Below, piece by piece: positions 1 through 64,000 of a stretch of DNA of 64,000 nt. The stretch spans positions 9,176,001-9,240,000 of the forward strand of contig NZ_BHZC01000001.1 in the NCBI RefSeq assembly GCF_003865135.1. Direction: 5' to 3'. The notes beneath the pieces were generated by a model, which worked only from the letters and a program-made list of their open reading frames with translations, did no database searches and was not told the DNA's origin. The translations under genes and the position numbers were made by a program. The DNA is from Streptomyces chrestomyceticus JCM 4735. Lineage in GTDB: Bacteria; Actinomycetota; Actinomycetes; Streptomycetales; Streptomycetaceae. Each line of letters opens with the position of its first letter. Position 1 is the first letter of the stretch.

Positions 1-2
1 GG

Positions 3-368
3 GAGGAGTACACCGGCGCGCCACTGGCCGAGGTCTGCGCGTTCCAATGGCGCAGTACCCACGAGGCGGTACTCGGCCATCTCGCCGACGCGTCGGTCGA
101 CCGCATGACCGTCCGGTTCGAGGACCTGACCGCGAGCCCGGCCAGTCGGATCGCCTCCTTCGAGAAGCTGAGCGAATGGCTCGGCATTTCCCTGACCGGT
201 GACTTCCGGCGGGCGGTGCACCACGGCATCCGGCCGGTCGTGGCGACCGCACGGCCGCGGGAGTGGCGCTGGAAGGAGCGTGCGGCGTTGATCGAGCCGG
301 CCATCGACCGGAAAACCGCCGACACGGCCGAGCGCCTCGGCTACGGGGACCGGTCGGAATGGAGATGA
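3..368 (+). CDS. Sulfotransferase, C-terminal part (5' end outside window)
   Basis: The reading frame is open at the left edge, so only about the last 121 residues are present. They carry the typical C-terminal signature of PAPS-dependent sulfotransferases: VRFEDL, then a leucine-rich stretch ending WLGI (the 3'-phosphate-binding end of the fold), then a WRW-x-ER segment and a final LGYG. Such enzymes move a sulfuryl group from PAPS to an alcohol or amine. The stop codon overlaps the next gene in an ATGA junction, so it is co-translated with the phosphoribosyltransferase, and a CysD gene follows, which fits a sulfate-activation/sulfation pathway. The acceptor cannot be told from this fragment. 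Confidence 0.75.
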   Translation, partial: EEYTGAPLAEVCAFQWRSTHEAVLGHLADASVDRMTVRFEDLTASPASRIASFEKLSEWLGISLTGDFRRAVHHGIRPVVATARPREWRWKERAALIEPAIDRKTADTAERLGYGDRSEWR

Positions 369-904
369 CGCCGCTGGCCACGTGGCTGGCAGGCTATATC
401 CGCGATGTGCCGGACCACCCGTATCCCGGTGTGCTGTTCAAGGACTACGCCTCTCTACTGGCCGATCCGAGAGCGTTCACCGCACTCGTGGACGCCCTGG
501 CCGACGTGTGCTGCCGCCGCGAAGCCACCATGGTCGTCGGTCTTGAGGCCCGCGGATTCCTGCTGGGCGCGCCGGTGGCCGTACGGTCCGGACTGGGACT
601 CGCGGTCATCCGCAAGAGCGGCAAACTGCCGGGCAAGACATTCCGCCGGGTCTACGAACTGGAATACGGGACGGACGAGTTCGAGCTCCAGTGTGACGCC
701 CTGGGGCCGAAGGACCGGGTGGTCGTGGTCGACGACGTACTGGCGACGGGGGGCACCGCCCTGGCGGCCGCGTCCTTGGTGGCGGAGGCGGGGGCGGACG
801 TCGTCGGCGTGGCTTTCATGCTGGAACTGGTGGCACTGTCGGGACGCCGCCGGCTGGCACGCGACCTCGACGGGGTGCCCGTGGACGCCGTGATCGACGC
901 GTGA
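365..904 (+). CDS. apt: Adenine phosphoribosyltransferase-like protein
   Basis: 179 residues, normal length for APRT, which converts adenine and PRPP to AMP. Visible features are the N-terminal IRDVPDHPYPGVLFKD (APRT-type), GLEARGF near residue 59, and the PRPP-binding loop VVVVDDVLATGGTALAA near residues 119-135. I chose the ATG at 365 because it overlaps the upstream stop as ATGA; an ATG six bases earlier is in the same frame. A housekeeping apt normally sits beside secD/secF and relA; here it lies between sulfotransferase and CysD genes, suggesting a pathway copy that recycles adenine or works on a nucleotide intermediate. Confidence 0.88.
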   Translation: MTPLATWLAGYIRDVPDHPYPGVLFKDYASLLADPRAFTALVDALADVCCRREATMVVGLEARGFLLGAPVAVRSGLGLAVIRKSGKLPGKTFRRVYELEYGTDEFELQCDALGPKDRVVVVDDVLATGGTALAAASLVAEAGADVVGVAFMLELVALSGRRRLARDLDGVPVDAVIDA

Positions 905-916
905 GGGGCGGAGCCG

Positions 917-1888
917 ATGCGGGCAGTGGGCGAAGAAGGGGCCTCCACGGCCACCGGGGCAGCCGGTCCGGACGGCACCGGCGGCCCTTCGGTCCGTTCT
1001 CTGGCCTACCTCGACGTGCTGGAATCCGAGTCGGTGCACATTCTTCGCGAGGTGGCCGGAGAATTCGAGCGGCCGGTCATCCTCTTTTCCGGCGGCAAAG
1101 ACTCGATTGTTGTGCTCCATCTGGCGCTGAAGGCTTTTGCGCCGGCTCCCTTGCCTTTCGAGCTGCTGCACGTGGACACCGGCCACAATTTCCCGGAAGT
1201 CATGGACCACCGGGACCGTACCGTGGCCGTGCACAGACTCCGGCTGCGGGTCGCCTCCGTACAGCGGTACATCGACGAGGGGAAGCTGCGCGAGCGCCCG
1301 GACGGTACCCGCAACCCGCTGCAGACGGTGCCGCTGCTGGACGCCATCGCGGCCGGCCGGCACGACGCGGTGCTCGGCGGCGCCCGGCGGGACGAGGAGA
1401 AGGCGCGCGCCAAGGAGCGGGTGTTCTCGCTGCGGGACGACTTCGGCGCGTGGGACCCCCGCCGGCAACGGCCGGAACTCTGGGAGCTGTACAACGGGCG
1501 GCACGCCCCCGGCGAACATGTGCGCGTCTTCCCGCTGTCCAACTGGACCGAACTGGACGTGTGGCACTACATCGCCCGGGAGAAGGTCGAGCTTCCGGAC
1601 ATCTATTTCGCCCACGAACGCACGGTGTTCCGCCGCGACGGCATGTGGCTGTCACCGGGGGAGTGGGGCGGGCCGAGGAAAGGCGAGACCGTGGAACGGC
1701 GGACGGTACGGTTCCGGACGGTCGGCGACATGTCGTGCACCGGGGCGGTGGACTCCGACGCCCGGACGGTGGAGCAGGTCATCGCCGAGATCGCGGCGTC
1801 ACGGCTGACCGAGCGGGGTGCCACCCGGGCCGACGACCGGATGTCCGAGGCCGCGATGGAGGACCGCAAGCGCGAGGGCTACTTCTGA
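917..1888 (+). CDS. cysD: Sulfate adenylyltransferase subunit 2 (CysD-like)
   Basis: 323 residues. CysD is the ATP pyrophosphatase half of ATP sulfurylase, making APS from ATP and sulfate. The PP-loop SGGKDS is at residues 58-63, followed by HVDTGHNFPEV, GGARRDEEKARAKER, FPLSNWTELDVW and the family end AMEDRKREGYF. The first 25 residues are a Gly/Ala-rich extension. The usual GTPase partner CysN is not in the window, and no APS kinase follows, so it either pairs with a CysN encoded elsewhere or to the left of the window, or has been repurposed. It starts 12 bases after apt, in the same operon. Confidence 0.9.
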   Translation: MRAVGEEGASTATGAAGPDGTGGPSVRSLAYLDVLESESVHILREVAGEFERPVILFSGGKDSIVVLHLALKAFAPAPLPFELLHVDTGHNFPEVMDHRDRTVAVHRLRLRVASVQRYIDEGKLRERPDGTRNPLQTVPLLDAIAAGRHDAVLGGARRDEEKARAKERVFSLRDDFGAWDPRRQRPELWELYNGRHAPGEHVRVFPLSNWTELDVWHYIAREKVELPDIYFAHERTVFRRDGMWLSPGEWGGPRKGETVERRTVRFRTVGDMSCTGAVDSDARTVEQVIAEIAASRLTERGATRADDRMSEAAMEDRKREGYF

Positions 1889-2064
1889 TGTGACACCACG
1901 CTGGCCGCCCTTCGCCGGTGGAATCGGAGGTACTGAGTGGTATCGCCGGAGTGTCCGATAAAAGGAGCTTCGGTGACGCATCGGCGATTGCCGGACAGCG
2001 GGGTGGCGAGAATTCACCGTACCCGGCGATGCGGGGAATGCGGCAGAAGCGAAAATGCTAATGT

Positions 2065-2943
2065 GTGCCGATGTATTTGCACGAAGATGAGACCATGCGC
2101 ATCGAGCGGGCGCTGGGGCAGGCAGTAAAATCGGCGGAGCGAATCCAGGGGCGGGGCTACACGAACAATCGCCGCTGGCTCGTCCGTCTGGCCCACGACC
2201 GGACCGCGTTCGTCAAACACGCCGACGACGCCATCACCGCCGAGTGGCTGCGCAGGGAGTACGAAGTCTATGACGCGCTCCGTCTCGACGTGGTGCCGCG
2301 CGTGCTCGGGTGGTACGACGACGGGGAGCTTCCGGTGCTCGTCCTGGAAGACCTCTCCGACGGCGACTGGAGCCCTCCCTGGTCGCGGGAGAAGATCGAC
2401 GCGGTGCTCGCGACGCTCCGGGCGGTCGCCGGACACGCGCCGCCTCCCGGGCTGCCGACGGCCCGCTCCACACACATGGGCGAGGACAACTGGCCCGAGG
2501 TGGCGGCTGATCCGAAGCCGTTCCTCTCCCTGGGACTGTGTTCCGCCGACTGGCTGGACCGCGCGCTCCCCGTTCTGCTCGAAGCGGCGCGCCCGGAGCA
2601 GTTGGACGGTGACAGCCTGCTGCACCTGGACGTCCGCAGCGACAACCTGTGCTTCCGGGCGGGACGGGCGTTCCTGTTCGACTGGAATCACGCCGCGATC
2701 GGAAACGCACAGTTCGACGTCGCCTTCTGGCTGCCGAGCCTCCGCCTGGAGGGCGGGCCGGAACCGGAGGAAGTGGCCGACGTGACGCCCGAACTGGCCG
2801 CGTTGGTGGCCGGCTTCTTCGCCGCGCGGGCCGGCCTGCCGGTGATTCCGCAGGCGCCGATGGTGCGTGACATTCAGCGTCGTCAGCTCGAAGTGGCGCT
2901 GCCCTGGGCGGCCCGGGCTCTGGGGCTGCCCACGCCGTCCTGA
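2065..2943 (+). CDS. APH-family phosphotransferase
   Basis: 292 residues from a GTG; ATG codons at 2071 and 2095 are alternatives and 2095 may be the true start. The protein-kinase-like fold of aminoglycoside/choline-type kinases is shown by VLVLEDLSDGDW (hinge), the catalytic loop HLDVRSDN at residues 187-194 (base Asp189, metal-binding Asn194) and the metal-binding FDWNHA with Asp206. It should transfer the ATP gamma-phosphate to a small hydroxyl compound, either as a biosynthetic nucleoside/sugar kinase or as self-protection. It lies 176 bp after cysD and ends at a strong hairpin. The substrate is not predictable. Confidence 0.8.
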   Translation: MPMYLHEDETMRIERALGQAVKSAERIQGRGYTNNRRWLVRLAHDRTAFVKHADDAITAEWLRREYEVYDALRLDVVPRVLGWYDDGELPVLVLEDLSDGDWSPPWSREKIDAVLATLRAVAGHAPPPGLPTARSTHMGEDNWPEVAADPKPFLSLGLCSADWLDRALPVLLEAARPEQLDGDSLLHLDVRSDNLCFRAGRAFLFDWNHAAIGNAQFDVAFWLPSLRLEGGPEPEEVADVTPELAALVAGFFAARAGLPVIPQAPMVRDIQRRQLEVALPWAARALGLPTPS

Positions 2944-2957
2944 AGGAACGACCGCCA

Positions 2958-2998
2958 CCGCCGAGGGGCCCGTGATTTCCCGTGCGGCCCCTCGGCGG
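2958..2998 (+). terminator. Rho-independent-like hairpin after the kinase gene
   Basis: A perfect 13-bp stem (CCGCCGAGGGGCC and its complement, 2958-2970 and 2986-2998) with a 15-base loop lies 15 bp past the stop. It probably ends the first transcript, so the radical SAM gene is likely to have its own promoter in 2999-3261, where nothing else was recognised. Confidence 0.7.
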
Positions 2999-3261
2999 AA
3001 TAGGTGCTGACGGCCGGTGCGTATGACGCTTGACGCTCCGAGAGGCGCGTCGTTAGCCTGCTGGGAAATCGAGCAGGGACCCCCTTCGGTGCACGCGCGG
3101 GAAGCGCGCGGCCATTCCCGTCGCACGACGGTCGGAGGACCTGCCCGTCTGCTCGCCCGTCGATCCGGCGAATTCTGTTCTTCAGCACCGCTGCCGCCGA
3201 TTCCGGCCGGACACGCGTCCGGCCGGGCGTGATCGGTGCGGTGACGACAGAGAGGGTAACC

Positions 3262-4611
3262 ATGCGGGTTGTCATCATCTTTCCGCACGTTGGGTACTGC
3301 ACGGGATGGCGCCCGCACTTGGCGACGGAAGTCAAGAACGGTTCGACCTACCACATCGCGCAGGCGCTGACGTATCTCTACAGCATCGCGCGGCACTACA
3401 CACCGGACGCCTGGGTCGTCGACTTCAACTTCGGTACGTACGAGGAGAACATGCGGCGGGTCCTGGACCACCGTCCGGACGCGGTGCTGATCTCCTCGAC
3501 GGTCAACTCGTACGACAGCACGCGCCAGATCGCCCTCGACATGTCCCGGCGCTCGCCCGCGAAACTCTTCGTCGGCGGGCCGGCCGTCAGCTCCAACCAC
3601 TTCCTCCGGCCCGACCTGCTCAAGCTGGAAGCCGACTGCGAGTTCGTGGTGACCAACCGCGACATCTTCGCGTGGGCGAAGCAGGTGTTCGGCCGGGCGG
3701 ACGACCTGAAGTTCCGTACCTTCCGGCCGGACAACTCCTGGATCGGCGAGACCTACGCGCCCGAGGTACGGGACAAGATCCGCTACACGGTCGTCACCAG
3801 CATCGGCTGCACGTACAAGTGCACCTTCTGTCTGAACCCCATGGTCTACAAGATCAATTACAAGGATCCGGAGATCCTGCGGGACGAGGTCCGCTACCTC
3901 CAGACGGAGTACGGCGCCGACGCGGTGTCCGTGGCCGACCCGTTCTTCTTCATGCGCCAGCAGCACGCCGACGAAATGATGGACGTGCTGTCGGAGGCCG
4001 GTATCGCCTGGTCGCAGCAGACGTGTCTGGTGACGCTCACCGACGAGAACCTGGACCGGATGGCCGAGACGGGATGCCACTCCGTCCTCGTGGGTATCGA
4101 GAACTTCACCAGCAAGGAGATCAACAAGCCGGTGGAGGTGGAGAGTTTCGAGGACCGTCTCCAGTACGCCGCAGCGCGCGGCATCTCCATCAAGCCCAGC
4201 TTCATCTCCGGTCTGCTCGACATCGACTACGAGGCCGACCTCGGACAGATCGACTACATCCGCAGCATCATCAGCCGGGGTCTCGTCCCCAACTACCACA
4301 TTCAGTCGAACATCTACACGCCGTACATCCCGGACGCACGCGACCGGCTGCTGGACATACCGTTCCGCTTCTGGGGCGTGATGCCGGTGACGGCCCAAGA
4401 CGAAGATCACTGGAAAAGGAATCTCCACCTGTGCGACATGATCTACGAGTCGGTGTTCCCGGAGACGGCTCAGCGTTACCAGGAGGTCCGGGCCGAGTAC
4501 CTGGACATCCTGGACCGGCAGGAGACGATGTGGCTGAGCCACCGGCCGGTCCCGCCGGTGCCGCCGGAGAAGCGCATTCACCTGCTGACCTCCGGCAAAG
4601 TACGGGTGTGA
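3262..4611 (+). CDS. B12-binding-type radical SAM protein
   Basis: 449 residues. The ATG at 3262 is preceded by AGAGAGG at good spacing; a GTG 33 bases upstream is in frame but has no ribosome site. The N-terminal 1-150 has the Rossmann-like pattern of cobalamin-binding domains (VVIIFPHVG, AVLISSTVNSYD, KLFVGGPAVSS). The radical SAM domain carries C-x3-C-x2-C as CTYKCTFC, Cys183, Cys187 and Cys190, ligands of the 4Fe-4S cluster that cleaves SAM. Its stop overlaps the HAD gene start by four bases. A radical SAM enzyme beside sulfotransferase and sulfatase-fold genes recalls sulfamoyl-nucleoside clusters, where such an enzyme is tied to the sulfamoyl group; the reaction is not predictable from sequence. 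Confidence 0.85.
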   Translation: MRVVIIFPHVGYCTGWRPHLATEVKNGSTYHIAQALTYLYSIARHYTPDAWVVDFNFGTYEENMRRVLDHRPDAVLISSTVNSYDSTRQIALDMSRRSPAKLFVGGPAVSSNHFLRPDLLKLEADCEFVVTNRDIFAWAKQVFGRADDLKFRTFRPDNSWIGETYAPEVRDKIRYTVVTSIGCTYKCTFCLNPMVYKINYKDPEILRDEVRYLQTEYGADAVSVADPFFFMRQQHADEMMDVLSEAGIAWSQQTCLVTLTDENLDRMAETGCHSVLVGIENFTSKEINKPVEVESFEDRLQYAAARGISIKPSFISGLLDIDYEADLGQIDYIRSIISRGLVPNYHIQSNIYTPYIPDARDRLLDIPFRFWGVMPVTAQDEDHWKRNLHLCDMIYESVFPETAQRYQEVRAEYLDILDRQETMWLSHRPVPPVPPEKRIHLLTSGKVRV

Positions 4612-5297
4612 CGGCCCATATCGTCTGGGACTGGAACGGCACGCTCTTCGACGACATCGACATCAGCGTCGCCGCGGCCAGCGCCGCCTGCCGGACCGTC
4701 GGCGGCGGGGACATCACGCACGAGGCATACCGCAGGGCCTTCACCCGCCCGGTCCGCAGTTTCTACGCGAGCCTGCTGGAACGGCCTTTCACCGACCTCC
4801 AGTGGAAAGCCATCGCGGAGTGCTATCACCGGACGTACCGGGATCTGCTGGACCGGGCCCGGCTGCGGGAAGGCGTCGCCGAAATCCTGGACAGCCTGGC
4901 GGGTGCCGGCGTCACCCATTCCCTGCTGTCGATGGGGGAGCACGACGAGGTGGTCGCCCTGCTCGAACGAGAGGGCCTGCTGTCCCGCTTCCTGGTCGCC
5001 GAGGGGATGACCCGGCAGCAACGCACCGAGAGCAAACAGGCCGCACTGGCCCGGCATCTGGACGCCGTACGGGAGCGGCATCCGGACGAGCTGAGCGTGG
5101 ACCGGGTGCTGCTCATCGGTGACACCCTGGACGACAACGAAGCGGCCGTCGCGGTCGGTGCCTCGTGCGTGCTGCTCGCCGACGGCTCGTACGACCCGGA
5201 GAAGGCGGCGGCCGTCGCCGTACCCGTCGCCGCCAGCCTCAGTGCCGCGGCCGAACTGGGGCTGCGGGCGATCTCGGCCCGCCCCGGCCCCGGATGA
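4608..5297 (+). CDS. HAD-superfamily hydrolase (phosphatase)
   Basis: 229 residues, starting at a GTG that overlaps the radical SAM stop as GTGA. HAD motif I is WDWNGTLFDD with nucleophile Asp8; motif II/III are around SLLSMGEHDE and the lysine in RTESKQAAL; motif IV is LLIGDTLDDNEAA near residue 167, with metal-binding acidic residues. It is the phosphoglycolate-phosphatase-like class and probably removes a phosphate from a small metabolite. Since adenylylated or phosphorylated nucleosides are expected from the neighbouring apt and kinase genes, a nucleotide or 3',5'-bisphosphate dephosphorylation role is plausible but inferred. Confidence 0.85.
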   Translation: MTAHIVWDWNGTLFDDIDISVAAASAACRTVGGGDITHEAYRRAFTRPVRSFYASLLERPFTDLQWKAIAECYHRTYRDLLDRARLREGVAEILDSLAGAGVTHSLLSMGEHDEVVALLEREGLLSRFLVAEGMTRQQRTESKQAALARHLDAVRERHPDELSVDRVLLIGDTLDDNEAAVAVGASCVLLADGSYDPEKAAAVAVPVAASLSAAAELGLRAISARPGPG

Positions 5298-5468
5298 CCG
5301 CCGCCGCCGACGGAGCCCGGCCCGCGGGCCGCTGACGGCGCACGGCTTGCGGCCGGAGCGCGCCGTCCGCCACCCCTCCCGCCCCCGCTCAGGGGGCGGG
5401 ACTCTCCGCATCACCGACAGCGTCGTGACGAGTGGTCCGACCACGCCTGAGCGAGAGGAATCACGCCC

Positions 5469-6893
5469 ATGAGCGCTCCCCAGCCGTACGACCATGTCGT
5501 GTTCATATCCCTGGACTGCCTGCGGAGCGACGGCGTCGGAGCCAACCCGCACAAACTCTGGCCACTCCGCTATCCCGACCTGCGGGCACCCGCTACCCCC
5601 GTACTGGACGACCTGGCGAATTCCGGCGCCTTCTTCACCAACGTCATCGCCTCCGCGCCGTACACCTCCGCCGCCCACGCCACGGTATTCACCGGACAGT
5701 ACCCGGCCCGCCACGGCCTGCACGCCTTCTACGAAGGATTCCTGCGCAGCCCGTCGGTGTTCACCCACGCCCGCCGTGCCGGCCGGCAGACCCTCATGAA
5801 GGTCGACTTCCCCGTCATCCTCGGCGACCAACTGGGATTCACCGCGGACATCGACACCTACCTCGTAGAGGAGGACCAGAAGTTCATCGACGCCGTGCTC
5901 GCCACGGAGACGTCCCTGTCGCTGGCCCACTTCGCCGGAATGCACATGCCGTACGGCTTCCACAACCTCCGCTTCGGCGGCTCGGCCTACCAGGAGAAGA
6001 TCGCCTGGATGGAGAGCCTGCTGCCCGAAGAGGTTCCCCACCAGGTCGACGAACTGAACGAGACCTATCGCACCCCGGCGGACATGGCGCTGTTCCTGCG
6101 GTATAAGCGGGCCGTCAACTACCTCTACGCCGCGGGCAAGTACGACACCCTCTTCCAGATGTACCTGGACGGAATCGAGTTCTTCCTCAAGAGCCGCTTC
6201 GAGCCGTTCCTCACCCAGCTCGTCGACCGGGTACGCCAAGCGGGCAAGACGCTGCTGCTGGTCCTGTTCGGGGACCACGGCCAGCAGTTCGAGGACGACT
6301 CGTACGGCAACTTCAACTCGCTGGAGGAAGGCGTCCTCCGGATACCGTTGATCATCGCGGGAGACGGTGTCGCCCAGGGCCGGCATCTCCGGCGCATTCG
6401 CTCCGCCGACATAGCGCCCACGGTCATGGAACTGGCCGGAATCGACGTCCCCTGGCGCGGGCTCTTCGACGGGGAATCCCGCGCCGACGTGGTTCGGGGA
6501 CGGACCGCGCTCACCGAGGACGCACCGGCACTGGCCCAGGCGTACACCTCCGACGCGCGGCAATTCGTGCATTACCAGAAACGCCAGCGCGCCGGCGAGG
6601 ACCCAGGGGCGCTGCCGCACGTACTTCTGGGCGAGAGCGCTTACCTGGACCGCACCAGGCTGGTCCGGCTGAACTACCGCTACACCGACCAGATGAGCCG
6701 CCTGACTCCCGACGAGCGGGTACGCACGGAACGTTTCGACGAAAACACCATCCCCCACATCCAGGAAGGCGCCCCCGACCCCAAACTGCTCGCCGTCCTG
6801 GACGACTACAACCGCTCCCTGGGCCCGGCCCGCGACAACGCCCCGCCCGAATCGGTACGGGAGGGCCTGCGCAGTCTCGGCTATCCGCTCTGA
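5469..6893 (+). CDS. Sulfatase / type I phosphodiesterase-fold enzyme with Thr nucleophile
   Basis: 474 residues, ATG preceded by GAGAGGAA. The alkaline-phosphatase superfamily core is clear: FISLDCLRSDG with metal ligand Asp16, APYTSAAHATVFTGQYPARHG at residues 63 onward, and LFGDHGQQF near residue 268 with metal-binding DH. In true sulfatases the active-site motif is C/S-x-P-S-R with formylglycine; here the aligned position is Thr66 in P-Y-T-S-A, so no formylglycine can form. It therefore looks like a phosphodiesterase, phosphonate-type hydrolase or a sulfuryl/phosphoryl transferase rather than an arylsulfatase. No signal peptide is seen, so it acts in the cytoplasm, presumably in the same pathway as the sulfotransferase. 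Confidence 0.82.
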   Translation: MSAPQPYDHVVFISLDCLRSDGVGANPHKLWPLRYPDLRAPATPVLDDLANSGAFFTNVIASAPYTSAAHATVFTGQYPARHGLHAFYEGFLRSPSVFTHARRAGRQTLMKVDFPVILGDQLGFTADIDTYLVEEDQKFIDAVLATETSLSLAHFAGMHMPYGFHNLRFGGSAYQEKIAWMESLLPEEVPHQVDELNETYRTPADMALFLRYKRAVNYLYAAGKYDTLFQMYLDGIEFFLKSRFEPFLTQLVDRVRQAGKTLLLVLFGDHGQQFEDDSYGNFNSLEEGVLRIPLIIAGDGVAQGRHLRRIRSADIAPTVMELAGIDVPWRGLFDGESRADVVRGRTALTEDAPALAQAYTSDARQFVHYQKRQRAGEDPGALPHVLLGESAYLDRTRLVRLNYRYTDQMSRLTPDERVRTERFDENTIPHIQEGAPDPKLLAVLDDYNRSLGPARDNAPPESVREGLRSLGYPL

Positions 6894-6943
6894 CACCCGC
6901 GCGCGACGTCCACCGCCGACGAGCGGTCACCTTCACCGAAAAC

Positions 6944-6982
6944 TCCCGGTCGACGACGGCACGCTGCCGCCATCGACCGGGA
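6944..6982. terminator. Hairpin between convergent genes
   Basis: TCCCGGTCGA (6944-6953) pairs perfectly with 6973-6982 around a 19-base loop that contains its own short GGCA/TGCC stem. It sits between the sulfatase-fold gene and the convergent antiporter and can serve both strands. Confidence 0.6.
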
Positions 6983-7045
6983 CGTCCCATTCGGCCGAAG
7001 ACTTCCCCACGCTCAAAGCTTCCCCGCAGTCCATGCACTCCGTAC

Positions 7046-8287
7046 TCAATGCTTCTTCGCGCGCTCGCCGACCACCGGGGCCGGGGCACTGTCCTCCGGA
7101 GCCTTGGCGAACAACGTCAACAGCGGTCCGGTCATGGCCGTGGTCGCGATCGCCATGATGACCATCACGGAATAGAAGGACCGGTCGATGATGCCGGCGT
7201 CCAGAGCGACCGCCACGATCACGATCTCGGTCAGTCCCCGCGTATTCATCAGCAGCGCCGTCGGCAGCGCCTCCGCATGCCCGATACCGGAGAGCCGGGC
7301 GCCCGCGTACGCCCCGCCGATCTTGGACACCATCGCCGTGCAGATGACCAGCGCGATGACGGCCACGGCCGACACGCCGACCGCCGAAAGGTCGACATTC
7401 ATGCCGGCCAGGACGAAGTACGGCGGCAGCATGAGCTGCCCGATCTGATGCATGCTGCGGGGCACCGACCCCCGCAGTTCCGCCATCTCCTTGCGCGGCA
7501 TGACGGCGCCGAACGCCAAGGCGCCGAAGATGAAGTGGATGCCGAGCCATTCCGTGACCGCGCACGACAGCATGAGCCCCAGAAACACGGCGGAGACGAG
7601 TCCGGCACCCGCCCGGTTCCGCCGCAGGCTCGCACGTACCGCCGACCTCAGCAACGGCCGGGCCACGACGAGCAGAACGAGGTAGAGCGGCAGCAGTAAT
7701 ACCCGCACCTGTCCCGATCCCCCCGCGTAAGCCACCACTCCCGCGAGGCAGACCCAGGCGGTCAGATCACCGACCGCCGCCGCGCCCAGGGCGAGATTGC
7801 CGACGGGCCGGCCGTTCAGCCCGCGGTCCGAAAGAATCCTGACGAGTACGGGGAGCGCCGTCACGGACATGGCGAGGGCGACGAAGAGGACGAATGCCGT
7901 ACGGTTCGCAGGGGCGTACTGGTCGGCGAGAAACAGCGCCACCGCCGCGCCCAGAGCGAGTGGACACAGGATCGACCCGATGAGCAGCCCCCGTGACCCG
8001 GTCGCCCGGCGGTAGAGCATCGACAGGTCCAGTTCGTAACCGGCGGCGAACATGAAAGCCGCCAGCCCGATATCGGCCACCGCACTGAGCAGCGGCTTCA
8101 CTTCGCCGGGCAGAACGACCGCGACCAGGTCGGGGGAGAGGACCATGGGACTGGCCAAGAGGCCCGCGCAAATCTCCCCGACCACCCGCGGCTGCCCGAC
8201 CAGACGCGCCAGCCAGCCGAAGAGCTTCGCACAGCCCAGAACGAGTGCCAGGGCCAGAAAGAACTGCGAGAGGATGGTTCCGCTCAT
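7046..8287 (-). CDS. CPA2-family cation/proton antiporter
   Basis: 413 residues, ATG with GGAG upstream; longer readings into 8288-8503 lack membrane character. It is almost entirely hydrophobic with about 12 membrane segments, in the pattern of KefB/NapA-like exchangers: VGEICAGLLASP in TM2, AAFMFAAGYELDLSML in TM4-5, the GAAAVGDLTAW segment carrying the ion-binding Asp, and MNTRGLTEIVIVAVAL. It exchanges Na+ or K+ for protons across the plasma membrane. The charged tail ends AKKH and there is no regulatory RCK/TrkA domain. It converges on the left cluster and could be its border or a member. Confidence 0.85.
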   Translation of the reverse strand: MSGTILSQFFLALALVLGCAKLFGWLARLVGQPRVVGEICAGLLASPMVLSPDLVAVVLPGEVKPLLSAVADIGLAAFMFAAGYELDLSMLYRRATGSRGLLIGSILCPLALGAAVALFLADQYAPANRTAFVLFVALAMSVTALPVLVRILSDRGLNGRPVGNLALGAAAVGDLTAWVCLAGVVAYAGGSGQVRVLLLPLYLVLLVVARPLLRSAVRASLRRNRAGAGLVSAVFLGLMLSCAVTEWLGIHFIFGALAFGAVMPRKEMAELRGSVPRSMHQIGQLMLPPYFVLAGMNVDLSAVGVSAVAVIALVICTAMVSKIGGAYAGARLSGIGHAEALPTALLMNTRGLTEIVIVAVALDAGIIDRSFYSVMVIMAIATTAMTGPLLTLFAKAPEDSAPAPVVGERAKKH

Positions 8288-8815
8288 ATAAGCGACTCCA
8301 GGTCCGTGACGGGCGCTTGCGCAGAGTGCGAAAGGGGCCGTGCGGCGCGATCGGTCCGACACCCCGGCACTACGGGACTCCGGCACCGGGAAAGGGGAAC
8401 ATCGGGAGCCGTGGACGGACCAGGGTGCGAGGTGCGACCCGAACGCGCACGATGCCCGGCAATCCGTCATCCGCGCGTTGCGCACACACTCCACCGACCG
8501 CACCTCATGAGAGGCGTGACGCTTCGTAGGAGCTCTTGAACCGTTATACGGTCATTGCTGGATATACGCCAGAGTCGTCGGCGGGACCACCCCGACGCGA
8601 AACCGGCCAGAACCCGACCCGAATCGGACAGGGCACGCCCTGCCCTTTCCCCTCATCTGATTGTTGCCACCCGCCGGTCCCCGGCCATGGTGGAGTTCAC
8701 CGCACATCTTCCTGCCTGACCTGGGCAAACGGAGAGGTGTAACGGATTCGGCGAGCAGACGTAAGAGACGGTGAGGGCTTCGGCCTTCGCCCACGTACCC
8801 AGGAGACGCCCCTCC
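8288..8815. other. Intergenic region, no gene recognised
   Basis: 528 bp between divergently transcribed genes. Reading frames here have no family resemblance and poor coding pattern. It must hold the promoters of the antiporter and of the small zinc-binding protein gene. No repeat or RNA structure stood out. Confidence 0.6.
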
Positions 8816-9139
8816 ATGAGCGCCACTTTCACCGTACCCGCGGCCACCGCGCAAGCCGCCGCACCGTTTCTCCCCGCGACCGCCGGGGGAAGCCGCCGCG
8901 TGCCGTCCACGCTGTCCTCCACCATCCCCTCCCCGGCTTCGGACGCCGCCTACGAGGCGGCGCACGAGACGCATCGCCGATTCCGTCACGGCGTCTACTC
9001 CGTGCAGTGTCCGACCTGCCATGTCCCGGCGGGCGAACGGTGCACGCTCCGCCGCGCGGTGCACGCCGCACGGCGCGAGGCGTACTGGATCGCACGGCCC
9101 GGCACTACGCTGGTGCCCCTGCTCGTGGCGGGCGCCTGA
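8816..9139 (+). CDS. Small zinc-ribbon-like protein
   Basis: 107 residues, ATG preceded by AGGAG. The first 45 residues are Ala/Thr/Pro-rich and probably disordered; the C-terminal half has YSVQCPTCHVPAGERC followed by a conserved-looking basic helix with H-x3-R patterns (TLRRAVHAARREAYW). Two CxxC-type pairs (C-P-T-C and G-E-R-C with histidines) suggest one zinc-binding finger of the kind found in actinobacterial and phage small DNA-binding proteins. Function unknown; a nucleic-acid or partner-binding role is inferred from the finger alone. Confidence 0.65.
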   Translation: MSATFTVPAATAQAAAPFLPATAGGSRRVPSTLSSTIPSPASDAAYEAAHETHRRFRHGVYSVQCPTCHVPAGERCTLRRAVHAARREAYWIARPGTTLVPLLVAGA

Positions 9140-9215
9140 GGAGCGGGCCCGCCCAGATGCCGCCTGCTCGCTCGGTTGCCGCCTACGGGATCGCCGATGA
9201 GGCGGCGCACAGCGC

Positions 9216-9778
9216 ATGGACGGCGCCGCGGACCTGCCCGGCGACCGCCTCGGGGGTGGAGGCGTCGAGGCCGCCGCGCCGCTGGAGCCGTTCACCCAGT
9301 GGGCCACGGCCGCCAAGTCCGGCGGCGGAGCCGTGTGTATGCAGATCAACCACCCCGGCCGCCAGCTCCAGGCGGACATGCCCGGTGTGGTGTGGGGCCC
9401 GTCCGCCGTGGGCGTCGACCTGGGCAAGCACAACAGCCGGTTCGGACGTCCCATCGCCATGACGCCCGAACAGATCGAGGCCACCGTGGCCCGGTTCGCG
9501 GTCACGGCCGCACGGGCCGAAGCGGCGGGGTTCGACGGCGTGGAGATCCACGCCGCGCACGGCTATCTGCTGTCGCAGTTCCTGTCCCCCTGGTCAACCG
9601 GCGCACCGACGCGTGGGGCGGACCGCTCGAAAACCGGGCCCGGACGCTGCTGGACGTCGTCCGCGCCGCCGTCTCACCGTCCTTCGCCGTCGCGGTGGAA
9701 CTCAGCTCCGCCACCAACGACGCCACCTGGCCCGCGGAACCCACCCCACCCCCGGCACCCACCCGGCCTACGCCCTGA
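9216..9778 (+). pseudogene. Decayed NADH:flavin oxidoreductase (old yellow enzyme family)
   Basis: The OYE core is recognisable: AVCMQINHPGRQL, the long helix AVTAARAEAAGFDGVEIHAAHGY, and SQFLSP, then in the next frame LVNRRTDAWGGPLENR. The frame change is a single missing C in the run at 9586-9590. The first 60 or so residues of the barrel are absent and the sequence loses resemblance after ELSSATNDA, so both ends are also gone. FMN-dependent ene-reductase activity is not expected. This is a degraded remnant, not merely a sequencing slip. Confidence 0.8.
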
Positions 9779-9873
9779 TCACCGAACAACTCCGACAGCG
9801 ACGAGCACTACGCCGCTACCGCACCTGGCTGCCTACGACACGAGGCGTTGCCCTGCGATCCCTTCGACGCGGT

Positions 9874-10377
9874 TCAGGCGGCGGCGGTCCGCCAGATCTG
9901 TACCAGGCAATACTGATCCTCCCCGTTCAGAGCGGCTTCATGGCCGCTCGGCGTGGCCAGCACGTCGGAACAACCCCGCAGAGGCGAGGTGAAAGGACCC
10001 GCGTCCGGGTTGAACACCCACTGCCACCGCATCCGGTAGGTTCCGGGCGACGGCAACACCAGCGGGATCTCCGTCAGCCCGCCGTCGACGGTCTGCAGAC
10101 CGAGCTCGCCCTCGGGAAGGTCCACCTCGACCTCCTCACGCCCCGCCCACGGACCGGGCGGCAGCGCCGGTGCAGTGGTCCACGACTCCAGCCGTATCAC
10201 CGTCGTGACCACCTCCGAGGGCACCTGCAGATACACCAGGCCCGGCCCCGGAAGCAGCCACTTCGCTCTGTCCGCGTCATCATCGAACGTCTCCGCTCCC
10301 ATGGTCGTGTCGACCAGCCCGAACAGCCGGTAGCTCGCCGACACCGTCGTATCGCAGGAATCCAGCAATCTGCCCAT
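9874..10377 (-). CDS. Hypothetical beta-rich protein
   Basis: 167 residues from an ATG preceded by GAGG; a TTG directly upstream is in frame. No signal peptide or membrane segment. It reads as a run of beta strands (ASYRLFGLVD, GLVYLQVPSEVVTTVIRLESW, GTYRMRWQWVFNP) ending with QYCLVQIW. Similar small cytoplasmic proteins occur in streptomycetes without known function. It is divergent from the hydrolase at 10707, with 329 bp between them. Confidence 0.6.
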   Translation of the reverse strand: MGRLLDSCDTTVSASYRLFGLVDTTMGAETFDDDADRAKWLLPGPGLVYLQVPSEVVTTVIRLESWTTAPALPPGPWAGREEVEVDLPEGELGLQTVDGGLTEIPLVLPSPGTYRMRWQWVFNPDAGPFTSPLRGCSDVLATPSGHEAALNGEDQYCLVQIWRTAAA

Positions 10378-10706
10378 CAAGTACCTCGCACAGTAGGAAA
10401 AAGCCGCTCAGCCGGACCATGAAGCATGGATGCTAAGGGCCTCGCCGCGGAGAGCCACGATGAAGGCCCAAGTAACTCCAGTAACGCGGCATGGTGCCCC
10501 GCCTCCGTGGTGTCCGGCCACGGAGCCTCCGCGAAAACCGTTGGCCGGACCACCACGGCCACTGCTACGTTTCCGGCGACCGTGCGAGAGAACGAGGAGG
10601 TGGTACCCGTGAACGCAGTATCGACATGGGTGCTCCCCTCTGGGGTCGCGGTCGGGCGATAGGTCGTCCGGGAGCGCCGTTCACGAGCCTCCCGAAAGGT
10701 ACGGCC
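10378..10706. other. Intergenic region between divergent genes
   Basis: 329 bp. Short open frames here have no family resemblance. Presumed to hold two divergent promoters; no operator palindrome was found. Confidence 0.5.
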
Positions 10707-11429
10707 ATGCACTTCACTTCCGCACAACGTCTCGACGACGGCACCCTGGAACGCGAATTCACCCTCGGAGAGACCCCCGGCACCCTGTGGACCCCTGAGT
10801 CCGCCGCACCGGCTCCGCTGATCCTGATGGCTCACAACAACGGCCTGCCCAAGGCGGCAGCGCGGCTGGTGGCCCGGGCCCGGCACACCGCGGCGTACGG
10901 CTACGCGGTGGCCGCCATCGATGCCCCCGGGTGCGGTGACCGGCCCCGTTCCGCCGCCGACGAGCAGGCTCGCGCCGACCTCCGCCGGGCTATGCAGGCG
11001 GGCGAGCCGGTTGACGACATCTTCGAGTCCTTTGTCGGTCCGTTGGTCGAAAAGGCGGTTCCGGAATGGCGGAGCACCCTGGACGCCCTCCTTGCGCTGC
11101 CCGAGATCGGCGGCCCGGTCGGGTACTCGGGGTGGACCGCCGTCGGTATTCGGCTGGCGGCGGTCGAGCCGCGTATCGCGGCCGCCGGTTTCTTCGCCGG
11201 GGGTTACGTGCCTCGCGCCCAGCGCGAGGAGGCCCGGCAGATCACCATTCCGCTGTTGTTGCTGCTGCAGTGGGACGACGAAGGGAACCCCCGGCAGCGG
11301 GCGCTGGATCTGTTCGACGCTTTCGGCAGCAAGGAGAAGACGCTGCACGCCAATATGGGCGGGCACACCGGCACGCCGTGGTTCGAGTTGGAGGACGGGG
11401 GACGGTTCTTCGACCGGCACCTGAGGTGA
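10707..11429 (+). CDS. Alpha/beta hydrolase
   Basis: 240 residues, ATG preceded by GAAAGG. Alpha/beta-hydrolase order is visible: LILMAHNNG (oxyanion region), AVAAIDAPGCGDRP, nucleophile elbow VGYSGW with Ser141, then the acid in LLLLQWDDEGNP and the catalytic His in GGHTGTPW. The elbow is G-Y-S-G-W rather than G-x-S-x-G, as in dienelactone-hydrolase-like cytoplasmic esterases. No signal peptide. The substrate is unknown and the gene has no obvious operon partner. Confidence 0.78.
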   Translation: MHFTSAQRLDDGTLEREFTLGETPGTLWTPESAAPAPLILMAHNNGLPKAAARLVARARHTAAYGYAVAAIDAPGCGDRPRSAADEQARADLRRAMQAGEPVDDIFESFVGPLVEKAVPEWRSTLDALLALPEIGGPVGYSGWTAVGIRLAAVEPRIAAAGFFAGGYVPRAQREEARQITIPLLLLLQWDDEGNPRQRALDLFDAFGSKEKTLHANMGGHTGTPWFELEDGGRFFDRHLR

Positions 11430-11600
11430 GGCCGGGCCGTCAGGACGGCAGCGGACGGTAAGCGGTGTGGGCCAGTGCTGTCGTGAGTTGCCGGTCCGCG
11501 AACGGCCGCCTTGCGGCGTCCCGTTGTCCCCGCCGAACTCACGCAGGGCCTTACTCCCCGTACCCACTCGAAGCTTCGGCCGCCGGGCGGCTCGTACCGG

Positions 11601-12026
11601 CTACCCGGAGGCGAAGAGCCTGTCGAAGGCCACCTGGACGGCGGTGACACCAGCCGCCAGCGCGCCGACGTCTCCCAGCGCGTCGGCGACGGCCTGAACG
11701 CGGCGCCGCAGCCGGCCCTGCCGGGGCTGTGCCTGGCCGGCCTCCGAGTCGGCCTGGGCCAGGCTCTGCTCGGCGTCCTGTGCCGCATCCGGCTCCAGCG
11801 CCCCGGGCCGCTCGGCAACCAGCGCGGCGAGGTCGCGACGTAGGGCTGCCACTGCCTGGAGCAATTCCTGTTGGGCGGGGAGCGGTCCGGCGGACGACGG
11901 GTCTACGGAGTATGCCTGGTAGACGGTCGCCTGCGCCTCGGGGCCGCCGGCGATGGGGCCGTACTGCGTACCGCCGCTGATCTGAACGCCTTCATTGCGG
12001 TGGGCACGTGGCCCGTCCGGCGTCAT
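11601..12026 (-). CDS. Small helical protein with N-terminal GGTQYGPIAGG motif
   Basis: 141 residues. Residues 12-30 are a Gly/Gln/Asn-type stretch (VQISGGTQYGPIAGG) and the rest is a helical domain with a probable coiled coil (LLQAVAALRRDLAALV) and a C-terminal LRRRVQAVADALGDVGAL helix pair. It lies 37 bp downstream of a membrane-protein gene whose C-terminus carries the near-identical INGGTQHGPVAGG. Short repeated Gly/Asn/Gln motifs at the ends of partner proteins are known in actinobacteria as amyloid-type signalling sequences; the shared motif here suggests the two proteins bind through it. Function otherwise unknown. Confidence 0.6.
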   Translation of the reverse strand: MTPDGPRAHRNEGVQISGGTQYGPIAGGPEAQATVYQAYSVDPSSAGPLPAQQELLQAVAALRRDLAALVAERPGALEPDAAQDAEQSLAQADSEAGQAQPRQGRLRRRVQAVADALGDVGALAAGVTAVQVAFDRLFASG

Positions 12027-12063
12027 GATGGTCTCCTCGGCGAGCTGTCTGCGGTTTCCATGG

Positions 12064-13572
12064 TCAGGTGGCCCGGGACCCGGACCGAGCCCCCACGCGG
12101 GGCTGCGGCGGAGTGACCCGTGCCCTGGCGCCCGGGCCGCCCGCGACGGGGCCGTGCTGGGTGCCGCCGTTGATCTGCGTTCCGTTGTTGATGTTGTTGT
12201 TGACGATGTTCTGTGCCTGCTGTTCGAACGCGCTGACGTCGTAGCCGCGCTCCTTGAGCAGGGTGAGCACCGCGGTCTGGGTGCGCACCCAGACCGTGCT
12301 CAAGAAGCGCTGCACATCGGCTTCCTGGAAGACGTTCTGGAACTTCTCCTCCGCACCGAACTCGCGCACGCTGATGGCCGGAGCGTGGTTGACGGCATAG
12401 CCGTTGCGGACCAGCCGGCGGTAGCGGCCGCGATGGCGCATGGCCCGGGCGGCGGACGCCCACGTACGGAAGATCTGGCCGATGGCGGCGCCCATGTCCC
12501 GGCCCAGCCCCCAGGCAGCCTGTCCCATCACCGTCGGCCCGTCGGCCAGGAGATCGAGGGGCGCGAACGAGTCCACGACCCGGTAGGCGGTGGCGGTCGG
12601 TGGGAGCAGGTAAGGCTGCCACTCCAGGTGCAGCACCTTGCCCTGAGTGATGGCCCGTACAAGGACGGTGGTGACGACCTCCTCCTGCCAACTGCCGGCC
12701 CGGATCGTCAGAAAGCGCCGCAGACGTTCGTGCCCGAACAGATCCAGTGCGGTGGCCCAGCGGTGGTCCAGCTTCACCGCGCCGCCCGTGCCAGGCACCG
12801 GTGCCGACATGCCACCGAGCCAGTCCGTGGCAGGCCCCCGGCGCAGACCGGGGCGGAACACACGGTCACCGACGGTCAGCCGGTGCAGCACATCTCCTGG
12901 GTACTCGCGGCCCCGGCCGAGCTCCAGGACGTACGCCGCCAGCCCCGGCGCCGTCACGGTGAAGGGCGTGTCTGCGGGCAGGCGCGGAAGCACTTCGCGC
13001 TCGAAGAGTGTGCGTCCGTTCTGCGTAGGCACCCAGACGGACACCAGCATCCCGGCCAGTACCACGGCGGCGGCCAACTGGCCGGCAGCACTCAGCGTGC
13101 GCCGCGCGGACGAGCGGGCCCGTACCGTCTCGTCGGGCGGGACGACGGTCGCCGCACTGGCGCCTGCCCCGATGAGCCGCAGCAAGGCCACCGTGAGGAG
13201 GGCCGGCAGCGTGGCACTCCAGTGCCCGGAGAGTACGCCGAACGCCAGCACGCCCAGCATCGCCAGCCCCGCCAGGAACGGCGCACGCCGGGCCCGCAGA
13301 CACTCGTGGAGCACCCGTACCAGCTCGGTGCCGGGCGACGGCGCGGGTACACGGTAGGGGTGCTCGACCAGCTCCGCGATGACGGCATCGCGAAACGTAC
13401 GGTCCAGATAGCCGGCTGCGCACAGGTAGCGGGTCGCGGTTCCGCGCGGGGGTCCGGCGTGGTGCTCGATCAGTTGCCGTGAGGGAGCCGGCGGCTCGGG
13501 CGGCCGACGGGGCCGGGGCGGTACGGCAGGTATCGGCGGCCCGGGGGAAGGGCCGGGCCAGTCGGAACTCAT
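12064..13572 (-). CDS. Membrane protein with C-terminal NNGTQINGGTQHGPVAGG motif
   Basis: 502 residues from the ATG at 13572 with a G-rich ribosome site; a GTG 33 bases upstream is possible. The first 35 residues are proline-rich. Three membrane segments follow (FLAGLAMLGVLAFGVLSG, LPALLTVALLRLIGA, GQLAAAVVLAGMLVSVWV), roughly residues 95-170, then a large soluble part of about 300 residues with no family I recognise. The last 40 residues contain an Asn-rich stretch running into INGGTQHGPVAGG, repeated in the small downstream protein. A membrane-anchored partner of that protein is the simplest reading. Confidence 0.65.
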   Translation of the reverse strand: MSSDWPGPSPGPPIPAVPPRPRRPPEPPAPSRQLIEHHAGPPRGTATRYLCAAGYLDRTFRDAVIAELVEHPYRVPAPSPGTELVRVLHECLRARRAPFLAGLAMLGVLAFGVLSGHWSATLPALLTVALLRLIGAGASAATVVPPDETVRARSSARRTLSAAGQLAAAVVLAGMLVSVWVPTQNGRTLFEREVLPRLPADTPFTVTAPGLAAYVLELGRGREYPGDVLHRLTVGDRVFRPGLRRGPATDWLGGMSAPVPGTGGAVKLDHRWATALDLFGHERLRRFLTIRAGSWQEEVVTTVLVRAITQGKVLHLEWQPYLLPPTATAYRVVDSFAPLDLLADGPTVMGQAAWGLGRDMGAAIGQIFRTWASAARAMRHRGRYRRLVRNGYAVNHAPAISVREFGAEEKFQNVFQEADVQRFLSTVWVRTQTAVLTLLKERGYDVSAFEQQAQNIVNNNINNGTQINGGTQHGPVAGGPGARARVTPPQPRVGARSGSRAT

Positions 13573-13656
13573 CGCGAACCCCCGTTCGCGCGCTGTTGCG
13601 CTCACCGCCGATTACAGCAGGTGATCTGCCGCTGGGTAAGGGGCGTGGGGAGGGGA

Positions 13657-15108
13657 TCAAGGCCCGTTCGGAGCGCCGGCCGCTGCCGGAAGCCCAGGCG
13701 CGACACCTGAGGTGCCGGGGACCCAGTTGCCGTGGAAACCTGCCGGTATACGGACCGGCACATGGACCTCGGCGACCGGGGCCGCGCCGAGGTCGGCGGC
13801 GTCCAGGACGGCCAGGTAGCTGGTGCCGCGGGAGCGGTCGTGGGCGAAGGTCAGCAGGTATCCGTCGTCTTCCTGAACGGATCCCTGGTTGGATCCATGG
13901 CCGGTGGGGGAGCGGGGGACGAAGACGGGCTCGCCGCAGATGTGGCCGGTGGGGAAGCGGTGGGTGCTGCGCCGGGCGCCGTGGGCCAGGTCGTATTTGT
14001 GGACCTCGGTGTGCCGGGGCTCGGCGTCGAGGGTGAAGCCTGCGGTGTAGCCGTAGCGGTGGGGCAGGCCGATGGCGGTGTCGGCGATGCGGGGGTATTC
14101 GCTGGGAGTGTCGTCCAGCGGGGTCTCGGTGACCTTGCCGGTGGCCAGGTGGAGCACCCACTGGTGCAGAGTGGGCAGACCGCCGCTGAGGTCCTGCGGC
14201 CCCTGACGCCACAGGGTCGGGACGCGGGTGCCGGTGAGGGTGATCGTCCCGTCGGTCTCGAAGGCGTTCATCGTGTGCCATACGTAGCAGGGAGCGACGT
14301 CGAACCACCGTACGCGGGCAGCTTCCCCGGTCCGGGGCAGAATGCCGAAACGAGCGTGGTGTCCGTCGTCCCACCGCCAGGGCGGGCCGCCCGCGGCTGC
14401 GCGGTCGGCGTCGAAGACGACCGGCAGGTCCATGAAGACGACGTGGTGGGCGGTGAGGGCGAAGTCGTGCATCATGACCGCCCGCGGCAGGTCCACGGTC
14501 TGCTTCTGGAGCACTTCGCCCGCCGCGGAGGCCCGGTAGTAGGTCAGGTACGGCGGCCTGAGGCGATAGCCGAAGAAGTGCAGCTCCCCGGTGAGGGGGC
14601 AGGTCTTGGGGTGAGCGGTCATGGGCGTGGTCAGCGCCCCGTCGAAGGTGAAGACCCCGAGGGTCGCCAGGTCGGGGGTGACCTCGTAGGGGAAGCCGCC
14701 TTCTTCGAGGGCGAAGAGCCGGCCGGCATGGGCGATCAGGTGGGTGTTGGCCGTGGTGACGCGGTAGTCGATCCGTGAGGTGGCCGGGTCGAAGGCGAGG
14801 GCGAGGCGGGAGGCGCCCGGCTGTGCGTACAGCGGGGTGCGTACGTAGCGGTTGCGGTACCAGGTGGCGTGGCCGTCCGCCAGCGCGACGGTGTGGAGCA
14901 TGCCGTCGCCGGCGAAGAAGTGGGGCGACCAGCCGCTGCGCGGGTTGGGCCCGTTGCGGAAGTACTGGCCGCACAGTTCCTTGGGCACGGTGCCAGTCAC
15001 CTCGCTGGGCCGGTGGGTGACCTCGGCCGCGACCGGCGCGTTGTTGCCCGAGAGGTGTAGGGGGGTGGTCGTGGATGTGGGTGTGGGGGAACCCGTTGGC
15101 GTCGTCAT
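13657..15108 (-). CDS. Carotenoid oxygenase family protein
   Basis: 483 residues from an ATG with AGGAGAC upstream. Members of this family cleave a double bond of carotenoids or stilbenes with non-haem iron. The four iron-binding histidines expected of the seven-bladed propeller are visible: His166 (TAHPKT), His214 (MMHDFALT), His278 (VWHTMNAFE) and His459 (GFHGNWVP). GQYFRNGPNPR and FAGDGMLH near the N-terminus are also typical. Length is normal. It lies downstream of a PucR regulator on the same strand with 226 bp between; no carotenoid synthesis genes are nearby, so a stilbene or apocarotenoid substrate is possible. Confidence 0.9.
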   Translation of the reverse strand: MTTPTGSPTPTSTTTPLHLSGNNAPVAAEVTHRPSEVTGTVPKELCGQYFRNGPNPRSGWSPHFFAGDGMLHTVALADGHATWYRNRYVRTPLYAQPGASRLALAFDPATSRIDYRVTTANTHLIAHAGRLFALEEGGFPYEVTPDLATLGVFTFDGALTTPMTAHPKTCPLTGELHFFGYRLRPPYLTYYRASAAGEVLQKQTVDLPRAVMMHDFALTAHHVVFMDLPVVFDADRAAAGGPPWRWDDGHHARFGILPRTGEAARVRWFDVAPCYVWHTMNAFETDGTITLTGTRVPTLWRQGPQDLSGGLPTLHQWVLHLATGKVTETPLDDTPSEYPRIADTAIGLPHRYGYTAGFTLDAEPRHTEVHKYDLAHGARRSTHRFPTGHICGEPVFVPRSPTGHGSNQGSVQEDDGYLLTFAHDRSRGTSYLAVLDAADLGAAPVAEVHVPVRIPAGFHGNWVPGTSGVAPGLPAAAGAPNGP

Positions 15109-15334
15109 CTGCGGTCTCCTGCCGTGGGGTGCTTCTGCCGTTGGGCGCGGCAGCCAGGTTCCCGCAGTCGGCATCCCGACGGCAGTCTTGTTCTTTCGGC
15201 GCGCGTCAGCCGCCGTCCTCGCGAAGTGGTTGCTCCGGGGCAGCTACAGCTACGGCGGCCACCCGGCCCGGCGTGCCTGACGGGCCCCACAAGTCCCCAC
15301 CCGTTCCCACAAGCCCGTACGGGCCCCGACGGGT

Positions 15335-16684
15335 TCAGCGCCACGCCCCCGACAGGCGCCTGGTGACGACCGCGCTGAGTGTGCGGACGCCCCGTGTCGA
15401 GCCGGGGTCGATGCCGGTGAGTTCCCGTACCCGGCGGAGGCGGTAGTCCAGGGTGCGGGTGTGGACGTTGAGGGCGGTCGCCGTGGCGCCGCGGTGCATG
15501 TCGTGGCGGTAGTACGCGTCGAGGGTGACGAGCAGGTCCGGGCCGGAGTCCAGTTGCCGCGCTACGTCACGTAGCCAGGCGTCGACGAAGGGCACGTCCA
15601 CGACGGTGACTTCGATGAACACGTCGGCCAGGGTGTGCGCCCGGAGCCGGGCGGAGGCCCGGCGCAGCGGGGCCGCCCGGCTGATCCGGCGGGCCCGGTC
15701 GAGGGCGTCGGCCAGTTCGGGCAGCGGTGCGGTGGCGGTGCCGACGGCACAGGGCCGGCCGAGGGCCAGGGCGAAGTCCTGTACGAGCTCGGACAGGTGG
15801 TCGGGGGCGAGTTCGGGCAGGAGGTCGGAAACGGTGCGCGACGGTACGTCCTCGTTTCGCGCCGTACGGGAAGTCAGCGGAACCAGAGCGATCAGCTCAC
15901 CGCTTCCGTCGCTGTACTCCCGGCCCCACATGACAGGCGTCCGGTGGCTCTTCACCAAAGTCTCGATCTCGTTTTCCAGGAAACGGTCCGCGGCGGGGCG
16001 GACCGGCATCCGGAACACCGTGACCACCCAGTGGTCCGGCAGCTCCACGTCGACGGCCGCGGCGAGTTCCGCCGCTATGGGATCTCCGTTCAGCAGGGAC
16101 CGGGTCAGCAGGGCGACCTGCTCGACGTACTGCCTCCGGCGGCGCAGTACCCGTACGAATCCCTGGCAGTAGGCGCCGATGCCGCGATCGCCCTGCGGGG
16201 CGAACCAGGTCATCAGGCGCATGATTTCTTCGACACCGTCGCCGCGCTGGGCCTCGGTCACCTCGTTGATCTCGCGCAGCATGAGAGCGGCGTGCAGCCC
16301 CAGGACCCGCTGTCGTGCGTCGAGCGACATCCCCGCCTCGGCCCGCAGCTCCCCCATCGACGCGATGTAGCCGAGGTCACGTACGGACAACTCGCTGTTG
16401 TCCGGCGACAGTTCGACGGTCCGCCGCCGGAGCCACAGTGCGTGCTCCAGCGTCCGGGCCCGGGCCCGGGAGTCCTTCTCCAGGAACCCGAACTCCGGGA
16501 TCTCGCGCGTGTACGCCTCGACCTCCCGGCGGGCGTTGGCCGAAGCCTGCCGGGCGAGTCCGACGAAGAGGCTCCCCACGGGCACGAGCATGCCCTTCCG
16601 GGCGAACCGGCCGACAGGCGGGATCCGGACGGTGTTCAGCAGTGCGCACAAAACGGCGGCAAGTACGCGACCAGGCTTTGTCAC
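15335..16684 (-). CDS. PucR-family transcriptional regulator
   Basis: About 449 residues from a GTG; TTG at 16693 and ATG at 16591 are other in-frame starts and none has an ideal ribosome site. The C-terminal 70 residues form the PucR helix-turn-helix (DAYYRHDMHRGATATALNV, then HTRTLDYRLRRVRELTG). The middle is a GGDEF-like/PucR sensor region without recognisable catalytic residues. It likely binds DNA and controls its neighbours, most plausibly the carotenoid oxygenase downstream, in response to a small molecule. Confidence 0.85.
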   Translation of the reverse strand: MTKPGRVLAAVLCALLNTVRIPPVGRFARKGMLVPVGSLFVGLARQASANARREVEAYTREIPEFGFLEKDSRARARTLEHALWLRRRTVELSPDNSELSVRDLGYIASMGELRAEAGMSLDARQRVLGLHAALMLREINEVTEAQRGDGVEEIMRLMTWFAPQGDRGIGAYCQGFVRVLRRRRQYVEQVALLTRSLLNGDPIAAELAAAVDVELPDHWVVTVFRMPVRPAADRFLENEIETLVKSHRTPVMWGREYSDGSGELIALVPLTSRTARNEDVPSRTVSDLLPELAPDHLSELVQDFALALGRPCAVGTATAPLPELADALDRARRISRAAPLRRASARLRAHTLADVFIEVTVVDVPFVDAWLRDVARQLDSGPDLLVTLDAYYRHDMHRGATATALNVHTRTLDYRLRRVRELTGIDPGSTRGVRTLSAVVTRRLSGAWR

Positions 16685-16917
16685 AGCGCGCAAAATTCCC
16701 GGACCGGGACGTTCTCATCACCTCTTCCGCTTGTGGAGGAGCAGTGAAGCCGTCTTAATGAGAACCGCATGTACGCCCGTGGGGGAACACCGCGACAGTC
16801 ATTCCGGGCGCCACCCAGGAATGATTCCGGTCATCAGTACGGGAGTACGGGCGGGCGCACGAGAATTCCCAGCCAGCGCCTCACCATGACGCTCGCTCAA
16901 TCTGGAGGGATGCTCCG

Positions 16918-17790
16918 ATGAAGGCAAGCACGCGCAAGAAAATAGTGGCGACCATGGTTGCCATGGGCACCTCGGTGACGCTCATGCTCGGCACGTCGGG
17001 CACCGGTACGGCGGCGCCCGCCGTCCCCAGCCTGCGTGCGTACGGAATCACCGGCGACGGCACCCTGATGGCCGGGTTCAAGACCGACCGGCCGCAGGTC
17101 CTCGACTGGGTCAGGGCCGTCGACGGCCTCGTCGGCGACACGAGCCTGATCGGCATCGACTTCCGGGTGCAGGACGGCCTGCTGTACGGGGTCGGCAACA
17201 AGGGCGGCATCTACACGATCAAGATCCCGACGGGCGACGAGGACGTCCAGGTCACCAAGGTGTCCCAGCTTCAGTACGACCTGCGCGGCACGGCGTTCGG
17301 CGTCGACTTCAACCCGGCGGCCGACCGGCTCCGGGTGATCAGCGACAACGGGCAGAACCTGCGGCACAACCTCAACAACCACACGACCGTCCAGGACCAG
17401 AACCTCAACTTCCCGGGGGAGGAGGGCGCGGCCAAGGGCGTCACCGCCGCCGCGTACACGAACAACGACCGCAGTGCGGCCACCGCGACCACCCTGGCCG
17501 ACGTCGACACGACCAACGACCAGATCGTCCTCCAGTCCCCGGCCAACAGCGGCACGCTCGCCCCGACCGGCAAGCTCGGCGTCAACGCCGGGCTCAAGGC
17601 CGGCCTGGACATCTACAGCACGCTGTCCGACGGGCAGACGGTCGACAACGCCGCCTTCGCCTCCCTCACCCCGAACGGCGCCGCCAACCCGTCGCTCTAC
17701 AGCGTGAACGTCCTCACCGGCCAGGCCACACCCATCAGGCAGTTCCCGCTGAACATCACGGACCTGGCCGTCTCCCTCACCGGCACCTGA
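16918..17790 (+). CDS. Secreted DUF4394 protein
   Basis: 290 residues, ATG preceded by GGAGGG. The N-terminus has a Sec signal (basic MKASTRKK, hydrophobic core, cleavage near TAAPAV at about residue 35). The mature part is a beta-propeller-like DUF4394 domain: LIGIDFRVQDGLLYGVGN, GVDFNPAADRLRVIS, GQNLRHNL, TLADVDTTNDQIVLQSP, SLYSVNVLTGQA. DUF4394 proteins are often fused to other exported domains; their function is unknown. It stands alone and ends at two strong hairpins. Confidence 0.88.
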   Translation: MKASTRKKIVATMVAMGTSVTLMLGTSGTGTAAPAVPSLRAYGITGDGTLMAGFKTDRPQVLDWVRAVDGLVGDTSLIGIDFRVQDGLLYGVGNKGGIYTIKIPTGDEDVQVTKVSQLQYDLRGTAFGVDFNPAADRLRVISDNGQNLRHNLNNHTTVQDQNLNFPGEEGAAKGVTAAAYTNNDRSAATATTLADVDTTNDQIVLQSPANSGTLAPTGKLGVNAGLKAGLDIYSTLSDGQTVDNAAFASLTPNGAANPSLYSVNVLTGQATPIRQFPLNITDLAVSLTGT

Positions 17791-17807
17791 CCCGGCCGGC
17801 CCTGCCT

Positions 17808-17841
17808 GCGCCGCGGCCCGGCCACCACCGGGCCGCGGCGC
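17808..17841. terminator. Hairpin 1 between convergent genes
   Basis: A perfect 14-bp GC-rich stem (17808-17821 with 17828-17841) and 6-base loop, 17 bp after the DUF4394 stop. Confidence 0.75.
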
Positions 17842-17850
17842 GTGAACCGC

Positions 17851-17882
17851 TGCGGGCACCGACGTCACCGTCGGTGCCCGCA
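17851..17882. terminator. Hairpin 2 between convergent genes
   Basis: A second perfect 14-bp stem, TGCGGGCACCGACG with its complement at 17869-17882 and a TCAC loop, only 9 bp from the first. It faces the hemopexin-repeat gene, so the pair probably insulates the two convergent transcripts. Confidence 0.75.
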
Positions 17883-17946
17883 ACAGCGCCCCGCCCGAAC
17901 CAGCCGGACGGGACGCCGAACCGCCGTGGACCTCAGGCCGCGTGGC

Positions 17947-18618
17947 TCACGCGAAGAAGTTCCAGTTGCCCTCGATCGGCAGCGGGTAACCGTTGTCGGT
18001 CTTGTCGCTGACCAGGTCGTAGCGGACGTACTGGTCGTCCTTGAACAGGTACACCTTGTCCGTGTCGAGCACGGAGTTGACGGCCGCGTCGATGCCCCGC
18101 TGGAAGTTCTCCGGCAGCCCGCGCCAGCCGCGCAGGATGGGCGTCGGGCCGCCCAGCAGCTTGTCGTTCACGACGTCGTAGCGGATGTACAGGTCGTCCT
18201 TGAAGAACCAGCTCACGTTCGGGCTGCTCTGGTGGTTGACGGCCGCGTCGACGCCGAGCTGGAAGTCCGGCGGCAGCCCCTTCCAGCCCTCCGCGATGCT
18301 GATCGGGTAGCCCGGTTCGACCTTGTCGGAGTCCAGGTCGTAGCGGACGTACTGGCTGTCCTTGAAGAGGTACACGACGTTCGGCTGGTCCCGGCGGTTG
18401 AGCGCGGCGTCGATGCTGCGCCCGAAGCTGTCCACCAGACCGGGCCAGTTGCCCTCGATGAGCTTGGGGTACCCCTCGAACCCGTGGTTCTCCTTCATGT
18501 CGTAGCGCACGTAGGAGTTGTCCTTGAGGACCCACGTGATGGGGTCGTTGCCCTTGGCCCTCACCACGGCGTCGACGCGCCGGTAGAAGGAACCCGGTGC
18601 AGCGGTCTGCTCTGCCAC
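17947..18618 (-). CDS. Hemopexin-repeat protein
   Basis: 223 residues from the GTG at 18618, which has GAGGG at proper spacing; the reading can be extended three codons. Four repeats of about 50 residues make up nearly the whole protein, each with the pattern [VI]DA[AV][VL]N, then YLFKD-x-x-YVRYD and a closing GYP or GW segment (KDNSYVRYD, KDSQYVRYD, KDDLYIRYD, KDDQYVRYD). Four such repeats make one hemopexin-type beta-propeller. No signal peptide is seen. In bacteria these proteins are of unknown role; ligand binding or protein interaction is likely. Confidence 0.88.
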   Translation of the reverse strand: MAEQTAAPGSFYRRVDAVVRAKGNDPITWVLKDNSYVRYDMKENHGFEGYPKLIEGNWPGLVDSFGRSIDAALNRRDQPNVVYLFKDSQYVRYDLDSDKVEPGYPISIAEGWKGLPPDFQLGVDAAVNHQSSPNVSWFFKDDLYIRYDVVNDKLLGGPTPILRGWRGLPENFQRGIDAAVNSVLDTDKVYLFKDDQYVRYDLVSDKTDNGYPLPIEGNWNFFA

Positions 18619-19282
18619 GTTCCACACCCTCTTGCAGTCGTCGGGTCTGGTTGACGCCTGCCGGCCGGCGGCTGTTCGAGCTCGTGCCTGTCACCCTGCC
18701 AGCCCACTACGGTCGTGTCACGCCGCCCCCGCGCATCGGCTCATTCCTCTCTGCACCGCCATTCAGTTCGCGCCATACCGCGTTCACCTGAACTCCCATT
18801 TCACCTCTCCTGTCACCTGCACACCTCGAAATTCCTCGCGAAACTTCAGGAAAGTGGGTGCAGGTAGTCAATGGGAGGCGGGGAAATTTTATTCACAGGC
18901 TGTCGTGTGCGCTCTCTTCGAAATTTCTCGTGATTCAGCAATTCGGGCGGTCATGCTGCCGAGGCATTCACATCTCACTGTTCGGCGCTTCGCGTGATGA
19001 CGCTGTGGATGCCGTGCGGTGCAGTTCCATGGGGAAGCCCGCTTCCACGCCAGCACGGAGACGGCCGCCATGCTCTACGGGTGTGACGATGCCCGCGGCA
19101 TCGCCGGGGCCGGGCCAACGCCGGCTCACTGCCTCATGCTCCCTGCGGTGTCGAACCATGCGGTCACGTATGTGACGAAAGCGCTTCCGGATCGGGCCGG
19201 ATCGGCATACCCTGCAGGAATAACCGCACGTCAGGCCGGAGCGGCCTGAAGCGTGGCGGAAGCACCATGGGTGGGGACCCGT
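18619..19282. other. Intergenic region with relatively AT-rich core
   Basis: 664 bp between divergent genes. Around 18780-18920 the sequence is clearly less GC-rich than its surroundings (for example TTTTATTCACAGG). Open frames here resemble nothing. It precedes the two-gene STAND island and should contain its promoter. No clear palindrome found. Confidence 0.55.
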
Positions 19283-21583
19283 ATGTATCAGCAACAGTTT
19301 GACGAACGTGGGGGACCGGACGCGTCATCGACGCCCCCCGACAGGGCGCAGGTGCCTGATCCGTACGGCGACCGGGCTCTGCTGACTTCTGCCATGACGC
19401 AAGGCCATGACGCCGTACCCGACGAAGAACGGGATCGGCTGCGGGACTATCTCGAAGCGGTTGCCGCTGCCCGCCCGGCGCCCGTGCACACTACCGTCGC
19501 CTTCAACGCCGTGTACTTCGGGTACGACCTCGGCGGCGACGGTTACGGCGGCAGCCCGCTCTGCCTCGACGCTTTCCCTGTGATCACCTTTGGTGAGTGT
19601 GCCCCCGTGCTCCCGGTCGGCGCGATGGTGTGTGTCGCCACCGGGTCGGATCCGTTGTACGCCGAGATCGTCTATCGGGAGGGCGCACACCCCGAAGTAG
19701 GCGCCCTCGGAGACGTACCGGCCTGGGTGTCGGGGGCGCCTGCAGGCGCCGAGGGCCCTGGGCGCCCGGGAAGCGGAGCCACACCACGGCGCAGGGAGTT
19801 GCTGGTCCCGGACCTCCATGCCTTCGGCCCGGCTCTGAGCCTGTCAGCGGCGCAGCTCCACCGCTTACGCACGCGTCGGCGCTGGATCAACGAGGACGGA
19901 CACGTCGTCGTCGACGTCCGCTACCCGTCCCCGGAGGCGGCCCGGCGCGACGACCTGGCATCCTACGCGGACCACCTCCTGACGACGGCACGCGAGCAGC
20001 TGCTCAGCCCTTTCGTGCCGGTGTCCCTGGCCGCACTGGTGGGCAGCACGCACGACGACGATTTGCGGGCGGGCTTGCTCGGTATCCTCGACACGGTCCG
20101 AGGCGTGCTCCATTCCAGCGCGGTCTTACGTACGTGGGGTGACTACACCATGCCCCGGACTTCGCTCGCGGACTGCCGGCAGGACACCGGACCGCTGGGC
20201 CGTGACGACCTGAGATCGCTTGCGGCGTCGGTCGAACGCGCCGCCACCCCGGGGAGGCGGCGTTACGGTCTCACCACGCCGGTCTCCGTGTACACGGCGA
20301 TCGGGCCGCGGCTACGCGGATTTCCGGGGGCGACGGAAACGCTCAGGGGAGTGGGGTACGCCGCAGCGGTGTGCCGGGCGAACATGGCGCTCGCCGACGT
20401 CCTCCGAAAGGACAGTGTGCAAGGCCTGTTCGCGAACGGCTCCCGGATCACGCTCGATGACGCCTTCGAGGGCGGAGGCGTGTGGCGGTCCCATCACCCC
20501 GGTGGCGCGGAAGCGCCCGGAGACCCGCTGGCCCCGGCCGGGCACGGCTGGAAGTCTACGTTTCTCGCGTCATCGGAGCCGGAGCCAGACTTGGAGCCGA
20601 TCGATCTACCCCTGGCCGACGACGACTCTCTCGGCACCGGCGAACTCCTGCGGAGCGGCGCGCAGGAGATCGTCTGGCGGGCACCCCTGCGGCTGGTTCA
20701 GCTGATCGACGGCTGGTTCCCCTTGCACCCGCGCGTCGTGGAGGAACTGCGCCGGACTCACGGTGTGCGTCCCGCACTGCGCCTCGAACTCGTCCATGCG
20801 GGCGAGGTGGTGGGCGAGAACGAGGCAAGGCAGAGCGTCAGCGGTGAACTCGGCGACGAATCAAGCAGGTTGACCAGAATCGCCTGGCCCCGCGACTTCT
20901 TCCCCGGCCTGATGCTGGAGCTGCGCTGGCGCCGTGACGGCTCGGTAATCCGCCTGGCTACCGAGCGGCTCACGGAACGGGTACGGGTCGGCGACCGTGA
21001 GACTGGGCACTGCTACGACCCTCGTGTGCTCACCAGGGAGGACGCTCCAGGAAGCGATCGCCACGGTGACAGCGCGGTCGGACTCGGCCCCCGGCAGCTG
21101 GTGATGCGCACCGTGCGCCGCTGCGGCCTGCTCACCCTGGACGGCCATGCCCTGATGGACCGTTCGGTCCTGCCGAGCGCGGTCTACGGGCGACCGCCGG
21201 CGCGGTCACAGGCTGCCGCCCTGGAATCGGCCGTCGCCGAACTGCTCGCGGAACGGCTCCTGGAACCGGCTCTCGGCAGCCGAGATGCCTGGGGCCAGCC
21301 GCATTTCCCGCCGCGCTACGGACAGCGGACCATCCCTCTCATCGGCTACCGCCCCATTCGGGCGCGGGTGATACGGCTCTGGGGCGGGATCGAGCCGGCT
21401 GGTGAAGAGCTGCGGGGGATCCAGTTCGTCCCTGGCCACCTGCGCCGCCTGCGACCGGGGTGCTCGCCCAGCGACGTTCAGCGCGCGGCCTTTCGGGAGC
21501 ACTGCCGCAGGCTCGGCAAGGCGGACGGCTGGGATCTGCCCTATGGCTACACGTTCGTCACCCAGCACACGCGCGGCCGCTGA
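19283..21583 (+). CDS. Unrecognised protein paired with giant STAND ATPase; two TTA codons
   Basis: 766 residues from the ATG at 19283, which has GGTGGGGA five bases upstream; GTG 19253 is an in-frame alternative. I do not recognise a family. Visible: an N-terminal 40-residue acidic stretch, a beta-rich part around FNAVYFGYDLGGDGYGG, a central helical half with paired Arg/Glu residues, and a C-terminal segment GIQFVPGHLRRLRPG ending YGYTFVTQHTRGR. No signal or membrane segment. Leu195 (19865) and Leu282 (20126) are TTA codons, so translation should depend on the bldA tRNA and be late or development-linked. It is followed after 83 bp by the STAND gene and probably supplies an effector or adaptor. 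Confidence 0.65.
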   Translation: MYQQQFDERGGPDASSTPPDRAQVPDPYGDRALLTSAMTQGHDAVPDEERDRLRDYLEAVAAARPAPVHTTVAFNAVYFGYDLGGDGYGGSPLCLDAFPVITFGECAPVLPVGAMVCVATGSDPLYAEIVYREGAHPEVGALGDVPAWVSGAPAGAEGPGRPGSGATPRRRELLVPDLHAFGPALSLSAAQLHRLRTRRRWINEDGHVVVDVRYPSPEAARRDDLASYADHLLTTAREQLLSPFVPVSLAALVGSTHDDDLRAGLLGILDTVRGVLHSSAVLRTWGDYTMPRTSLADCRQDTGPLGRDDLRSLAASVERAATPGRRRYGLTTPVSVYTAIGPRLRGFPGATETLRGVGYAAAVCRANMALADVLRKDSVQGLFANGSRITLDDAFEGGGVWRSHHPGGAEAPGDPLAPAGHGWKSTFLASSEPEPDLEPIDLPLADDDSLGTGELLRSGAQEIVWRAPLRLVQLIDGWFPLHPRVVEELRRTHGVRPALRLELVHAGEVVGENEARQSVSGELGDESSRLTRIAWPRDFFPGLMLELRWRRDGSVIRLATERLTERVRVGDRETGHCYDPRVLTREDAPGSDRHGDSAVGLGPRQLVMRTVRRCGLLTLDGHALMDRSVLPSAVYGRPPARSQAAALESAVAELLAERLLEPALGSRDAWGQPHFPPRYGQRTIPLIGYRPIRARVIRLWGGIEPAGEELRGIQFVPGHLRRLRPGCSPSDVQRAAFREHCRRLGKADGWDLPYGYTFVTQHTRGR

Positions 21584-21666
21584 TCCGCCACAGCTTTTCG
21601 GTATTTCCCTGGGCCGTCCGGCCCCTCACTTCTTTCTTGGTGACTACAGAAACGGAGTACGCGTAC

Positions 21667-24600
21667 ATGCAGGACCGCTACCACGTCGTCACGGGGCCGC
21701 CGTGGTCCCCGCCGGGCGTCCTGGCCCGAGACCTTGAGGGCCTGGCCGCCGCGCTCAACGCCTTGGAGCATCCGGCCGTCACCGCTCTGAACGACCTCAC
21801 GGTCGACATGGTGGATCTGGCCTTCAATTCGCTGCGGCCGAGGGACCGGCAGAAGCTGCTCGGCAGCCTGGGCATCCGCATGGCGGCCCCACGACGGGTG
21901 AGCAGGGCCCTGTGCCAGGATGTTCTCGCCAGGCTGCGGCGTGAGTCGCGGCAGCACATCTGCACGTGCGGGATCAAAGATCTGACCATCACCGTGATGA
22001 ATCAGGTGGGCGCCTTCGTCTTCCCGCAGGACGGCGAGGTGGTTCCCGACCCCGTGACCCGGTGGGGCGCGACGCTCGTCCGGGCCACGGTGTTCGCCTG
22101 GTGCAACGCCTCCGTTGCCGATGCCCACATCCTTGCCTGGGCCGCGGACCAGGACTGGCTCGGAGCAGCGGCCGACGACAAGGAAACGACTCAGCTCGCC
22201 GCTGTCGGCGCCGCGGCGCGGTCCCTCGTGGAGGCACATCAGGATTTCGCCCTCGGAGCGGTGGAAGAGGACGAGCCGCCGGTCACGGGCGACGGTCAGC
22301 GACGCGCTGCCGTCGCTGACCGGCCGGGCACAGAAGCCCAGGCTCCCGGGACCGTGGTTCCCGGCCCCGGCACCTCTCACGAGATGACCGCTGCGGCGAC
22401 CGACAGCGCCCGGGCCGACGAGGGAACGGACCCGGAGGCAGCCTGCCGCCAGCTGGAGCCGGCCCTCGCGCACGCTCGGCAAGCCGCGGATAAGGTGACA
22501 GCTGCGGTGGTGGACGGCCGCCCTCCGCTGGATGAGGATCTGGCTCCGCTGGCCGCGCTGGGGGCCGTCTTCGACAGCGTCGACGCAGTGTTCCGCACGG
22601 CGGGCATCGAGGGGGTGCCTCGCCGCCTGGAGCAGTTGAAGCGCGCCGCACGCGAGCACCGGGCGATGCACGAACGTGACCTCCAGGCACGGGAACCGCT
22701 GCGGGAACTGCTGACTGTCGCTTCCCGCCCGGACAGCTCCGCCGCTGCCGCCGCTGCCGTCGAAGCTGTGCGCGGCGCGGCCGGCTGTCTGTTGGGCGCC
22801 CCGGTGTGGGAGGAGCCGCAGCGGGAGGAAAGTGCTGCGCTGGCCGCTTTGGCCCGGCTCATCAGGCTGGGGCGGCAGGCAGATGCGGCAGCGGAGATCC
22901 TGGCTCTCCAGGAGCGGGTGGTGCGGGTGCTGCCCGCATGCGCCATGGCGGTGCTCATGGCCTCCGAACTGACGTTGGCCCAGCCGGACGACACCGGTCG
23001 CGAACCCGTTGGGGCCGCGGCCGACGATGTCACCGAGCCCGCCGCTGCCGAGACAACCGTGGAGGACGGGGACGTACAGTCGGTCAACCAGGAGGAAGAG
23101 ACCGCCGACCGCTCCACCGAGGAGGCCGCACCGCACCCTGCCTTCCAACCGGAGGCGGCTCCGCCCGCCCGGACGACGACCCCCGAGCCGGTCCGCGCCA
23201 CCGACGTACAGGCCGTGCCCCCTGCCGGCAGCGTCCCGGCACCCCGCACGGACTCGGACACACCCCTTCCGGTGCTCGCCGCACCTTCGGACCGTCCCAC
23301 CGAGGACGCACCCGTCACAGAAGCAGTCCCGTCCGCAGGCGACGGCACCGACGAGATCGCGGCCGAGCGGGCCCTGGCACAGCTGATCGTGAATCGGCGC
23401 TTCGGCCTCGCCCACCATCTGGCGAGGGCCGCCGGCCACCCCGAGTCACAGGTGGCGGCGCTCCGCCTGGCCGGTGCCGCCGTACTGCTCACCTCCGGTG
23501 ACAGCCAGGGCGCCCGGCTGACGGCGGACCTGCTCCAGGAATTCGGCGGATACGCGGGCCAGGAAACCGAGGGCAGTCAACATCTCCTGCTGCCCGCCCT
23601 GCTGCGTATAGCACTGATCACCGGCGACCACTCGGCAGGCGCTCAGCTCAAAGCGCTGGTGCCCCGGCTCCCGGACCGACTCGGGGAGGTGGCGACCGTC
23701 GTCGCCGACCGGGCCCTCAGCGGGGCCCTGCTGATCGCCTCCCCGCTGGTTGCCGACGCCTCGGAGAGCGAGTCCCGGCTGCGGGAGTTGCGTGAGCAGA
23801 GCCGTGCCCTGCTCGCACCGCAGAGGTTGCGGTTCGCGCGGGCCACAGAGATCGCCAAGCGCTGGCTGGCCCCCGACGGGATGCTGGGATCGCTGCTCGA
23901 AGCCGTCGCCGGCGACCACCGCGACGCAATGCGGCAGGTGCGCGAGCAGGCCGAGCGGCTGTCGAAACTGGCCGAGGTCAACAATGAGATCCAGCGCATG
24001 GACCACAAGCACCGCTCGTCCAGCGGTAAGCCGCTGCAAGGCTCCGGGCGTCAGGACCTGGTGCACCTCGTGGAGCGAGTCGTCGGCTGCGTCAAGGAGT
24101 GGTGCCTGGCGGTCGACGGTGTTCGCCGCGGGGACCGCTCCGACGGCAATCGGGCTGCCAAGGAGATGGCCTCGCTGCGCCAGTCACTGCTGGACGGCCG
24201 AGAGGCGGTACTGGACGAGCTGGAGCGACTGGCCCGGAGGGCGGACGCCGTATCGGCCGCGGCGGCCTGGGCGGCACGCGCCTCGATGGAGGACCTGTTC
24301 GCTCTGCTGGCCGGCGACACCGGGACCATGCGTTCCGGCGGTCCGGTCGACCTGGAACTCGCGCTGGACGCGGAGTTGCTTAAGGTCTGCGAGACCCCCG
24401 ACGAGCGTCCGTCGCTCGACAAGCTTCTCACCGCGGTCGACCGGAGCTGGCAGGACGCCTTCGAGGAGCGGCTCACCCACGATGCCTTCACCGCGGCACG
24501 TACCCTCGCCGAGCTGGCCGGACAGGGGCTGCTTCCCGCGGCCGGAGCCGGGGAGTTCGTCCCGCCCGCAGCCGCCGAGATCGACGCCCGGGAAGCCGAC

Positions 24601-27600
24601 CGGCGCACCCAGCTGCGCACGACACATGGGGAACTCGTCGCCGAGTTGCACCGCGCGCAGGCCGATGGCGCCGTGACCGAGGACCAGGACCTGGGCCTCC
24701 AGGAGCTGCTCGCCGACGCCCATGACCGCCTTGAGGACGCCGACCGGCACGACCTGCTGGACGTGCGTCGGGCGCTCGACATGGTACGGAGCGACCTGCC
24801 CGCTTTCCGGCAGCAGGCGGCCGACCGCATCCGCGCCCGCCTCGACGCCCTGGATCCCAGCGTGGAGGAGCGGACCCAGGTCCTGCGACGCCTGGAAACG
24901 AACGACCTGGCCACCGCCGCCGACCTCGTCTACTTCCTGGAGATCGGCGAACCGGTCCCGGAGATCGAGGGAGGCGAGTCCCACCTGCCCGACTTCTTCC
25001 CGGCCGTGCCCCACGGCCTGCCGGGAGGCATCGACCGCGATCTCGTAGACGTGGTCCGATCCGGCGGCAAGCATCCGATGCTTCCCGTCCTGGACTACGG
25101 AGGTCTCTCCACCGACGAGGCGGCACTGGCGGCCGACGTCCTGGACGAGTGGCGCGCGCTGGCCTCCGCCGAGCGGAACGACCGGCTCCAAGTGGCCCCG
25201 ACGAGACAGGTACCGCCGCTCCTCAAGCTCCTCGGCTACGACGCCAAGAGTGCCAGGCCACTCGACGACCGGTCCCAGCACCGGCGGGAATACCGTCTCT
25301 TCGAAGCGACCGGGGTAGAGATCAACGGCAGGGCGAAGGCACCTGCCTTCGGCTCGCAGATCACGGAGCAGGGAGGCAACCTGCGGGTGATGATGGTCTG
25401 GGGCAGGCCACCCGCCAAGGTCGTCATGAGCTGGGCGGAACGGGACACCAGCGACGCGAGCCTCCTCGTCATCTACTTCGGTACGCTGAGCCGCGAGGCG
25501 CGCACCGAACTCGCCGTCGGCTCTGCCCGGTTGCAGCCGCTGCTGGTAGTGGACGACGCGGCCCTCGCCTATCTCGCTGCCCGCGGCAATCGCCAGGTCA
25601 GCACCGCCACGCAGACCCTGCTGCCCTTCTCCGGCGTCAACCCGTACATTAGGGAGAAGCGCGGCCGGATCGGCGGCGAGATGTTCTACGGCCGTGACGC
25701 CGAACGCAAGAGCATCCTCGACCCGCGCGGCACCCAGGTGATCTACGGTGGCCGGGGGCTCGGCAAGTCGGCACTGCTTGCCGATGCCGGAGAACGGTTC
25801 ACGGAGGCACGCCCCGGCTACCACCAGGCGGTGTACGTCAACCTCGATCAGGAGAACATCGGCAAGGGCAGCTCGTTCGGCCCGGAGACGCTGTGGAGCG
25901 TCCTGGAACGGGAACTGACCGAAGCCCGAGTGTCCGACGGCCGGCCGCAGGGGGGCCGGAACAAGCGGCAGGAGATCTCCGAGCGGGTACGCACCGGCAT
26001 CCGGACCTGGCTGGACGGGGACTCGCGCCGCCGTCTGCTGATCCTGCTCGACGAGTGCGACCAGTTCTTCGAGGCGGACGCCCCACGCTTCGACCAGACC
26101 AAGAAGCTCAAGAGCCTCGGGTCCGACACCAAGGACCGCGCCAAGGTCGTCTTCGCCGGACTGCACTCCGTACAGCGCTTCTCCAAGCTCGCGAGCAACG
26201 GGCCGTTCGGCCATCTCGCGCAGACCCCGAAGGTGATCGGTCCGTTGGCTCCCCAGTCCGCGGCCGAGCTCCTGGTCGAGCCGATGCGGGCCCTCGGGTT
26301 CGAGTTCAAGGACCTCGACCTCGTCAACCGGGTGCTCGGCTACTGCTCCTACCAGCCCTTTCTGCTGCAGATGTTCGGGCACCGGCTGGTCGAACTGATG
26401 CACCGCAAGCGGGCACGGCGCGGTGCCGAGGGGCCCCCTTACGAGGTGGAAGTGACCGATATCGAGGTCGTGGAGTCGGATGCCTCCCTCAGAAGCAGCA
26501 TCTCGGCGGCCTTCAAGGACACGCTGAACCTGGACCACCGCTACGACGTGATAGCCAACGTACTGGCGTACCACGCCCGCCATCATGGTCTGGAGGTGCG
26601 GCTGAGCGACACCGAGCTGCGCGAGGAGTGCGAGACGTACTGGCGCAAGGGATTCGAACAGCTCGACACCGAGGGTTTTCGTGCCTACCTCTCCGAAATG
26701 GTGGGCCTCGGCATCCTCGCGCCCAACCACGACGGACTGGGCTGGCATCTGCGCGGCCCCAACGCCTTGCGCATGATCGGTACCTCCCACGAGGTGGAGG
26801 CCCGCCTGCTCAGGGCCGAACAGGACTGTGCCCTTCAGGAGAGCATCGTGCAGGAGGGCCGCCCGGAGCTGCCGGAAGATCAGCCGGCTCCGTTGACCAA
26901 CACCCAGCTCGACGATCTTCTCGGTGAGCGGTCCAACCGCATCAGGGTCGTTCTCGGCACACCCGCCACCGGAGTCACCGACGTCGCCCGGACCCTGCGG
27001 ACGATCGCCGGGCCGATCGATGGCTGGACGCTGCCGCCCGTCGGAAAGCCCAGCGTCTACAAGCAGGAGCTCACCGGAGGACGCCCCCGCGAACGACGTG
27101 TCGTCATCAGTGACTTCGTCAACTACCGGGACCCGGTGCGGCCTGAGACCTGCCGGGAGGCCGTCGACCTGGCCGAGACGCTGCTGCCCGCCACTCCTGG
27201 GGTGACCCGCGCGGTCGTCCTCGTCACCGACACCACCCAGCTGGCCCTGTGGCGTCCCCTGCTGACGGGCACCGAACCCACTTCGGCCGCCCCGGTGGTG
27301 CTGCGCCGCCACGACCGTCGCAGCCTGCGCGGCTGGGCTCAGCGTGCCGGCATGTTCCACACGGAAGACCGCCTGCACCGCCTCCACGAGCTGACCGGCG
27401 GCTGGCCGCTCCTGGTCGAACGGGCCTATCGACTGCACCGCGAACTGGGCGACCCCGGCGAAGTACTGCGCCGCTTGGCAGACCTTCGCGTGAATCCGGC
27501 CGAAGCCCGCGCCTTCGTCGAGGCGACCGGTGTGTACGCGGCCCCGCTGCTTGCCGCTGGATACCGGGCCCTTGACGACGGGTTTAAGGACGACCCGTTC

Positions 27601-27762
27601 GACCTGGAGGGCGCGGTGACCGCCGTGGCGCTCAAGATCGAGGATGAGGACGAGGCGCGGTGGATCGTCAACTGCCTCGACGCTCTCCAGGTGTTCGATC
27701 GGGTGGGCCTTCAAATGCGCCTGGAACCTCTCTTGCGCCAGTGCGTGGCGATTCCGGTGTGA
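21667..27762 (+). CDS. Giant STAND/AAA-type NTPase, probable conflict-system protein
   Basis: 2031 residues; ATG with GGAG nine bases upstream. Residues 1-200 are a helical domain of unknown family with a Cys pair (HICTCGIKD). A long low-complexity Pro/Thr/Glu linker follows to about 620, then coiled-coil helices to about 1200. The NTPase starts with MFYGRDAER (about 1339), Walker A GGRGLGKS (about 1361) and Walker B LLILLDECD (about 1458), then AGLHSVQRF as sensor and a winged-helix region with YCSYQPFLLQMFGHRL. A second P-loop-like domain without a clear Walker A begins near IRVVLGTPATGVTDV (about 1760). This architecture fits STAND switches used in bacterial immunity and regulated death, but no nuclease, protease or pore domain is evident. 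Confidence 0.75.
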   Translation: MQDRYHVVTGPPWSPPGVLARDLEGLAAALNALEHPAVTALNDLTVDMVDLAFNSLRPRDRQKLLGSLGIRMAAPRRVSRALCQDVLARLRRESRQHICTCGIKDLTITVMNQVGAFVFPQDGEVVPDPVTRWGATLVRATVFAWCNASVADAHILAWAADQDWLGAAADDKETTQLAAVGAAARSLVEAHQDFALGAVEEDEPPVTGDGQRRAAVADRPGTEAQAPGTVVPGPGTSHEMTAAATDSARADEGTDPEAACRQLEPALAHARQAADKVTAAVVDGRPPLDEDLAPLAALGAVFDSVDAVFRTAGIEGVPRRLEQLKRAAREHRAMHERDLQAREPLRELLTVASRPDSSAAAAAAVEAVRGAAGCLLGAPVWEEPQREESAALAALARLIRLGRQADAAAEILALQERVVRVLPACAMAVLMASELTLAQPDDTGREPVGAAADDVTEPAAAETTVEDGDVQSVNQEEETADRSTEEAAPHPAFQPEAAPPARTTTPEPVRATDVQAVPPAGSVPAPRTDSDTPLPVLAAPSDRPTEDAPVTEAVPSAGDGTDEIAAERALAQLIVNRRFGLAHHLARAAGHPESQVAALRLAGAAVLLTSGDSQGARLTADLLQEFGGYAGQETEGSQHLLLPALLRIALITGDHSAGAQLKALVPRLPDRLGEVATVVADRALSGALLIASPLVADASESESRLRELREQSRALLAPQRLRFARATEIAKRWLAPDGMLGSLLEAVAGDHRDAMRQVREQAERLSKLAEVNNEIQRMDHKHRSSSGKPLQGSGRQDLVHLVERVVGCVKEWCLAVDGVRRGDRSDGNRAAKEMASLRQSLLDGREAVLDELERLARRADAVSAAAAWAARASMEDLFALLAGDTGTMRSGGPVDLELALDAELLKVCETPDERPSLDKLLTAVDRSWQDAFEERLTHDAFTAARTLAELAGQGLLPAAGAGEFVPPAAAEIDAREADRRTQLRTTHGELVAELHRAQADGAVTEDQDLGLQELLADAHDRLEDADRHDLLDVRRALDMVRSDLPAFRQQAADRIRARLDALDPSVEERTQVLRRLETNDLATAADLVYFLEIGEPVPEIEGGESHLPDFFPAVPHGLPGGIDRDLVDVVRSGGKHPMLPVLDYGGLSTDEAALAADVLDEWRALASAERNDRLQVAPTRQVPPLLKLLGYDAKSARPLDDRSQHRREYRLFEATGVEINGRAKAPAFGSQITEQGGNLRVMMVWGRPPAKVVMSWAERDTSDASLLVIYFGTLSREARTELAVGSARLQPLLVVDDAALAYLAARGNRQVSTATQTLLPFSGVNPYIREKRGRIGGEMFYGRDAERKSILDPRGTQVIYGGRGLGKSALLADAGERFTEARPGYHQAVYVNLDQENIGKGSSFGPETLWSVLERELTEARVSDGRPQGGRNKRQEISERVRTGIRTWLDGDSRRRLLILLDECDQFFEADAPRFDQTKKLKSLGSDTKDRAKVVFAGLHSVQRFSKLASNGPFGHLAQTPKVIGPLAPQSAAELLVEPMRALGFEFKDLDLVNRVLGYCSYQPFLLQMFGHRLVELMHRKRARRGAEGPPYEVEVTDIEVVESDASLRSSISAAFKDTLNLDHRYDVIANVLAYHARHHGLEVRLSDTELREECETYWRKGFEQLDTEGFRAYLSEMVGLGILAPNHDGLGWHLRGPNALRMIGTSHEVEARLLRAEQDCALQESIVQEGRPELPEDQPAPLTNTQLDDLLGERSNRIRVVLGTPATGVTDVARTLRTIAGPIDGWTLPPVGKPSVYKQELTGGRPRERRVVISDFVNYRDPVRPETCREAVDLAETLLPATPGVTRAVVLVTDTTQLALWRPLLTGTEPTSAAPVVLRRHDRRSLRGWAQRAGMFHTEDRLHRLHELTGGWPLLVERAYRLHRELGDPGEVLRRLADLRVNPAEARAFVEATGVYAAPLLAAGYRALDDGFKDDPFDLEGAVTAVALKIEDEDEARWIVNCLDALQVFDRVGLQMRLEPLLRQCVAIPV

Positions 27763-28016
27763 CGTCGGTCCGGCCGCCCGCATCCCCGGGCGGCCGGACG
27801 CCTTCCACAATCAGCTTGCCCACAGCTGGCCCCCGCTCGGGAAAGGCGTACTGCCGCTGCGCTCCTGTGCTGGCGGTACGGGACCACCGGTGGGAAAGTG
27901 GCTCGCACGGCGTGATGCCAGGGCTCTTGGCCATGGCGGCTGTCAGGTACATCATGGCCCCAGCGACCGATACACCATCAGCGGCCTCGGTCGGCAGTCT
28001 CCTCAGGGGCCATGCC

Positions 28017-28757
28017 GTGAGTCGAGAGAACGGTTCTGCCGACGGCGCCACGCGCGCGTCGCGGCCGATGGGCACGGGTGTGGCTGTGGGCATCACGGTC
28101 GCCCTGCTGGTGCTTGCCAACCTGGTCAACGGCCGATGGGCGCCGTCGTTCGGGGTACTGACGGCCGTCGTGGTCAGTGCGCTGCTGCTGGGGGTGCTGT
28201 TCCGGGCCGGTGGCACGTGGGCGGATGCGGGGCTGGATGCCGCGACGCTCAAGCGCGGCGCATGCTGGGCGATGGTGCTGATCGGGCTGGTCGGCGTGGG
28301 GTATGCGGTGGCGGCGCTGCTGCCGGTCACCCGGGGGCTGTTCGCGGACGAGCGGTACGGCGCGCTGTCCGGCGGTCAGGTGGCGTTGCGCGTCCTGGTC
28401 ACGGTGCCGGTCGGTACGGTGCTGCTGGAGGAGGTCGCCTTCCGGGGTGTGCTGTACGGCCTGGTGCGCCGGGCACGGGGTGCGGTGTGGGCGACGGTCG
28501 TGTCGAGCATGTTGTTCGGGTTGTGGCACGTCCTGCCGTCGCTGGGGCTGGCGGCTGACAAGCCTGCCCTGACGCCGCTGTTCGGCCGTTCCGCGCTCGG
28601 TGCGGCGGCCGCCGTGGTGGCGGCGGTGCTGTTCACCGGGGCGGCCGGCGTGCTCTTCTGCGAGCTGCGCCGCCGTAGCGGGAGTCTGCTGGCGCCCATG
28701 GGCCTGCATTGGGCGGTCAACGCGTTCGGCTACCTGGTGGGCTTTCTGCTGCGGTGA
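28017..28757 (+). CDS. CPBP-family intramembrane metalloprotease
   Basis: 246 residues from a GTG preceded by AGGGG; the frame is open further upstream but without membrane character. About seven membrane segments. The CPBP (Abi/CAAX-protease) motifs are intact: LLEEVAFRG (EExxxR), FGLWH (FxxxH) and HWAVNAFG (HxxxN), which carry the catalytic Glu and zinc-binding His. Bacterial members are implicated in bacteriocin self-immunity or membrane protein processing. It lies 254 bp downstream of the STAND gene on the same strand and could belong to it, but the gap makes that uncertain. Confidence 0.88.
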   Translation: MSRENGSADGATRASRPMGTGVAVGITVALLVLANLVNGRWAPSFGVLTAVVVSALLLGVLFRAGGTWADAGLDAATLKRGACWAMVLIGLVGVGYAVAALLPVTRGLFADERYGALSGGQVALRVLVTVPVGTVLLEEVAFRGVLYGLVRRARGAVWATVVSSMLFGLWHVLPSLGLAADKPALTPLFGRSALGAAAAVVAAVLFTGAAGVLFCELRRRSGSLLAPMGLHWAVNAFGYLVGFLLR

Positions 28758-28811
28758 CCAGGTGGGGCGGGGGTGAAGGACGTACCGGTCGGAGACGCGT
28801 GACGTACGCGG

Positions 28812-30542
28812 TCACTTCTCGGCCGCGATGATGTCTTTCAGGCGGCTGAGATCCTGCGCGGTGACGTCCGAGGGCCGCATGACGGCGTTCCACGCGTCCA
28901 CGTACTCGGTCGTGTAGGTGTGGCCGTGGCCTCTCGGGACGTCGGCGGCGAACGGAAGGTCCGCGGTGACCTGCCAGAACGTCACGAGCGGCAGCCACAC
29001 CATCTGTTCCAGCACGTCGCTGCCAGGGTGCTGGCCGATCCAGTCAGGTTCGCTGTAGACGAGGTGCGGGCTCCACCAGACGATCGGGTCGGACGGATGC
29101 ATGAGGTACAGGACACGGCTGCCGTTCCAGGGCCGGTCCGCCGGCGGGATCTCCACGGCCGGATCGTTGGCGAACCGGACGGTCCGCCCGTCCTTGTAGA
29201 CGGGCTGTACCTCGGGGCTGCCGGCGTCACGGTGGTCGCTGAACTCCCGGAACAGCGTGTTGAAGGCCGGCGGGCCGGCGAACAGGGTGCCCGCGGTGCG
29301 GTTGCGCAGGTCGTACTCCCCGCTGAAAGCGGTCTCGCCGCCGAAGGACCCCAGGCTCTCCCCGGCGACGAACAGCCGGGGGCGCCGGTCGGGCGGCAGT
29401 TTCGACCAACTGTCGTACACGGCGTCGAAGAGGGCGCGGCCCGCCTCACGGGCCTTGGACTGGTCGACCAGGTAGGAGAGCCACGACGGGAGGTAGGAGT
29501 ACTGGGTCGCGATCGTGGCGGAGTCGCCGCCGCTGAGGTACTCGAAGGAGTCCACCGCGGCGGGGTCGACCCAGCCGCTGCCGGTCGTCGTCACCACGAG
29601 CAGGTTCTTGCGCTGGAAGCCGCCCTGCCGGGTCAGGTCGGCGACCGCCTGGGCGGCACGGGACTCGGCGTCGTCGGACGACGCCAGTCCGGCGTAGGAC
29701 CGGATCGGTTCCTTCGCGGGACGGCCGGTGAACTTTCCGATGGCGGACACCGACGGGCCGGTGCCGGTGAAGTTGCGCCCCTGCAGGCCCAGCGAGTCCC
29801 ACGGTACGAGCGAGCCGGGCCCGCCAGAACGCAGGGTCGTCGTGGGCCGGTGCGCCCCTTCCTCGGTCGTCGTGTCGCGGAGCGAGAAGCTCTGGTTGGC
29901 GAGACCGACCAGGCCGTCGAGCAGCACTCCGGTGACGATCGCCCAGACAAGGGCAGCGACCGCGGTCCAGCCGACGGCGGACGCGGCGCGTGGCCCGATC
30001 CAGTGCCTGAGCAGGCGCACGAGCCGGCGGTACAGGCCGCGGATGCCGCGCGCGGCCAGGAGCAGGAGCCAGAAGACCAGCGCCGCGACGAGGGGAGAGG
30101 CCACGGCGAGCGGGACGTTGTAGTCGGTCACCCCCATCAGCCGGCGGATCTCGTACTGCCAGTACTGCCCGAAGCCGAAGAAGAGCCCGAAGAGGATGAC
30201 GGCGCCGATGAGGAAGCCGGTCCAGGACCTGCGCCGCGGGGGCCGCGGTTCCCGGTCGGCGAACGCGCGCCCCATCCGCGCGACGAGCACCCCGGCCGCA
30301 TAGCCGAGGGCCGCGGTGATACCGCAGATCAGACCTTGCAGGATGCCGCCGCGCGGGAGCAGTGACGGGGTGAACGACAGGCAGGCGAACAGGAGCGCTC
30401 CCCAGCAGCCGGTGAGGGTGACGGACCACAGTCTCCGGCGACCACGGGATCGCCGTACCGCCGGGCCGGGGCTTTCCGCCGCTGCCGCGGTGTCCGGAGG
30501 AGGGGGCGGGCCGCCCGGTGACTCCGACGCGTCTCCCGCCAT
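28812..30542 (-). CDS. Membrane-anchored alpha/beta hydrolase (Abhydrolase_9-like)
   Basis: 576 residues, ATG preceded by GGAGG. The N-terminal 220 residues hold a proline-rich head and about five membrane segments (CWGALLFACLSFTPSLL, FLIGAVILFGLFFGFG, LVAALVFWLLLLAA, AVAALVWAIVTGVLL). The soluble half has an alpha/beta-hydrolase elbow GESLGSFGG with catalytic Ser and the motif FAGPPAFN. This two-part layout is that of a conserved actinobacterial lipase-like family of unknown substrate. The catalytic half is likely extracytoplasmic. It converges on the CPBP gene with a short gap. Confidence 0.85.
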   Translation of the reverse strand: MAGDASESPGGPPPPPDTAAAAESPGPAVRRSRGRRRLWSVTLTGCWGALLFACLSFTPSLLPRGGILQGLICGITAALGYAAGVLVARMGRAFADREPRPPRRRSWTGFLIGAVILFGLFFGFGQYWQYEIRRLMGVTDYNVPLAVASPLVAALVFWLLLLAARGIRGLYRRLVRLLRHWIGPRAASAVGWTAVAALVWAIVTGVLLDGLVGLANQSFSLRDTTTEEGAHRPTTTLRSGGPGSLVPWDSLGLQGRNFTGTGPSVSAIGKFTGRPAKEPIRSYAGLASSDDAESRAAQAVADLTRQGGFQRKNLLVVTTTGSGWVDPAAVDSFEYLSGGDSATIATQYSYLPSWLSYLVDQSKAREAGRALFDAVYDSWSKLPPDRRPRLFVAGESLGSFGGETAFSGEYDLRNRTAGTLFAGPPAFNTLFREFSDHRDAGSPEVQPVYKDGRTVRFANDPAVEIPPADRPWNGSRVLYLMHPSDPIVWWSPHLVYSEPDWIGQHPGSDVLEQMVWLPLVTFWQVTADLPFAADVPRGHGHTYTTEYVDAWNAVMRPSDVTAQDLSRLKDIIAAEK

Positions 30543-30603
30543 GGCTACCTCCGTCGGTAAGGCCCCACTGGGACAGCACAACGGCCGTTTCCCACCCGGG
30601 ACG

Positions 30604-31023
30604 TCAGTGCAGGACCTTGCTCTTCGCCTGCTGGAACTCGGCGTCCGAGATGTCGCCGCGCTCCCTGAGCCGGGACAGCTTCGTCAGCTCGTCGGCCTGG
30701 GTGGCGCGGGGCGCGGTCTCCGCCGCGGTCCGGCGTACGTACGTGTCGAAAGCCTCCTGCTGGGCCTGCGCCCTGCTCACTTCGCGCCGGCCCATGCCGC
30801 GTCCCCGGACGAGGACGTAGACGAAGACACCGAGGAAAGGCACCACGAGCACGGAGATGATCCAGCCCGTCTTGGCCCATCCGTTCAGCCCGTCGTCGCG
30901 GAAGACGTCACCGATGACGCGGAAGAGCAGGAAGAACCACAACACCCACATGAAGAGCCAGAACGTGGTCCAGAAAACGCCGAGCAGCGGATAGTCGTAC
31001 GCGAGCGTGACGGAACCGCTCAT
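30604..31023 (-). CDS. SHOCT-domain membrane protein
   Basis: 139 residues, ATG with GGAGAGG upstream. Two membrane segments at the N-terminus (LLGVFWTTFWLFMWVLWFFLL and GWIISVLVVPFLGVFVYVLV; PLDc_N-like) followed by a charged linker and a C-terminal SHOCT motif LSRLRERGDISDAEFQQAK. SHOCT is a short domain common in small membrane and stress proteins, thought to mediate oligomer contacts. Adjacent to the Abhydrolase_9 gene on the same strand with 61 bp between. Confidence 0.88.
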   Translation of the reverse strand: MSGSVTLAYDYPLLGVFWTTFWLFMWVLWFFLLFRVIGDVFRDDGLNGWAKTGWIISVLVVPFLGVFVYVLVRGRGMGRREVSRAQAQQEAFDTYVRRTAAETAPRATQADELTKLSRLRERGDISDAEFQQAKSKVLH

Positions 31024-31317
31024 CGTCCTCTCCTTCCTTGCCTCGCTCGTTCTGCCCTGCGTACGCCGTTCCGCCGGAACGGGGCGGCCGAGCAAAGCGG
31101 CGATGGTGTCCCGAGCGGGACATGCGGTGCGGAAGAGCATGCGCGGGCTCGCCCCGCCGAGGCGGGTCACCGGCGTACGCATCTTCATCGACGCGGCCCT
31201 GGGTCCGACGGCTGCCGACACTAGAGCGGCCGCGCGGCGGGAGCCATAGCAGGACGGGCCAATAGCGGGACGGGCCGAAAGACGGAGGTGTGCGGCTCCT
31301 CGTGAAGTCCTCCGTCG

Positions 31318-31869
31318 TCACGACAGGTTCTTTCGCGAATCAGTCCCTTCCGATGCCTTGTCCTCAGGCTTGTCTTCGAGCCGCGCGGCGGTGGCGAGCA
31401 GCTCCGCGGCGATGGGGGCGAGGGCCTCTTCGGTGAGGAAGCCCTCGGCGACGGGCACGCCGCCCTGCTCGCGGACCGCGCGCCGCAGCTTCCGCGCCCA
31501 GCGGTGTTCGAGCAGCAGGAAGCCTGCGGTGGTGCCTGGTTCCAGTGCGTCGGCGAGTTCCCGGACCTCGTCCGTGGTGAGGCCGAAGGGGCGCCCCGGT
31601 GCCAGGGAGGGGCACGCGGCTTCCGCTCCCCGCAAGCTGCCCGGACTCAGCCCGAGCAGCGCGCTGACCGTGTCGCCCATGCCCTCCGCCTGATAGCCGA
31701 CGGAGACGAGGTCACCGTCGGGCTGCTTCTGTACGATCAGCAGGTCCAGCACGAGGATCTGGCCGGCGGCCGTGAGGTCGTCCAGCTCCTCGGCGATCCG
31801 CCCCTCGAACGTCGTGTCCGGGCCGAACGCGATCGTCAACAGTTGTATGGGGCCGGTCTCGGTCGTCAT
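31318..31869 (-). CDS. DUF6325/DUF1269-like protein
   Basis: 183 residues, ATG preceded by GGGAG. A short beta-alpha protein: IQLLTIAFGPDTTFEGRI, then GQILVLDLLIVQKQ, and a C-terminal helix-rich part TAGFLLLEHRWARKLRRAV. This pattern (bound-membrane regulation type, TFEGRIAEEL-DLLIVQK) occurs in a family of uncharacterised stress-linked actinobacterial proteins. No membrane segment or signal. Function unknown. Confidence 0.7.
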   Translation of the reverse strand: MTTETGPIQLLTIAFGPDTTFEGRIAEELDDLTAAGQILVLDLLIVQKQPDGDLVSVGYQAEGMGDTVSALLGLSPGSLRGAEAACPSLAPGRPFGLTTDEVRELADALEPGTTAGFLLLEHRWARKLRRAVREQGGVPVAEGFLTEEALAPIAAELLATAARLEDKPEDKASEGTDSRKNLS

Positions 31870-32160
31870 GCGGTCTCCCTCTGTAGAGGCTCCCCGCCAT
31901 TCAGCAACGGGCACGGTGGGGCGGCATCCCCCGTAGGAGGTGAGTACACGGCGCGCGGCGGCTCCGTCGCTGTCCGAAAGACGCGAGGCAGCGCCGCTGA
32001 GGGGGATCGACACGCTCAGGCACCGAGTACTGTGTGCTTCGCCTGCCGAACTCGGACGCTCTTGACGGCCGTGGTCCACGCCGTCGTGTACAGGCCCGAA
32101 GCCAGGGCGCGTCCCCTCAGGACCACGGCACTCTCTACGTGAGGTGTGAGGTGTCCCGGT

Positions 32161-32697
32161 GTGACGATCTCGCCTCTGCGGCGCCTGCTGTTGTTGCGCC
32201 ACGCCAAAGCCGCCCGCCCCCCGGGGACGGCAGACCACGAGCGGCCGTTGTCCGGGCGTGGCCGCCGGGACGCGCGGGCCGCGGGACAACTGCTGGCGAA
32301 GGAGGACTGGCTGCCCGACCTGGTGCTCTGCTCCACGGCGCACCGTACGCGGGAGACGTGGGAGCTGGCCGCGGCGGAACTGGCGGGGCTGCCTGAGGTG
32401 CGCTTCGAGCCACGGCTGTACCACCCGCCGGTGCCGCAGCTCCTGGCCGTCGTGCACGAAGTGCCCGCCCACGTAACGACGTTACTGGTGATCGGCCACA
32501 ACCCGAGCCTGCGGGACACGATCCTGATGGCGGCCGGCGACGGAGTCGGCCGGCGGGTCCGGCAGGTCCGGGAGAAGTTCCCGACCGCCGCGGTCGCCCT
32601 GCTGGCCTGGCGCGGTACGTGGGACGAGCTCGACGCCCGTACGGCGCTGCTGACCGGGCTGGCCGTCGCCCGGGGAGCCCGGCCAGGGCCTTCGTGA
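32161..32697 (+). CDS. SixA-type histidine phosphatase with TTA codon
   Basis: 178 residues from the GTG at 32161 (GAGG nine bases upstream); GTG 32146 is an alternative. Catalytic RHAK is at residues 13-16, with DLVLCSTAHRTRETWE and VIGHNP (second His) later. Such small phosphatases remove phosphohistidine phosphate from proteins such as phosphotransferase or response-regulator partners. The Leu codon at 32482-32484 is TTA, so expression may depend on bldA. No operon partner is obvious. Confidence 0.85.
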   Translation: MTISPLRRLLLLRHAKAARPPGTADHERPLSGRGRRDARAAGQLLAKEDWLPDLVLCSTAHRTRETWELAAAELAGLPEVRFEPRLYHPPVPQLLAVVHEVPAHVTTLLVIGHNPSLRDTILMAAGDGVGRRVRQVREKFPTAAVALLAWRGTWDELDARTALLTGLAVARGARPGPS

Positions 32698-32973
32698 CCG
32701 GCAATCGCCGTCCGACGGCGAGGGGAGCCGGACGGTGTTCCTCAAGCGGATGGTCCGCCGTACTCTCGTCCTACAGTTGCCGCCCTGGCCCTCGGCGGAT
32801 CGGGTCACCGATCGCGAAGCGCAGCTCGCCGACTGCTTCGGTAAGGACTGCTCCGGTACAGGACTGTTTCGGTACGAGACCGCTCCGCCGTGTCCGACGG
32901 CGCGCACCGGCGCGGGACGGGGAACCGGTACCCGTACCCGTAGGCCCGCTCGCACCGAAAGGGCCGACCGCTG

Positions 32974-33168
32974 ATGACCGACACGACAGCGGAACGCATC
33001 GAGGCGTTCATCGAACGGCTGCGGATTCCTTTCGGCATGGAGGTGGGCCTGGAGCGGGACTGGGACGTACTGGTGTGTCTGCAGGCGCTGGACGCCGGCG
33101 GCGAGGACAGGACGGTCCGCAGGAAGAACGGCACGACAGGCGAACGGAAGAAACAGGAACAGGGATAG
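32974..33168 (+). CDS. Small hypothetical protein upstream of cation ATPase
   Basis: 64 residues, beginning MTDTTAERIEAFIERL with a plausible amphipathic helix, then a charged tail. The ATG has GAAAGGG at somewhat long spacing. It ends 55 bp before the P-type ATPase gene, separated by a short AGGGAC-type run. Coding support is modest; it could be a leader peptide or not translated at all. Confidence 0.35.
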   Translation: MTDTTAERIEAFIERLRIPFGMEVGLERDWDVLVCLQALDAGGEDRTVRRKNGTTGERKKQEQG

Positions 33169-33223
33169 GGGCAGGGACAGGGACAGGGCGCAGCCGGGGA
33201 CGACCGGAGCGGAGGCAGTCACG

Positions 33224-35944
33224 ATGGCTGTGGAAACAGGGGCCCGGAACCATCGAGCAGTCCAGCCCGAGCGGTGGTACGCGCGTTCGCCGGAGGAGGT
33301 CGCGGCGGCCATGGGGGTGGACCCGGCGGTGGGAGTCTCCGCGGCGCGCGCCGCGGAGCTGCTGGACCGGAACGGCCCGAACGCGTTGCCGGCGGAGGAG
33401 CCCGAGCCGGGCTGGCGGCGGTTCCTGGCCCAGTACCGCAGCTACATGCAGATCATCCTGGTCGTCGCCGCGGTGGTGTCCCTGCTGATCACGGAGTGGG
33501 GGACCGCCGGGATCCTGCTGGCCCTGACGGTGCTCAACGCGGTGATCGGCATGCGGCAGGCCGGCAAGGCCGAGAGCGCCATGAACGCCCTCAAGTCGAT
33601 GATGAAGGCGACCGCCCGGGTACGCCGGGACGGCAAGGAAGCCGAGATCCCCGCCGAACAGGTGGTGGTCGGCGATGTCGTGCTCCTCACGGCCGGAAAC
33701 GAGGTACCGGCGGACGGTCGCATCATCGCGGCCAGCGCGCTGCAGATCGACGAGGCGACACTGACAGGCGAGAGCGCGCCCGTCGCCAAGGAAGCGCGGA
33801 CCTTGCCCGGTGACCGGCTGGGACCGGCGGATCAGTCGAACATGGCGTTCATGAACACCCCTGTCACGCACGGCAGCGGCACCGTCATCATCACGGCCAC
33901 CGGGGCCGACACCGAACTCGGCACCATCTCCGGCATGCTCTCCGCCACGCCCGAAGAGGCGTCGCCGCTGACCAAGGAGCTGGACCGGCTCACCCTGTGG
34001 ATCGCGGCGGCGGCCGGCCTGACGATGATCGCGATGTTCGCCCTGGGGCGCAGCCGCGGCGAAGCCTGGGACGTGCTCTTCGTGAGCGCCGTCGCCCTGG
34101 CCATCGCGGCCATCCCGGAGGCACTGCCCACGGTGGCGCAGACCATCCTCTCCATCGGGGCCGTCAACCTCGCCAAGGGGCACGCGATCGTGAAGGGCCT
34201 GCCGTCGGTGGAAACCCTGGGCTTCACCTCGGCCCTCAACTCCGACAAGACCGGCACCCTGACGATGAACCAGGTGACGGCCGTGGAAGTGCTGACGCCG
34301 ACGGACCGCTACACCGTCTCCGGCAGCGGGTACGGCCTGGAAGGCAAGGTGCACCACGCCGCGGGCAGTTCGGACTCCATCGAGCAGGCGGTGCTGCCTT
34401 ATCTGGTCGCCTCCGACGCCGTACTCGTCGACGGCAAGGTGGTCGGAGATCCTACGGAGGGCGCACTGGTCGTCCTCTGCCACAAGGCCGGCCTGGACAT
34501 CGACGGCACCCGTGAGCGCCTGCCCCGGATGGCCACTCTGCCGTTCGATCCGACCTACAAGCTGATGGCCACGTTCAACGCGGCGAGCGATGCGGCCGGT
34601 CGGCCGGTCGTACGGTGCTTCGTGAAGGGCGCGGCACCGGCGGTGACGGCCCGAGCGGCGACGGCGCTCTCCGACGGCAGGAGTTTCCCGTGGGACGCGG
34701 GCCTGCGCCAGCGGGCCCAGGTGCACGAGGACCGGATGGCGCGGCAGGGCAAGCGGGTGATGGCCGCCGCGGTCCGCGATCTGGACCCGGAACGGTTCGA
34801 CCCCGCCGGTGACCTTCTCAGTCACGTCACCGAACTGCAGATGACAAGCCTGGTGGGGATGGTCGATCCGCCACGGGCCCAGTCCCGGGCCGCGGTCGCC
34901 GCCGCGCAGGCGGCCCGCATCCGCGTCCGCATGGTCACCGGGGACGACGTCACCACCGGCGCCGCCATCGCCGAACAACTCGGCATCGAGGGCGACGCCG
35001 TCCTCGGCGCGGACTTCGCCGCCCTGTCCGAGCCCGAACGGCTGGTCGCCATCGAGAACATCGGGGTTCTCGGCCGGGTCGCCCCCGAACACAAGGTGCT
35101 GCTCGCGGACACCTTGAAGAAGAAGGGCGACGTGGTGGCCATGACGGGGGACGGCGTCAACGACGCCCCGGCGATCAAAGCGGCCGACGTCGGCATCGCC
35201 ATGGGCTCCGGTACGGAAGTAGCCAAGAACGCCAGTCAAATGATCCTCTCCGACGACAACTTCGCCACCATCGTCTCCGCGGTCGAGCAGGGCCGGAAGA
35301 TCTACGACAACCTCACCAAGTACATCCGCTTCGTCCTGGTCCTGCTGGTGGTCTTCGTCCTGACGTTCCTCGGCGCCGCCCTGTTCAACATCGCCGCCGG
35401 TGAACCGTTCACCGCCGCGCAGGTCCTGTGGATCCACTTCTTCGTCAACGCCGCCTTCGGATTCGCCCTCGGCTTCGACCGGGAGAGCCCGGGCCTCATG
35501 GCCCGCAGCCCACGGCCCCGCGGCGAACCGGTGCTCACCACGGGCGTGATGATCACCGTCGGAGCGGCCGGACTCGCCATCAGCATCGGCCTGCTCTGCA
35601 TGATCCAGCTCGGTCGGTCGCTCTACGACAGCCTTCCCATCGGCAACTCCATCGCGTTCACGGCCTTCGCCCTGTGCCTGATCGTGGCCGCACTCGAATG
35701 CCGCAGCGAGACCGGCACCGTACTGACGACCGCCAGCTTCGACAGCAAACAGATGAACCGGGCGCTGCTCATCGAGGTCGTCCTCGCCGTCGCGGTCACA
35801 CAGATGGACCTCTTCCACCGTCTGCTGGGCACCACCGAACTCGACCTGAGGCACTTCGCGTGGGCCCTCGTACCCGCCGCGGCGCTGCTGGTCCTGTGGG
35901 AACTCGGCAAGCTCGTCGCCCGTGGGCGCGGGGGTGTTCGGTGA
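33224..35944 (+). CDS. P-type cation-transporting ATPase (Ca2+/Na+-pump-like)
   Basis: 906 residues, normal for P2-type ATPases. Actuator domain TGES in ATLTGESAPVAKEA; phosphorylation site DKTGTLT in NSDKTGTLTMNQV; nucleotide domain FVKGAAP; hinge TGDGVNDAPAIKAADVGIAMG; and about ten membrane segments. The preceding metal-site segment is AIPEALPTV where PacL-type Ca2+ pumps have PEGLP, and the usual Cys before SDKTGT is Asn. It pumps a cation, most likely Ca2+ or a related divalent ion, out of the cytoplasm. The transcript probably ends at a hairpin 64 bp downstream. Confidence 0.9.
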   Translation: MAVETGARNHRAVQPERWYARSPEEVAAAMGVDPAVGVSAARAAELLDRNGPNALPAEEPEPGWRRFLAQYRSYMQIILVVAAVVSLLITEWGTAGILLALTVLNAVIGMRQAGKAESAMNALKSMMKATARVRRDGKEAEIPAEQVVVGDVVLLTAGNEVPADGRIIAASALQIDEATLTGESAPVAKEARTLPGDRLGPADQSNMAFMNTPVTHGSGTVIITATGADTELGTISGMLSATPEEASPLTKELDRLTLWIAAAAGLTMIAMFALGRSRGEAWDVLFVSAVALAIAAIPEALPTVAQTILSIGAVNLAKGHAIVKGLPSVETLGFTSALNSDKTGTLTMNQVTAVEVLTPTDRYTVSGSGYGLEGKVHHAAGSSDSIEQAVLPYLVASDAVLVDGKVVGDPTEGALVVLCHKAGLDIDGTRERLPRMATLPFDPTYKLMATFNAASDAAGRPVVRCFVKGAAPAVTARAATALSDGRSFPWDAGLRQRAQVHEDRMARQGKRVMAAAVRDLDPERFDPAGDLLSHVTELQMTSLVGMVDPPRAQSRAAVAAAQAARIRVRMVTGDDVTTGAAIAEQLGIEGDAVLGADFAALSEPERLVAIENIGVLGRVAPEHKVLLADTLKKKGDVVAMTGDGVNDAPAIKAADVGIAMGSGTEVAKNASQMILSDDNFATIVSAVEQGRKIYDNLTKYIRFVLVLLVVFVLTFLGAALFNIAAGEPFTAAQVLWIHFFVNAAFGFALGFDRESPGLMARSPRPRGEPVLTTGVMITVGAAGLAISIGLLCMIQLGRSLYDSLPIGNSIAFTAFALCLIVAALECRSETGTVLTTASFDSKQMNRALLIEVVLAVAVTQMDLFHRLLGTTELDLRHFAWALVPAAALLVLWELGKLVARGRGGVR

Positions 35945-36007
35945 GGGGGTGGGCGGCGGGTGCTATGTGTCATGGGGGCCTCAAGCCCGGTTCCGCTCGG
36001 GAAGCGG

Positions 36008-36041
36008 GAAGCGGGACTGGCTTTCTCACAGGTCCCGCTTC
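36008..36041. terminator. Hairpin after the P-type ATPase gene
   Basis: GAAGCGGGAC (36008-36017) pairs perfectly with 36032-36041 around a 14-base loop, between the ATPase gene and the convergent small membrane-protein gene. Confidence 0.55.
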
Positions 36042-36065
36042 GCTACCGGGCCGGACATCGGTCCC

Positions 36066-36440
36066 CTACCGGGCGGGCTTGCCGTTCTGAGCGCTGACGG
36101 CCGGTGTCGGGTGCTGACCCGGCGCCTCCCCGGTGCCCGTTCCCCCGCCACCCAGGCCCATGACCAGCATCGCGGCCAGGAGGAGCAGCAGCAGTCCGGT
36201 GCCGCCACCCGCTGCTGCGGCCCGTGGGGTAAGGCGCCGACGGTGCGCCCGGACGGGGGAGCCGTTGCGGTAGTGGCTGCGCACGTATGTCGTTGCCCCC
36301 GGAGGGGTGGGTGAAGACGTACGGATTCGGCGGGAGGCCGACGAACGGGAGGACGATGCGGTGCCGGACGACCCTTTGGTGCGGCGGTAGTGCGGCCGGA
36401 CCCAGGAGCCGTTGCGGTAGTGCCCACGAACGTATGCCAT
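36066..36440 (-). CDS. Small protein with two YVRxHYRNGS repeats and one membrane segment
   Basis: 124 residues, ATG with GAGGAA upstream. The unit YVRGHYRNGSWVRPHYRR is repeated as YVRSHYRNGSPVRAHRRR about 50 residues on, followed by one membrane segment (TGLLLLLLAAMLVMGL) and a Gly/Pro tail. Repeats of this basic aromatic type occur in many streptomycete small proteins of unknown role. It is probably a type II membrane protein with the repeats on one face of the membrane. Confidence 0.75.
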   Translation of the reverse strand: MAYVRGHYRNGSWVRPHYRRTKGSSGTASSSRSSASRRIRTSSPTPPGATTYVRSHYRNGSPVRAHRRRLTPRAAAAGGGTGLLLLLLAAMLVMGLGGGGTGTGEAPGQHPTPAVSAQNGKPAR

Positions 36441-36641
36441 CAGGGTTCCTCGGGAGGAGTGGGGCGAGAGGTGAAGATCACGCCCAAACCAGGGCGCATA
36501 CCGACGCTACAGCCCGCCACTGACAGCCGGGCGGGCGTCAAGTCCTCTGGGTTACTGTCCCGTTGATCGGCATGAGGGCCGGCCGTCCGTATCGCGGGGG
36601 CCGCTTAAGCGGGCCAGCTGTGTGGCTTGCCGCCCCCCAGA

Positions 36642-37160
36642 TCAGTGCTTCAGCGCGAACTTGAGGGCGACGATCAGCAGCCCGATCACGAGGTTGACCG
36701 CATCGGTGAGGACCACTTGGTGCCAGACGGCGCCTGCGCGTCGCGCGGCAGCGGTCGCCCAGCCCATCTGGCTGATCAGGGCGACGGCGAGGGCGAGCCA
36801 GGCCGCCCCCTGGACGTCGAGGCCCAGCAGGGGACTGACCAGCACGGCGACCGCGGAAGGCACGGCGGCCTCCACGATGGGCCACTCCTCACGGCACACA
36901 TGGAGCACGGTTCCTCTGCTCAGGGAGCGCTGCGCCAAGCGTGCCCCGAAGAGCTGGGCATGGACGTGCGCGAGCCAGAAGACGACCCCGGTTGCCAGCA
37001 GCAGCAACGCCAGCTCCAGCCTCGGGAAGGTTCCGAGCGTGGTGGCTCCGACCACGACGGAGGCGGCGAGCAGCGAACCGTAGACCCCGCCGGTGTAGTC
37101 GGCATGGGCACGGCGCTCGCCTCTCCGCACCCGGGCCTGCGCCCTGAACTTCTCCAGCAT
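36642..37160 (-). CDS. Small polytopic membrane protein
   Basis: 172 residues from the ATG at 37160 with GGGAG upstream; longer readings add a non-conserved leader. Basic N-terminus then four to five membrane segments (YGSLLAASVVVGATTLG, LALLLLATGVVFWLAHVH, VEAAVPSAVAVLVSPLLGL, AAWLALAVALISQMG, LVIGLLIVALKFAL). No recognised family. It sits between stress-type genes and has no overlap with either. Confidence 0.75.
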   Translation of the reverse strand: MLEKFRAQARVRRGERRAHADYTGGVYGSLLAASVVVGATTLGTFPRLELALLLLATGVVFWLAHVHAQLFGARLAQRSLSRGTVLHVCREEWPIVEAAVPSAVAVLVSPLLGLDVQGAAWLALAVALISQMGWATAAARRAGAVWHQVVLTDAVNLVIGLLIVALKFALKH

Positions 37161-37371
37161 TCTTCGCTCCCGGGTCAGCGGGCCGGAAACATGGCGTCCC
37201 CCATCGTGCCGGTCTGCGCACGACCAGGACACCTCTGGTTCGGAAAGCCGGAGCATTGCTTTATTACGTGGGTTGCCCGACCGTCGCCGTGTCGCGCGAC
37301 TGAGTGGACCGTACGTGGGGGAGGAGCGAGGACCGGGCCCTGCCCGGCCCCGCCCGTCTGTCCGGTTCGAA

Positions 37372-37872
37372 TCACTGTTTGCTCAGATCGGTGGCGATAC
37401 TGTGCGCCCACGCGCGGATCTGCTCGAAGTCGCGCCAGTCGTGGGCCATGCCCCGTTTGGCCATGGAGCGGGCCAGCCAGCCTTGGGGCCGGGGATCGAG
37501 CCGGCCGCCGAAGGTCGTGTGGCCACGTGCCTCGATGCGGGACATGTCGCGCAGCACCGCGCGGGTGGGCGGGACGTCCTTCTGGGTCGCGGTGGCGTCG
37601 AGGGGGCCGCTGCTGAAGCACCACACCGGGCGCTCCAGCAGCGGGTCCTTGAGCCTGCGGGCGAAGCGGCGGGCGTCGCGGTGCCAGCGGCCGGCGTACA
37701 GGCCGCCGCCCAGCACGATCGCGTCGTACGAGGTCACGTCGGTGACATCCGCCGCCGAGCGGGCCTCCGCCGGCACGCCGTCCTTCTCCAGTGTCGCCGC
37801 GATCTCCTCGGCGATGCCGGCAGTCCCGCCGTTCTGGGTGCCGTAGGCGACGAGAACTCGTTTGTCGGTCAT
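37372..37872 (-). CDS. Flavodoxin-domain protein (HemG-like)
   Basis: 166 residues. FMN-binding loop YGTQNGGTAGIAEEIA at the N-terminus, then AIVLGGGLYAGRWHRDARRFARR and VWCFSSGPLD, matching the flavodoxin_5 / menaquinone-dependent protoporphyrinogen oxidase type. Probably binds FMN and transfers electrons in a redox-stress setting. It begins 115 bp before the CBS gene stop on the same strand. Confidence 0.85.
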   Translation of the reverse strand: MTDKRVLVAYGTQNGGTAGIAEEIAATLEKDGVPAEARSAADVTDVTSYDAIVLGGGLYAGRWHRDARRFARRLKDPLLERPVWCFSSGPLDATATQKDVPPTRAVLRDMSRIEARGHTTFGGRLDPRPQGWLARSMAKRGMAHDWRDFEQIRAWAHSIATDLSKQ

Positions 37873-37987
37873 GGGTGTTCAGCTCCGTCCGGAGGGGTCA
37901 GGTCTTGCGCAGCCATTCCTCGGTGATGCCGTGCGGGGCGAGCCACAGAGTGCGGACGAGGACGTCGTCTCGGGGGAGGACATCAGG

Positions 37988-38266
37988 TCACGGGCCGTTC
38001 AGGCGCCTGACTTGGCACGTACGGTGCGGGCGCTCTCGGAGCGCCGGGCCGGTACGTACCCGGGCGTGGTGCGTCGTCCTGACGGCCTGGCGGTACATCA
38101 GGTCGGTTTCGGAGACGACGCCCAGCACCTTGTCGTCCCGGTCCACGACGGGCACTCCGCTGACGGCGTGCCGGGCCGGCAGGTCGGTGACCTCCTTGAA
38201 CGGTGCTTCAGGGAGCGTCTTGACGACATCGCGGTTCACGATCTGGTCGATCAGCCGGTGCTTCAT
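37988..38266 (-). CDS. Truncated CBS-domain protein
   Basis: 92 residues where family members have about 150-230 and two CBS units. One CBS unit is visible (VVKTLPEAPFKEV, HAVSGVPVVDRDDKVLGVVS, ETDLMYRQA); after that the sequence diverges and stops. CBS pairs bind adenosine nucleotides. Its ATG overlaps the stop of the upstream gene as ATGA. Beyond its TGA the same frame stays open for 29 more codons (to 37898) reading DDVLVRTLWLAPHGITEEWL, which looks like true coding sequence, so the gene appears internally deleted or interrupted. Confidence 0.65.
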   Translation of the reverse strand: MKHRLIDQIVNRDVVKTLPEAPFKEVTDLPARHAVSGVPVVDRDDKVLGVVSETDLMYRQAVRTTHHARVRTGPALRERPHRTCQVRRLNGP

Positions 38267-38568
38267 CTTCGGGGCTTCCTTCCGGCTTTCGAGGCTTGTC
38301 CCGGGCGGCGGGCTTGTCGATGGTGGTCAGCGACCCGCTGACGGCCACGTGCCCGCACGCGGCCGGTGACGGTGTCGATCAGACGGCGGGCGGCCCTGGC
38401 CGCCGCACGGTCGAGGGCCCGTACGGCAGGGCCGGACGGCAGCGGCCGGATGCGGCTGTCCAGCGGGAGGAACGCGTCCGGACGGCCCTCGGCGAGGACG
38501 TCGACCAGCGTTGCCGGTCCCTCCGGCACGGAGATCACCGCTTCTGGTACCGCTGCGCTGTGGGACAT
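38263..38568 (-). CDS. Hypothetical protein coupled to CBS gene
   Basis: 101 residues, ATG preceded by GAGGAGG. Contains VISVPEGPATLVDVLAEG and a helical Ala/Arg segment, ending with a basic tail. No family recognised. Its stop overlaps the start of the truncated CBS gene by four bases, so the two are translated together. Confidence 0.55.
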   Translation of the reverse strand: MSHSAAVPEAVISVPEGPATLVDVLAEGRPDAFLPLDSRIRPLPSGPAVRALDRAAARAARRLIDTVTGRVRARGRQRVADHHRQARRPGQASKAGRKPRR

Positions 38569-39019
38569 CGGCGCCTCCTCGGCAGCGTCCCGTGGGGCCG
38601 TGTCCTCATCGTCGGCCGGAGGACTCCGGCCGGGAGGGGGCCGAACGGCCCTGGCAGGCGCCGCCCGTCCCGAGGCGCCGGCGGTCGGCTCATGCTGCGC
38701 AGTCTGACTCCCGCGCCCCACGACGCTGCGTGGCATCCCGCTTCACTCTGACGACGACGAGCACGATCCCTACGCGATCCGCATCGACCTGTTGCGATTC
38801 GAGACAGGCAAGGCGCGCGCATCGCGTTCAGCCACGACCCGGAGACCGGGAACACCGCGCCGCACTTCGCTCCCGTCCCTACCCTCCCCGCGCAAGCGCT
38901 CAGCTCCCCGGCCCCTCCGACGCTGCGGAGCTCGGCCCGTACGGCCCTGGTGGCGCAAGCCGGACGGGGCCAGGCTGTGCGCGACACGAGAAGGCCCACC
39001 CTCAGTTCCGGAGGCCCAC
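38569..39019. other. Intergenic region before phosphoketolase
   Basis: 451 bp holding the divergent promoters of the 101-residue gene and phosphoketolase. A short stretch on the plus strand near 38740-38800 reads [16 protein letters not shown], which faintly recalls the N-terminus of SsgA-like proteins, but it breaks off; no gene is called. Confidence 0.45.
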
Positions 39020-41389
39020 ATGTCCCCCGCGCCCGACCTCACCGACGACGAACTCCACGCGCTCGACGCCCACTGGCGCGCCGCCAACTACCTCGCCGTC
39101 GGACAGATCTACCTGATGGGCAACCCCCTGCTCACCGAACCCTTACGCCCCGAACACGTCAAACCCCGGCTGCTCGGCCACTGGGGCACCTCACCCGGCC
39201 TGAACCTCGTCCACACCCACCTCAACCGGATCATCAAGAGCCGAGACCTGGACGCACTGTGTGTCTGGGGCCCGGGCCACGGCGGTCCGGCGGTGCTGGC
39301 GAACTCCTGGCTGGAGGGCAGCTACACCGACACGTATCCGGACATCGGCCGGGACAGCGCCGGCATGGCCCGGCTGTTCCGGCAGTTCTCCTTCCCCGGC
39401 GGTGTGCCCAGCCACGTCGCGCCCGAGACGCCCGGCTCGATCCACGAGGGCGGCGAACTGGGCTACTCCCTCGCGCACGCCTACGGTGCCGCCTTCGACA
39501 ACCCCGGCCTCCTCGTCACCTGCGTCATCGGCGACGGCGAGGCCGAGACCGGCCCGCTCGCGGCCTCCTGGCACTCCACCACGTTCCTCGACCCGGTGCA
39601 CGACGGCGCCGTCCTGCCGGTCCTGCACCTGAACGGCTACAAGATCGCCAACCCGACCGTGCTGTCCCGGCTGCCCGAACCGGAACTCGCCGCGCTGCTA
39701 CGGGGATACGGTCACGAGCCGATCTTCGTCACCGGTGACGAGCCGCTGCCCGTCCACCGTGCCATGGCGGCCGCCATGGACGCCGCCGTGGACCGCATCA
39801 CCGCGATCCAGCGCGCGGCGCGCAACGGAGACACCTCCGAACGAGTGGCCTGGCCCATGATCGTGCTGCGCACCCCCAAAGGCTGGACCGGCCCCGCCGA
39901 AGTCGACGGCCTGCCCGTCGAAGGCACCTGGCGCGCCCACCAGGTCCCGCTCGCCGCCGTCCGCGACAACCCCGACCACCTGCGGCAACTGGAGGAGTGG
40001 CTGCGCTCGTACCGCCCGGAGGAACTGTTCGACACGGACGGACACCCCCGGCCGCAAGTCCTGGGATGCGTCCCCGAAGGGCAGCGCAGGCTCGGCGCCA
40101 CCCCGCACGCCAACGGCGGCCTGCTCCTGCGCACCCTCCCGCTGCCGGCCCTGGAGCGCTTCGCGGTGCCCGTCGACAAGCCCGGCGCGACCCTCCACGA
40201 ACCCACCCGCGTCCTGGGGAGCCTGCTGCAGAAAGTCATGGCGGACACCGCCGACCGCCGTGACTTCCGTATCGTCGGCCCCGACGAGACCGCCTCCAAC
40301 CGGCTGCAAGCGGTGTTCGAAGCGAGTGGCAAGGCGTGGCAGGCGGCGACGGCCGACACCGACGAGCACCTGGACCGGCACGGCCGCGTGCTCGAGATCC
40401 TTTCCGAGCACACGTGCCAGGGCTGGCTGGAGGGCTACCTCCTCACCGGGCGCCACGGCCTGTTCTCCTGCTACGAGGCGTTCGTCCACATCGTCGACTC
40501 CATGGTCAACCAGCACATCAAATGGCTGCGGGTGACCCGCCGCCTGCCCTGGCGCCGCGCCATCGCCTCCTTCAACTACCTCCTCACCTCCCATGTCTGG
40601 CGCCAGGACCACAACGGCTTCTCCCACCAGGACCCCGGCTTCATCGACCACGTCCTCAACAAGAGCCCCGAAGTCGTCCGCGTTTACCTGCCGCCGGACA
40701 CCAACACCCTGCTCACGGTGGCCGAACACGTCCTGCACAGCCGTGACTACGTCAACGTCGTGGTCGCCGGCAAACAGCCCTGCTTCGACTGGCTGGACCT
40801 GGACGCGGCCCGCGCCCACTGCGCCCGCGGAGCCGGGATGTGGGAATGGGCGGGCACCGACGACGGCACCCGCGAGCCGGACGTCGTACTGGCCTGCGCG
40901 GGCGACGTCCCCACTCAGGAAGTCCTGGCCGCCGCCGGACTGCTGCGCCGGCATCTGCCGGACCTGTCCGTACGCGTCGTCAACGTCGTCGACCTGGCGC
41001 GGCTGCTGCCGAAGGAGGAACACCCGCACGGCATGTCCGACGCGGAGTATGACGCCCTGTTCACCACCGACCGGCCGGTCATCTTCGCCTACCACGGCTA
41101 CCCCTGGCTCATCCACCGCTTGGCCTATCGCCGCGCCGGGCACGCCCATCTCCACGTACGCGGCTACAAGGAGATCGGCACGACCACGACGCCCTTCGAC
41201 ATGGTCGTGAGCAACGATCTCGACCGCTACCGCCTGGTCATGGACGTCATCGACCGGGTCCCCGGACTGGCCGTCCGGGCCGCCGCCGTCCGGCAGACGA
41301 TGGAGGACGCCCGCACCCGCCACCACGCCTGGATCTGCGAACACGGCACGGATCTGCCGGAGGTCGCCGACTGGTGCTGGACCGAATGA
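39020..41389 (+). CDS. xfp: Phosphoketolase (XFP family) with TTA codon
   Basis: 789 residues, ATG preceded by GGAGG. Cleaves xylulose-5-phosphate (and perhaps fructose-6-phosphate) with phosphate to acetyl phosphate and an aldose phosphate, using thiamine diphosphate. Family marks: [44 protein letters not shown], and the TPP motif [18 protein letters not shown]. Length is full. Leu codon 39143-39145 is TTA, unusual in a highly conserved metabolic enzyme, pointing to bldA-dependent, late expression. Acetate kinase is not adjacent. The neighbours are stress-type genes. Confidence 0.95.
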
Positions 41390-41419
41390 CCGCCGACGTC
41401 CCGCGCTGCGTCGCAGGCG

Positions 41420-42154
41420 CTACGCAGCGGCCTGTGGAGTCATCGACTCGGGGTGGAACTGCTCGACGCGGTCGCGCCTGGTGTACATGTTCCAGTAGTG
41501 CTCCGCGAGGTCGTCCGGGTCGGCGACCGGGAAGTGCGGACCGTCGGCCGAGTCGAAGGCGGCCTGGGCCGCGGCGGACACCTCGCTGCGGGCGATCAGG
41601 GACGCGATGGTCAGGGCTCCGGCGTAGATGCCTGTGTCAGCCAGTTCGGCGTTGAGGGAGTACATGTAGTTGCGGGTGGCGGACATCACCGGGCCCAGGC
41701 CGCTGAGGTGGGGCATCGGCTGCGCCGCCGAGTAGCCCTGAGCCAGCAGGAAGGCACCCTCGCCACGCTCGGTCCACTCCGGCAGCACGGCCCGGACCAC
41801 CTCGACCGGGGTGAACAGCAGCAGCGGGGTCAGGCCCTCCAGAGTGGCCGCGTCCAGCTCGGCGGCCGGGGTGAAGCCCTGGTCGCCGCTGATCGGCCCG
41901 TACTCGACCACGTCGATCCGGCCGAAGCGGTCACGGATCGCCTCGACGAGCGCGGGTACCTCGGCGGGCTGGGAAAGGTCGGCGGGGAACGCCACGGCCT
42001 CGATGCCTTCCTCGGCGAGCACCTCGACGAGGGCGTCCAGCCGGTCCTTGCGGCGGGCCACCAACGCGACCCGGAAACCTTCACGCCCGAAGCGGCGGGC
42101 CACGGACACCCCCAGACCGGTACCGGCACCGAAAACGGCGATCACCTTGGACAC
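41420..42154 (-). CDS. Short-chain dehydrogenase-like protein lacking YxxxK
   Basis: 244 residues from a GTG with AGGAG upstream. Rossmann NAD(P)-binding motif AVFGAGTGLGVSVARRFG and ADLSQPAEV are clear. The usual catalytic Y-x3-K is not found; the matching region is SATRNYMYSLNAELADTG, so it may bind nucleotide without classical SDR chemistry. It is transcribed away from a TetR gene with two operator palindromes in the 148 bp between, so it is the likely target of that repressor. Confidence 0.82.
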   Translation of the reverse strand: MSKVIAVFGAGTGLGVSVARRFGREGFRVALVARRKDRLDALVEVLAEEGIEAVAFPADLSQPAEVPALVEAIRDRFGRIDVVEYGPISGDQGFTPAAELDAATLEGLTPLLLFTPVEVVRAVLPEWTERGEGAFLLAQGYSAAQPMPHLSGLGPVMSATRNYMYSLNAELADTGIYAGALTIASLIARSEVSAAAQAAFDSADGPHFPVADPDDLAEHYWNMYTRRDRVEQFHPESMTPQAAA

Positions 42155-42182
42155 AGGACTGCTCCTTGCCGTGGCAACGTTC

Positions 42183-42198
42183 TTGACCCTCGGGTCAA
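42183..42198. promoter_or_regulatory. Probable TetR operator, copy 1
   Basis: TTGACCCTCGGGTCAA, a 16-bp palindrome with a 2-base centre, in the divergent SDR/TetR intergenic region, 28 bp upstream of the SDR start. Confidence 0.75.
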
Positions 42199-42224
42199 CT
42201 TGTTGGCCGACGGTAGCAGGTAAG

Positions 42225-42240
42225 TTGACCCGAGGGTCAA
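42225..42240. promoter_or_regulatory. Probable TetR operator, copy 2
   Basis: TTGACCCGAGGGTCAA, the inverted form of copy 1, 26 bp away. The two together, with flanking AACTT/AAGTT, form a 20-bp-armed inverted repeat, suggesting two repressor dimers controlling both promoters. Confidence 0.75.
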
Positions 42241-42302
42241 GTGGCTTCCGGGTGCATGCGATCATGGAGGCACGCCACGCCGGAGCCGGGAGGAAGGACC
42301 TG

Positions 42303-42935
42303 ATGCGGGCCGACGCGCAACGGAACGCGGAGAAACTGCGGGCAGCCGCCGCCGAGCTCTTCCAGGAGCGCGGCCTCAAGGTGCCCCTGAAAGAAATCGC
42401 CCGCCGGGCCGGTGTCAGTCACGGCACGCTCTACAACCTCTTCGGCACCCGCGAGGCGCTCATCGACGAAGTCGTGGCCGGCCTTGCCGCGGACCGGCTC
42501 GGCGAAGCCGCCGAGCGCGCCCTGTCCTTCGAGGATGCCGGGGAGGGATTCGCCTACTACGTCGAGAAGGTCTGTGAACTGCAGGCCACCGATCCCGCGG
42601 TCGCCGATGTCGTCAGCGGACGCTTTCCGGCTGCCGAGTGCCTGATGGCCATCTGCGGCCGGGCGCAGGACGCCGCCACACGGATCATCGAACGAGCCCG
42701 GCTGGCCGGCGCCGTCCGCCCGGACTTCACCGCCGAGGACCTCCTGCTGTTCTTCGGCACCAGCGCTCTGCTCGCCCGCGCCGTCGCGGACACCGCGCCC
42801 GACGCCTGGCGCCGCCAAGTCGCCTTCTTGCTCGACGGACTGAGTACGGGGGCAGCGCAAGGGTCGCTTTCCGTCGCCCCGCCGACCCCGCAGCAGACGT
42901 ACGAAGTGATGGGCAGGCTCGCCGGCGGGTCGTAG
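42303..42935 (+). CDS. TetR-family repressor
   Basis: 210 residues from the ATG at 42303, preceded by GGAAGGA. N-terminal helix-turn-helix KEIARRAGVSHGTLYNLFG-TREALIDEV is intact; the ligand-binding half is helical and ends with a Pro-rich tail. Divergent from the SDR gene, and the twin palindromes between them are its likely operators, giving autoregulation and control of the SDR in response to a small molecule. Confidence 0.92.
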   Translation: MRADAQRNAEKLRAAAAELFQERGLKVPLKEIARRAGVSHGTLYNLFGTREALIDEVVAGLAADRLGEAAERALSFEDAGEGFAYYVEKVCELQATDPAVADVVSGRFPAAECLMAICGRAQDAATRIIERARLAGAVRPDFTAEDLLLFFGTSALLARAVADTAPDAWRRQVAFLLDGLSTGAAQGSLSVAPPTPQQTYEVMGRLAGGS

Positions 42936-43197
42936 CAGGAGTAGCGGGAGCGGACGCCTCAGGGAGGCTGAAGCGGTCCGGATCGCGGCTTCGCAGTCAC
43001 CACTCATCAGGAGGCCGTCGAGCACCAGCGTGCACGAGCCGGGCCGGGGCCGTCTCCAGGATGAGTTCGTGGGCGGCGAGGGGCAGAATAAGTCCCCCTA
43101 GGATCATTTTTGGCCAGTTACGGGCTCTCGCCCCCACCCCTGTGGCCGCTACGTTCACCCCTGACCGAACACACAAAACCAGGGGGAAAGGGCAACA

Positions 43198-44481
43198 ATG
43201 CGCCCCATAGGACCCGTCAGCCGCACCGGCAGATCACTCATGGCGGTGACCGCTACGGCGGCCGCCTGGGCGGTCACCGCCATGGGCCTCGCGGCCTCAC
43301 CGGCTGCCGCAGCGCCCACCACCACGACGGCGCAGACGCCCGCGCCCGGTGACGCCTGTACGGCGGCCGACCTCGGCACACGCCACCCGTACATCAAGTC
43401 CACCGAAGTGATCCCGACGATCACCCACTTCAAGGGCTGGTACGTCACCGAGGGCACCACCGGCACCCAGACCGTCACCACCACCACCCAGACGACCATC
43501 ACGGTCTCCGTCGGTCTCAGCGGCAAAATCGAGGGCGGTTTCGGCACCGAGGCCCTCGGCAAGGTCGCCGCGAGCCTGGGCCTGGACGTGAAGGCCGAGT
43601 ACACCTCGACCAGCTCCGAGACGAACGCGGTCACGTGGAACTTCAACCAGCCCGGCTACTACGGCGCCTACAAGGGCACCAAGAAGGTCACCGGTACGTA
43701 CGCAAGCCTCAACTGCAACCGCGTCCAAAAGGGCGACGGCGGCTGGGCGTTGAAGTGGGTCGAGGGGCCCGACGGCGGCAACTTCACCACCTACACCGCC
43801 CTTGAGGAAGGCGCGGTGCGCTGCCAGGACAAGGTGCCCGCAGGCAGCATCATGGCCAAGGCGCAGACCCTGCTCGACTGCGGCTCGGCCGCCGCGAAGG
43901 CCGAGCACCCGGCGGGCGCGGTGGCGCCGACGGCGAAGCAGACACAGGACCGCCTCGCGCAGCGCCCGGCACTCGCCAGCGGCACGGCCGCCGCACAGCC
44001 CAAGGCCACCGGGCGCAGCGCGCGGGTCGCTCTCGACTGCCAGCCCGAGGTCTACAAGATCGCCGTACCTGGCAAGCCCCTGTCCTGGGGCGCACCGGTC
44101 CTGGCGGCCGACGGTGTCCGCCTGCGGCCCTCGTCGATCTTCAGCGCCCACCTGGACAACTGGCGCCTGTGCAACGTGACGGAGCGCAACGGGGTCCTTG
44201 AGGCGTCCCTGTGGAACTGGGGCAACGGCGCGTGCGCGACCGTCGCCGCGCCGAACGCGGCCACCGAACGGGCGGTCCTGCAGTCGGTCACCTGCGCGGA
44301 GGACGACCTCCAGCGGTTCTACATCTACCGCGACGTACCCGGCAGCTCGAAGATCGGTGTGCAGAACAAGTACACCGGCTCCATGATGGGCCACGACCGG
44401 TACGCGGACGGGGAGTTCATACGCCAGTACTCCAGCGGCAGGCAGGACGGCACGGGTACGTACACCCTGGTCGGAGTCTGA
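43198..44481 (+). CDS. Secreted protein with possible pore-former-like segment
   Basis: 427 residues. Sec signal with cleavage near AASPAAAAP (about residue 39). Residues 88-150 are an alternating Thr/Ser-rich stretch (TQTVTTTTQTTITVSVGLSG, then GKVAASLGLDVKAEYTSTSS), the kind of amphipathic strand pair that in aerolysin/ETX-type proteins inserts in membranes. An Ala-rich linker (about 225-275) leads to a C-terminal 150-residue beta-rich part with DNWRLCNVT and ASLWNWGNGACATV, perhaps a lectin-like trefoil. Cys residues suggest disulfides. The pore-forming reading is inference from pattern only. Confidence 0.65.
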   Translation: MRPIGPVSRTGRSLMAVTATAAAWAVTAMGLAASPAAAAPTTTTAQTPAPGDACTAADLGTRHPYIKSTEVIPTITHFKGWYVTEGTTGTQTVTTTTQTTITVSVGLSGKIEGGFGTEALGKVAASLGLDVKAEYTSTSSETNAVTWNFNQPGYYGAYKGTKKVTGTYASLNCNRVQKGDGGWALKWVEGPDGGNFTTYTALEEGAVRCQDKVPAGSIMAKAQTLLDCGSAAAKAEHPAGAVAPTAKQTQDRLAQRPALASGTAAAQPKATGRSARVALDCQPEVYKIAVPGKPLSWGAPVLAADGVRLRPSSIFSAHLDNWRLCNVTERNGVLEASLWNWGNGACATVAAPNAATERAVLQSVTCAEDDLQRFYIYRDVPGSSKIGVQNKYTGSMMGHDRYADGEFIRQYSSGRQDGTGTYTLVGV

Positions 44482-44500
44482 CGGCCCGCACCCGGTGAGC

Positions 44501-44540
44501 GGCCCCGCACGAACCCGGCTTTCCGGGTTCGTGCGGGGCC
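44501..44540 (+). terminator. Strong hairpin after the secreted-protein gene
   Basis: A perfect 18-bp stem (44501-44518 with 44523-44540) and a 4-base loop, 20 bp after the stop codon. One of the strongest terminators in the window. Confidence 0.85.
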
Positions 44541-44765
44541 CTCTCGCCGGCTGACGGGGCTCACGCGTTTCAGGCTTGAGGCCAGGCATCCGAATCGCGC
44601 AGTGCTGACCGACGAGGAACTGGCGTCACTCACGGGCGCCGTCCTGGGGCACCCCCTTCGACGGGGTTTCATTCACATCTGGACCTCGCTTTTGGATGAG
44701 GTCGGAAGGGCGCCTCAAGAGGGGTGTTTACACAGCGTCATAAAGCTGCCGCTTATGGTAGTTAA

Positions 44766-44942
44766 GTGACCCCCGGCCGGGCGGTGGCGCCGCTCCTGCT
44801 GGAGTGCCCGGCGGAATTTCTCCCCGCCCTCTGGGCGTGTCTGCTCGGCGGCCTCCCCGTGTGCCCCCTGGTGCCGCTGCGCCGTGACCCTTCGCGATGG
44901 GCCGGCGAGCTGGCCCACGTGCACGCGCTGCTCCGGCAGAAC
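44766..44942 (+). pseudogene. Remnant of an adenylation (AMP-ligase) domain
   Basis: About 59 codons from GTG 44766 read like the N-terminal lobe of acyl/aminoacyl adenylating enzymes: VAPLLLECPAEFLPALWACL, then LLGGLPVCPLVPLRRDP and WAGELAHVHALL. After that the resemblance stops and the frame runs into the GH30 antisense. Only this fragment of a roughly 500-residue domain is left. The rest of 44541-45067 shows nothing further. Confidence 0.6.
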
Positions 44943-45067
44943 CAGGCAACCGGACAGCGGGGTAAGCGACCCGGGACGCTCGTCCAGCAAATGCGCCGTC
45001 CCTGGTCAGAGCGAGTCAGTAGAGCGGTGCGTTGGGGCGGGCCGTCGTCCTTCGCCTGGTTTCCCGG

Positions 45068-46381
45068 TCATGCTGTGACGAGGGTGGTCACGCTTCGCGC
45101 GGGGAGCGTGACGGTGAAGGAGCCGTTCGACATGCCGGTGGTGCCTTGGCGGGCGACGGTGCGGCTCGCGTCGGTCAGCCAGGACGAGACGCGGGACGCG
45201 GTGCTGTGCCTCAGCGCGAACTGTTGGCTCACCGGAGATGTGGTCTTGTTGATGGCGATGACGACGATGGAGCTGCCGCCCTGGTACGCCGAGACGTGGA
45301 CATTCGGCGCCGGGGTCGCCGTCGCCTCGATCCGTACGTGTCCGGGGCGGACGAATCTGGCGAAGTGCGCCATGCAGGCGCCGCGCTTGCTGAGGTGGCC
45401 GTCTTCGCGCAGGAGGCCGTAGCTGCGGCGGATGTACCACCAGACGTATGCCTGGAATTCGGCGCCCACCATGGCGTGGTGGAGGTGTTCGGCCACGTCG
45501 AGGGCCTGCGGCCAGAGGTCCGCCGAACTGGTGCTGTCCGGGTGGTAGACCTCGGTCATCCAGAGTTCCTTGCCTGCCCCCTTCTGTTTGAAGAGGGGGT
45601 AGGGGAAGTTCGTGAACGGCGTGCCGTAGAGGTGGGTGGCGATGATGTCGACGTTGGCGAGCGCCGCGGGGTCGTTGAGGATCGGGTCCGAGACGGTCTT
45701 GGTGTAGTTGAAGGATTCGGGTGTGATGACCCGGGTGTTGAGGGAGTCGGCGTGCTCCCGCAGGAACCGGACCAGCTCGCCGGGGGTCCACCACGTCCAG
45801 TCGTGTGCGTAGTCGGGCTCGTTCTGCACGGATATGCCGTACAGGTTGACTCCGTTGTTGCGCAGGAATCCGTTGAAGTCGTTCAGGTGCCTGGCGTATG
45901 CGCCGTACATGTCGTGGCGGAGGCGCCGTGCGTTGGTCTGGCTGCCGTGGACGAAGGTCTCGACCATGTGGGCGGGCGGATTCCACGGGGACGCGAACAC
46001 GGTCGCTCCCAGCTCGGCCGCGCGTTTCGCCGTCGCCAGATCACGGCTCCAGTCCGCCCGGTTCTCCGGTACGGGAATCCTCAGGACGGACAGCCCCAGC
46101 CGGCCCTCGCCGGTGCCGAATGCTTTGTCCCGTTGAGCGACTGTCAGGTCGCCGGCCCAGGCCGCGTGCGTCATGCCGCCGAAGCCCCGGATCGTCTGCC
46201 GCCGCGCCGAGGGGTCGACGACCGCCGTGGCGGCGGCCGCGGTGCCCGAAGCGCCCCTGGCCGATGCCGATGCCGAGGTCGTGGCCGTGAGGACCGGCAG
46301 GGCCCCCATCGCGGCCAGGACGGTTCTCCGGCTCGGCGGCCTCCGCTCGCCGCTCCCGGGCTCGTGCGTGCCTTGCGTCAC
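45068..46381 (-). CDS. Secreted GH30-family xylanase
   Basis: 437 residues from a GTG with AAGGAG upstream. Tat-type signal (PPSRRTVLAAMGALPVL), mature start near residue 42. GH30 fold: TIRGFGGMTHAAWAGD, the acid/base GISVQNEPD with Glu188, the nucleophile LWMTEVYH with Glu277, and a C-terminal beta domain (SSIVVIAINKTTSPVSQQFAL). The closest type is subfamily 8, glucuronoxylan-specific endoxylanase. It acts outside the cell on xylan together with the nearby GH62 and GH11 enzymes. A GAGCGCTC-centred operator sits just upstream. Confidence 0.9.
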   Translation of the reverse strand: MTQGTHEPGSGERRPPSRRTVLAAMGALPVLTATTSASASARGASGTAAAATAVVDPSARRQTIRGFGGMTHAAWAGDLTVAQRDKAFGTGEGRLGLSVLRIPVPENRADWSRDLATAKRAAELGATVFASPWNPPAHMVETFVHGSQTNARRLRHDMYGAYARHLNDFNGFLRNNGVNLYGISVQNEPDYAHDWTWWTPGELVRFLREHADSLNTRVITPESFNYTKTVSDPILNDPAALANVDIIATHLYGTPFTNFPYPLFKQKGAGKELWMTEVYHPDSTSSADLWPQALDVAEHLHHAMVGAEFQAYVWWYIRRSYGLLREDGHLSKRGACMAHFARFVRPGHVRIEATATPAPNVHVSAYQGGSSIVVIAINKTTSPVSQQFALRHSTASRVSSWLTDASRTVARQGTTGMSNGSFTVTLPARSVTTLVTA

Positions 46382-46411
46382 GTCGTCTCCTTCTCTGGGC
46401 TGTTGATGGCG

Positions 46412-46425
46412 TCCGGAGCGCTCTC
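46412..46425 (-). promoter_or_regulatory. CebR/BxlR-like LacI-family operator
   Basis: On the minus strand the site reads TGAGAGCGCTCCGG, matching 11 of 14 positions of the streptomycete sugar-repressor consensus TGGGAGCGCTCCCA, with the GAGCGCTC core exact. It is about 31 bp upstream of the GH30 start, a good place for sugar-controlled repression of the xylanase. Confidence 0.6.
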
Positions 46426-46575
46426 AGACGAAGGTTGCCGGGGGAAGGCTTTAGGTTGCCGAGGGAGGTGTGGGCCAGGGAAAGTGGCTGGATCGAGAGG
46501 GCTGACTGGCCGTAGAGCGGCCCCTGAGGTTCGTCGCGAGGTCTTGCGGCAAGCGCCGGTCGGCGGGAAAGGCTT

Positions 46576-47517
46576 TCAGGGAAGCGGGGCGTCCCGGGCG
46601 GCGATCCACAGCTCGTACCACTCCTCGTGAGTGAGTTCCGGCTTGCGGCGTACCGCGTCCGCGCAGGCGCCGATGCGCTCAGGGCGGGTGGTGCCCACGA
46701 CGGGGGTGATCCCCGCCGGGTGACGCTGGAGCCACCACAGGAGAATGGTTTCGGGTGTGGTGTCCTTGCGCCGGGCGAGGTCGGTGACGAGACGGCTCAC
46801 CGGCGTGTCAGTGGAGGTCAGGCGGCCCCGGGCGAGCGCACCCCAAGCCTGGAGCCGGATGCCGTTGGCCGTGCAGTGTTCCAGCGTGCCGGGGGCGAGG
46901 CCGATCCCGGTGGCAGCAGGTGTGTTGACGAGGACCCCCGCTTCCACCCAGTCGCGCCGGGCCAGGCTCATTTCGAGTTGGTTGACGACCAGGGGGACGT
47001 CCACATGGGCCTGGAGGGCGGCGATCTGCGGGCCGCTCACGTTGGAAACGCCGAATTGCCGGACCAGTCCCTGGGCGTGGAGGGAGGACAGTGCCTTGGC
47101 GATGTCCTGCGGGTCGGCGAGGGGGTCGGGGCGGTGCAGGAGGAGGACATCGAGGACGTCCGTACGCAGCCGGGTCAGGCTCTCCTCGACGCGTCGCAGG
47201 ATGCCGGCGCCCCGCAGGTCGTAGTAGCCGGGCCGGTCGCCGTCGGGCAGCCGGATGCCGCACTTGGTCTGCAGGACGACGCGCTCCCGCAGCCCGGGTG
47301 TACGGGCGAGGACCTCGCCGAAGACGGCTTCCGCCTTGCCGTACCGGTAGATGTCGGCGTGGTCGAACGCCGTGATTCCGGCGGCCAGGGCCGCCTCGAT
47401 CGCGGTCTCGGCGTGCTGGATGTCCCGGGGTGTGTACGGCTGGGTGTCCCAGTCGCCGCCGAGTCCCATACAGCCGTAAGCGAGCTTGTGGGTACGGATG
47501 TCGGTTTGTGCGGCCAT
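46576..47517 (-). CDS. Aldo/keto reductase
   Basis: 313 residues, ATG preceded by CGGAG. TIM-barrel AKR: GCMGLGGDW, catalytic Asp/Tyr in DHADIYRYGKAE, Lys in QTKCGIR, His in LLLHRPDP, and the NADPH-binding end GTTRPERI. The type is that of bacterial YdhF-like oxidoreductases. It lies between the GH30 gene and a tandem repeat; a role in sugar metabolism is possible but not shown. Confidence 0.92.
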   Translation of the reverse strand: MAAQTDIRTHKLAYGCMGLGGDWDTQPYTPRDIQHAETAIEAALAAGITAFDHADIYRYGKAEAVFGEVLARTPGLRERVVLQTKCGIRLPDGDRPGYYDLRGAGILRRVEESLTRLRTDVLDVLLLHRPDPLADPQDIAKALSSLHAQGLVRQFGVSNVSGPQIAALQAHVDVPLVVNQLEMSLARRDWVEAGVLVNTPAATGIGLAPGTLEHCTANGIRLQAWGALARGRLTSTDTPVSRLVTDLARRKDTTPETILLWWLQRHPAGITPVVGTTRPERIGACADAVRRKPELTHEEWYELWIAARDAPLP

Positions 47518-47550
47518 GTGGTCTCCGAGGTGCGTGCGGGAGGTGTTGTG

Positions 47551-47643
47551 TATGAGGAGTACCGGATATGAGGAGCGCTGGGTATGAGGAGTACCGGATA
47601 CGAGGGGTGCTGAGTACGAGGAGTGCTGGGTACGAGGAGTGGC
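47551..47643. repeat. 16-bp tandem repeat, nearly six copies
   Basis: Units start at 47551, 47567, 47583, 47599, 47615 and 47631. The first and third are identical (TATGAGGAGTACCGGA); others follow TA[TC]GAGG[AG]G with a variable second half, and the last is partial. Since 16 is not a multiple of three the frame rotates, so it is not a coding repeat. It lies between the aldo/keto reductase start and the end of the GMC pseudogene. Confidence 0.85.
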
Positions 47644-47650
47644 GCGGCGG

Positions 47651-48604
47651 TCAGGTGACCAGGGCTTCGGCGAGCAGCTCGGCGGCGGCCAGGACCGGCA
47701 GTTGCGTGTTGGCGGCGGGCGCGGTCGGCAGGACGGAGGCGTCGGCGACGCGCAGGCCCGCCACACCGTGGACGGCGCCCTGCCCGTCGACCACGGCCCG
47801 CGGGTCGCCCGCCGGGCCCGTGGCGCAGGTCCCACGCGCCGTCCGGGCAGTAGGCGCTGGCAGCCCGGACCAGCATCCGGTTGACGTACAGCTTCCCGGC
47901 GGCCTCCTTGGCCGCGAGGGCCGCGTTCAGTTCCCGGGTGGGGGAGAGGGGGACGAAGACGCCGGGCTGGTCGGACAGGTTGGCGCCGACGCCCGGCAGG
48001 TTCACCTCGCACCGGATGCCGTGCTCCTTCAGGTGCGCGGCCGGTCTGATGCCGCTGCGCATCAGTACGGTGGAGGTGCCGAAGGTTCCGCAGGCCAGCA
48101 CGTGCATGTCGGCCGTCAGCGTCACCTGTCGTCTGCCAAGGACTACGCGCACGCCGTGCGCCCGGCCCGACCGTATGTCGAGGCGGTCCACCAGGGCGTC
48201 GCCGAGGATCGTCAGGTTCGGCCGGGACCGAGTCGCCGGGGCCAACCCCATGCGTTCCATGGCCCGGAGCCGGTACGGTTCGAGCACCGTGGACGACCAC
48301 CGTTCGCCGCCCGCCCGCGTCCACTCGGCGTGGTCGGCGTGCGAACCCCAGGTGTTCCAGGCGCCGTGACGCACGAGGAGCCGCCCAGGATCCGGGCCCG
48401 TCACGTGCCAGTGGCCCGCAGGACCGGAACGCACCTCGTAGCCTCCGCGCACCCGTGCCGCCCAGCCTTCCTGGCCTGCCTCACGCGCGGTACGGGCGCC
48501 GCGGCGAAGTCGGCCGGCGCATAGGCGGCCTCGAAGAGATGCTCGTATGCTTTCGCGTCGAGCGGTGTGGAGCGCCCGTAGGCCGCCGTGCGCCTGATCC
48601 CCAC
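47651..48604 (-). pseudogene. Decayed GMC-family oxidoreductase
   Basis: Pieces of a choline-dehydrogenase-like flavoprotein are spread over three frames. The middle contains ADMHVLACGTFGTSTVLMRS and VNLPGVGANLSDQPGVF; the end, in another frame, reads TCATGPAGDPRAVVDG and VHGVAGLRVADASVLP, the conserved C-terminal His region. The FAD-binding N-terminus is missing, and about 200 residues between AYCPDGAW and TCATGP are deleted at roughly 47821-47837. Not functional. Confidence 0.85.
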
Positions 48605-49095
48605 CTGGCTGACCGACGCCCAACCGGCTGCCCCCCCGTTCGCCGATCACCAGGCAGACGCTCGGTAAGAGCTTGCAGCTCTCATCGGCCCTCTTCAGGG
48701 GCGAACCGGGAACCCGTACCCAGGAGTTCCTGTGCGACGTGGTATACCGATCACCGCCGCCATCACCGTGACCGCACCGACCGGCAGCCGGCTGCCCCTC
48801 GATATCGCGCCATTCATCACTCCGCCAAGCGGTCAGAAAGTGCCCGATACCCGATTCGGCTCCCCTTCACCTGACTGCGGACGGACTGTGCATCACACCT
48901 GGCAGACGAGCTCTCCCAGAAGACCTGCCGCTCGGCCACCGATTGCTGAAAGGTTGCCGTGCTCCGCGACATTGACGGAATCCGGTGGACGCTGCTCGGC
49001 GGTGGTATCGAATGTCTCCCGCCGATATCCGTCGCCAGAAAGAGAGTGACAACTGATCCTCGCGGATAGGCAGCACCACGACTTGAGGAGAGAAT
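48605..49095. other. Intergenic region upstream of GH62
   Basis: 491 bp. A frame from GTG 48732 with AGGAG upstream (105 residues, starting MRRGIPITAAITVTAPTG) is possible but loses coding character after 45 residues, so no gene is called. A short perfect palindrome AGAGCT-TGC-AGCTCT is at 48668-48682. The promoter of the GH62-GH11 unit should lie here. Confidence 0.5.
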
Positions 49096-50625
49096 GTGGT
49101 CACAGGTCACAGAACACCCCGGCGCACACTGTGGCGTCGGCGACGAAGTGTCATCGGGACCGTGGTGACGGCGCTGCTCGCCGGTCTGTGCATCGCCTTG
49201 ACCACGACACCGGCGTCTGCTGCCTCGGTGGACACCAACGCCTGGTACGTCCTGGTGAACCGCAACAGCGGTAAGGCGCTGGATGTCACCGACCGGAACA
49301 CCGACAACGGAGTCGGACTCCAGCAGTACACCCGTAATGACGGGGCCTGGCAGCAGTGGCGCTTCGTCGACTCCGGGAACGGCTACTACCGGCTGCGGTC
49401 CCGTTTCACCGGGAAAGTCCTCGACGTGGCGGGCCGGTCGACGGCCGACGGTGCCCGGATACAGCAGTGGGACGACATGAAGGCGTCCAGCCAGCAATTC
49501 CGCCTGGCGGACTCCGCGGGCGGATACCAGCGCCTGATCAACCGCAACAGCGGAAAGGCCGTCGAGGCCGCAGGCGCCTCCACGGCCGACGGGGCCGCCG
49601 TCAACCAGTACACCGACCGGGGCGGGGCCGGCCAGCAGTGGCAGCTCGTGAAGGCCGGGGCCACCGCGAACTCCCTGCCCTCCTCCTTCTCATGGGTGTC
49701 GACCGGTGTGCTGGCGGGGCCGCGGTCGGACGCGTCGCACCGGCTCGTGTCGATCAAGGACTTCTCGGTCATCCGGTACAAGGGGAAGTACCACGTCTAC
49801 GCCACGACGGCGAACACGTCCGGGAAGTGGAGCCTGGCGTACTTCAGCTTCGACAAGTGGGCGAACGCCGCCTCCGCCACCCAGCATTACCTGGACTCCT
49901 CGGCCATCGGTAACCGTTACGCGGCCGCGCCCCAGGTGTTCTACTTTGCCCCGCAGAAGCTCTGGTACATGGTCTACCAGACCGGCCCGCCCACGTATTC
50001 CACGACGACCGACCCCGCCAACCCCTCCTCCTGGTCCGCACCCAAGCCATTCATCGCCTCGGAACCCGACGTGGTGACGCGGAACAAGGGCAAGGGGCAA
50101 TGGATCGACTTCTGGACCATCTGCGACACCGCGAACTGCTACCTGTTCTTCAGTGACGATAACGGGCACCTCTACCGCGCCCGGACCACGCTCGCGCATT
50201 TCCCCAACGGCTTCGGCGACACCACCATCGTGCTCTCCGACTCCCCGCCCAAGCTCTTCGAGGCGTCGAACATCTACAAGGTGTCCGGCACCAACCAGTA
50301 CCTGCTGCTGGTCGAGGCCATGGGAGCGGGCGGCCGTTACTTCCGCTCCTGGACGTCCACCAGCCTGACCGGGGCCTGGACCCCGCTCGCGTCCACCGAG
50401 AGCGCCCCGTTCGCGGGCAAGGCCAATGTCTCCTTCAACGGGCCCGCCTGGACCAATGACGTCAGCCACGGCGAGCTGGTCCGCTCGGACAACGACCAGA
50501 ACCTGACCGTCGACCCCTGCCACCTGCAATACGTCCACCAAGGACGCTCCCCGAATTCCGACGGCGAGTACTCACAGCTCCCCTATCGCATGGGGCTGCT
50601 CACCCAGGCCAACTCCACCTGCTGA
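49096..50625 (+). CDS. Secreted GH62 arabinofuranosidase with N-terminal ricin-type CBM13
   Basis: 509 residues from a GTG with GAGGAG upstream. Signal peptide to about residue 43 (LLAGLCIALTTTPASAAS). Residues 45-186 are a beta-trefoil carbohydrate-binding domain of three repeats (NRNSGKALDV, FTGKVLDVAG, NRNSGKAVEAAG; each with QQW/QQF). Residues 195-509 are GH62, a five-bladed propeller removing arabinose branches from arabinoxylan: SIKDFSVIRYKGKYHVYAT with catalytic Asp222, and LFEASNIYKV with catalytic Glu389. It probably shares a transcript with GH11 45 bp downstream. Confidence 0.93.
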   Translation: MVTGHRTPRRTLWRRRRSVIGTVVTALLAGLCIALTTTPASAASVDTNAWYVLVNRNSGKALDVTDRNTDNGVGLQQYTRNDGAWQQWRFVDSGNGYYRLRSRFTGKVLDVAGRSTADGARIQQWDDMKASSQQFRLADSAGGYQRLINRNSGKAVEAAGASTADGAAVNQYTDRGGAGQQWQLVKAGATANSLPSSFSWVSTGVLAGPRSDASHRLVSIKDFSVIRYKGKYHVYATTANTSGKWSLAYFSFDKWANAASATQHYLDSSAIGNRYAAAPQVFYFAPQKLWYMVYQTGPPTYSTTTDPANPSSWSAPKPFIASEPDVVTRNKGKGQWIDFWTICDTANCYLFFSDDNGHLYRARTTLAHFPNGFGDTTIVLSDSPPKLFEASNIYKVSGTNQYLLLVEAMGAGGRYFRSWTSTSLTGAWTPLASTESAPFAGKANVSFNGPAWTNDVSHGELVRSDNDQNLTVDPCHLQYVHQGRSPNSDGEYSQLPYRMGLLTQANSTC

Positions 50626-50670
50626 GCCGGACCCGTCTTGCACTCTCATCGAAAAGGAGAAACTTCGGAC

Positions 50671-51363
50671 GTGGACACAAGCACCCCCTCCCGAAAACGT
50701 GAAAGCCGCCGCTTCGGCCTGCTGGTCAAAGGCACCTGCCTGCCGGTGCTGGCGACTCTGTTGTGCCTGCTTCTGCCCGGCACCGCCAGCGCCGACACCG
50801 TCACGACGAACCGGACCGGTATGGACGGCGGCTTCTACTATTCGTTCTGGACCGACAGCCCGGGATCGGTCTCCATGAACCTGGCGCCGGGCGGCAGTTA
50901 CAGCACGGCTTGGAGAAACACCGGCAATTTCGTCGCCGGCAAGGGCTGGGAAACCGGAGGACGCAAGAGCGTCACCTACTCCGGCAGTTTCCATCCGTCC
51001 GGCAACGCCTATCTGGCGCTCTACGGGTGGAGCACCCATCCCCTCGTCGAGTACTACATCGTCGACAACTGGGGCACCTACCGGCCCACGGGCACTTACA
51101 AGGGCACGGTGACCAGCGACGGCGGCACCTACGACATCTATCGGACGACCCGCGTCGACGCACCCTCCATCGAAGGGGCGAAGACCACGTTCGACCAGTA
51201 CTGGAGCGTCCGGCGGTCGAAGCGCACAGGCGGCACCATCACCACCGGCAACCACTTCGACGCCTGGGCGCGCCACGGGATGCGCCTCGGCACCTTCCGT
51301 CACATGATCATGGCGACGGAGGGATACCGGAGCAGCGGAAGCTCGAACATCACCGTGACCTGA
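50671..51363 (+). CDS. Secreted GH11 endo-beta-1,4-xylanase
   Basis: 230 residues from the GTG at 50671 with AAGGAG upstream. Signal peptide to about residue 41 ([13 protein letters not shown]). GH11 jelly roll: [36 protein letters not shown] with nucleophile Glu127, and [14 protein letters not shown] with acid/base Glu217. No binding module. Hydrolyses the xylan backbone, complementing GH62 debranching and GH30 cleavage. Ends at a strong hairpin. Confidence 0.96.
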
Positions 51364-51382
51364 TGTCTCCCGCAGCGATGCG

Positions 51383-51416
51383 GCCTGCCCGTCACCGGGA
51401 ACGGTGACGGGCAGGC
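51383..51416 (+). terminator. Hairpin ending the GH62-GH11 unit
   Basis: A perfect 14-bp stem (GCCTGCCCGTCACC at 51383-51396 with 51403-51416) and 6-base loop, 20 bp past the GH11 stop. The remaining bases to 51682 hold nothing recognised apart from the next promoter. Confidence 0.85.
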
Positions 51417-51682
51417 GCACTTGAGGGCTTTCCCTCCGAGGTCAGGTTGACCAGCGTGGAGCTGTCGAGGTCGACGCCAACCGTGCCCGTCGCCCCCCAC
51501 CTGAACCCCCTCCGCCCCGAGAGGCGAAGTGGGGGCTTGTGGCGCGGCCGTGTGCGTGATCTTGTGTCGTGCGGTGGGGCGGGCGTCGGATCCCGTCCTG
51601 GAGGAGGGGCTGTGCGGACTGCGTGCGTCGGACCGGGCGGGTACCGGGAGTGGTGTGACGGAGCGGCGGGGGTGGCTCGGGG

Positions 51683-52492
51683 ATGAGCCTGTCCGTGAGT
51701 CGCCTGGAGGCGGCCCGCAGTCTGTTGTTCGTGCCGGGCGACCGGCCGGAGCGGTTCGACAAGGCCGTTGCCAGTGGTGCGGACGTGGTCATCGTCGATC
51801 TGGAGGACGCGGTCGCGGCGGCGGACAAGGAGCGGGCCCGCGCCCAGGTCGCCGCCTGGCTCGCCGCGGGCAACAGCGCCATGGTCCGGATCAACGCGCC
51901 CGGTACGTCCTGGAGCGACGAGGACAGTGCGATGGCGGCCGCCTGCGGCGCGCCGGTGATGGTGCCCAAGGCAGCGGACCCCGCGGTGCTGGCGGACTTC
52001 GCCCGCCGTACGGGCGGGAAATGTCCGGTGGTGCCGCTGGTGGAGACGGCGGCCGGCATCGAGCGGGCAGTAGAGGTGTGCGCGGCGCCCGGTGTGGTGC
52101 GGGTCGCGCTGGGCAATGTCGATCTCGCCGGGCAGCTCGGGGTCGCCCATGACGATCACGAGGCGCTCGCGTACTCCCGTTCCCGGCTGGTCTCGGCGTC
52201 GGCGGCGACGGGCCTGAGCGCTCCGGTCGACGGGGTCACCACCAGCGTGCGGGACGTCGACGCCATCGCCGCGGACGTCGTCCGCGCGCGCCGGTTCGGT
52301 TTCGCCGGGAAGCTGTGCGTGCATCCCGCGCAGGTCGCCGTCGTGGCGGAGGGGTTCGCGCCGACCGCGGCGGAGCGGGAGTGGGCCCGGTCCGTGGTCG
52401 CCGCGGGGGAGTCCGTGACCGTGGTGGACGGGCACATGGTCGACAAACCGGTGTTGGAACGCGCCCGCCGCATCCTGGCCGCCGAGCGCTGA
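51683..52492 (+). CDS. HpcH/HpaI aldolase / citrate-lyase beta family protein
   Basis: 269 residues from ATG 51683; GTG 51692 is an alternative. CitE-like TIM barrel: RSLLFVPGDRPERFDKAV, VIVDLEDAV (metal/acid), VMVPKA, VPLVETAAGI with the metal-binding Glu, and ALGNVDLAGQLG. Members cleave or make acyl-CoA thioesters such as malyl- or citramalyl-CoA. No other lyase subunits are adjacent, so a stand-alone malyl-CoA type lyase is more likely than citrate lyase. It precedes the aminopeptidase cluster by 464 bp. Confidence 0.9.
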   Translation: MSLSVSRLEAARSLLFVPGDRPERFDKAVASGADVVIVDLEDAVAAADKERARAQVAAWLAAGNSAMVRINAPGTSWSDEDSAMAAACGAPVMVPKAADPAVLADFARRTGGKCPVVPLVETAAGIERAVEVCAAPGVVRVALGNVDLAGQLGVAHDDHEALAYSRSRLVSASAATGLSAPVDGVTTSVRDVDAIAADVVRARRFGFAGKLCVHPAQVAVVAEGFAPTAAEREWARSVVAAGESVTVVDGHMVDKPVLERARRILAAER

Positions 52493-52956
52493 GCCGCGCC
52501 CGCGGGGGTGCGGGCCGGCCCGGGGCCTGCCGGTGTGCGGGCTCCGTTCCCCGGGAGGGTCCCGAGACTTCCCGGGAGGGATTGCGGTGTCGGGCGGCGG
52601 GGAGAACCTAGCCGGGCCGGGGACGGTCGGCCCATCGACAGATGGCACAAAACCGTCCATGATCTTTCAGACACGTGTATGACGTAAGAGGGGTGGGGGT
52701 CTGCGAGAGTGCCGTTCGCGGCAAGAAGGCGTGCCGCTCGGGGGTGAGGGCCCGTCAGGTGCGGTACCGGCCCGTGCGGGCCTGCGCGCGGCGGCGCGGC
52801 GCCCCGGCTCACCGCACGCCGCTGCCGCCGGCCCGGTGCAAGGCGTTCACCTGCGAAAAGGGGGACTGCCGGGGCGGTGCGGCAGCTTTCTTGGAAAGAT
52901 TTCCGGCCGGTCGGCCCTGCGGGGTGTCGGCTGTCCGCGGTGGAGGAGGAACGTGC
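52493..52956. other. Intergenic region upstream of aminopeptidase P genes
   Basis: 464 bp of GC-rich sequence with no convincing gene. The open frame that enters the aminopeptidase gene from 52675 is an extension without conserved residues. The promoter of the peptidase-LuxR unit must be here. Confidence 0.55.
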
Positions 52957-54420
<1,464 letters not shown>

Positions 54421-54555
54421 CCGCGCCCGCCGCGGCCGGCCGCCTCGCGCCGCCGGCCGCACCACCGGCCGGCCGACAGCGCCGTCGGCCGGCCGTGGCG
54501 TACACCAGGTCCGTTCCCGGTGAGGGCGGGCCATCACGCGAAGGGGGAACGTGCG

Positions 54556-55998
54556 ATGGAACGATCAGACGGCTCGCGCGGAATGCAGAGCCACGACCGT
54601 CAGGTGCCGGCCGCGGTGGCCGAGGCCTTCCGGCACGGATGGGCCGACACGACCCGCCAACTGCCGCCCGTCTCGGGAGCCGCGTGCGCGGCCAAGCGGC
54701 GCGCGGCGCTCTCCGAGCGGTTCCCGGGCGAACGGATCGTCGTCCCGTCGGGCGGGTTCAAGGTCCGCAGCAACGACTTCGACTACCTCTTCCGCCCGCA
54801 CTCCGCCTTCGTCCACCTCACCGCCGAGCAGGGCACCCAGGCGGTACCGGACAGTGTGCTGGTCTTTGAACCCACCGGCAGCGGGCACGAGGTCACCCTG
54901 TTCACCCGGCCGCGCTCGCCGCGCGACGCCGGGCCGGACGGCGCGCACTTCTACAGCGACCGCCGGCACGGCGAGTTCTGGGTCGGCCGGCGCCGTACGC
55001 TCACCGAGACCGCCGACGCCCTCGGCGTCCAGACGGCCGCCCGCGACCGCCTCGAAGGCGCCCTGACCACCGGCGTACCCACCCGTTCGGTACGTGGCCA
55101 GGACACCCTCGTCGACGCGCTGGTGGCCCCGTCGGAGCCGGCCGACGCCGAACTCCTCGCCTTCCTCTCGGAGCTGCGGCTGGTCAAGGACGAGTGGGAG
55201 GTCGACCAGTTGCGCGCCGCCGTGGACCACACCGTCGCCGCGTTCGGCGACGTCGTCGGCGAACTGCCGTACGCCACCCGCCTGGAGCGCGGCGAACGCT
55301 GGATCGAGGGCACCTTCAACCGGCGCGCCCGGCTGGCAGGGAACGGCCTGGGCTTCGAGACCATCGCCGCGGCTGGCGCCCACGCGTGTGTGCTGCACTG
55401 GATGCGGAACGACGGCCCGGTCCGCGACGGCGACCTGCTCCTGCTGGACGCGGGCATCGAGGCCGACTCCTTCTACACCTCCGACATCACCCGTACCCTG
55501 CCGGTCAACGGACGCTTCAGCGACGTCCAGCGCCGCGTGTACGACCTGGTCCACGCCGCCCAGGCTGCGGGCATCGCCGCGCTGCGGCCCGGCGCGCGCT
55601 ACAGCGACTTCCACGAGGCCGCGACGCGTGTCATCGCCGAAGGTCTCGACTCCTGGGGCCTGCGGCCCGCCGCCCCGGGCATGGAGCACAGCGCCGACCT
55701 GTACCGCCGGTACACCGTCTGCGGTACGGGCCACATGCTCGGCCTGGACTGCCACGACTGCGCCGCCGCCCGCAACGAGCAGTACACCGACGGCATCCTG
55801 AAGCCCGGCCATGTGCTCACCGTCGAGCCCGGCCTGTACTTCCAGCCCGACGACCTGACGATCCCGCAGGAGCTGCGCGGCATAGGCGTGCGCATCGAGG
55901 ACGACTTCGTCATCACCGCGGACGGCGCCGAGTGTCTGTCGGCCGGCCTGCCGCGCGGCGCCGACGAGGTCGAGGCGTGGATGGAAGCGTTGCTGTGA
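54556..55998 (+). CDS. Aminopeptidase P, second paralogue
   Basis: 480 residues, ATG with GGGGGAA upstream. Same layout as the upstream gene with all metal ligands kept: LLLLDAGIEADSFYTSDITR, CGTGHMLGLDCHD, VLTVEPGLYF, GVRIEDDFV. The N-terminal domain differs more, including an insert near DSVLVFEPTGSGHEV. The stop codon overlaps the LuxR gene start as GTGA, so peptidase and regulator are translated together. Two adjacent, diverged copies suggest specialised peptide substrates, for instance processing or detoxifying a proline-containing product. Confidence 0.93.
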   Translation: MERSDGSRGMQSHDRQVPAAVAEAFRHGWADTTRQLPPVSGAACAAKRRAALSERFPGERIVVPSGGFKVRSNDFDYLFRPHSAFVHLTAEQGTQAVPDSVLVFEPTGSGHEVTLFTRPRSPRDAGPDGAHFYSDRRHGEFWVGRRRTLTETADALGVQTAARDRLEGALTTGVPTRSVRGQDTLVDALVAPSEPADAELLAFLSELRLVKDEWEVDQLRAAVDHTVAAFGDVVGELPYATRLERGERWIEGTFNRRARLAGNGLGFETIAAAGAHACVLHWMRNDGPVRDGDLLLLDAGIEADSFYTSDITRTLPVNGRFSDVQRRVYDLVHAAQAAGIAALRPGARYSDFHEAATRVIAEGLDSWGLRPAAPGMEHSADLYRRYTVCGTGHMLGLDCHDCAAARNEQYTDGILKPGHVLTVEPGLYFQPDDLTIPQELRGIGVRIEDDFVITADGAECLSAGLPRGADEVEAWMEALL

Positions 55999-58690
55999 GA
56001 GCGCGCAGCCTGCTGGTCGACCAGGTCCACGGACAGCTCCAACAGGCCCGCGCGGTGGCGGTGGTCGGTCCCACCGGGTTCGGCAAGACCGCGGTGCTGG
56101 ACGCGGTGTGCACGCAGTGGCAGTCCGGCGGGGACCCCGTGGTCAGGCTCAGCTCGACCCCTGCCGACGCCCACCTGCCCTACGTCCCGCTCGTGGACCT
56201 GTTCACCGTGTGCCCGGCGGACGTCAGCGGCGAGCTCTCCGACACCCAGCGCGCGACGATCGACTGGGTGCTGCGCCGCGTCACCGGACCCGAACCCGAC
56301 CCGGCCCTCCTGCGCGTGACGGTCCTCTCCTGCCTCCAGGCGTGGGGGCGCCGGGCCCGGCTGCTGCTGGCCGCCGACGACATGCACTGGTGGGGGCCGG
56401 ACAGCCTGGACGTGTTCGGTTTCGCCGCACGCCGCAGCCGCGGCAGTGTGTCGCTGTTGGCGGCGCTGCGGCCCGACGGCCCCCTGGCACACGACGTCCT
56501 GGGCGGCGACGCCGTGGAGATCGCGCTCCCCACGCTCAGCGCGCAGGAGTCGGCCGCCGTGGTGCGCACCTTCAACATCCCGCAGCGCACCGCCGCGCGC
56601 ATCCACACGGCCACCGGCGGCAACCCCCGGCTGGTCTGGGACATCGCCGCCGCACTGGCCCGTTCCGGGCCGCCGGCGGTTCTGGACGCCCAGCCGCTGG
56701 CCCCGTATGCGCGCAAGGCCCTGCGCACGTGGCTCGCCGGACTGGCCGCACCGGTGCACTGGGTGCTGCTGCTGGCCGCGCTCACGGCCGACCCGTCGCT
56801 CGACGTCGTACGCCGCGCGGCGGGTCCGTCCGCCGACGCGGCCCTGGCCGACGCCGAAGCCGCCGGACTCGTCAAGGTGGCCGCCACCGTGGCCTTCGCG
56901 GCCCCGGTCATCCAGGAGGGCATCCTCGCCCAGGCCAGCGGCGAGGCGGTGCGCCAGGCCCACCTGACCCTGGCCACGGCGGCGCACGGCGCCGACGACC
57001 GCCTGTGGCACGAGGCGTGCGCCCTCGCCCCGGCCGAGCTGCCCGCCCAGCTCATTCCGGCGCTGGCCGACGCCGCCACCACCGCGCGCGAGCGGGGCGA
57101 GCACACCCGGGCCGCCGAGTTCGCCCTGCTGGCGGGCGGCCGGACCGGCGGCCCCCGCCACGACCTGCTGGTCGCGGCGGCCCGGGACGCCGAGGCGGCC
57201 GGGCGCTTCGACCTGGCCTGCACGGCCCTGGACCAGTTGGACCGCAGCCGGGCGGTGCCCGCCGCCCGCGCCCAGGCACGGCTCGCCGTCGTCGACGCCG
57301 CCGGGCGGGGCGCCGCCCTGGTCGCGGACGTGGCGGCGCATGCCCTGGCCGAGGCCACCGCCGCCGACGAGCCGGCCCTGATCTCGGCGGCGCATCTGCG
57401 GCTCGCCCACGGCCTGCGGGTCAGCCGGGGATGCCACACCGAGGCCCTGGCACACGCCCAGGCGGCCGAGGAATGGGCCGAGCGCGCGGGCGACGCCACG
57501 ACCCACGCGGCGGCCCTCGCCCTGACCGCGGAGATCGAGCAGGGCCAGGGCTCCCCGGGCCGCACCGCGCTGCTCCGGCGCGCGCTGGCGACGGGCACGG
57601 CCGATGGTGGTACGGCCCGGATGCCCGGCCACCCTGGCCGTACCGCCGTGCACTTCGCCCTGCTGGAGGACGGCCTGGAGCAGGCCGAGCGGCTGCTGGA
57701 CGAGCTGGGTCCGGCGCCCTGCCCCGCTGACCGGCTCTGGCTGCTCGCCGACTCCGTCCACCTTCACGCCCATCGCGGCGAGGGGCGGTCGCCCGCGAAA
57801 AGGCCCACCTCCTGCTGGACCTCACCCGCGACCTGGGGGCCTCGCCCGGACCGCCGTGGTACGCGGCGGCCGCCGCCGAACTGGCCGGCGGCACCCTCGA
57901 ACAGGCCCTGATGTACGCGGACCTGGGCCTGACGGCCTCCCAGGAGGACGCGGACACCGTGTACGCCGCCCACTGCCTGCACGTGTCGGGCATGACGCGC
58001 CTGCTGCTGCGCGACACCGGCGCGGCCCTGGCGGACCTGCTCAGGGTCCAGGACCTGGTGCAGGAGCTGGGCATCGCGGACCCCGCGCAGATCCGGTACG
58101 ACGCCGACCTCGCCGAGGCGCTGGTCGCCGCCGGAGACCTGCCGGCCGCCCGGCACACGCTCGCCGGGGCGCGGCGCCGGGCCCAGGACCTGGGGCGGCG
58201 CGGCGTCCTGGCCTCGCTCGACCGGGCCCAGGCACTGTGCCACGCGGCAGCCGGCGAGTTCGGCCCGGCCGAGGAACTGCTCAACCGGGCCGCGCGGGCC
58301 TTCGAACGGCTCGGTTACCCGTTGCAGCGCGGCCGGGTGCTGCTGGCCCGCTCCAGCCTGGAACAGCGCCGCAGGCGCCCGGCCCGCGCCAACGAGGCGC
58401 AGGCCGCGGCCGAGGCGGTCTTCCGTAAGTCGGGCGCGCCGCTGTGGGAGCCGGCCCGGCCGCAGGGGGACCAGGCACAGCCCTGGCTGGCCGGGCTGAC
58501 CGACGCCGAGCAACTGGTCGCCGAACTGGTCACCCAGGGGCGCGGCAACCGAGATATCGCGGCCGCCCTGTACGTCAGCGTGAAGACCGTGGAGGCGGCC
58601 CTGACCCGCATCTACCGCAAGCTCGAAGTGCGTTCCCGCGTCCAGTTGATGGCGCTCGTCCAGAAGGACGGCCACCTGGCGCGCCGGTGA
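55995..58690 (+). pseudogene. LuxR-type (LAL) regulator broken by one-base frameshift
   Basis: Read through the break it would be about 898 residues. P-loop VVGPTGFGKT near residues 23-32, Walker B LLLAADDMHW, then helical TPR-like repeats, and a C-terminal LuxR helix-turn-helix (NRDIAAALYVSVKTVEAALT, RIYRKLEVRSR). At 57782-57785 the run GGGG needs one more G; with it the frame runs on as AVAREKAHLLLDLTRDLG and continues to the LuxR domain. All sequence on both sides is well kept, so this is a recent mutation or a sequencing slip rather than long decay. It overlaps the peptidase gene as GTGA and would control the surrounding cluster. Confidence 0.85.
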
Positions 58691-58768
58691 CGGCGGCCGC
58701 CCACCGCCCCGCCGGCCAACCACCCGGCCCGGTCGGAAAACGAAGCGCGGCCGTGCCTGGCCGGCCGG

Positions 58769-60121
58769 TCAGTCCGTCCGCCAGCCGACGGTACCCAGGA
58801 TGCTCGATCCGGGGGCCTGCCCGGCCGCGTCACCGGGGGCCGGAACGTCGTGACGGACCACACAGCCGGTCATCCGCCCGCCCATGAACAGCGGACCGAA
58901 CACCCCACGCGTCGAGATGCTCCGGTACGCGCCCAGGTCGCAGTCGAAGACCTCGGCGCCGAACTCGGCGCTGTGGACGGCCTCCTGCGCTATCCAGGTC
59001 CCGGCCCGGCCCGCCTTGGCGATGACGTCCTCCCACGCCGACGCCTCGGTCCGGGCGCCGATGTGCACGTCGAAATTCTGGTCGCCGTCGGACCGCTTCA
59101 CGACGAAATCCGCGCGCCGCTCCGACAGCAGTTCCGGCAGTTTCCATTGCTCGCCCTGGAACTCGACGTCCTCCTCCCACATCCCGCGTGACCAGGGCAG
59201 GTAGCGCTCCACGAAATTCCGGTCGTCCTCGGTCATCCAGTCCTGTCCGGCGGACAGCAGCGCGAAGAGCTGTTTGTTGGCCGCCTGGTAGGAACTCTGC
59301 GGCGTCAGCACGGCCGCGCCGCATTTCCTGATGCGCAGCAGCGGGGCGATGTCCCTCCCCGCGTCGATCCATTCCTGCGGCACGGTCCGCTCCAGCACCA
59401 TCGGGAAGGTGTTTCCGCGGGAGTCGAGCGAGGCGAGGAATTCGTCCGTGTCGAAGTACTGCGCTTCGATACCGGCCTTCCGCAGGGCCTCGACCTCGAT
59501 CTCGTAATACCGGCGGCTGCCCCCTGTGTCGGACAGGAAGACGTCCGGGAGATAGCCGACGAGCGCCACGCGGGGGTCCAGGCCGAGGTCGTCGAGGACG
59601 GCGCGCAGGACGTCGTTGCGGTCCCTGAGGGGGTCGGCGAGCGTGAGGGTGTCCAGGGCCGGGCCCGGCAGCAGTTGCCGCCACAGCTCGTTGAGCAGGT
59701 GGGCGTAGACCTGGCCGCCCGTGGACGAGCAGAAGTTGAACTCGATGAACTTCCACCCGGACGCGGTCCGGATGACGTCCGGCCGGCCCATCACCGTCGC
59801 GTAGGCGTTCTCGGACTCCTCGTCCCCGTAGAACTCCGTCAGCCGCTCGTCGAGTCCCAGGGCGCGGTGCCTGCTCAGGCAGTCCCCGCCCAGTTCCTGC
59901 ACCGCCCGCCGCAGCAGTCCGGCCAGGCGGACGCTGGCCTGCTCCAGGTCGGCGCCCTCGGCCGCGGGCCGCACGACCGGCCCGGCGGGGGCGATCCGGT
60001 CGAACCAGAAGGTCCGGAAGCCCCTGAACTGATGGTCGAAGGCGTTGAGCAGCCGACGCGAGTCCGTCGCGTACGGCCCGCGTGCGGCCGTCACCGGCGC
60101 CGCCGTCGAGGTCTGTTCCAT
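58769..60121 (-). CDS. ATP-grasp-like ligase
   Basis: 450 residues, ATG with AGGAG upstream. ATP-grasp signs: ADFVVKRSDGDQNFDVHIG (nucleotide-binding Lys strand and following glycine loop), GTWIAQEAV (hinge), and an acidic FIEFNFCSSTGGQVYA segment. No close family recognised; the layout is that of stand-alone ligases joining a carboxylate to an amine with ATP. No signal or membrane segment. It is the last gene of the minus-strand operon and converges on the LuxR gene. It may form the peptide bond of the cluster's product. Confidence 0.75.
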   Translation of the reverse strand: MEQTSTAAPVTAARGPYATDSRRLLNAFDHQFRGFRTFWFDRIAPAGPVVRPAAEGADLEQASVRLAGLLRRAVQELGGDCLSRHRALGLDERLTEFYGDEESENAYATVMGRPDVIRTASGWKFIEFNFCSSTGGQVYAHLLNELWRQLLPGPALDTLTLADPLRDRNDVLRAVLDDLGLDPRVALVGYLPDVFLSDTGGSRRYYEIEVEALRKAGIEAQYFDTDEFLASLDSRGNTFPMVLERTVPQEWIDAGRDIAPLLRIRKCGAAVLTPQSSYQAANKQLFALLSAGQDWMTEDDRNFVERYLPWSRGMWEEDVEFQGEQWKLPELLSERRADFVVKRSDGDQNFDVHIGARTEASAWEDVIAKAGRAGTWIAQEAVHSAEFGAEVFDCDLGAYRSISTRGVFGPLFMGGRMTGCVVRHDVPAPGDAAGQAPGSSILGTVGWRTD

Positions 60122-60251
60122 GGTCTTTCACTCCTGCTAGAGGCTGGTGCGGACGGCAGCCGCCGCCCGCTTGCTGCGGCGGCGTGAAGGCGCCGTGCAT
60201 GGCCCCGGGCCTGCGTGTCCGATACCACGGGCCCGGGACTGGTGCTTCGTC

Positions 60252-61682
60252 TCACGGCAGTACGGGCCGCGTCTCCCGTCGGCCGAACGCGGACTCCAGG
60301 GCCAGTCCGGCCCGGAACAGGCTCGCCTCGCCGAACTTGCGCCCCACCAGTTGCACCCCGATGGGCAGCCCGTTCCCGGCGAACCCCAGGGGCAGGGACA
60401 TGGCCGGGTGCCCGGTGACGGCGAACGGGATGGTCTGCATGTCGTTGGCCAGCCGCGGCGGCGGCCAGTCCGTACCGAAGGCGTCGACGCGGGCGGCGGT
60501 GGTCTGGCCGCACGCCGTGATCAGCACGTCGTGGTCGGCGAAGACCCGCCGGTCCAGCGCGGCGGCGAGCTCCTTGCGCACCTGGTACGCATGCTCCAGG
60601 TCGTCCGGGGCGACCCCCGCGCCAGGCATCAGCTTCTGGTAGGTGAAGCGGCCGAACGACCGGGGCGCGCGGCGCAGGTTCTCCTCGTGGACCGCGAAGC
60701 CCTCCGCGATCAGGATGATCCGGCCGCAGGCGTCGAAGACCTCGTACGGCGGCAGCGCGCACTCCTCGACGACCGCGCCGCGCTCCTCCAGATGGACCAG
60801 GGCCCGGTCGATGGCCTCGGTGATCTCCGGGAGGGTGCCCGGGTCCGCGGCGTACCAGGACCGCGAGTAGCCCACCCGCAGCCCCCGCACGTCCCCGGTC
60901 AGCAGGCTGAGGAAGTCGGGCACCGGGGCCTCACGGGTACGGGCGTCGCGGGGGTCGGGCCCCGCGATGACCTGGAGCCCGGCGGCGGCGTCGCCCACCG
61001 TCCAGGCGAGCGGCCCGAAGTGGTCCATGGTGGGCGCCAGCGGGGTGGCCCCGTGGCCGGAGACACTGCCGTACGTCGGCTTCAGTCCGACGGCCCCGCA
61101 GTGGAAGGCCGGGCCGCGCAGCGAGCCGGCGGTGTCGGAGCCGAAGGCGACGCGCAGGAACCCGGCCGCCACGGCGGCCCCCGCTCCCGAGGAGGACCCG
61201 CTGGGAATGTGCTCCCGGTGCCAGGGGTTCTCGGCGGGCGGGAACGGCAGGTCCGTGCTCGGCCCGCCGAAGGCGAACTCGTAGGTGGCCAGCTTGCCCA
61301 GCAGTACGCCGCCCCCGGCCCGCAGCCGGGCCTCGACGGCGCTGTCCTCGGTGGCGACGGCGTCCAGCGTCAGCCGCGAGTGGTTGGTGGTGGGCAGGCC
61401 CTCGGCGTCCAGGATGTCCTTGAGCGCGTAGGGGATGCCGTGCAGCGGACCGCGGTCGACGCCCGCACGCAGCTCCCGGTCCGCCCGCACGGCCCGCCGC
61501 AGCGCGTCCTCGCGGGTGACGAGCACGAACGCGTGCAGGTCGGCGTCGTGTGCGTCGATCAGCCGCAGCGCGTGCTCCACCAGCTCCACCGACGTCAGCG
61601 CTCCGGTGCGCAGCAGCGCTCCGGCCTGGGCGACGGACAGCTCGGTCAGGGCGCCGGGGCCGGCGAGATCGAGGTCAGTCAT
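60252..61682 (-). CDS. Amidase-signature family amidase (AtzE/GatA-like)
   Basis: 476 residues. The Ser-cis-Ser-Lys triad is intact: Lys in GIPYALKDIL, cis-Ser in PSGSSSGAGAA, and nucleophile Ser in GSDTAGSLRGPA. Hydrolyses a carboxamide, or transfers ammonia in Gat-type complexes. Its ATG overlaps the end of an AtzG-like gene by eight bases, a gene order known for AtzE-AtzG amidase complexes, so it probably needs that small subunit. It is not a GatA since no GatB or GatC is adjacent. Confidence 0.92.
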   Translation of the reverse strand: MTDLDLAGPGALTELSVAQAGALLRTGALTSVELVEHALRLIDAHDADLHAFVLVTREDALRRAVRADRELRAGVDRGPLHGIPYALKDILDAEGLPTTNHSRLTLDAVATEDSAVEARLRAGGGVLLGKLATYEFAFGGPSTDLPFPPAENPWHREHIPSGSSSGAGAAVAAGFLRVAFGSDTAGSLRGPAFHCGAVGLKPTYGSVSGHGATPLAPTMDHFGPLAWTVGDAAAGLQVIAGPDPRDARTREAPVPDFLSLLTGDVRGLRVGYSRSWYAADPGTLPEITEAIDRALVHLEERGAVVEECALPPYEVFDACGRIILIAEGFAVHEENLRRAPRSFGRFTYQKLMPGAGVAPDDLEHAYQVRKELAAALDRRVFADHDVLITACGQTTAARVDAFGTDWPPPRLANDMQTIPFAVTGHPAMSLPLGFAGNGLPIGVQLVGRKFGEASLFRAGLALESAFGRRETRPVLP

Positions 61683-61881
61683 CGCTGATCTTCACCTCCC
61701 GCAGCAGCCGGCCCATCCTGCGCAGCGAGCGGTGCCCGGCCAGGACGCCGGGCGCCAGGTCCGGCGGCATCTCGATGCCCCGGGCCGCCAGCGCGGCGGC
61801 GAACTCCCGGTCCGCGTCCGCGTGTTGTGGGTCCCCGGTGTCCCGGGGCCCGGTTGTCTCCTCCGTGCCGGCGTGTGCCAC
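61675..61881 (-). CDS. AtzG-like small amidase subunit
   Basis: 68 residues from a GTG with AAGGA upstream. After a 25-residue polar head the segment FAAALAARGIEMPPDLAPGV, LAGHRSLRRMGRLL matches the short helical AtzG/DUF4089 pattern (small-residue helix, PP-x-PGV turn, second helix) of proteins that bind and stabilise amidases. Too small for an enzyme. Coupled to the amidase by an 8-base overlap and 24 bp after the cyclodeaminase gene. Confidence 0.65.
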   Translation of the reverse strand: MAHAGTEETTGPRDTGDPQHADADREFAAALAARGIEMPPDLAPGVLAGHRSLRRMGRLLREVKISDD

Positions 61882-61905
61882 GTACGGTCGTTCCTTCCCC
61901 TGCGG

Positions 61906-62799
61906 TCAGTGGTGCTCCTGCGCCACCAGATGGGCACAGGTGATGAGGTCCAGCGAGGCGTGCCCGGTGGAGCTGAAGACGGTCGGGCGGCCTCCGAGGC
62001 CGGTATGCCGGCCGTTCTCCAGCGCCTCCAGGTCGATCGCCTTCCGGTGGATCTCGCCCGCCTCGGCCACGGCGATCCCGATGTCCTCGACGACGAGCGT
62101 GGCGGCGGTGAGCAGCGAGCGGGACAGTTCCCGCGACTCGGTGGTGTGCGCCCCCATGCAGTTGATGTGCACGTGCTCGGGAAGCTCCGGCGCGATGGGC
62201 AGCGGCTGTACGGACGTGGTCGCCGTGGAGATCACGTCCGCCGCGTCGGTGGCCTCCCGGGCCGACGCGCTGACCTTGGTACGTACGTTTCCGTCCGCGC
62301 GGCGGATGCGTTTGCACAGCGCCTCGGCGTGCTCCCGGGAACGGGAGTGCACCCGTACCTCGGTGATGTCGCGCACCGCCGAGACCCCCAGGTACTGCTG
62401 CCACGCCTGGACACCCGAACCGACGATCGCCAGGACACCGGCGTCCCGGGCCGCGCAGCGGTCGGTGACCAGCGCCGTGACGGCCGCGCACTTCAGGTTG
62501 GTGACGGCCGCGCCGTCCAGCACCCCCACCAGGTCTCCGGTGTCGGCCGAGAACACCGTGACCACGGAGGTCACGGTCGGCCCGGGGCCGTCCGTGATGG
62601 TGCCCGTCTTGTTGACGCACAGTCCGAGATCGCTGCTGACGGCCGGCATGGACAGGAACCTGGTGCCGCGGCCCTCGTCGACGACCTCCCGCAGCGGCAC
62701 GCTCATCCGGCCCACCGCGCCGCTGCGCAGGCTCTTGCGCATCAGCGCGGCCACGGCCGTCACGTCGGCCACCCCGTGCTCCCTGCCGACGACCGTCAT
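61906..62799 (-). CDS. Ornithine cyclodeaminase / mu-crystallin family protein
   Basis: 297 residues, slightly short for the family (about 320). NAD-binding core LAIVGSGVQAWQQYLG, with VNKTGTITDGP (substrate-binding Lys), AAVTNLKCAAVTAL and HINCMGAHTTESRELSR. Members form proline from ornithine with loss of ammonia, or act as imine or alanine dehydrogenases. Its ATG overlaps the stop of the upstream synthase gene. In this cluster it could supply proline, or reduce an imine formed from the amino-ketone. Confidence 0.88.
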   Translation of the reverse strand: MTVVGREHGVADVTAVAALMRKSLRSGAVGRMSVPLREVVDEGRGTRFLSMPAVSSDLGLCVNKTGTITDGPGPTVTSVVTVFSADTGDLVGVLDGAAVTNLKCAAVTALVTDRCAARDAGVLAIVGSGVQAWQQYLGVSAVRDITEVRVHSRSREHAEALCKRIRRADGNVRTKVSASAREATDAADVISTATTSVQPLPIAPELPEHVHINCMGAHTTESRELSRSLLTAATLVVEDIGIAVAEAGEIHRKAIDLEALENGRHTGLGGRPTVFSSTGHASLDLITCAHLVAQEHH

Positions 62800-64000
62800 C
62801 CGAGGTCCGCCAGGACGTCGAGCAGGTCCGCCGCGAAGCGTTCGGTCAGCTCCGTGGGCATGTCGCCGCGCAGCATCATCCGTACGCCCGCCTGGCCCTG
62901 CGCCACGATCGGGAAGAACATCGCGGAGCAGTAGTAGCCGCGCCGGTACAGCTCGGTCGACAGGCGGACCGCCCGGTCGTTGTCGCCGACCGTGACGAAC
63001 TTGATGTGCGACCCTTCCCCGCGCAGGCCGTGTCCCCTCAGCCGCTCGTCGAACAGCTCGATGTTGCGGGCGAGCTGTTGCTGACGCCGACCCAGCTCCG
63101 GGCCGCGGTGGACCTCCAGGGCGCCCAGCGCGGTCCCGATGGCGGCCGTCCGCAGCCCCTGGGACCAGGCCAGCGGCCCGGACCGGTAGAGGAAGTCGAA
63201 CACGCCGCGGTCACCGACCATGGCGATGCCGCCGGTGGCGCCGAACGCCTTGGCGGTCGAGGCGACGACGATCGTCCGGGCGTCGAGGGTGTCGAAGACG
63301 GTGCGCGCGTAACCCTCGCCGCGTGCGCCGACGGCCGACAGGGCGTGCGAGTCGTCGAGGTAGACGAACATCCCGTAACGGTCCTGCAGGGCCTTGATCC
63401 CCTCCAGGTCCGCCTGCCCGCCGGTGGAGTAGACACCCTCACCGACGTAGGCCACCCGCGGATACCGCTTGCAGATGTCCTCCAGGTACTCCATGTCGTT
63501 GTGCGGACAGGTCAGCACCAGCGTCTCGTCGGCCAGGACGGGCTTGAGGAAGTTCATGGAGAAGTGCGCGAACCGGTCGAAGACCACGACCAGCGGCTCG
63601 CCGTCCGTCAGGTGCCCGGAGGCCAGCAGCGGCAGGATCGCCGCGCTGAGCACTCCGCAGGACACCGACGGCAGCACATGGGCGCCGAAGTGGTCCGAGA
63701 GCTCCTGCTCCAACTGCTCCATGATGCCCAGCCGGATGCGGAACTCGCCCATGGACAGCCCGGTGATCTGCTCCTGCTCCAGGGCGGCCCGACCGGCCTC
63801 GACCACCGTGGGGTGGCTGTTGAGGCCCAGGTACGAACAGGAGGAGAGGTTGGTGAACTCGTGCCCCGTCCGTACGTCGCGCAGCCGGTTCTGGCCGTCG
63901 ACGGCCTCGACCACCAGGCCGAGCATGCCGTGTTTGACGGACAGGCCCCAGGCAGCCTCGCTGGCCGGCACCATCTTGCGGTTGTTGCGGTAGCGGTGGG
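62796..64000 (-). CDS. Alpha-oxoamine synthase-like PLP enzyme (5' end beyond window)
   Basis: At least 401 residues; the frame is open to the right edge and the ATG at 63974 has no ribosome site, so the start probably lies outside. Fold-type I PLP enzyme of the 8-amino-7-oxononanoate synthase / KBL / serine palmitoyltransferase type: CSYLGLNSHPTVVEAG, VYLDDSHALSAVGARG, and the PLP lysine in VVASTAKAFGATGGIAM. Condenses an amino acid with an acyl-CoA, losing CO2, to give an amino-ketone. Overlaps the cyclodeaminase gene by four bases. It is probably not biotin synthesis because no bioB, bioA or bioD is near. Confidence 0.85.
   Translation of the reverse strand, partial: HRYRNNRKMVPASEAAWGLSVKHGMLGLVVEAVDGQNRLRDVRTGHEFTNLSSCSYLGLNSHPTVVEAGRAALEQEQITGLSMGEFRIRLGIMEQLEQELSDHFGAHVLPSVSCGVLSAAILPLLASGHLTDGEPLVVVFDRFAHFSMNFLKPVLADETLVLTCPHNDMEYLEDICKRYPRVAYVGEGVYSTGGQADLEGIKALQDRYGMFVYLDDSHALSAVGARGEGYARTVFDTLDARTIVVASTAKAFGATGGIAMVGDRGVFDFLYRSGPLAWSQGLRTAAIGTALGALEVHRGPELGRRQQQLARNIELFDERLRGHGLRGEGSHIKFVTVGDNDRAVRLSTELYRRGYYCSAMFFPIVAQGQAGVRMMLRGDMPTELTERFAADLLDVLADLG

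Follow-up and report, generated by a model that had tools for sequence, protein, structure and literature searches.

Arphamenines and ketomemicins are, according to a 2025 paper (PMC11943689), the only known natural ketomethylene pseudopeptides, with a residue derived from Phe or Tyr at that position. The same paper describes arphamenines A and B, from Chromobacterium violaceum, as ketomethylene dipeptide mimics that inhibit aminopeptidase B, and reports no inhibition of aminopeptidase B by ketomemicins 1-3. Ketomemicin (ktm) clusters occur in Micromonospora sp. ATCC 39149 and Salinispora. Two of their enzymes, KtmA and KtmC, reportedly catalyse the addition of a two-carbon acyl-CoA unit and the dehydration of the alkylmalyl-CoA, respectively. 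Here, we compare the genes of the ktm pathway with a gene cluster at the right end of the window, i.e., the whole stretch of 64,000 nucleotides that we analysed.

Extent of the operon

The initial annotation described five genes at 58769..64000 as a small biosynthetic operon, and these genes are real. It knew of no described pathway with this set. The reading as an isolated pathway without precedent did not hold: the right flank shows that the operon continues beyond the window with six more genes in the same direction, encoding LeuA (lacking its allosteric domain), a MaoC dehydratase, two Fe(II)/2-oxoglutarate (2OG) oxygenases, a CitE-type aldolase and an esterase. An isolated five-gene pathway is thus ruled out, and because this aldolase and dehydratase, together with the oxoamine synthase of the window, are homologous to the products of ktmA, ktmC and ktmB, the core chemistry is related to one that has already been described. 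The cluster is flanked by a divergent gene pair for an MFS protein and a carboxylic acid reductase (CAR), and by an operon encoding two peptidases and a LuxR regulator (XPP1-XPP2-LuxR). An exporter found in some relatives is absent from this strain. A second CitE/HpcH-type lyase, CitE2 (51683..52492, forward strand; PF03328, E = 1.6e-31), may mark the cluster edge: its homologue adjoins the cluster in genome G066 and was not found in the G030 contig.

A search for conserved clusters recovered the same gene set, in synteny, at loci of other Streptomyces as well as of Kitasatospora and Embleya. No publication on this cluster was found in a literature search judged by titles and the openings of abstracts, with most subscription journals outside its coverage. 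We consider it probable that the operon comprises 11 genes, with these five at its downstream end, and that the conserved cluster around it represents a family, so far undescribed, that is sister to the ketomemicin pathway.

Enzymes shared with the ketomemicin pathway

The alpha-oxoamine synthase (AOS; 62796..64000, reverse strand, with its start codon 22 bases beyond the window) scores above the cut-off of PRK07505 (E = 9.5e-130), fits the profile of BioF/Kbl-type PLP enzymes and carries the motifs AKAFG and DDSH. The lysine of AKAFG, which we take to be the PLP lysine, is invariant in all 14 aligned sequences. The protein is 50 % identical to KtmB from the verified ketomemicin cluster in Micromonospora sp. 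ATCC 39149, and its clade is sister to KtmB in the tree. The family assignment supports the annotated chemistry, in which an amino acid and an acyl-CoA give an amino-ketone. The closest solved AOS by sequence is Alb29 from Streptomyces albogriseolus (PDB 8xha, with three further related entries; E values from 8.8e-79 to 5.9e-78); PMC11906848 identifies 8XHA as an Alb29 enzyme and states that Alb29 takes L-glutamate and several acyl-CoAs. The CitE-type aldolase and the MaoC dehydratase match KtmA (36 % identity) and KtmC (52 % identity), respectively, at the Micromonospora locus (L169).

The two types of cluster also differ in gene content. The window cluster has, in addition to the shared core, LeuA, two Fe(II)/2OG oxygenases, an OCD-family enzyme, the amidase pair, CAR, an esterase and M24 peptidases. 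Conversely, KtmD, KtmE and KtmF gave no match at 1e-8 (tblastn for KtmD) in positions 44001-64000 of the window and the 38 kb to its right. KtmE of L169 was assigned by its place and the gene list of the published cluster, and that ORF has no Pfam match. Both types own an ATP-grasp enzyme, of different sequence families: the PGM1-type KtmD has PreATP-grasp and PGM1_C domains, whereas the window enzyme has no Pfam match and aligns to KtmD by BLASTP with an E value of 0.5. Since KtmD, KtmE and KtmF are missing, a plain ketomemicin cluster is ruled out and the product is not a ketomemicin.

Other enzymes of the cluster

The gene next to that of the AOS encodes, by its profile, an NAD(P)-dependent enzyme of the OCD/mu-crystallin family (61906..62799, reverse strand; PF02423, E = 2e-34), as had been annotated; its best PDB match is thiomorpholine-carboxylate dehydrogenase (4bv8, E = 1.3e-26). 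It is not the KtmF of the ktm cluster, since KtmF of L169 is an MDR-type zinc-binding dehydrogenase. The arginine of the T-x-x-R motif in aligned PDB relatives, presumably the usual carboxylate contact of OCD substrates, is a lysine in the window enzyme and in all 17 window-clade and Xenorhabdus sequences among the 26 aligned. An altered reaction in this family would be new enzymology.

The amidase-signature hydrolase (AtzE/GatA-like; 60252..61682, reverse strand; PF01425, E = 2.6e-89) keeps K-S-S in place in the motifs YALKD, GSSSG and GSDTAGSLR, in agreement with its annotation. Its match to the AtzE family (E = 4.7e-80, 269.6 bits) is below the cut-off of 461. With the 1-carboxybiuret hydrolase AtzE/AtzG it shares the combination of an amidase and a small overlapping partner, and it matches biuret hydrolase 6c62 at 4.8e-56, although GatA structures score higher than 6c62. 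The partner here is a putative AtzG/GatC-like small subunit of 68 amino acids (61675..61881, reverse strand), whose gene overlaps that of the amidase by 8 bp and has counterparts at the corresponding position in related clusters. The protein has no Pfam match up to an E value of 10, none in NCBIfam at 0.001 and only chance-level matches in the PDB. No profile model confirms an AtzG/DUF4089 identity.

The ATP-grasp protein (58769..60121, reverse strand) gave only chance-level matches when PDB sequences were searched with its family profile. Its AlphaFold2 model matches YgiC, YjfC and GspS in a structural look-up that ranks Foldseek's own matches, as it does for the oxygenase unk296. The protein has 12-16 % identity to E. 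coli YgiC/YjfC and glutathionylspermidine synthetase and differs in having no amidase half. The predicted fold thus supports the annotated ATP-grasp ligase and points to the glutathionylspermidine-synthetase type. The model of unk296, an Fe(II)/2OG oxygenase, has the oxygenase fold with HxD...H, and its family profile also gave only chance-level matches to PDB sequences. The cluster LeuA has an HMGL-like catalytic domain (E = 5.6e-65) and IPMS_D2 (E = 5.8e-32) and is above the PRK03739 cut-off; the allosteric LeuA_dimer domain, present in the other LeuA of the genome, gave no match up to an E value of 1 in this protein or in one T2 copy. CAR is full-length (NF041592, 1509 bits for a cut-off of 1300).

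Census of related loci

We compared gene content across loci that are related to each other and were drawn by AOS likeness (the 80 named ones are the best 80 of 342 matches), so that all counts concern non-independent samples. Among 81 loci with the A-B-C module (homologues of KtmA, KtmB and KtmC), OCD is present in 34 and KtmF in 22, never together, and M24 genes occur in 22, only beside OCD and none with KtmF. Neither OCD nor KtmF is encoded in 25 of the 81, which indicates that an exchange between the two is not a general rule. Seven Corallococcus OCD loci, outside the 81 as they have no CitE or MaoC in the stretch, all show a weaker match to a KtmF-like dehydrogenase (62-79 bits). All 29 loci of types T1 to T3 have OCD and none has KtmF. 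CAR is present in the eight T1 loci and absent from the nine T2 loci, though the latter keep OCD and AOS. T3 loci have DmpF-DmpG instead of the LeuA of T1 and T2. No T2 locus has a close homologue of the window ATP-grasp enzyme; seven of the nine have a weak match to an ATP-grasp profile (32-61 bits) and five have M24.

Peptidases and the linked LuxR gene

Xaa-Pro peptidases opposite the five genes had been noticed initially. XPP1 (52966..54420, exact start uncertain; PF00557, E = 4.3e-50; PF05195, E = 1e-17) and XPP2 (54556..55998; PF00557, E = 7.4e-50; PF05195, E = 7.7e-13), both on the forward strand, are M24 peptidases of the aminopeptidase-P type, each with AMP_N and Peptidase_M24 domains. 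XPP1 matches the genome's other aminopeptidase P at 68 %. The residues D, D, H, E and E, which we take to be the metal ligands, are invariant in the 51 aligned rows (two of which, XPP2 of G066 and G030, are shortened repeats). The LuxR (LAL) regulator that follows starts 4 bp before the end of XPP2. Its frame is broken in the sequence of this strain, somewhere in about 57790-57911 (likeness to relatives ends near 57789), leaving an N-terminal part with an AAA_16 domain (55995..57911, forward strand; PF13191, E = 4.8e-10 in the longer ORF 55194-57911) and a C-terminal part with a GerE domain (57911..58690, forward strand; PF00196, E = 2.9e-13). Both parts share one open frame in G066 and G030 (913 and 926 stop-free codons), and Streptomyces sp. 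ISL-10 is a relative whose regulator is intact.

The overlap of XPP2 and LuxR supports a link between the peptidases and the cluster, as does the presence of M24 in 22 of 41 OCD loci against one of 62 others (deduplicated). The other 19 OCD loci, including three of 12 T3 loci, have no M24 in the stretch examined. In G060 and G241 an M24 gene sits within the operon itself, with OCD on one side and the amidase pair on the other; in Burkholderia ubonensis its neighbours are MaoC and 2OG. Aminopeptidase-P-type genes occur in 197 of 199 genomes of the genus. A chance neighbourhood is unlikely, because these genomes mostly have one or two copies, yet an M24 gene is found 2.5-10.7 kb from the AOS gene (measured between the left ends of their open frames) in 22 loci.

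Proposed pathway and alternatives

Our best reading is a pathway to an enzyme-resistant peptide mimic, namely an aliphatic ketomethylene pseudopeptide or one with a derived amino-ketone, in which the aminopeptidase-P copies serve for self-protection or, less likely, for unmasking. LeuA, having lost its allosteric domain, would make more of an aliphatic 2-oxo acid available; this acid is probably 4-methyl-2-oxopentanoate, the precursor of leucine. By homology with KtmA and KtmC, the CitE-type aldolase would add a two-carbon acyl-CoA unit and MaoC would dehydrate the alkylmalyl-CoA. The AOS, as a KtmB homologue, would condense the resulting acyl-CoA with an amino acid and release CO2. The product would be a 5-amino-4-oxo acid, in which the amide of a dipeptide is replaced by COCH2. 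The OCD enzyme may carry out the reductive step of KtmF or reduce a derived imine, a reduction that an F420-type oxidoreductase could perform instead in T1. The two oxygenases would oxidise the skeleton, the GspS-type ATP-grasp enzyme would attach an amine or an amino acid, trimming would fall to the esterase and to the amidase with its small partner, and the MFS protein would export the product. With the CAR of T1, the end product there could be something other than a peptide mimic.

The initial annotation had instead conceived an N-capped, proline-containing prodrug or signal that is trimmed. In a reading close to this one, the OCD enzyme would make a proline-like ring, the ATP-grasp enzyme would cap the ring nitrogen with an amino acid, and after export or at need the Xaa-Pro peptidases would take the cap off, as unmasking enzymes instead of resistance copies. 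M24B enzymes act on Xaa-Pro substrates, pyrroline/piperideine-2-carboxylate reductases are among the relatives of OCD (matches below cut-off), and both the restriction of M24 genes to OCD loci and their place inside some operons suit this proposal. The five T2 loci that have a peptidase without a close homologue of the ATP-grasp enzyme speak against it, although the weak profile matches suggest that another ligase may exist. The prodrug stays as a rival that we find improbable. We give similarly little credence to a small cyclic amine, for which CAR would reduce the AOS product to a 4-oxo-5-amino aldehyde, ring closure would give a cyclic imine, and OCD, a member of an imine-reductase family, would reduce that imine. 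The ubiquity of CAR in T1 is consistent with such a route, and the change from arginine to lysine in OCD would suit a substrate that lacks the usual carboxylate, but T2 loci keep OCD and AOS without CAR, and an ATP-grasp ligase and an amidase suit a peptide-like product better. Very unlikely, in our view, is a catabolic region for the degradation of a proline-peptide or amino-keto compound, with the peptidases as mere neighbours and with peptidases, amidase and lyases feeding central metabolism. CitE and MaoC do show likeness, below cut-off, to the itaconate-degradation proteins RipC and RipB, respectively, and XPP genes elsewhere can neighbour OCD homologues and genes reminiscent of proline/hydroxyproline catabolism. 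Yet the AOS belongs to a family that forms C-C bonds by decarboxylation, the nearest characterised relatives are biosynthetic, and the LeuA duplicate without allosteric domain, the ATP-grasp ligase, CAR, the MFS exporter and LuxR all point to synthesis.

Returning to the ketomethylene pathway, the LuxR-linked aminopeptidase-P copies may protect the producer against a peptidomimetic that binds this enzyme class, which is their most likely role even if we propose it with some reserve. The known arphamenines have a residue derived from Phe or Tyr at the ketomethylene (PMC11943689), whereas the LeuA gene suggests that an aliphatic residue takes that place here. More speculatively, these loci could form a second, unrecognised ketomethylene branch in which OCD replaced KtmF, LeuA (T1/T2) or DmpF-DmpG (T3) supply aliphatic 2-oxo acids, and the products inhibit aminopeptidase P, which would account for the repeated recruitment of copies of this enzyme. 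If real, a sister family built from aliphatic units would enlarge the small set of such protease-inhibitor scaffolds, and the peptidase genes provide a concrete, testable target prediction.

Peptidase genes outside the cluster

XPP genes also occur away from such clusters. The XPP1-XPP2 pair was found without one in 20 kb in G347 (L219) and G003 (L220), and XPP2-like genes occur alone in G115 and G327 (L221, L222). Homologues of OCD (35-36 %) adjoin some of these pairs or single genes. Part of the cluster-free XPP genes also adjoin genes that, by eye, resemble those of proline/hydroxyproline utilisation.

Extent of the operon and its flanks

The initial annotation had described five genes at the right end of the window, and all five are as it described: an alpha-oxoamine synthase (AOS), an enzyme of the OCD/mu-crystallin family (OCD), an AtzG-like gene, an amidase and an ATP-grasp gene. 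They belong to a real biosynthetic cluster, although one larger than reported: the window (bases 9,176,001-9,240,000 of one 9.38-Mb contig) ends within the operon, whose further same-strand genes continue rightward into the adjoining flank (L009), and the five genes are thus not a complete unit. On the operon strand, transcription begins with a LeuA-like isopropylmalate synthase (L009:4164-5759), followed by a RipB/MaoC-type hydratase (L009:3664-4167), an Fe(II)/2OG oxygenase (2OG; L009:2720-3667), a CitE/RipC-type lyase (L009:1839-2723), a 296-aa protein without a match in the Pfam or NCBIfam profiles (unk296; L009:933-1823) and an HSL-type esterase (L009:19-936), and then by AOS, OCD, the AtzG-like gene, the amidase and the ATP-grasp gene. 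Of the 10 junctions, six show 4-bp stop/start overlaps and a seventh an overlap of 8 bp; the remaining three are gaps of 15, 24 and 130 bp, the last preceding the ATP-grasp gene.

To the right, an MFS exporter (L009 about 6052-7440) and a full-length carboxylic acid reductase (CAR; L009 about 7701-11234) lie on the opposite strand to the operon, followed by a luciferase-like oxidoreductase (L009:11328-12371, minus strand) whose nearest models are of the F420 type, with scores below their cut-offs. About 15 kb further right lies a second CAR-like gene (L010, G000:C1 about 9266723-9270337), at about 48 % to the cluster CAR of the relatives G066 and G030. Two M24 peptidases of the aminopeptidase P type (XPP1 and XPP2) lie left of the ATP-grasp gene in convergent orientation, together with a LuxR-family regulator; the stop of XPP2 and the start of the regulator share 4 bp. 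The regulator (window 55995-58690) is split, the frame being lost around 57790-57911, and its counterparts in two relatives are single stop-free stretches of 913 and 926 codons; the loss may be a real mutation or an assembly error. A GH62 gene with a ricin-type lectin domain and a GH11 gene (window 49096-51363) lie directly left of the cluster.

Conservation and types of loci

The search for conserved clusters recovered the whole set in synteny in both G066 and G030, with genes 64-92 % identical; this set takes in the LuxR regulator, XPP1, XPP2, the MFS exporter, CAR and the luciferase-like oxidoreductase. ATP-grasp homologues (E 1e-10 or better) occur in 26 of 246 genus genomes, this one counted, and the only close matches beside this genome are those of G066 (77 %) and G030 (75 %); the remainder are at 26-36 %, the two highest of these aligning over fewer than 190 residues. 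AOS homologues at 1e-30 are present in 34 of 392 genus genomes, and unk296 homologues in 7 of 249 family genomes and 3 of 17 genera (this genome counted in each case).

Scanning named genomes yielded 342 matching loci, of which the best 80 were taken. Loci were sorted by gene content. The window type (T1; eight deduplicated loci from Streptomyces, Kitasatospora and Embleya) always has LeuA, MaoC, 2OG, CitE, unk296, esterase, AOS, OCD, amidase and CAR; ATP-grasp is found in 7/8 and M24 likewise in 7/8, the contig of the locus that lacks M24 ending early. The nine T2 loci, including S. klenkii, S. roseoverticillatus, S. purpureus and Nocardia altamirensis, all have AOS, CitE, MaoC, OCD and unk296, with LeuA and 2OG in eight, the amidase in six and M24 in five; none has CAR or a close ATP-grasp, and seven give weak ATP-grasp matches (32-61 bits). 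T3 is a separate cluster type of 12 Streptomyces loci (L098 6160-15929 and 11 similar) with AOS, CitE, MaoC, OCD, ATP-grasp, DmpG, DmpF and a Cupin_8 protein (oxygenase) throughout and M24 in 9/12; a DmpFG-AOS-CitE-MaoC-OCD version is found in Pseudomonas protegens (L186 and L187). Seven Corallococcus loci (L126-L131, L134) keep unk296, esterase, AOS, OCD and 2OG, and CitE and MaoC were not found within the stretch covered; L127 also carries an ATP-grasp of the L-amino-acid ligase type. Much of the set is present in Burkholderia ubonensis (L132), where a separate Creatinase_N/M24 gene stands between MaoC and 2OG; amidase, CAR and a close ATP-grasp were not found at this locus.

The gap between amidase and ATP-grasp is only 130 bp in the window (60122-60251), whereas in G066, G030 and two more T1 loci (SM11 and Kitasatospora A2-31) it holds another MFS transporter, about 420 aa long. 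This transporter was also not found in MAA19, GAS204B and Embleya; in Kitasatospora sp. MAA19 (L112), its position is taken by an extra M24 gene, at 26 % to XPP1.

A ketomemicin module with other partners

We conclude that this is a real, conserved biosynthetic cluster built on the carbon-carbon module of ketomemicin. PMC11943689 lists, for the published clusters, an aldolase (KtmA), oxoamine synthase (KtmB), dehydratase (KtmC), ATP-grasp ligase (KtmD), amidinotransferase (KtmE) and dehydrogenase (KtmF). Micromonospora sp. ATCC 39149 is one verified source. Its locus (L169), with ORFs assigned by gene order, Pfam and that gene list, is matched by proteins of the window cluster for A (36 %), B (50 %) and C (52 %), whereas D, E and F have no match in the cluster region at 1e-8. 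In a tree of 103 AOS sequences (quick method without bootstrap, midpoint root), a 27-row clade of the window, T2, Corallococcus and Burkholderia (SH-aLRT 100) is sister to a 43-row clade with L169 and Salinispora (support 99), the two joined at 96; T3 and P. protegens are separate (support 98). Because A, B and C match, D, E and F do not, and the AOS clades are sisters, sequence comparison indicates a module in common with ketomemicin, yet we reject the identification of the window cluster as a ketomemicin cluster.

The partners of the module are different and consistent. Of the 81 loci that carry A, B and C after deduplication (thresholds of at least 150 bits for KtmF and at least 100 bits for KtmD and KtmE), 34 have OCD, 22 have KtmF, 25 have neither and none has both. 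KtmD (19 loci) and KtmE (17) never occur together with OCD, and M24 is found in 22 loci, every one with OCD and none with KtmF. Over all 103 loci, M24 is present in 22/41 with OCD versus 1/62 without; that single locus is a fragment of 6 kb. The Fisher values are 4.4e-7 and 2.9e-10, for loci that are related and so not independent, were drawn by AOS likeness and lie in part on short contigs. The exchange of OCD and KtmF is not absolute, since all seven Corallococcus OCD loci, which are not among the 81, give a match to a KtmF-like dehydrogenase (62-79 bits).

In an alignment of 26 OCD sequences with PDB relatives, most of the OCD enzymes differ from the PDB relatives shown at one position. These relatives have an Arg (TAKRTAA in mu-crystallin, TSLRTGA in alanine dehydrogenase, TAMRTGA in a pyrroline-2-carboxylate reductase), which we take to be the binder of the substrate carboxylate. 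Lys stands there, as in TNLKCAA, in 17/17 sequences from T1, T2, Corallococcus, two Burkholderiales loci and Xenorhabdus; the Arg is kept in 9/9 from T3 and Pseudomonas. We infer the order of reactions, the part played by OCD, what becomes of the carboxyl group (CAR) and the nature of the product. A literature search of titles and abstract openings found no description of the cluster.

Role of the peptidases

XPP1 is at 68 % to another aminopeptidase P of the same genome and at 55 % to XPP2, and the five metal ligands are kept in all 51 rows (two being repeats) of the peptidase tree. In this tree (midpoint root, some supports below 95, long branches flagged), the copies linked to clusters separate into at least five groups (T1-XPP1, T1-XPP2, T2, T3a and T3b), of which T3a and T1-XPP1 are at an unresolved fork with housekeeping copies; the T1-XPP1 and T1-XPP2 groups also contain copies from genomes without an adjoining cluster. 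Recruitment that recurs next to a single kind of pathway is the trace expected of self-protection by target duplication, which we regard as a tentative reading, somewhat short of probable; unmasking by the peptidases seems unlikely. Self-protection also agrees with the inhibition of an aminopeptidase by arphamenines (PMC11943689); in the same paper, however, ketomemicins 1-3 did not inhibit aminopeptidase B, in a listed panel that does not include aminopeptidase P. Further points against self-protection are that no M24 gene was found in 3/12 T3 and 4/9 T2 loci within the stretch covered, and that the XPP1-XPP2 pair, or genes like XPP2, are also present where the cluster is not, some of them near OCD homologues and genes that by eye resemble proline or hydroxyproline catabolism.

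XPP1/XPP2-like peptidases away from the cluster are seen at three loci (L220, L221, L222). At both L220 and L221 there is an OCD homologue (35-36 %) along with genes that by eye resemble proline racemase, and flavin-oxidoreductase-like genes are present at L221 and L222; these neighbourhoods perhaps serve the use of hydroxyproline peptides.
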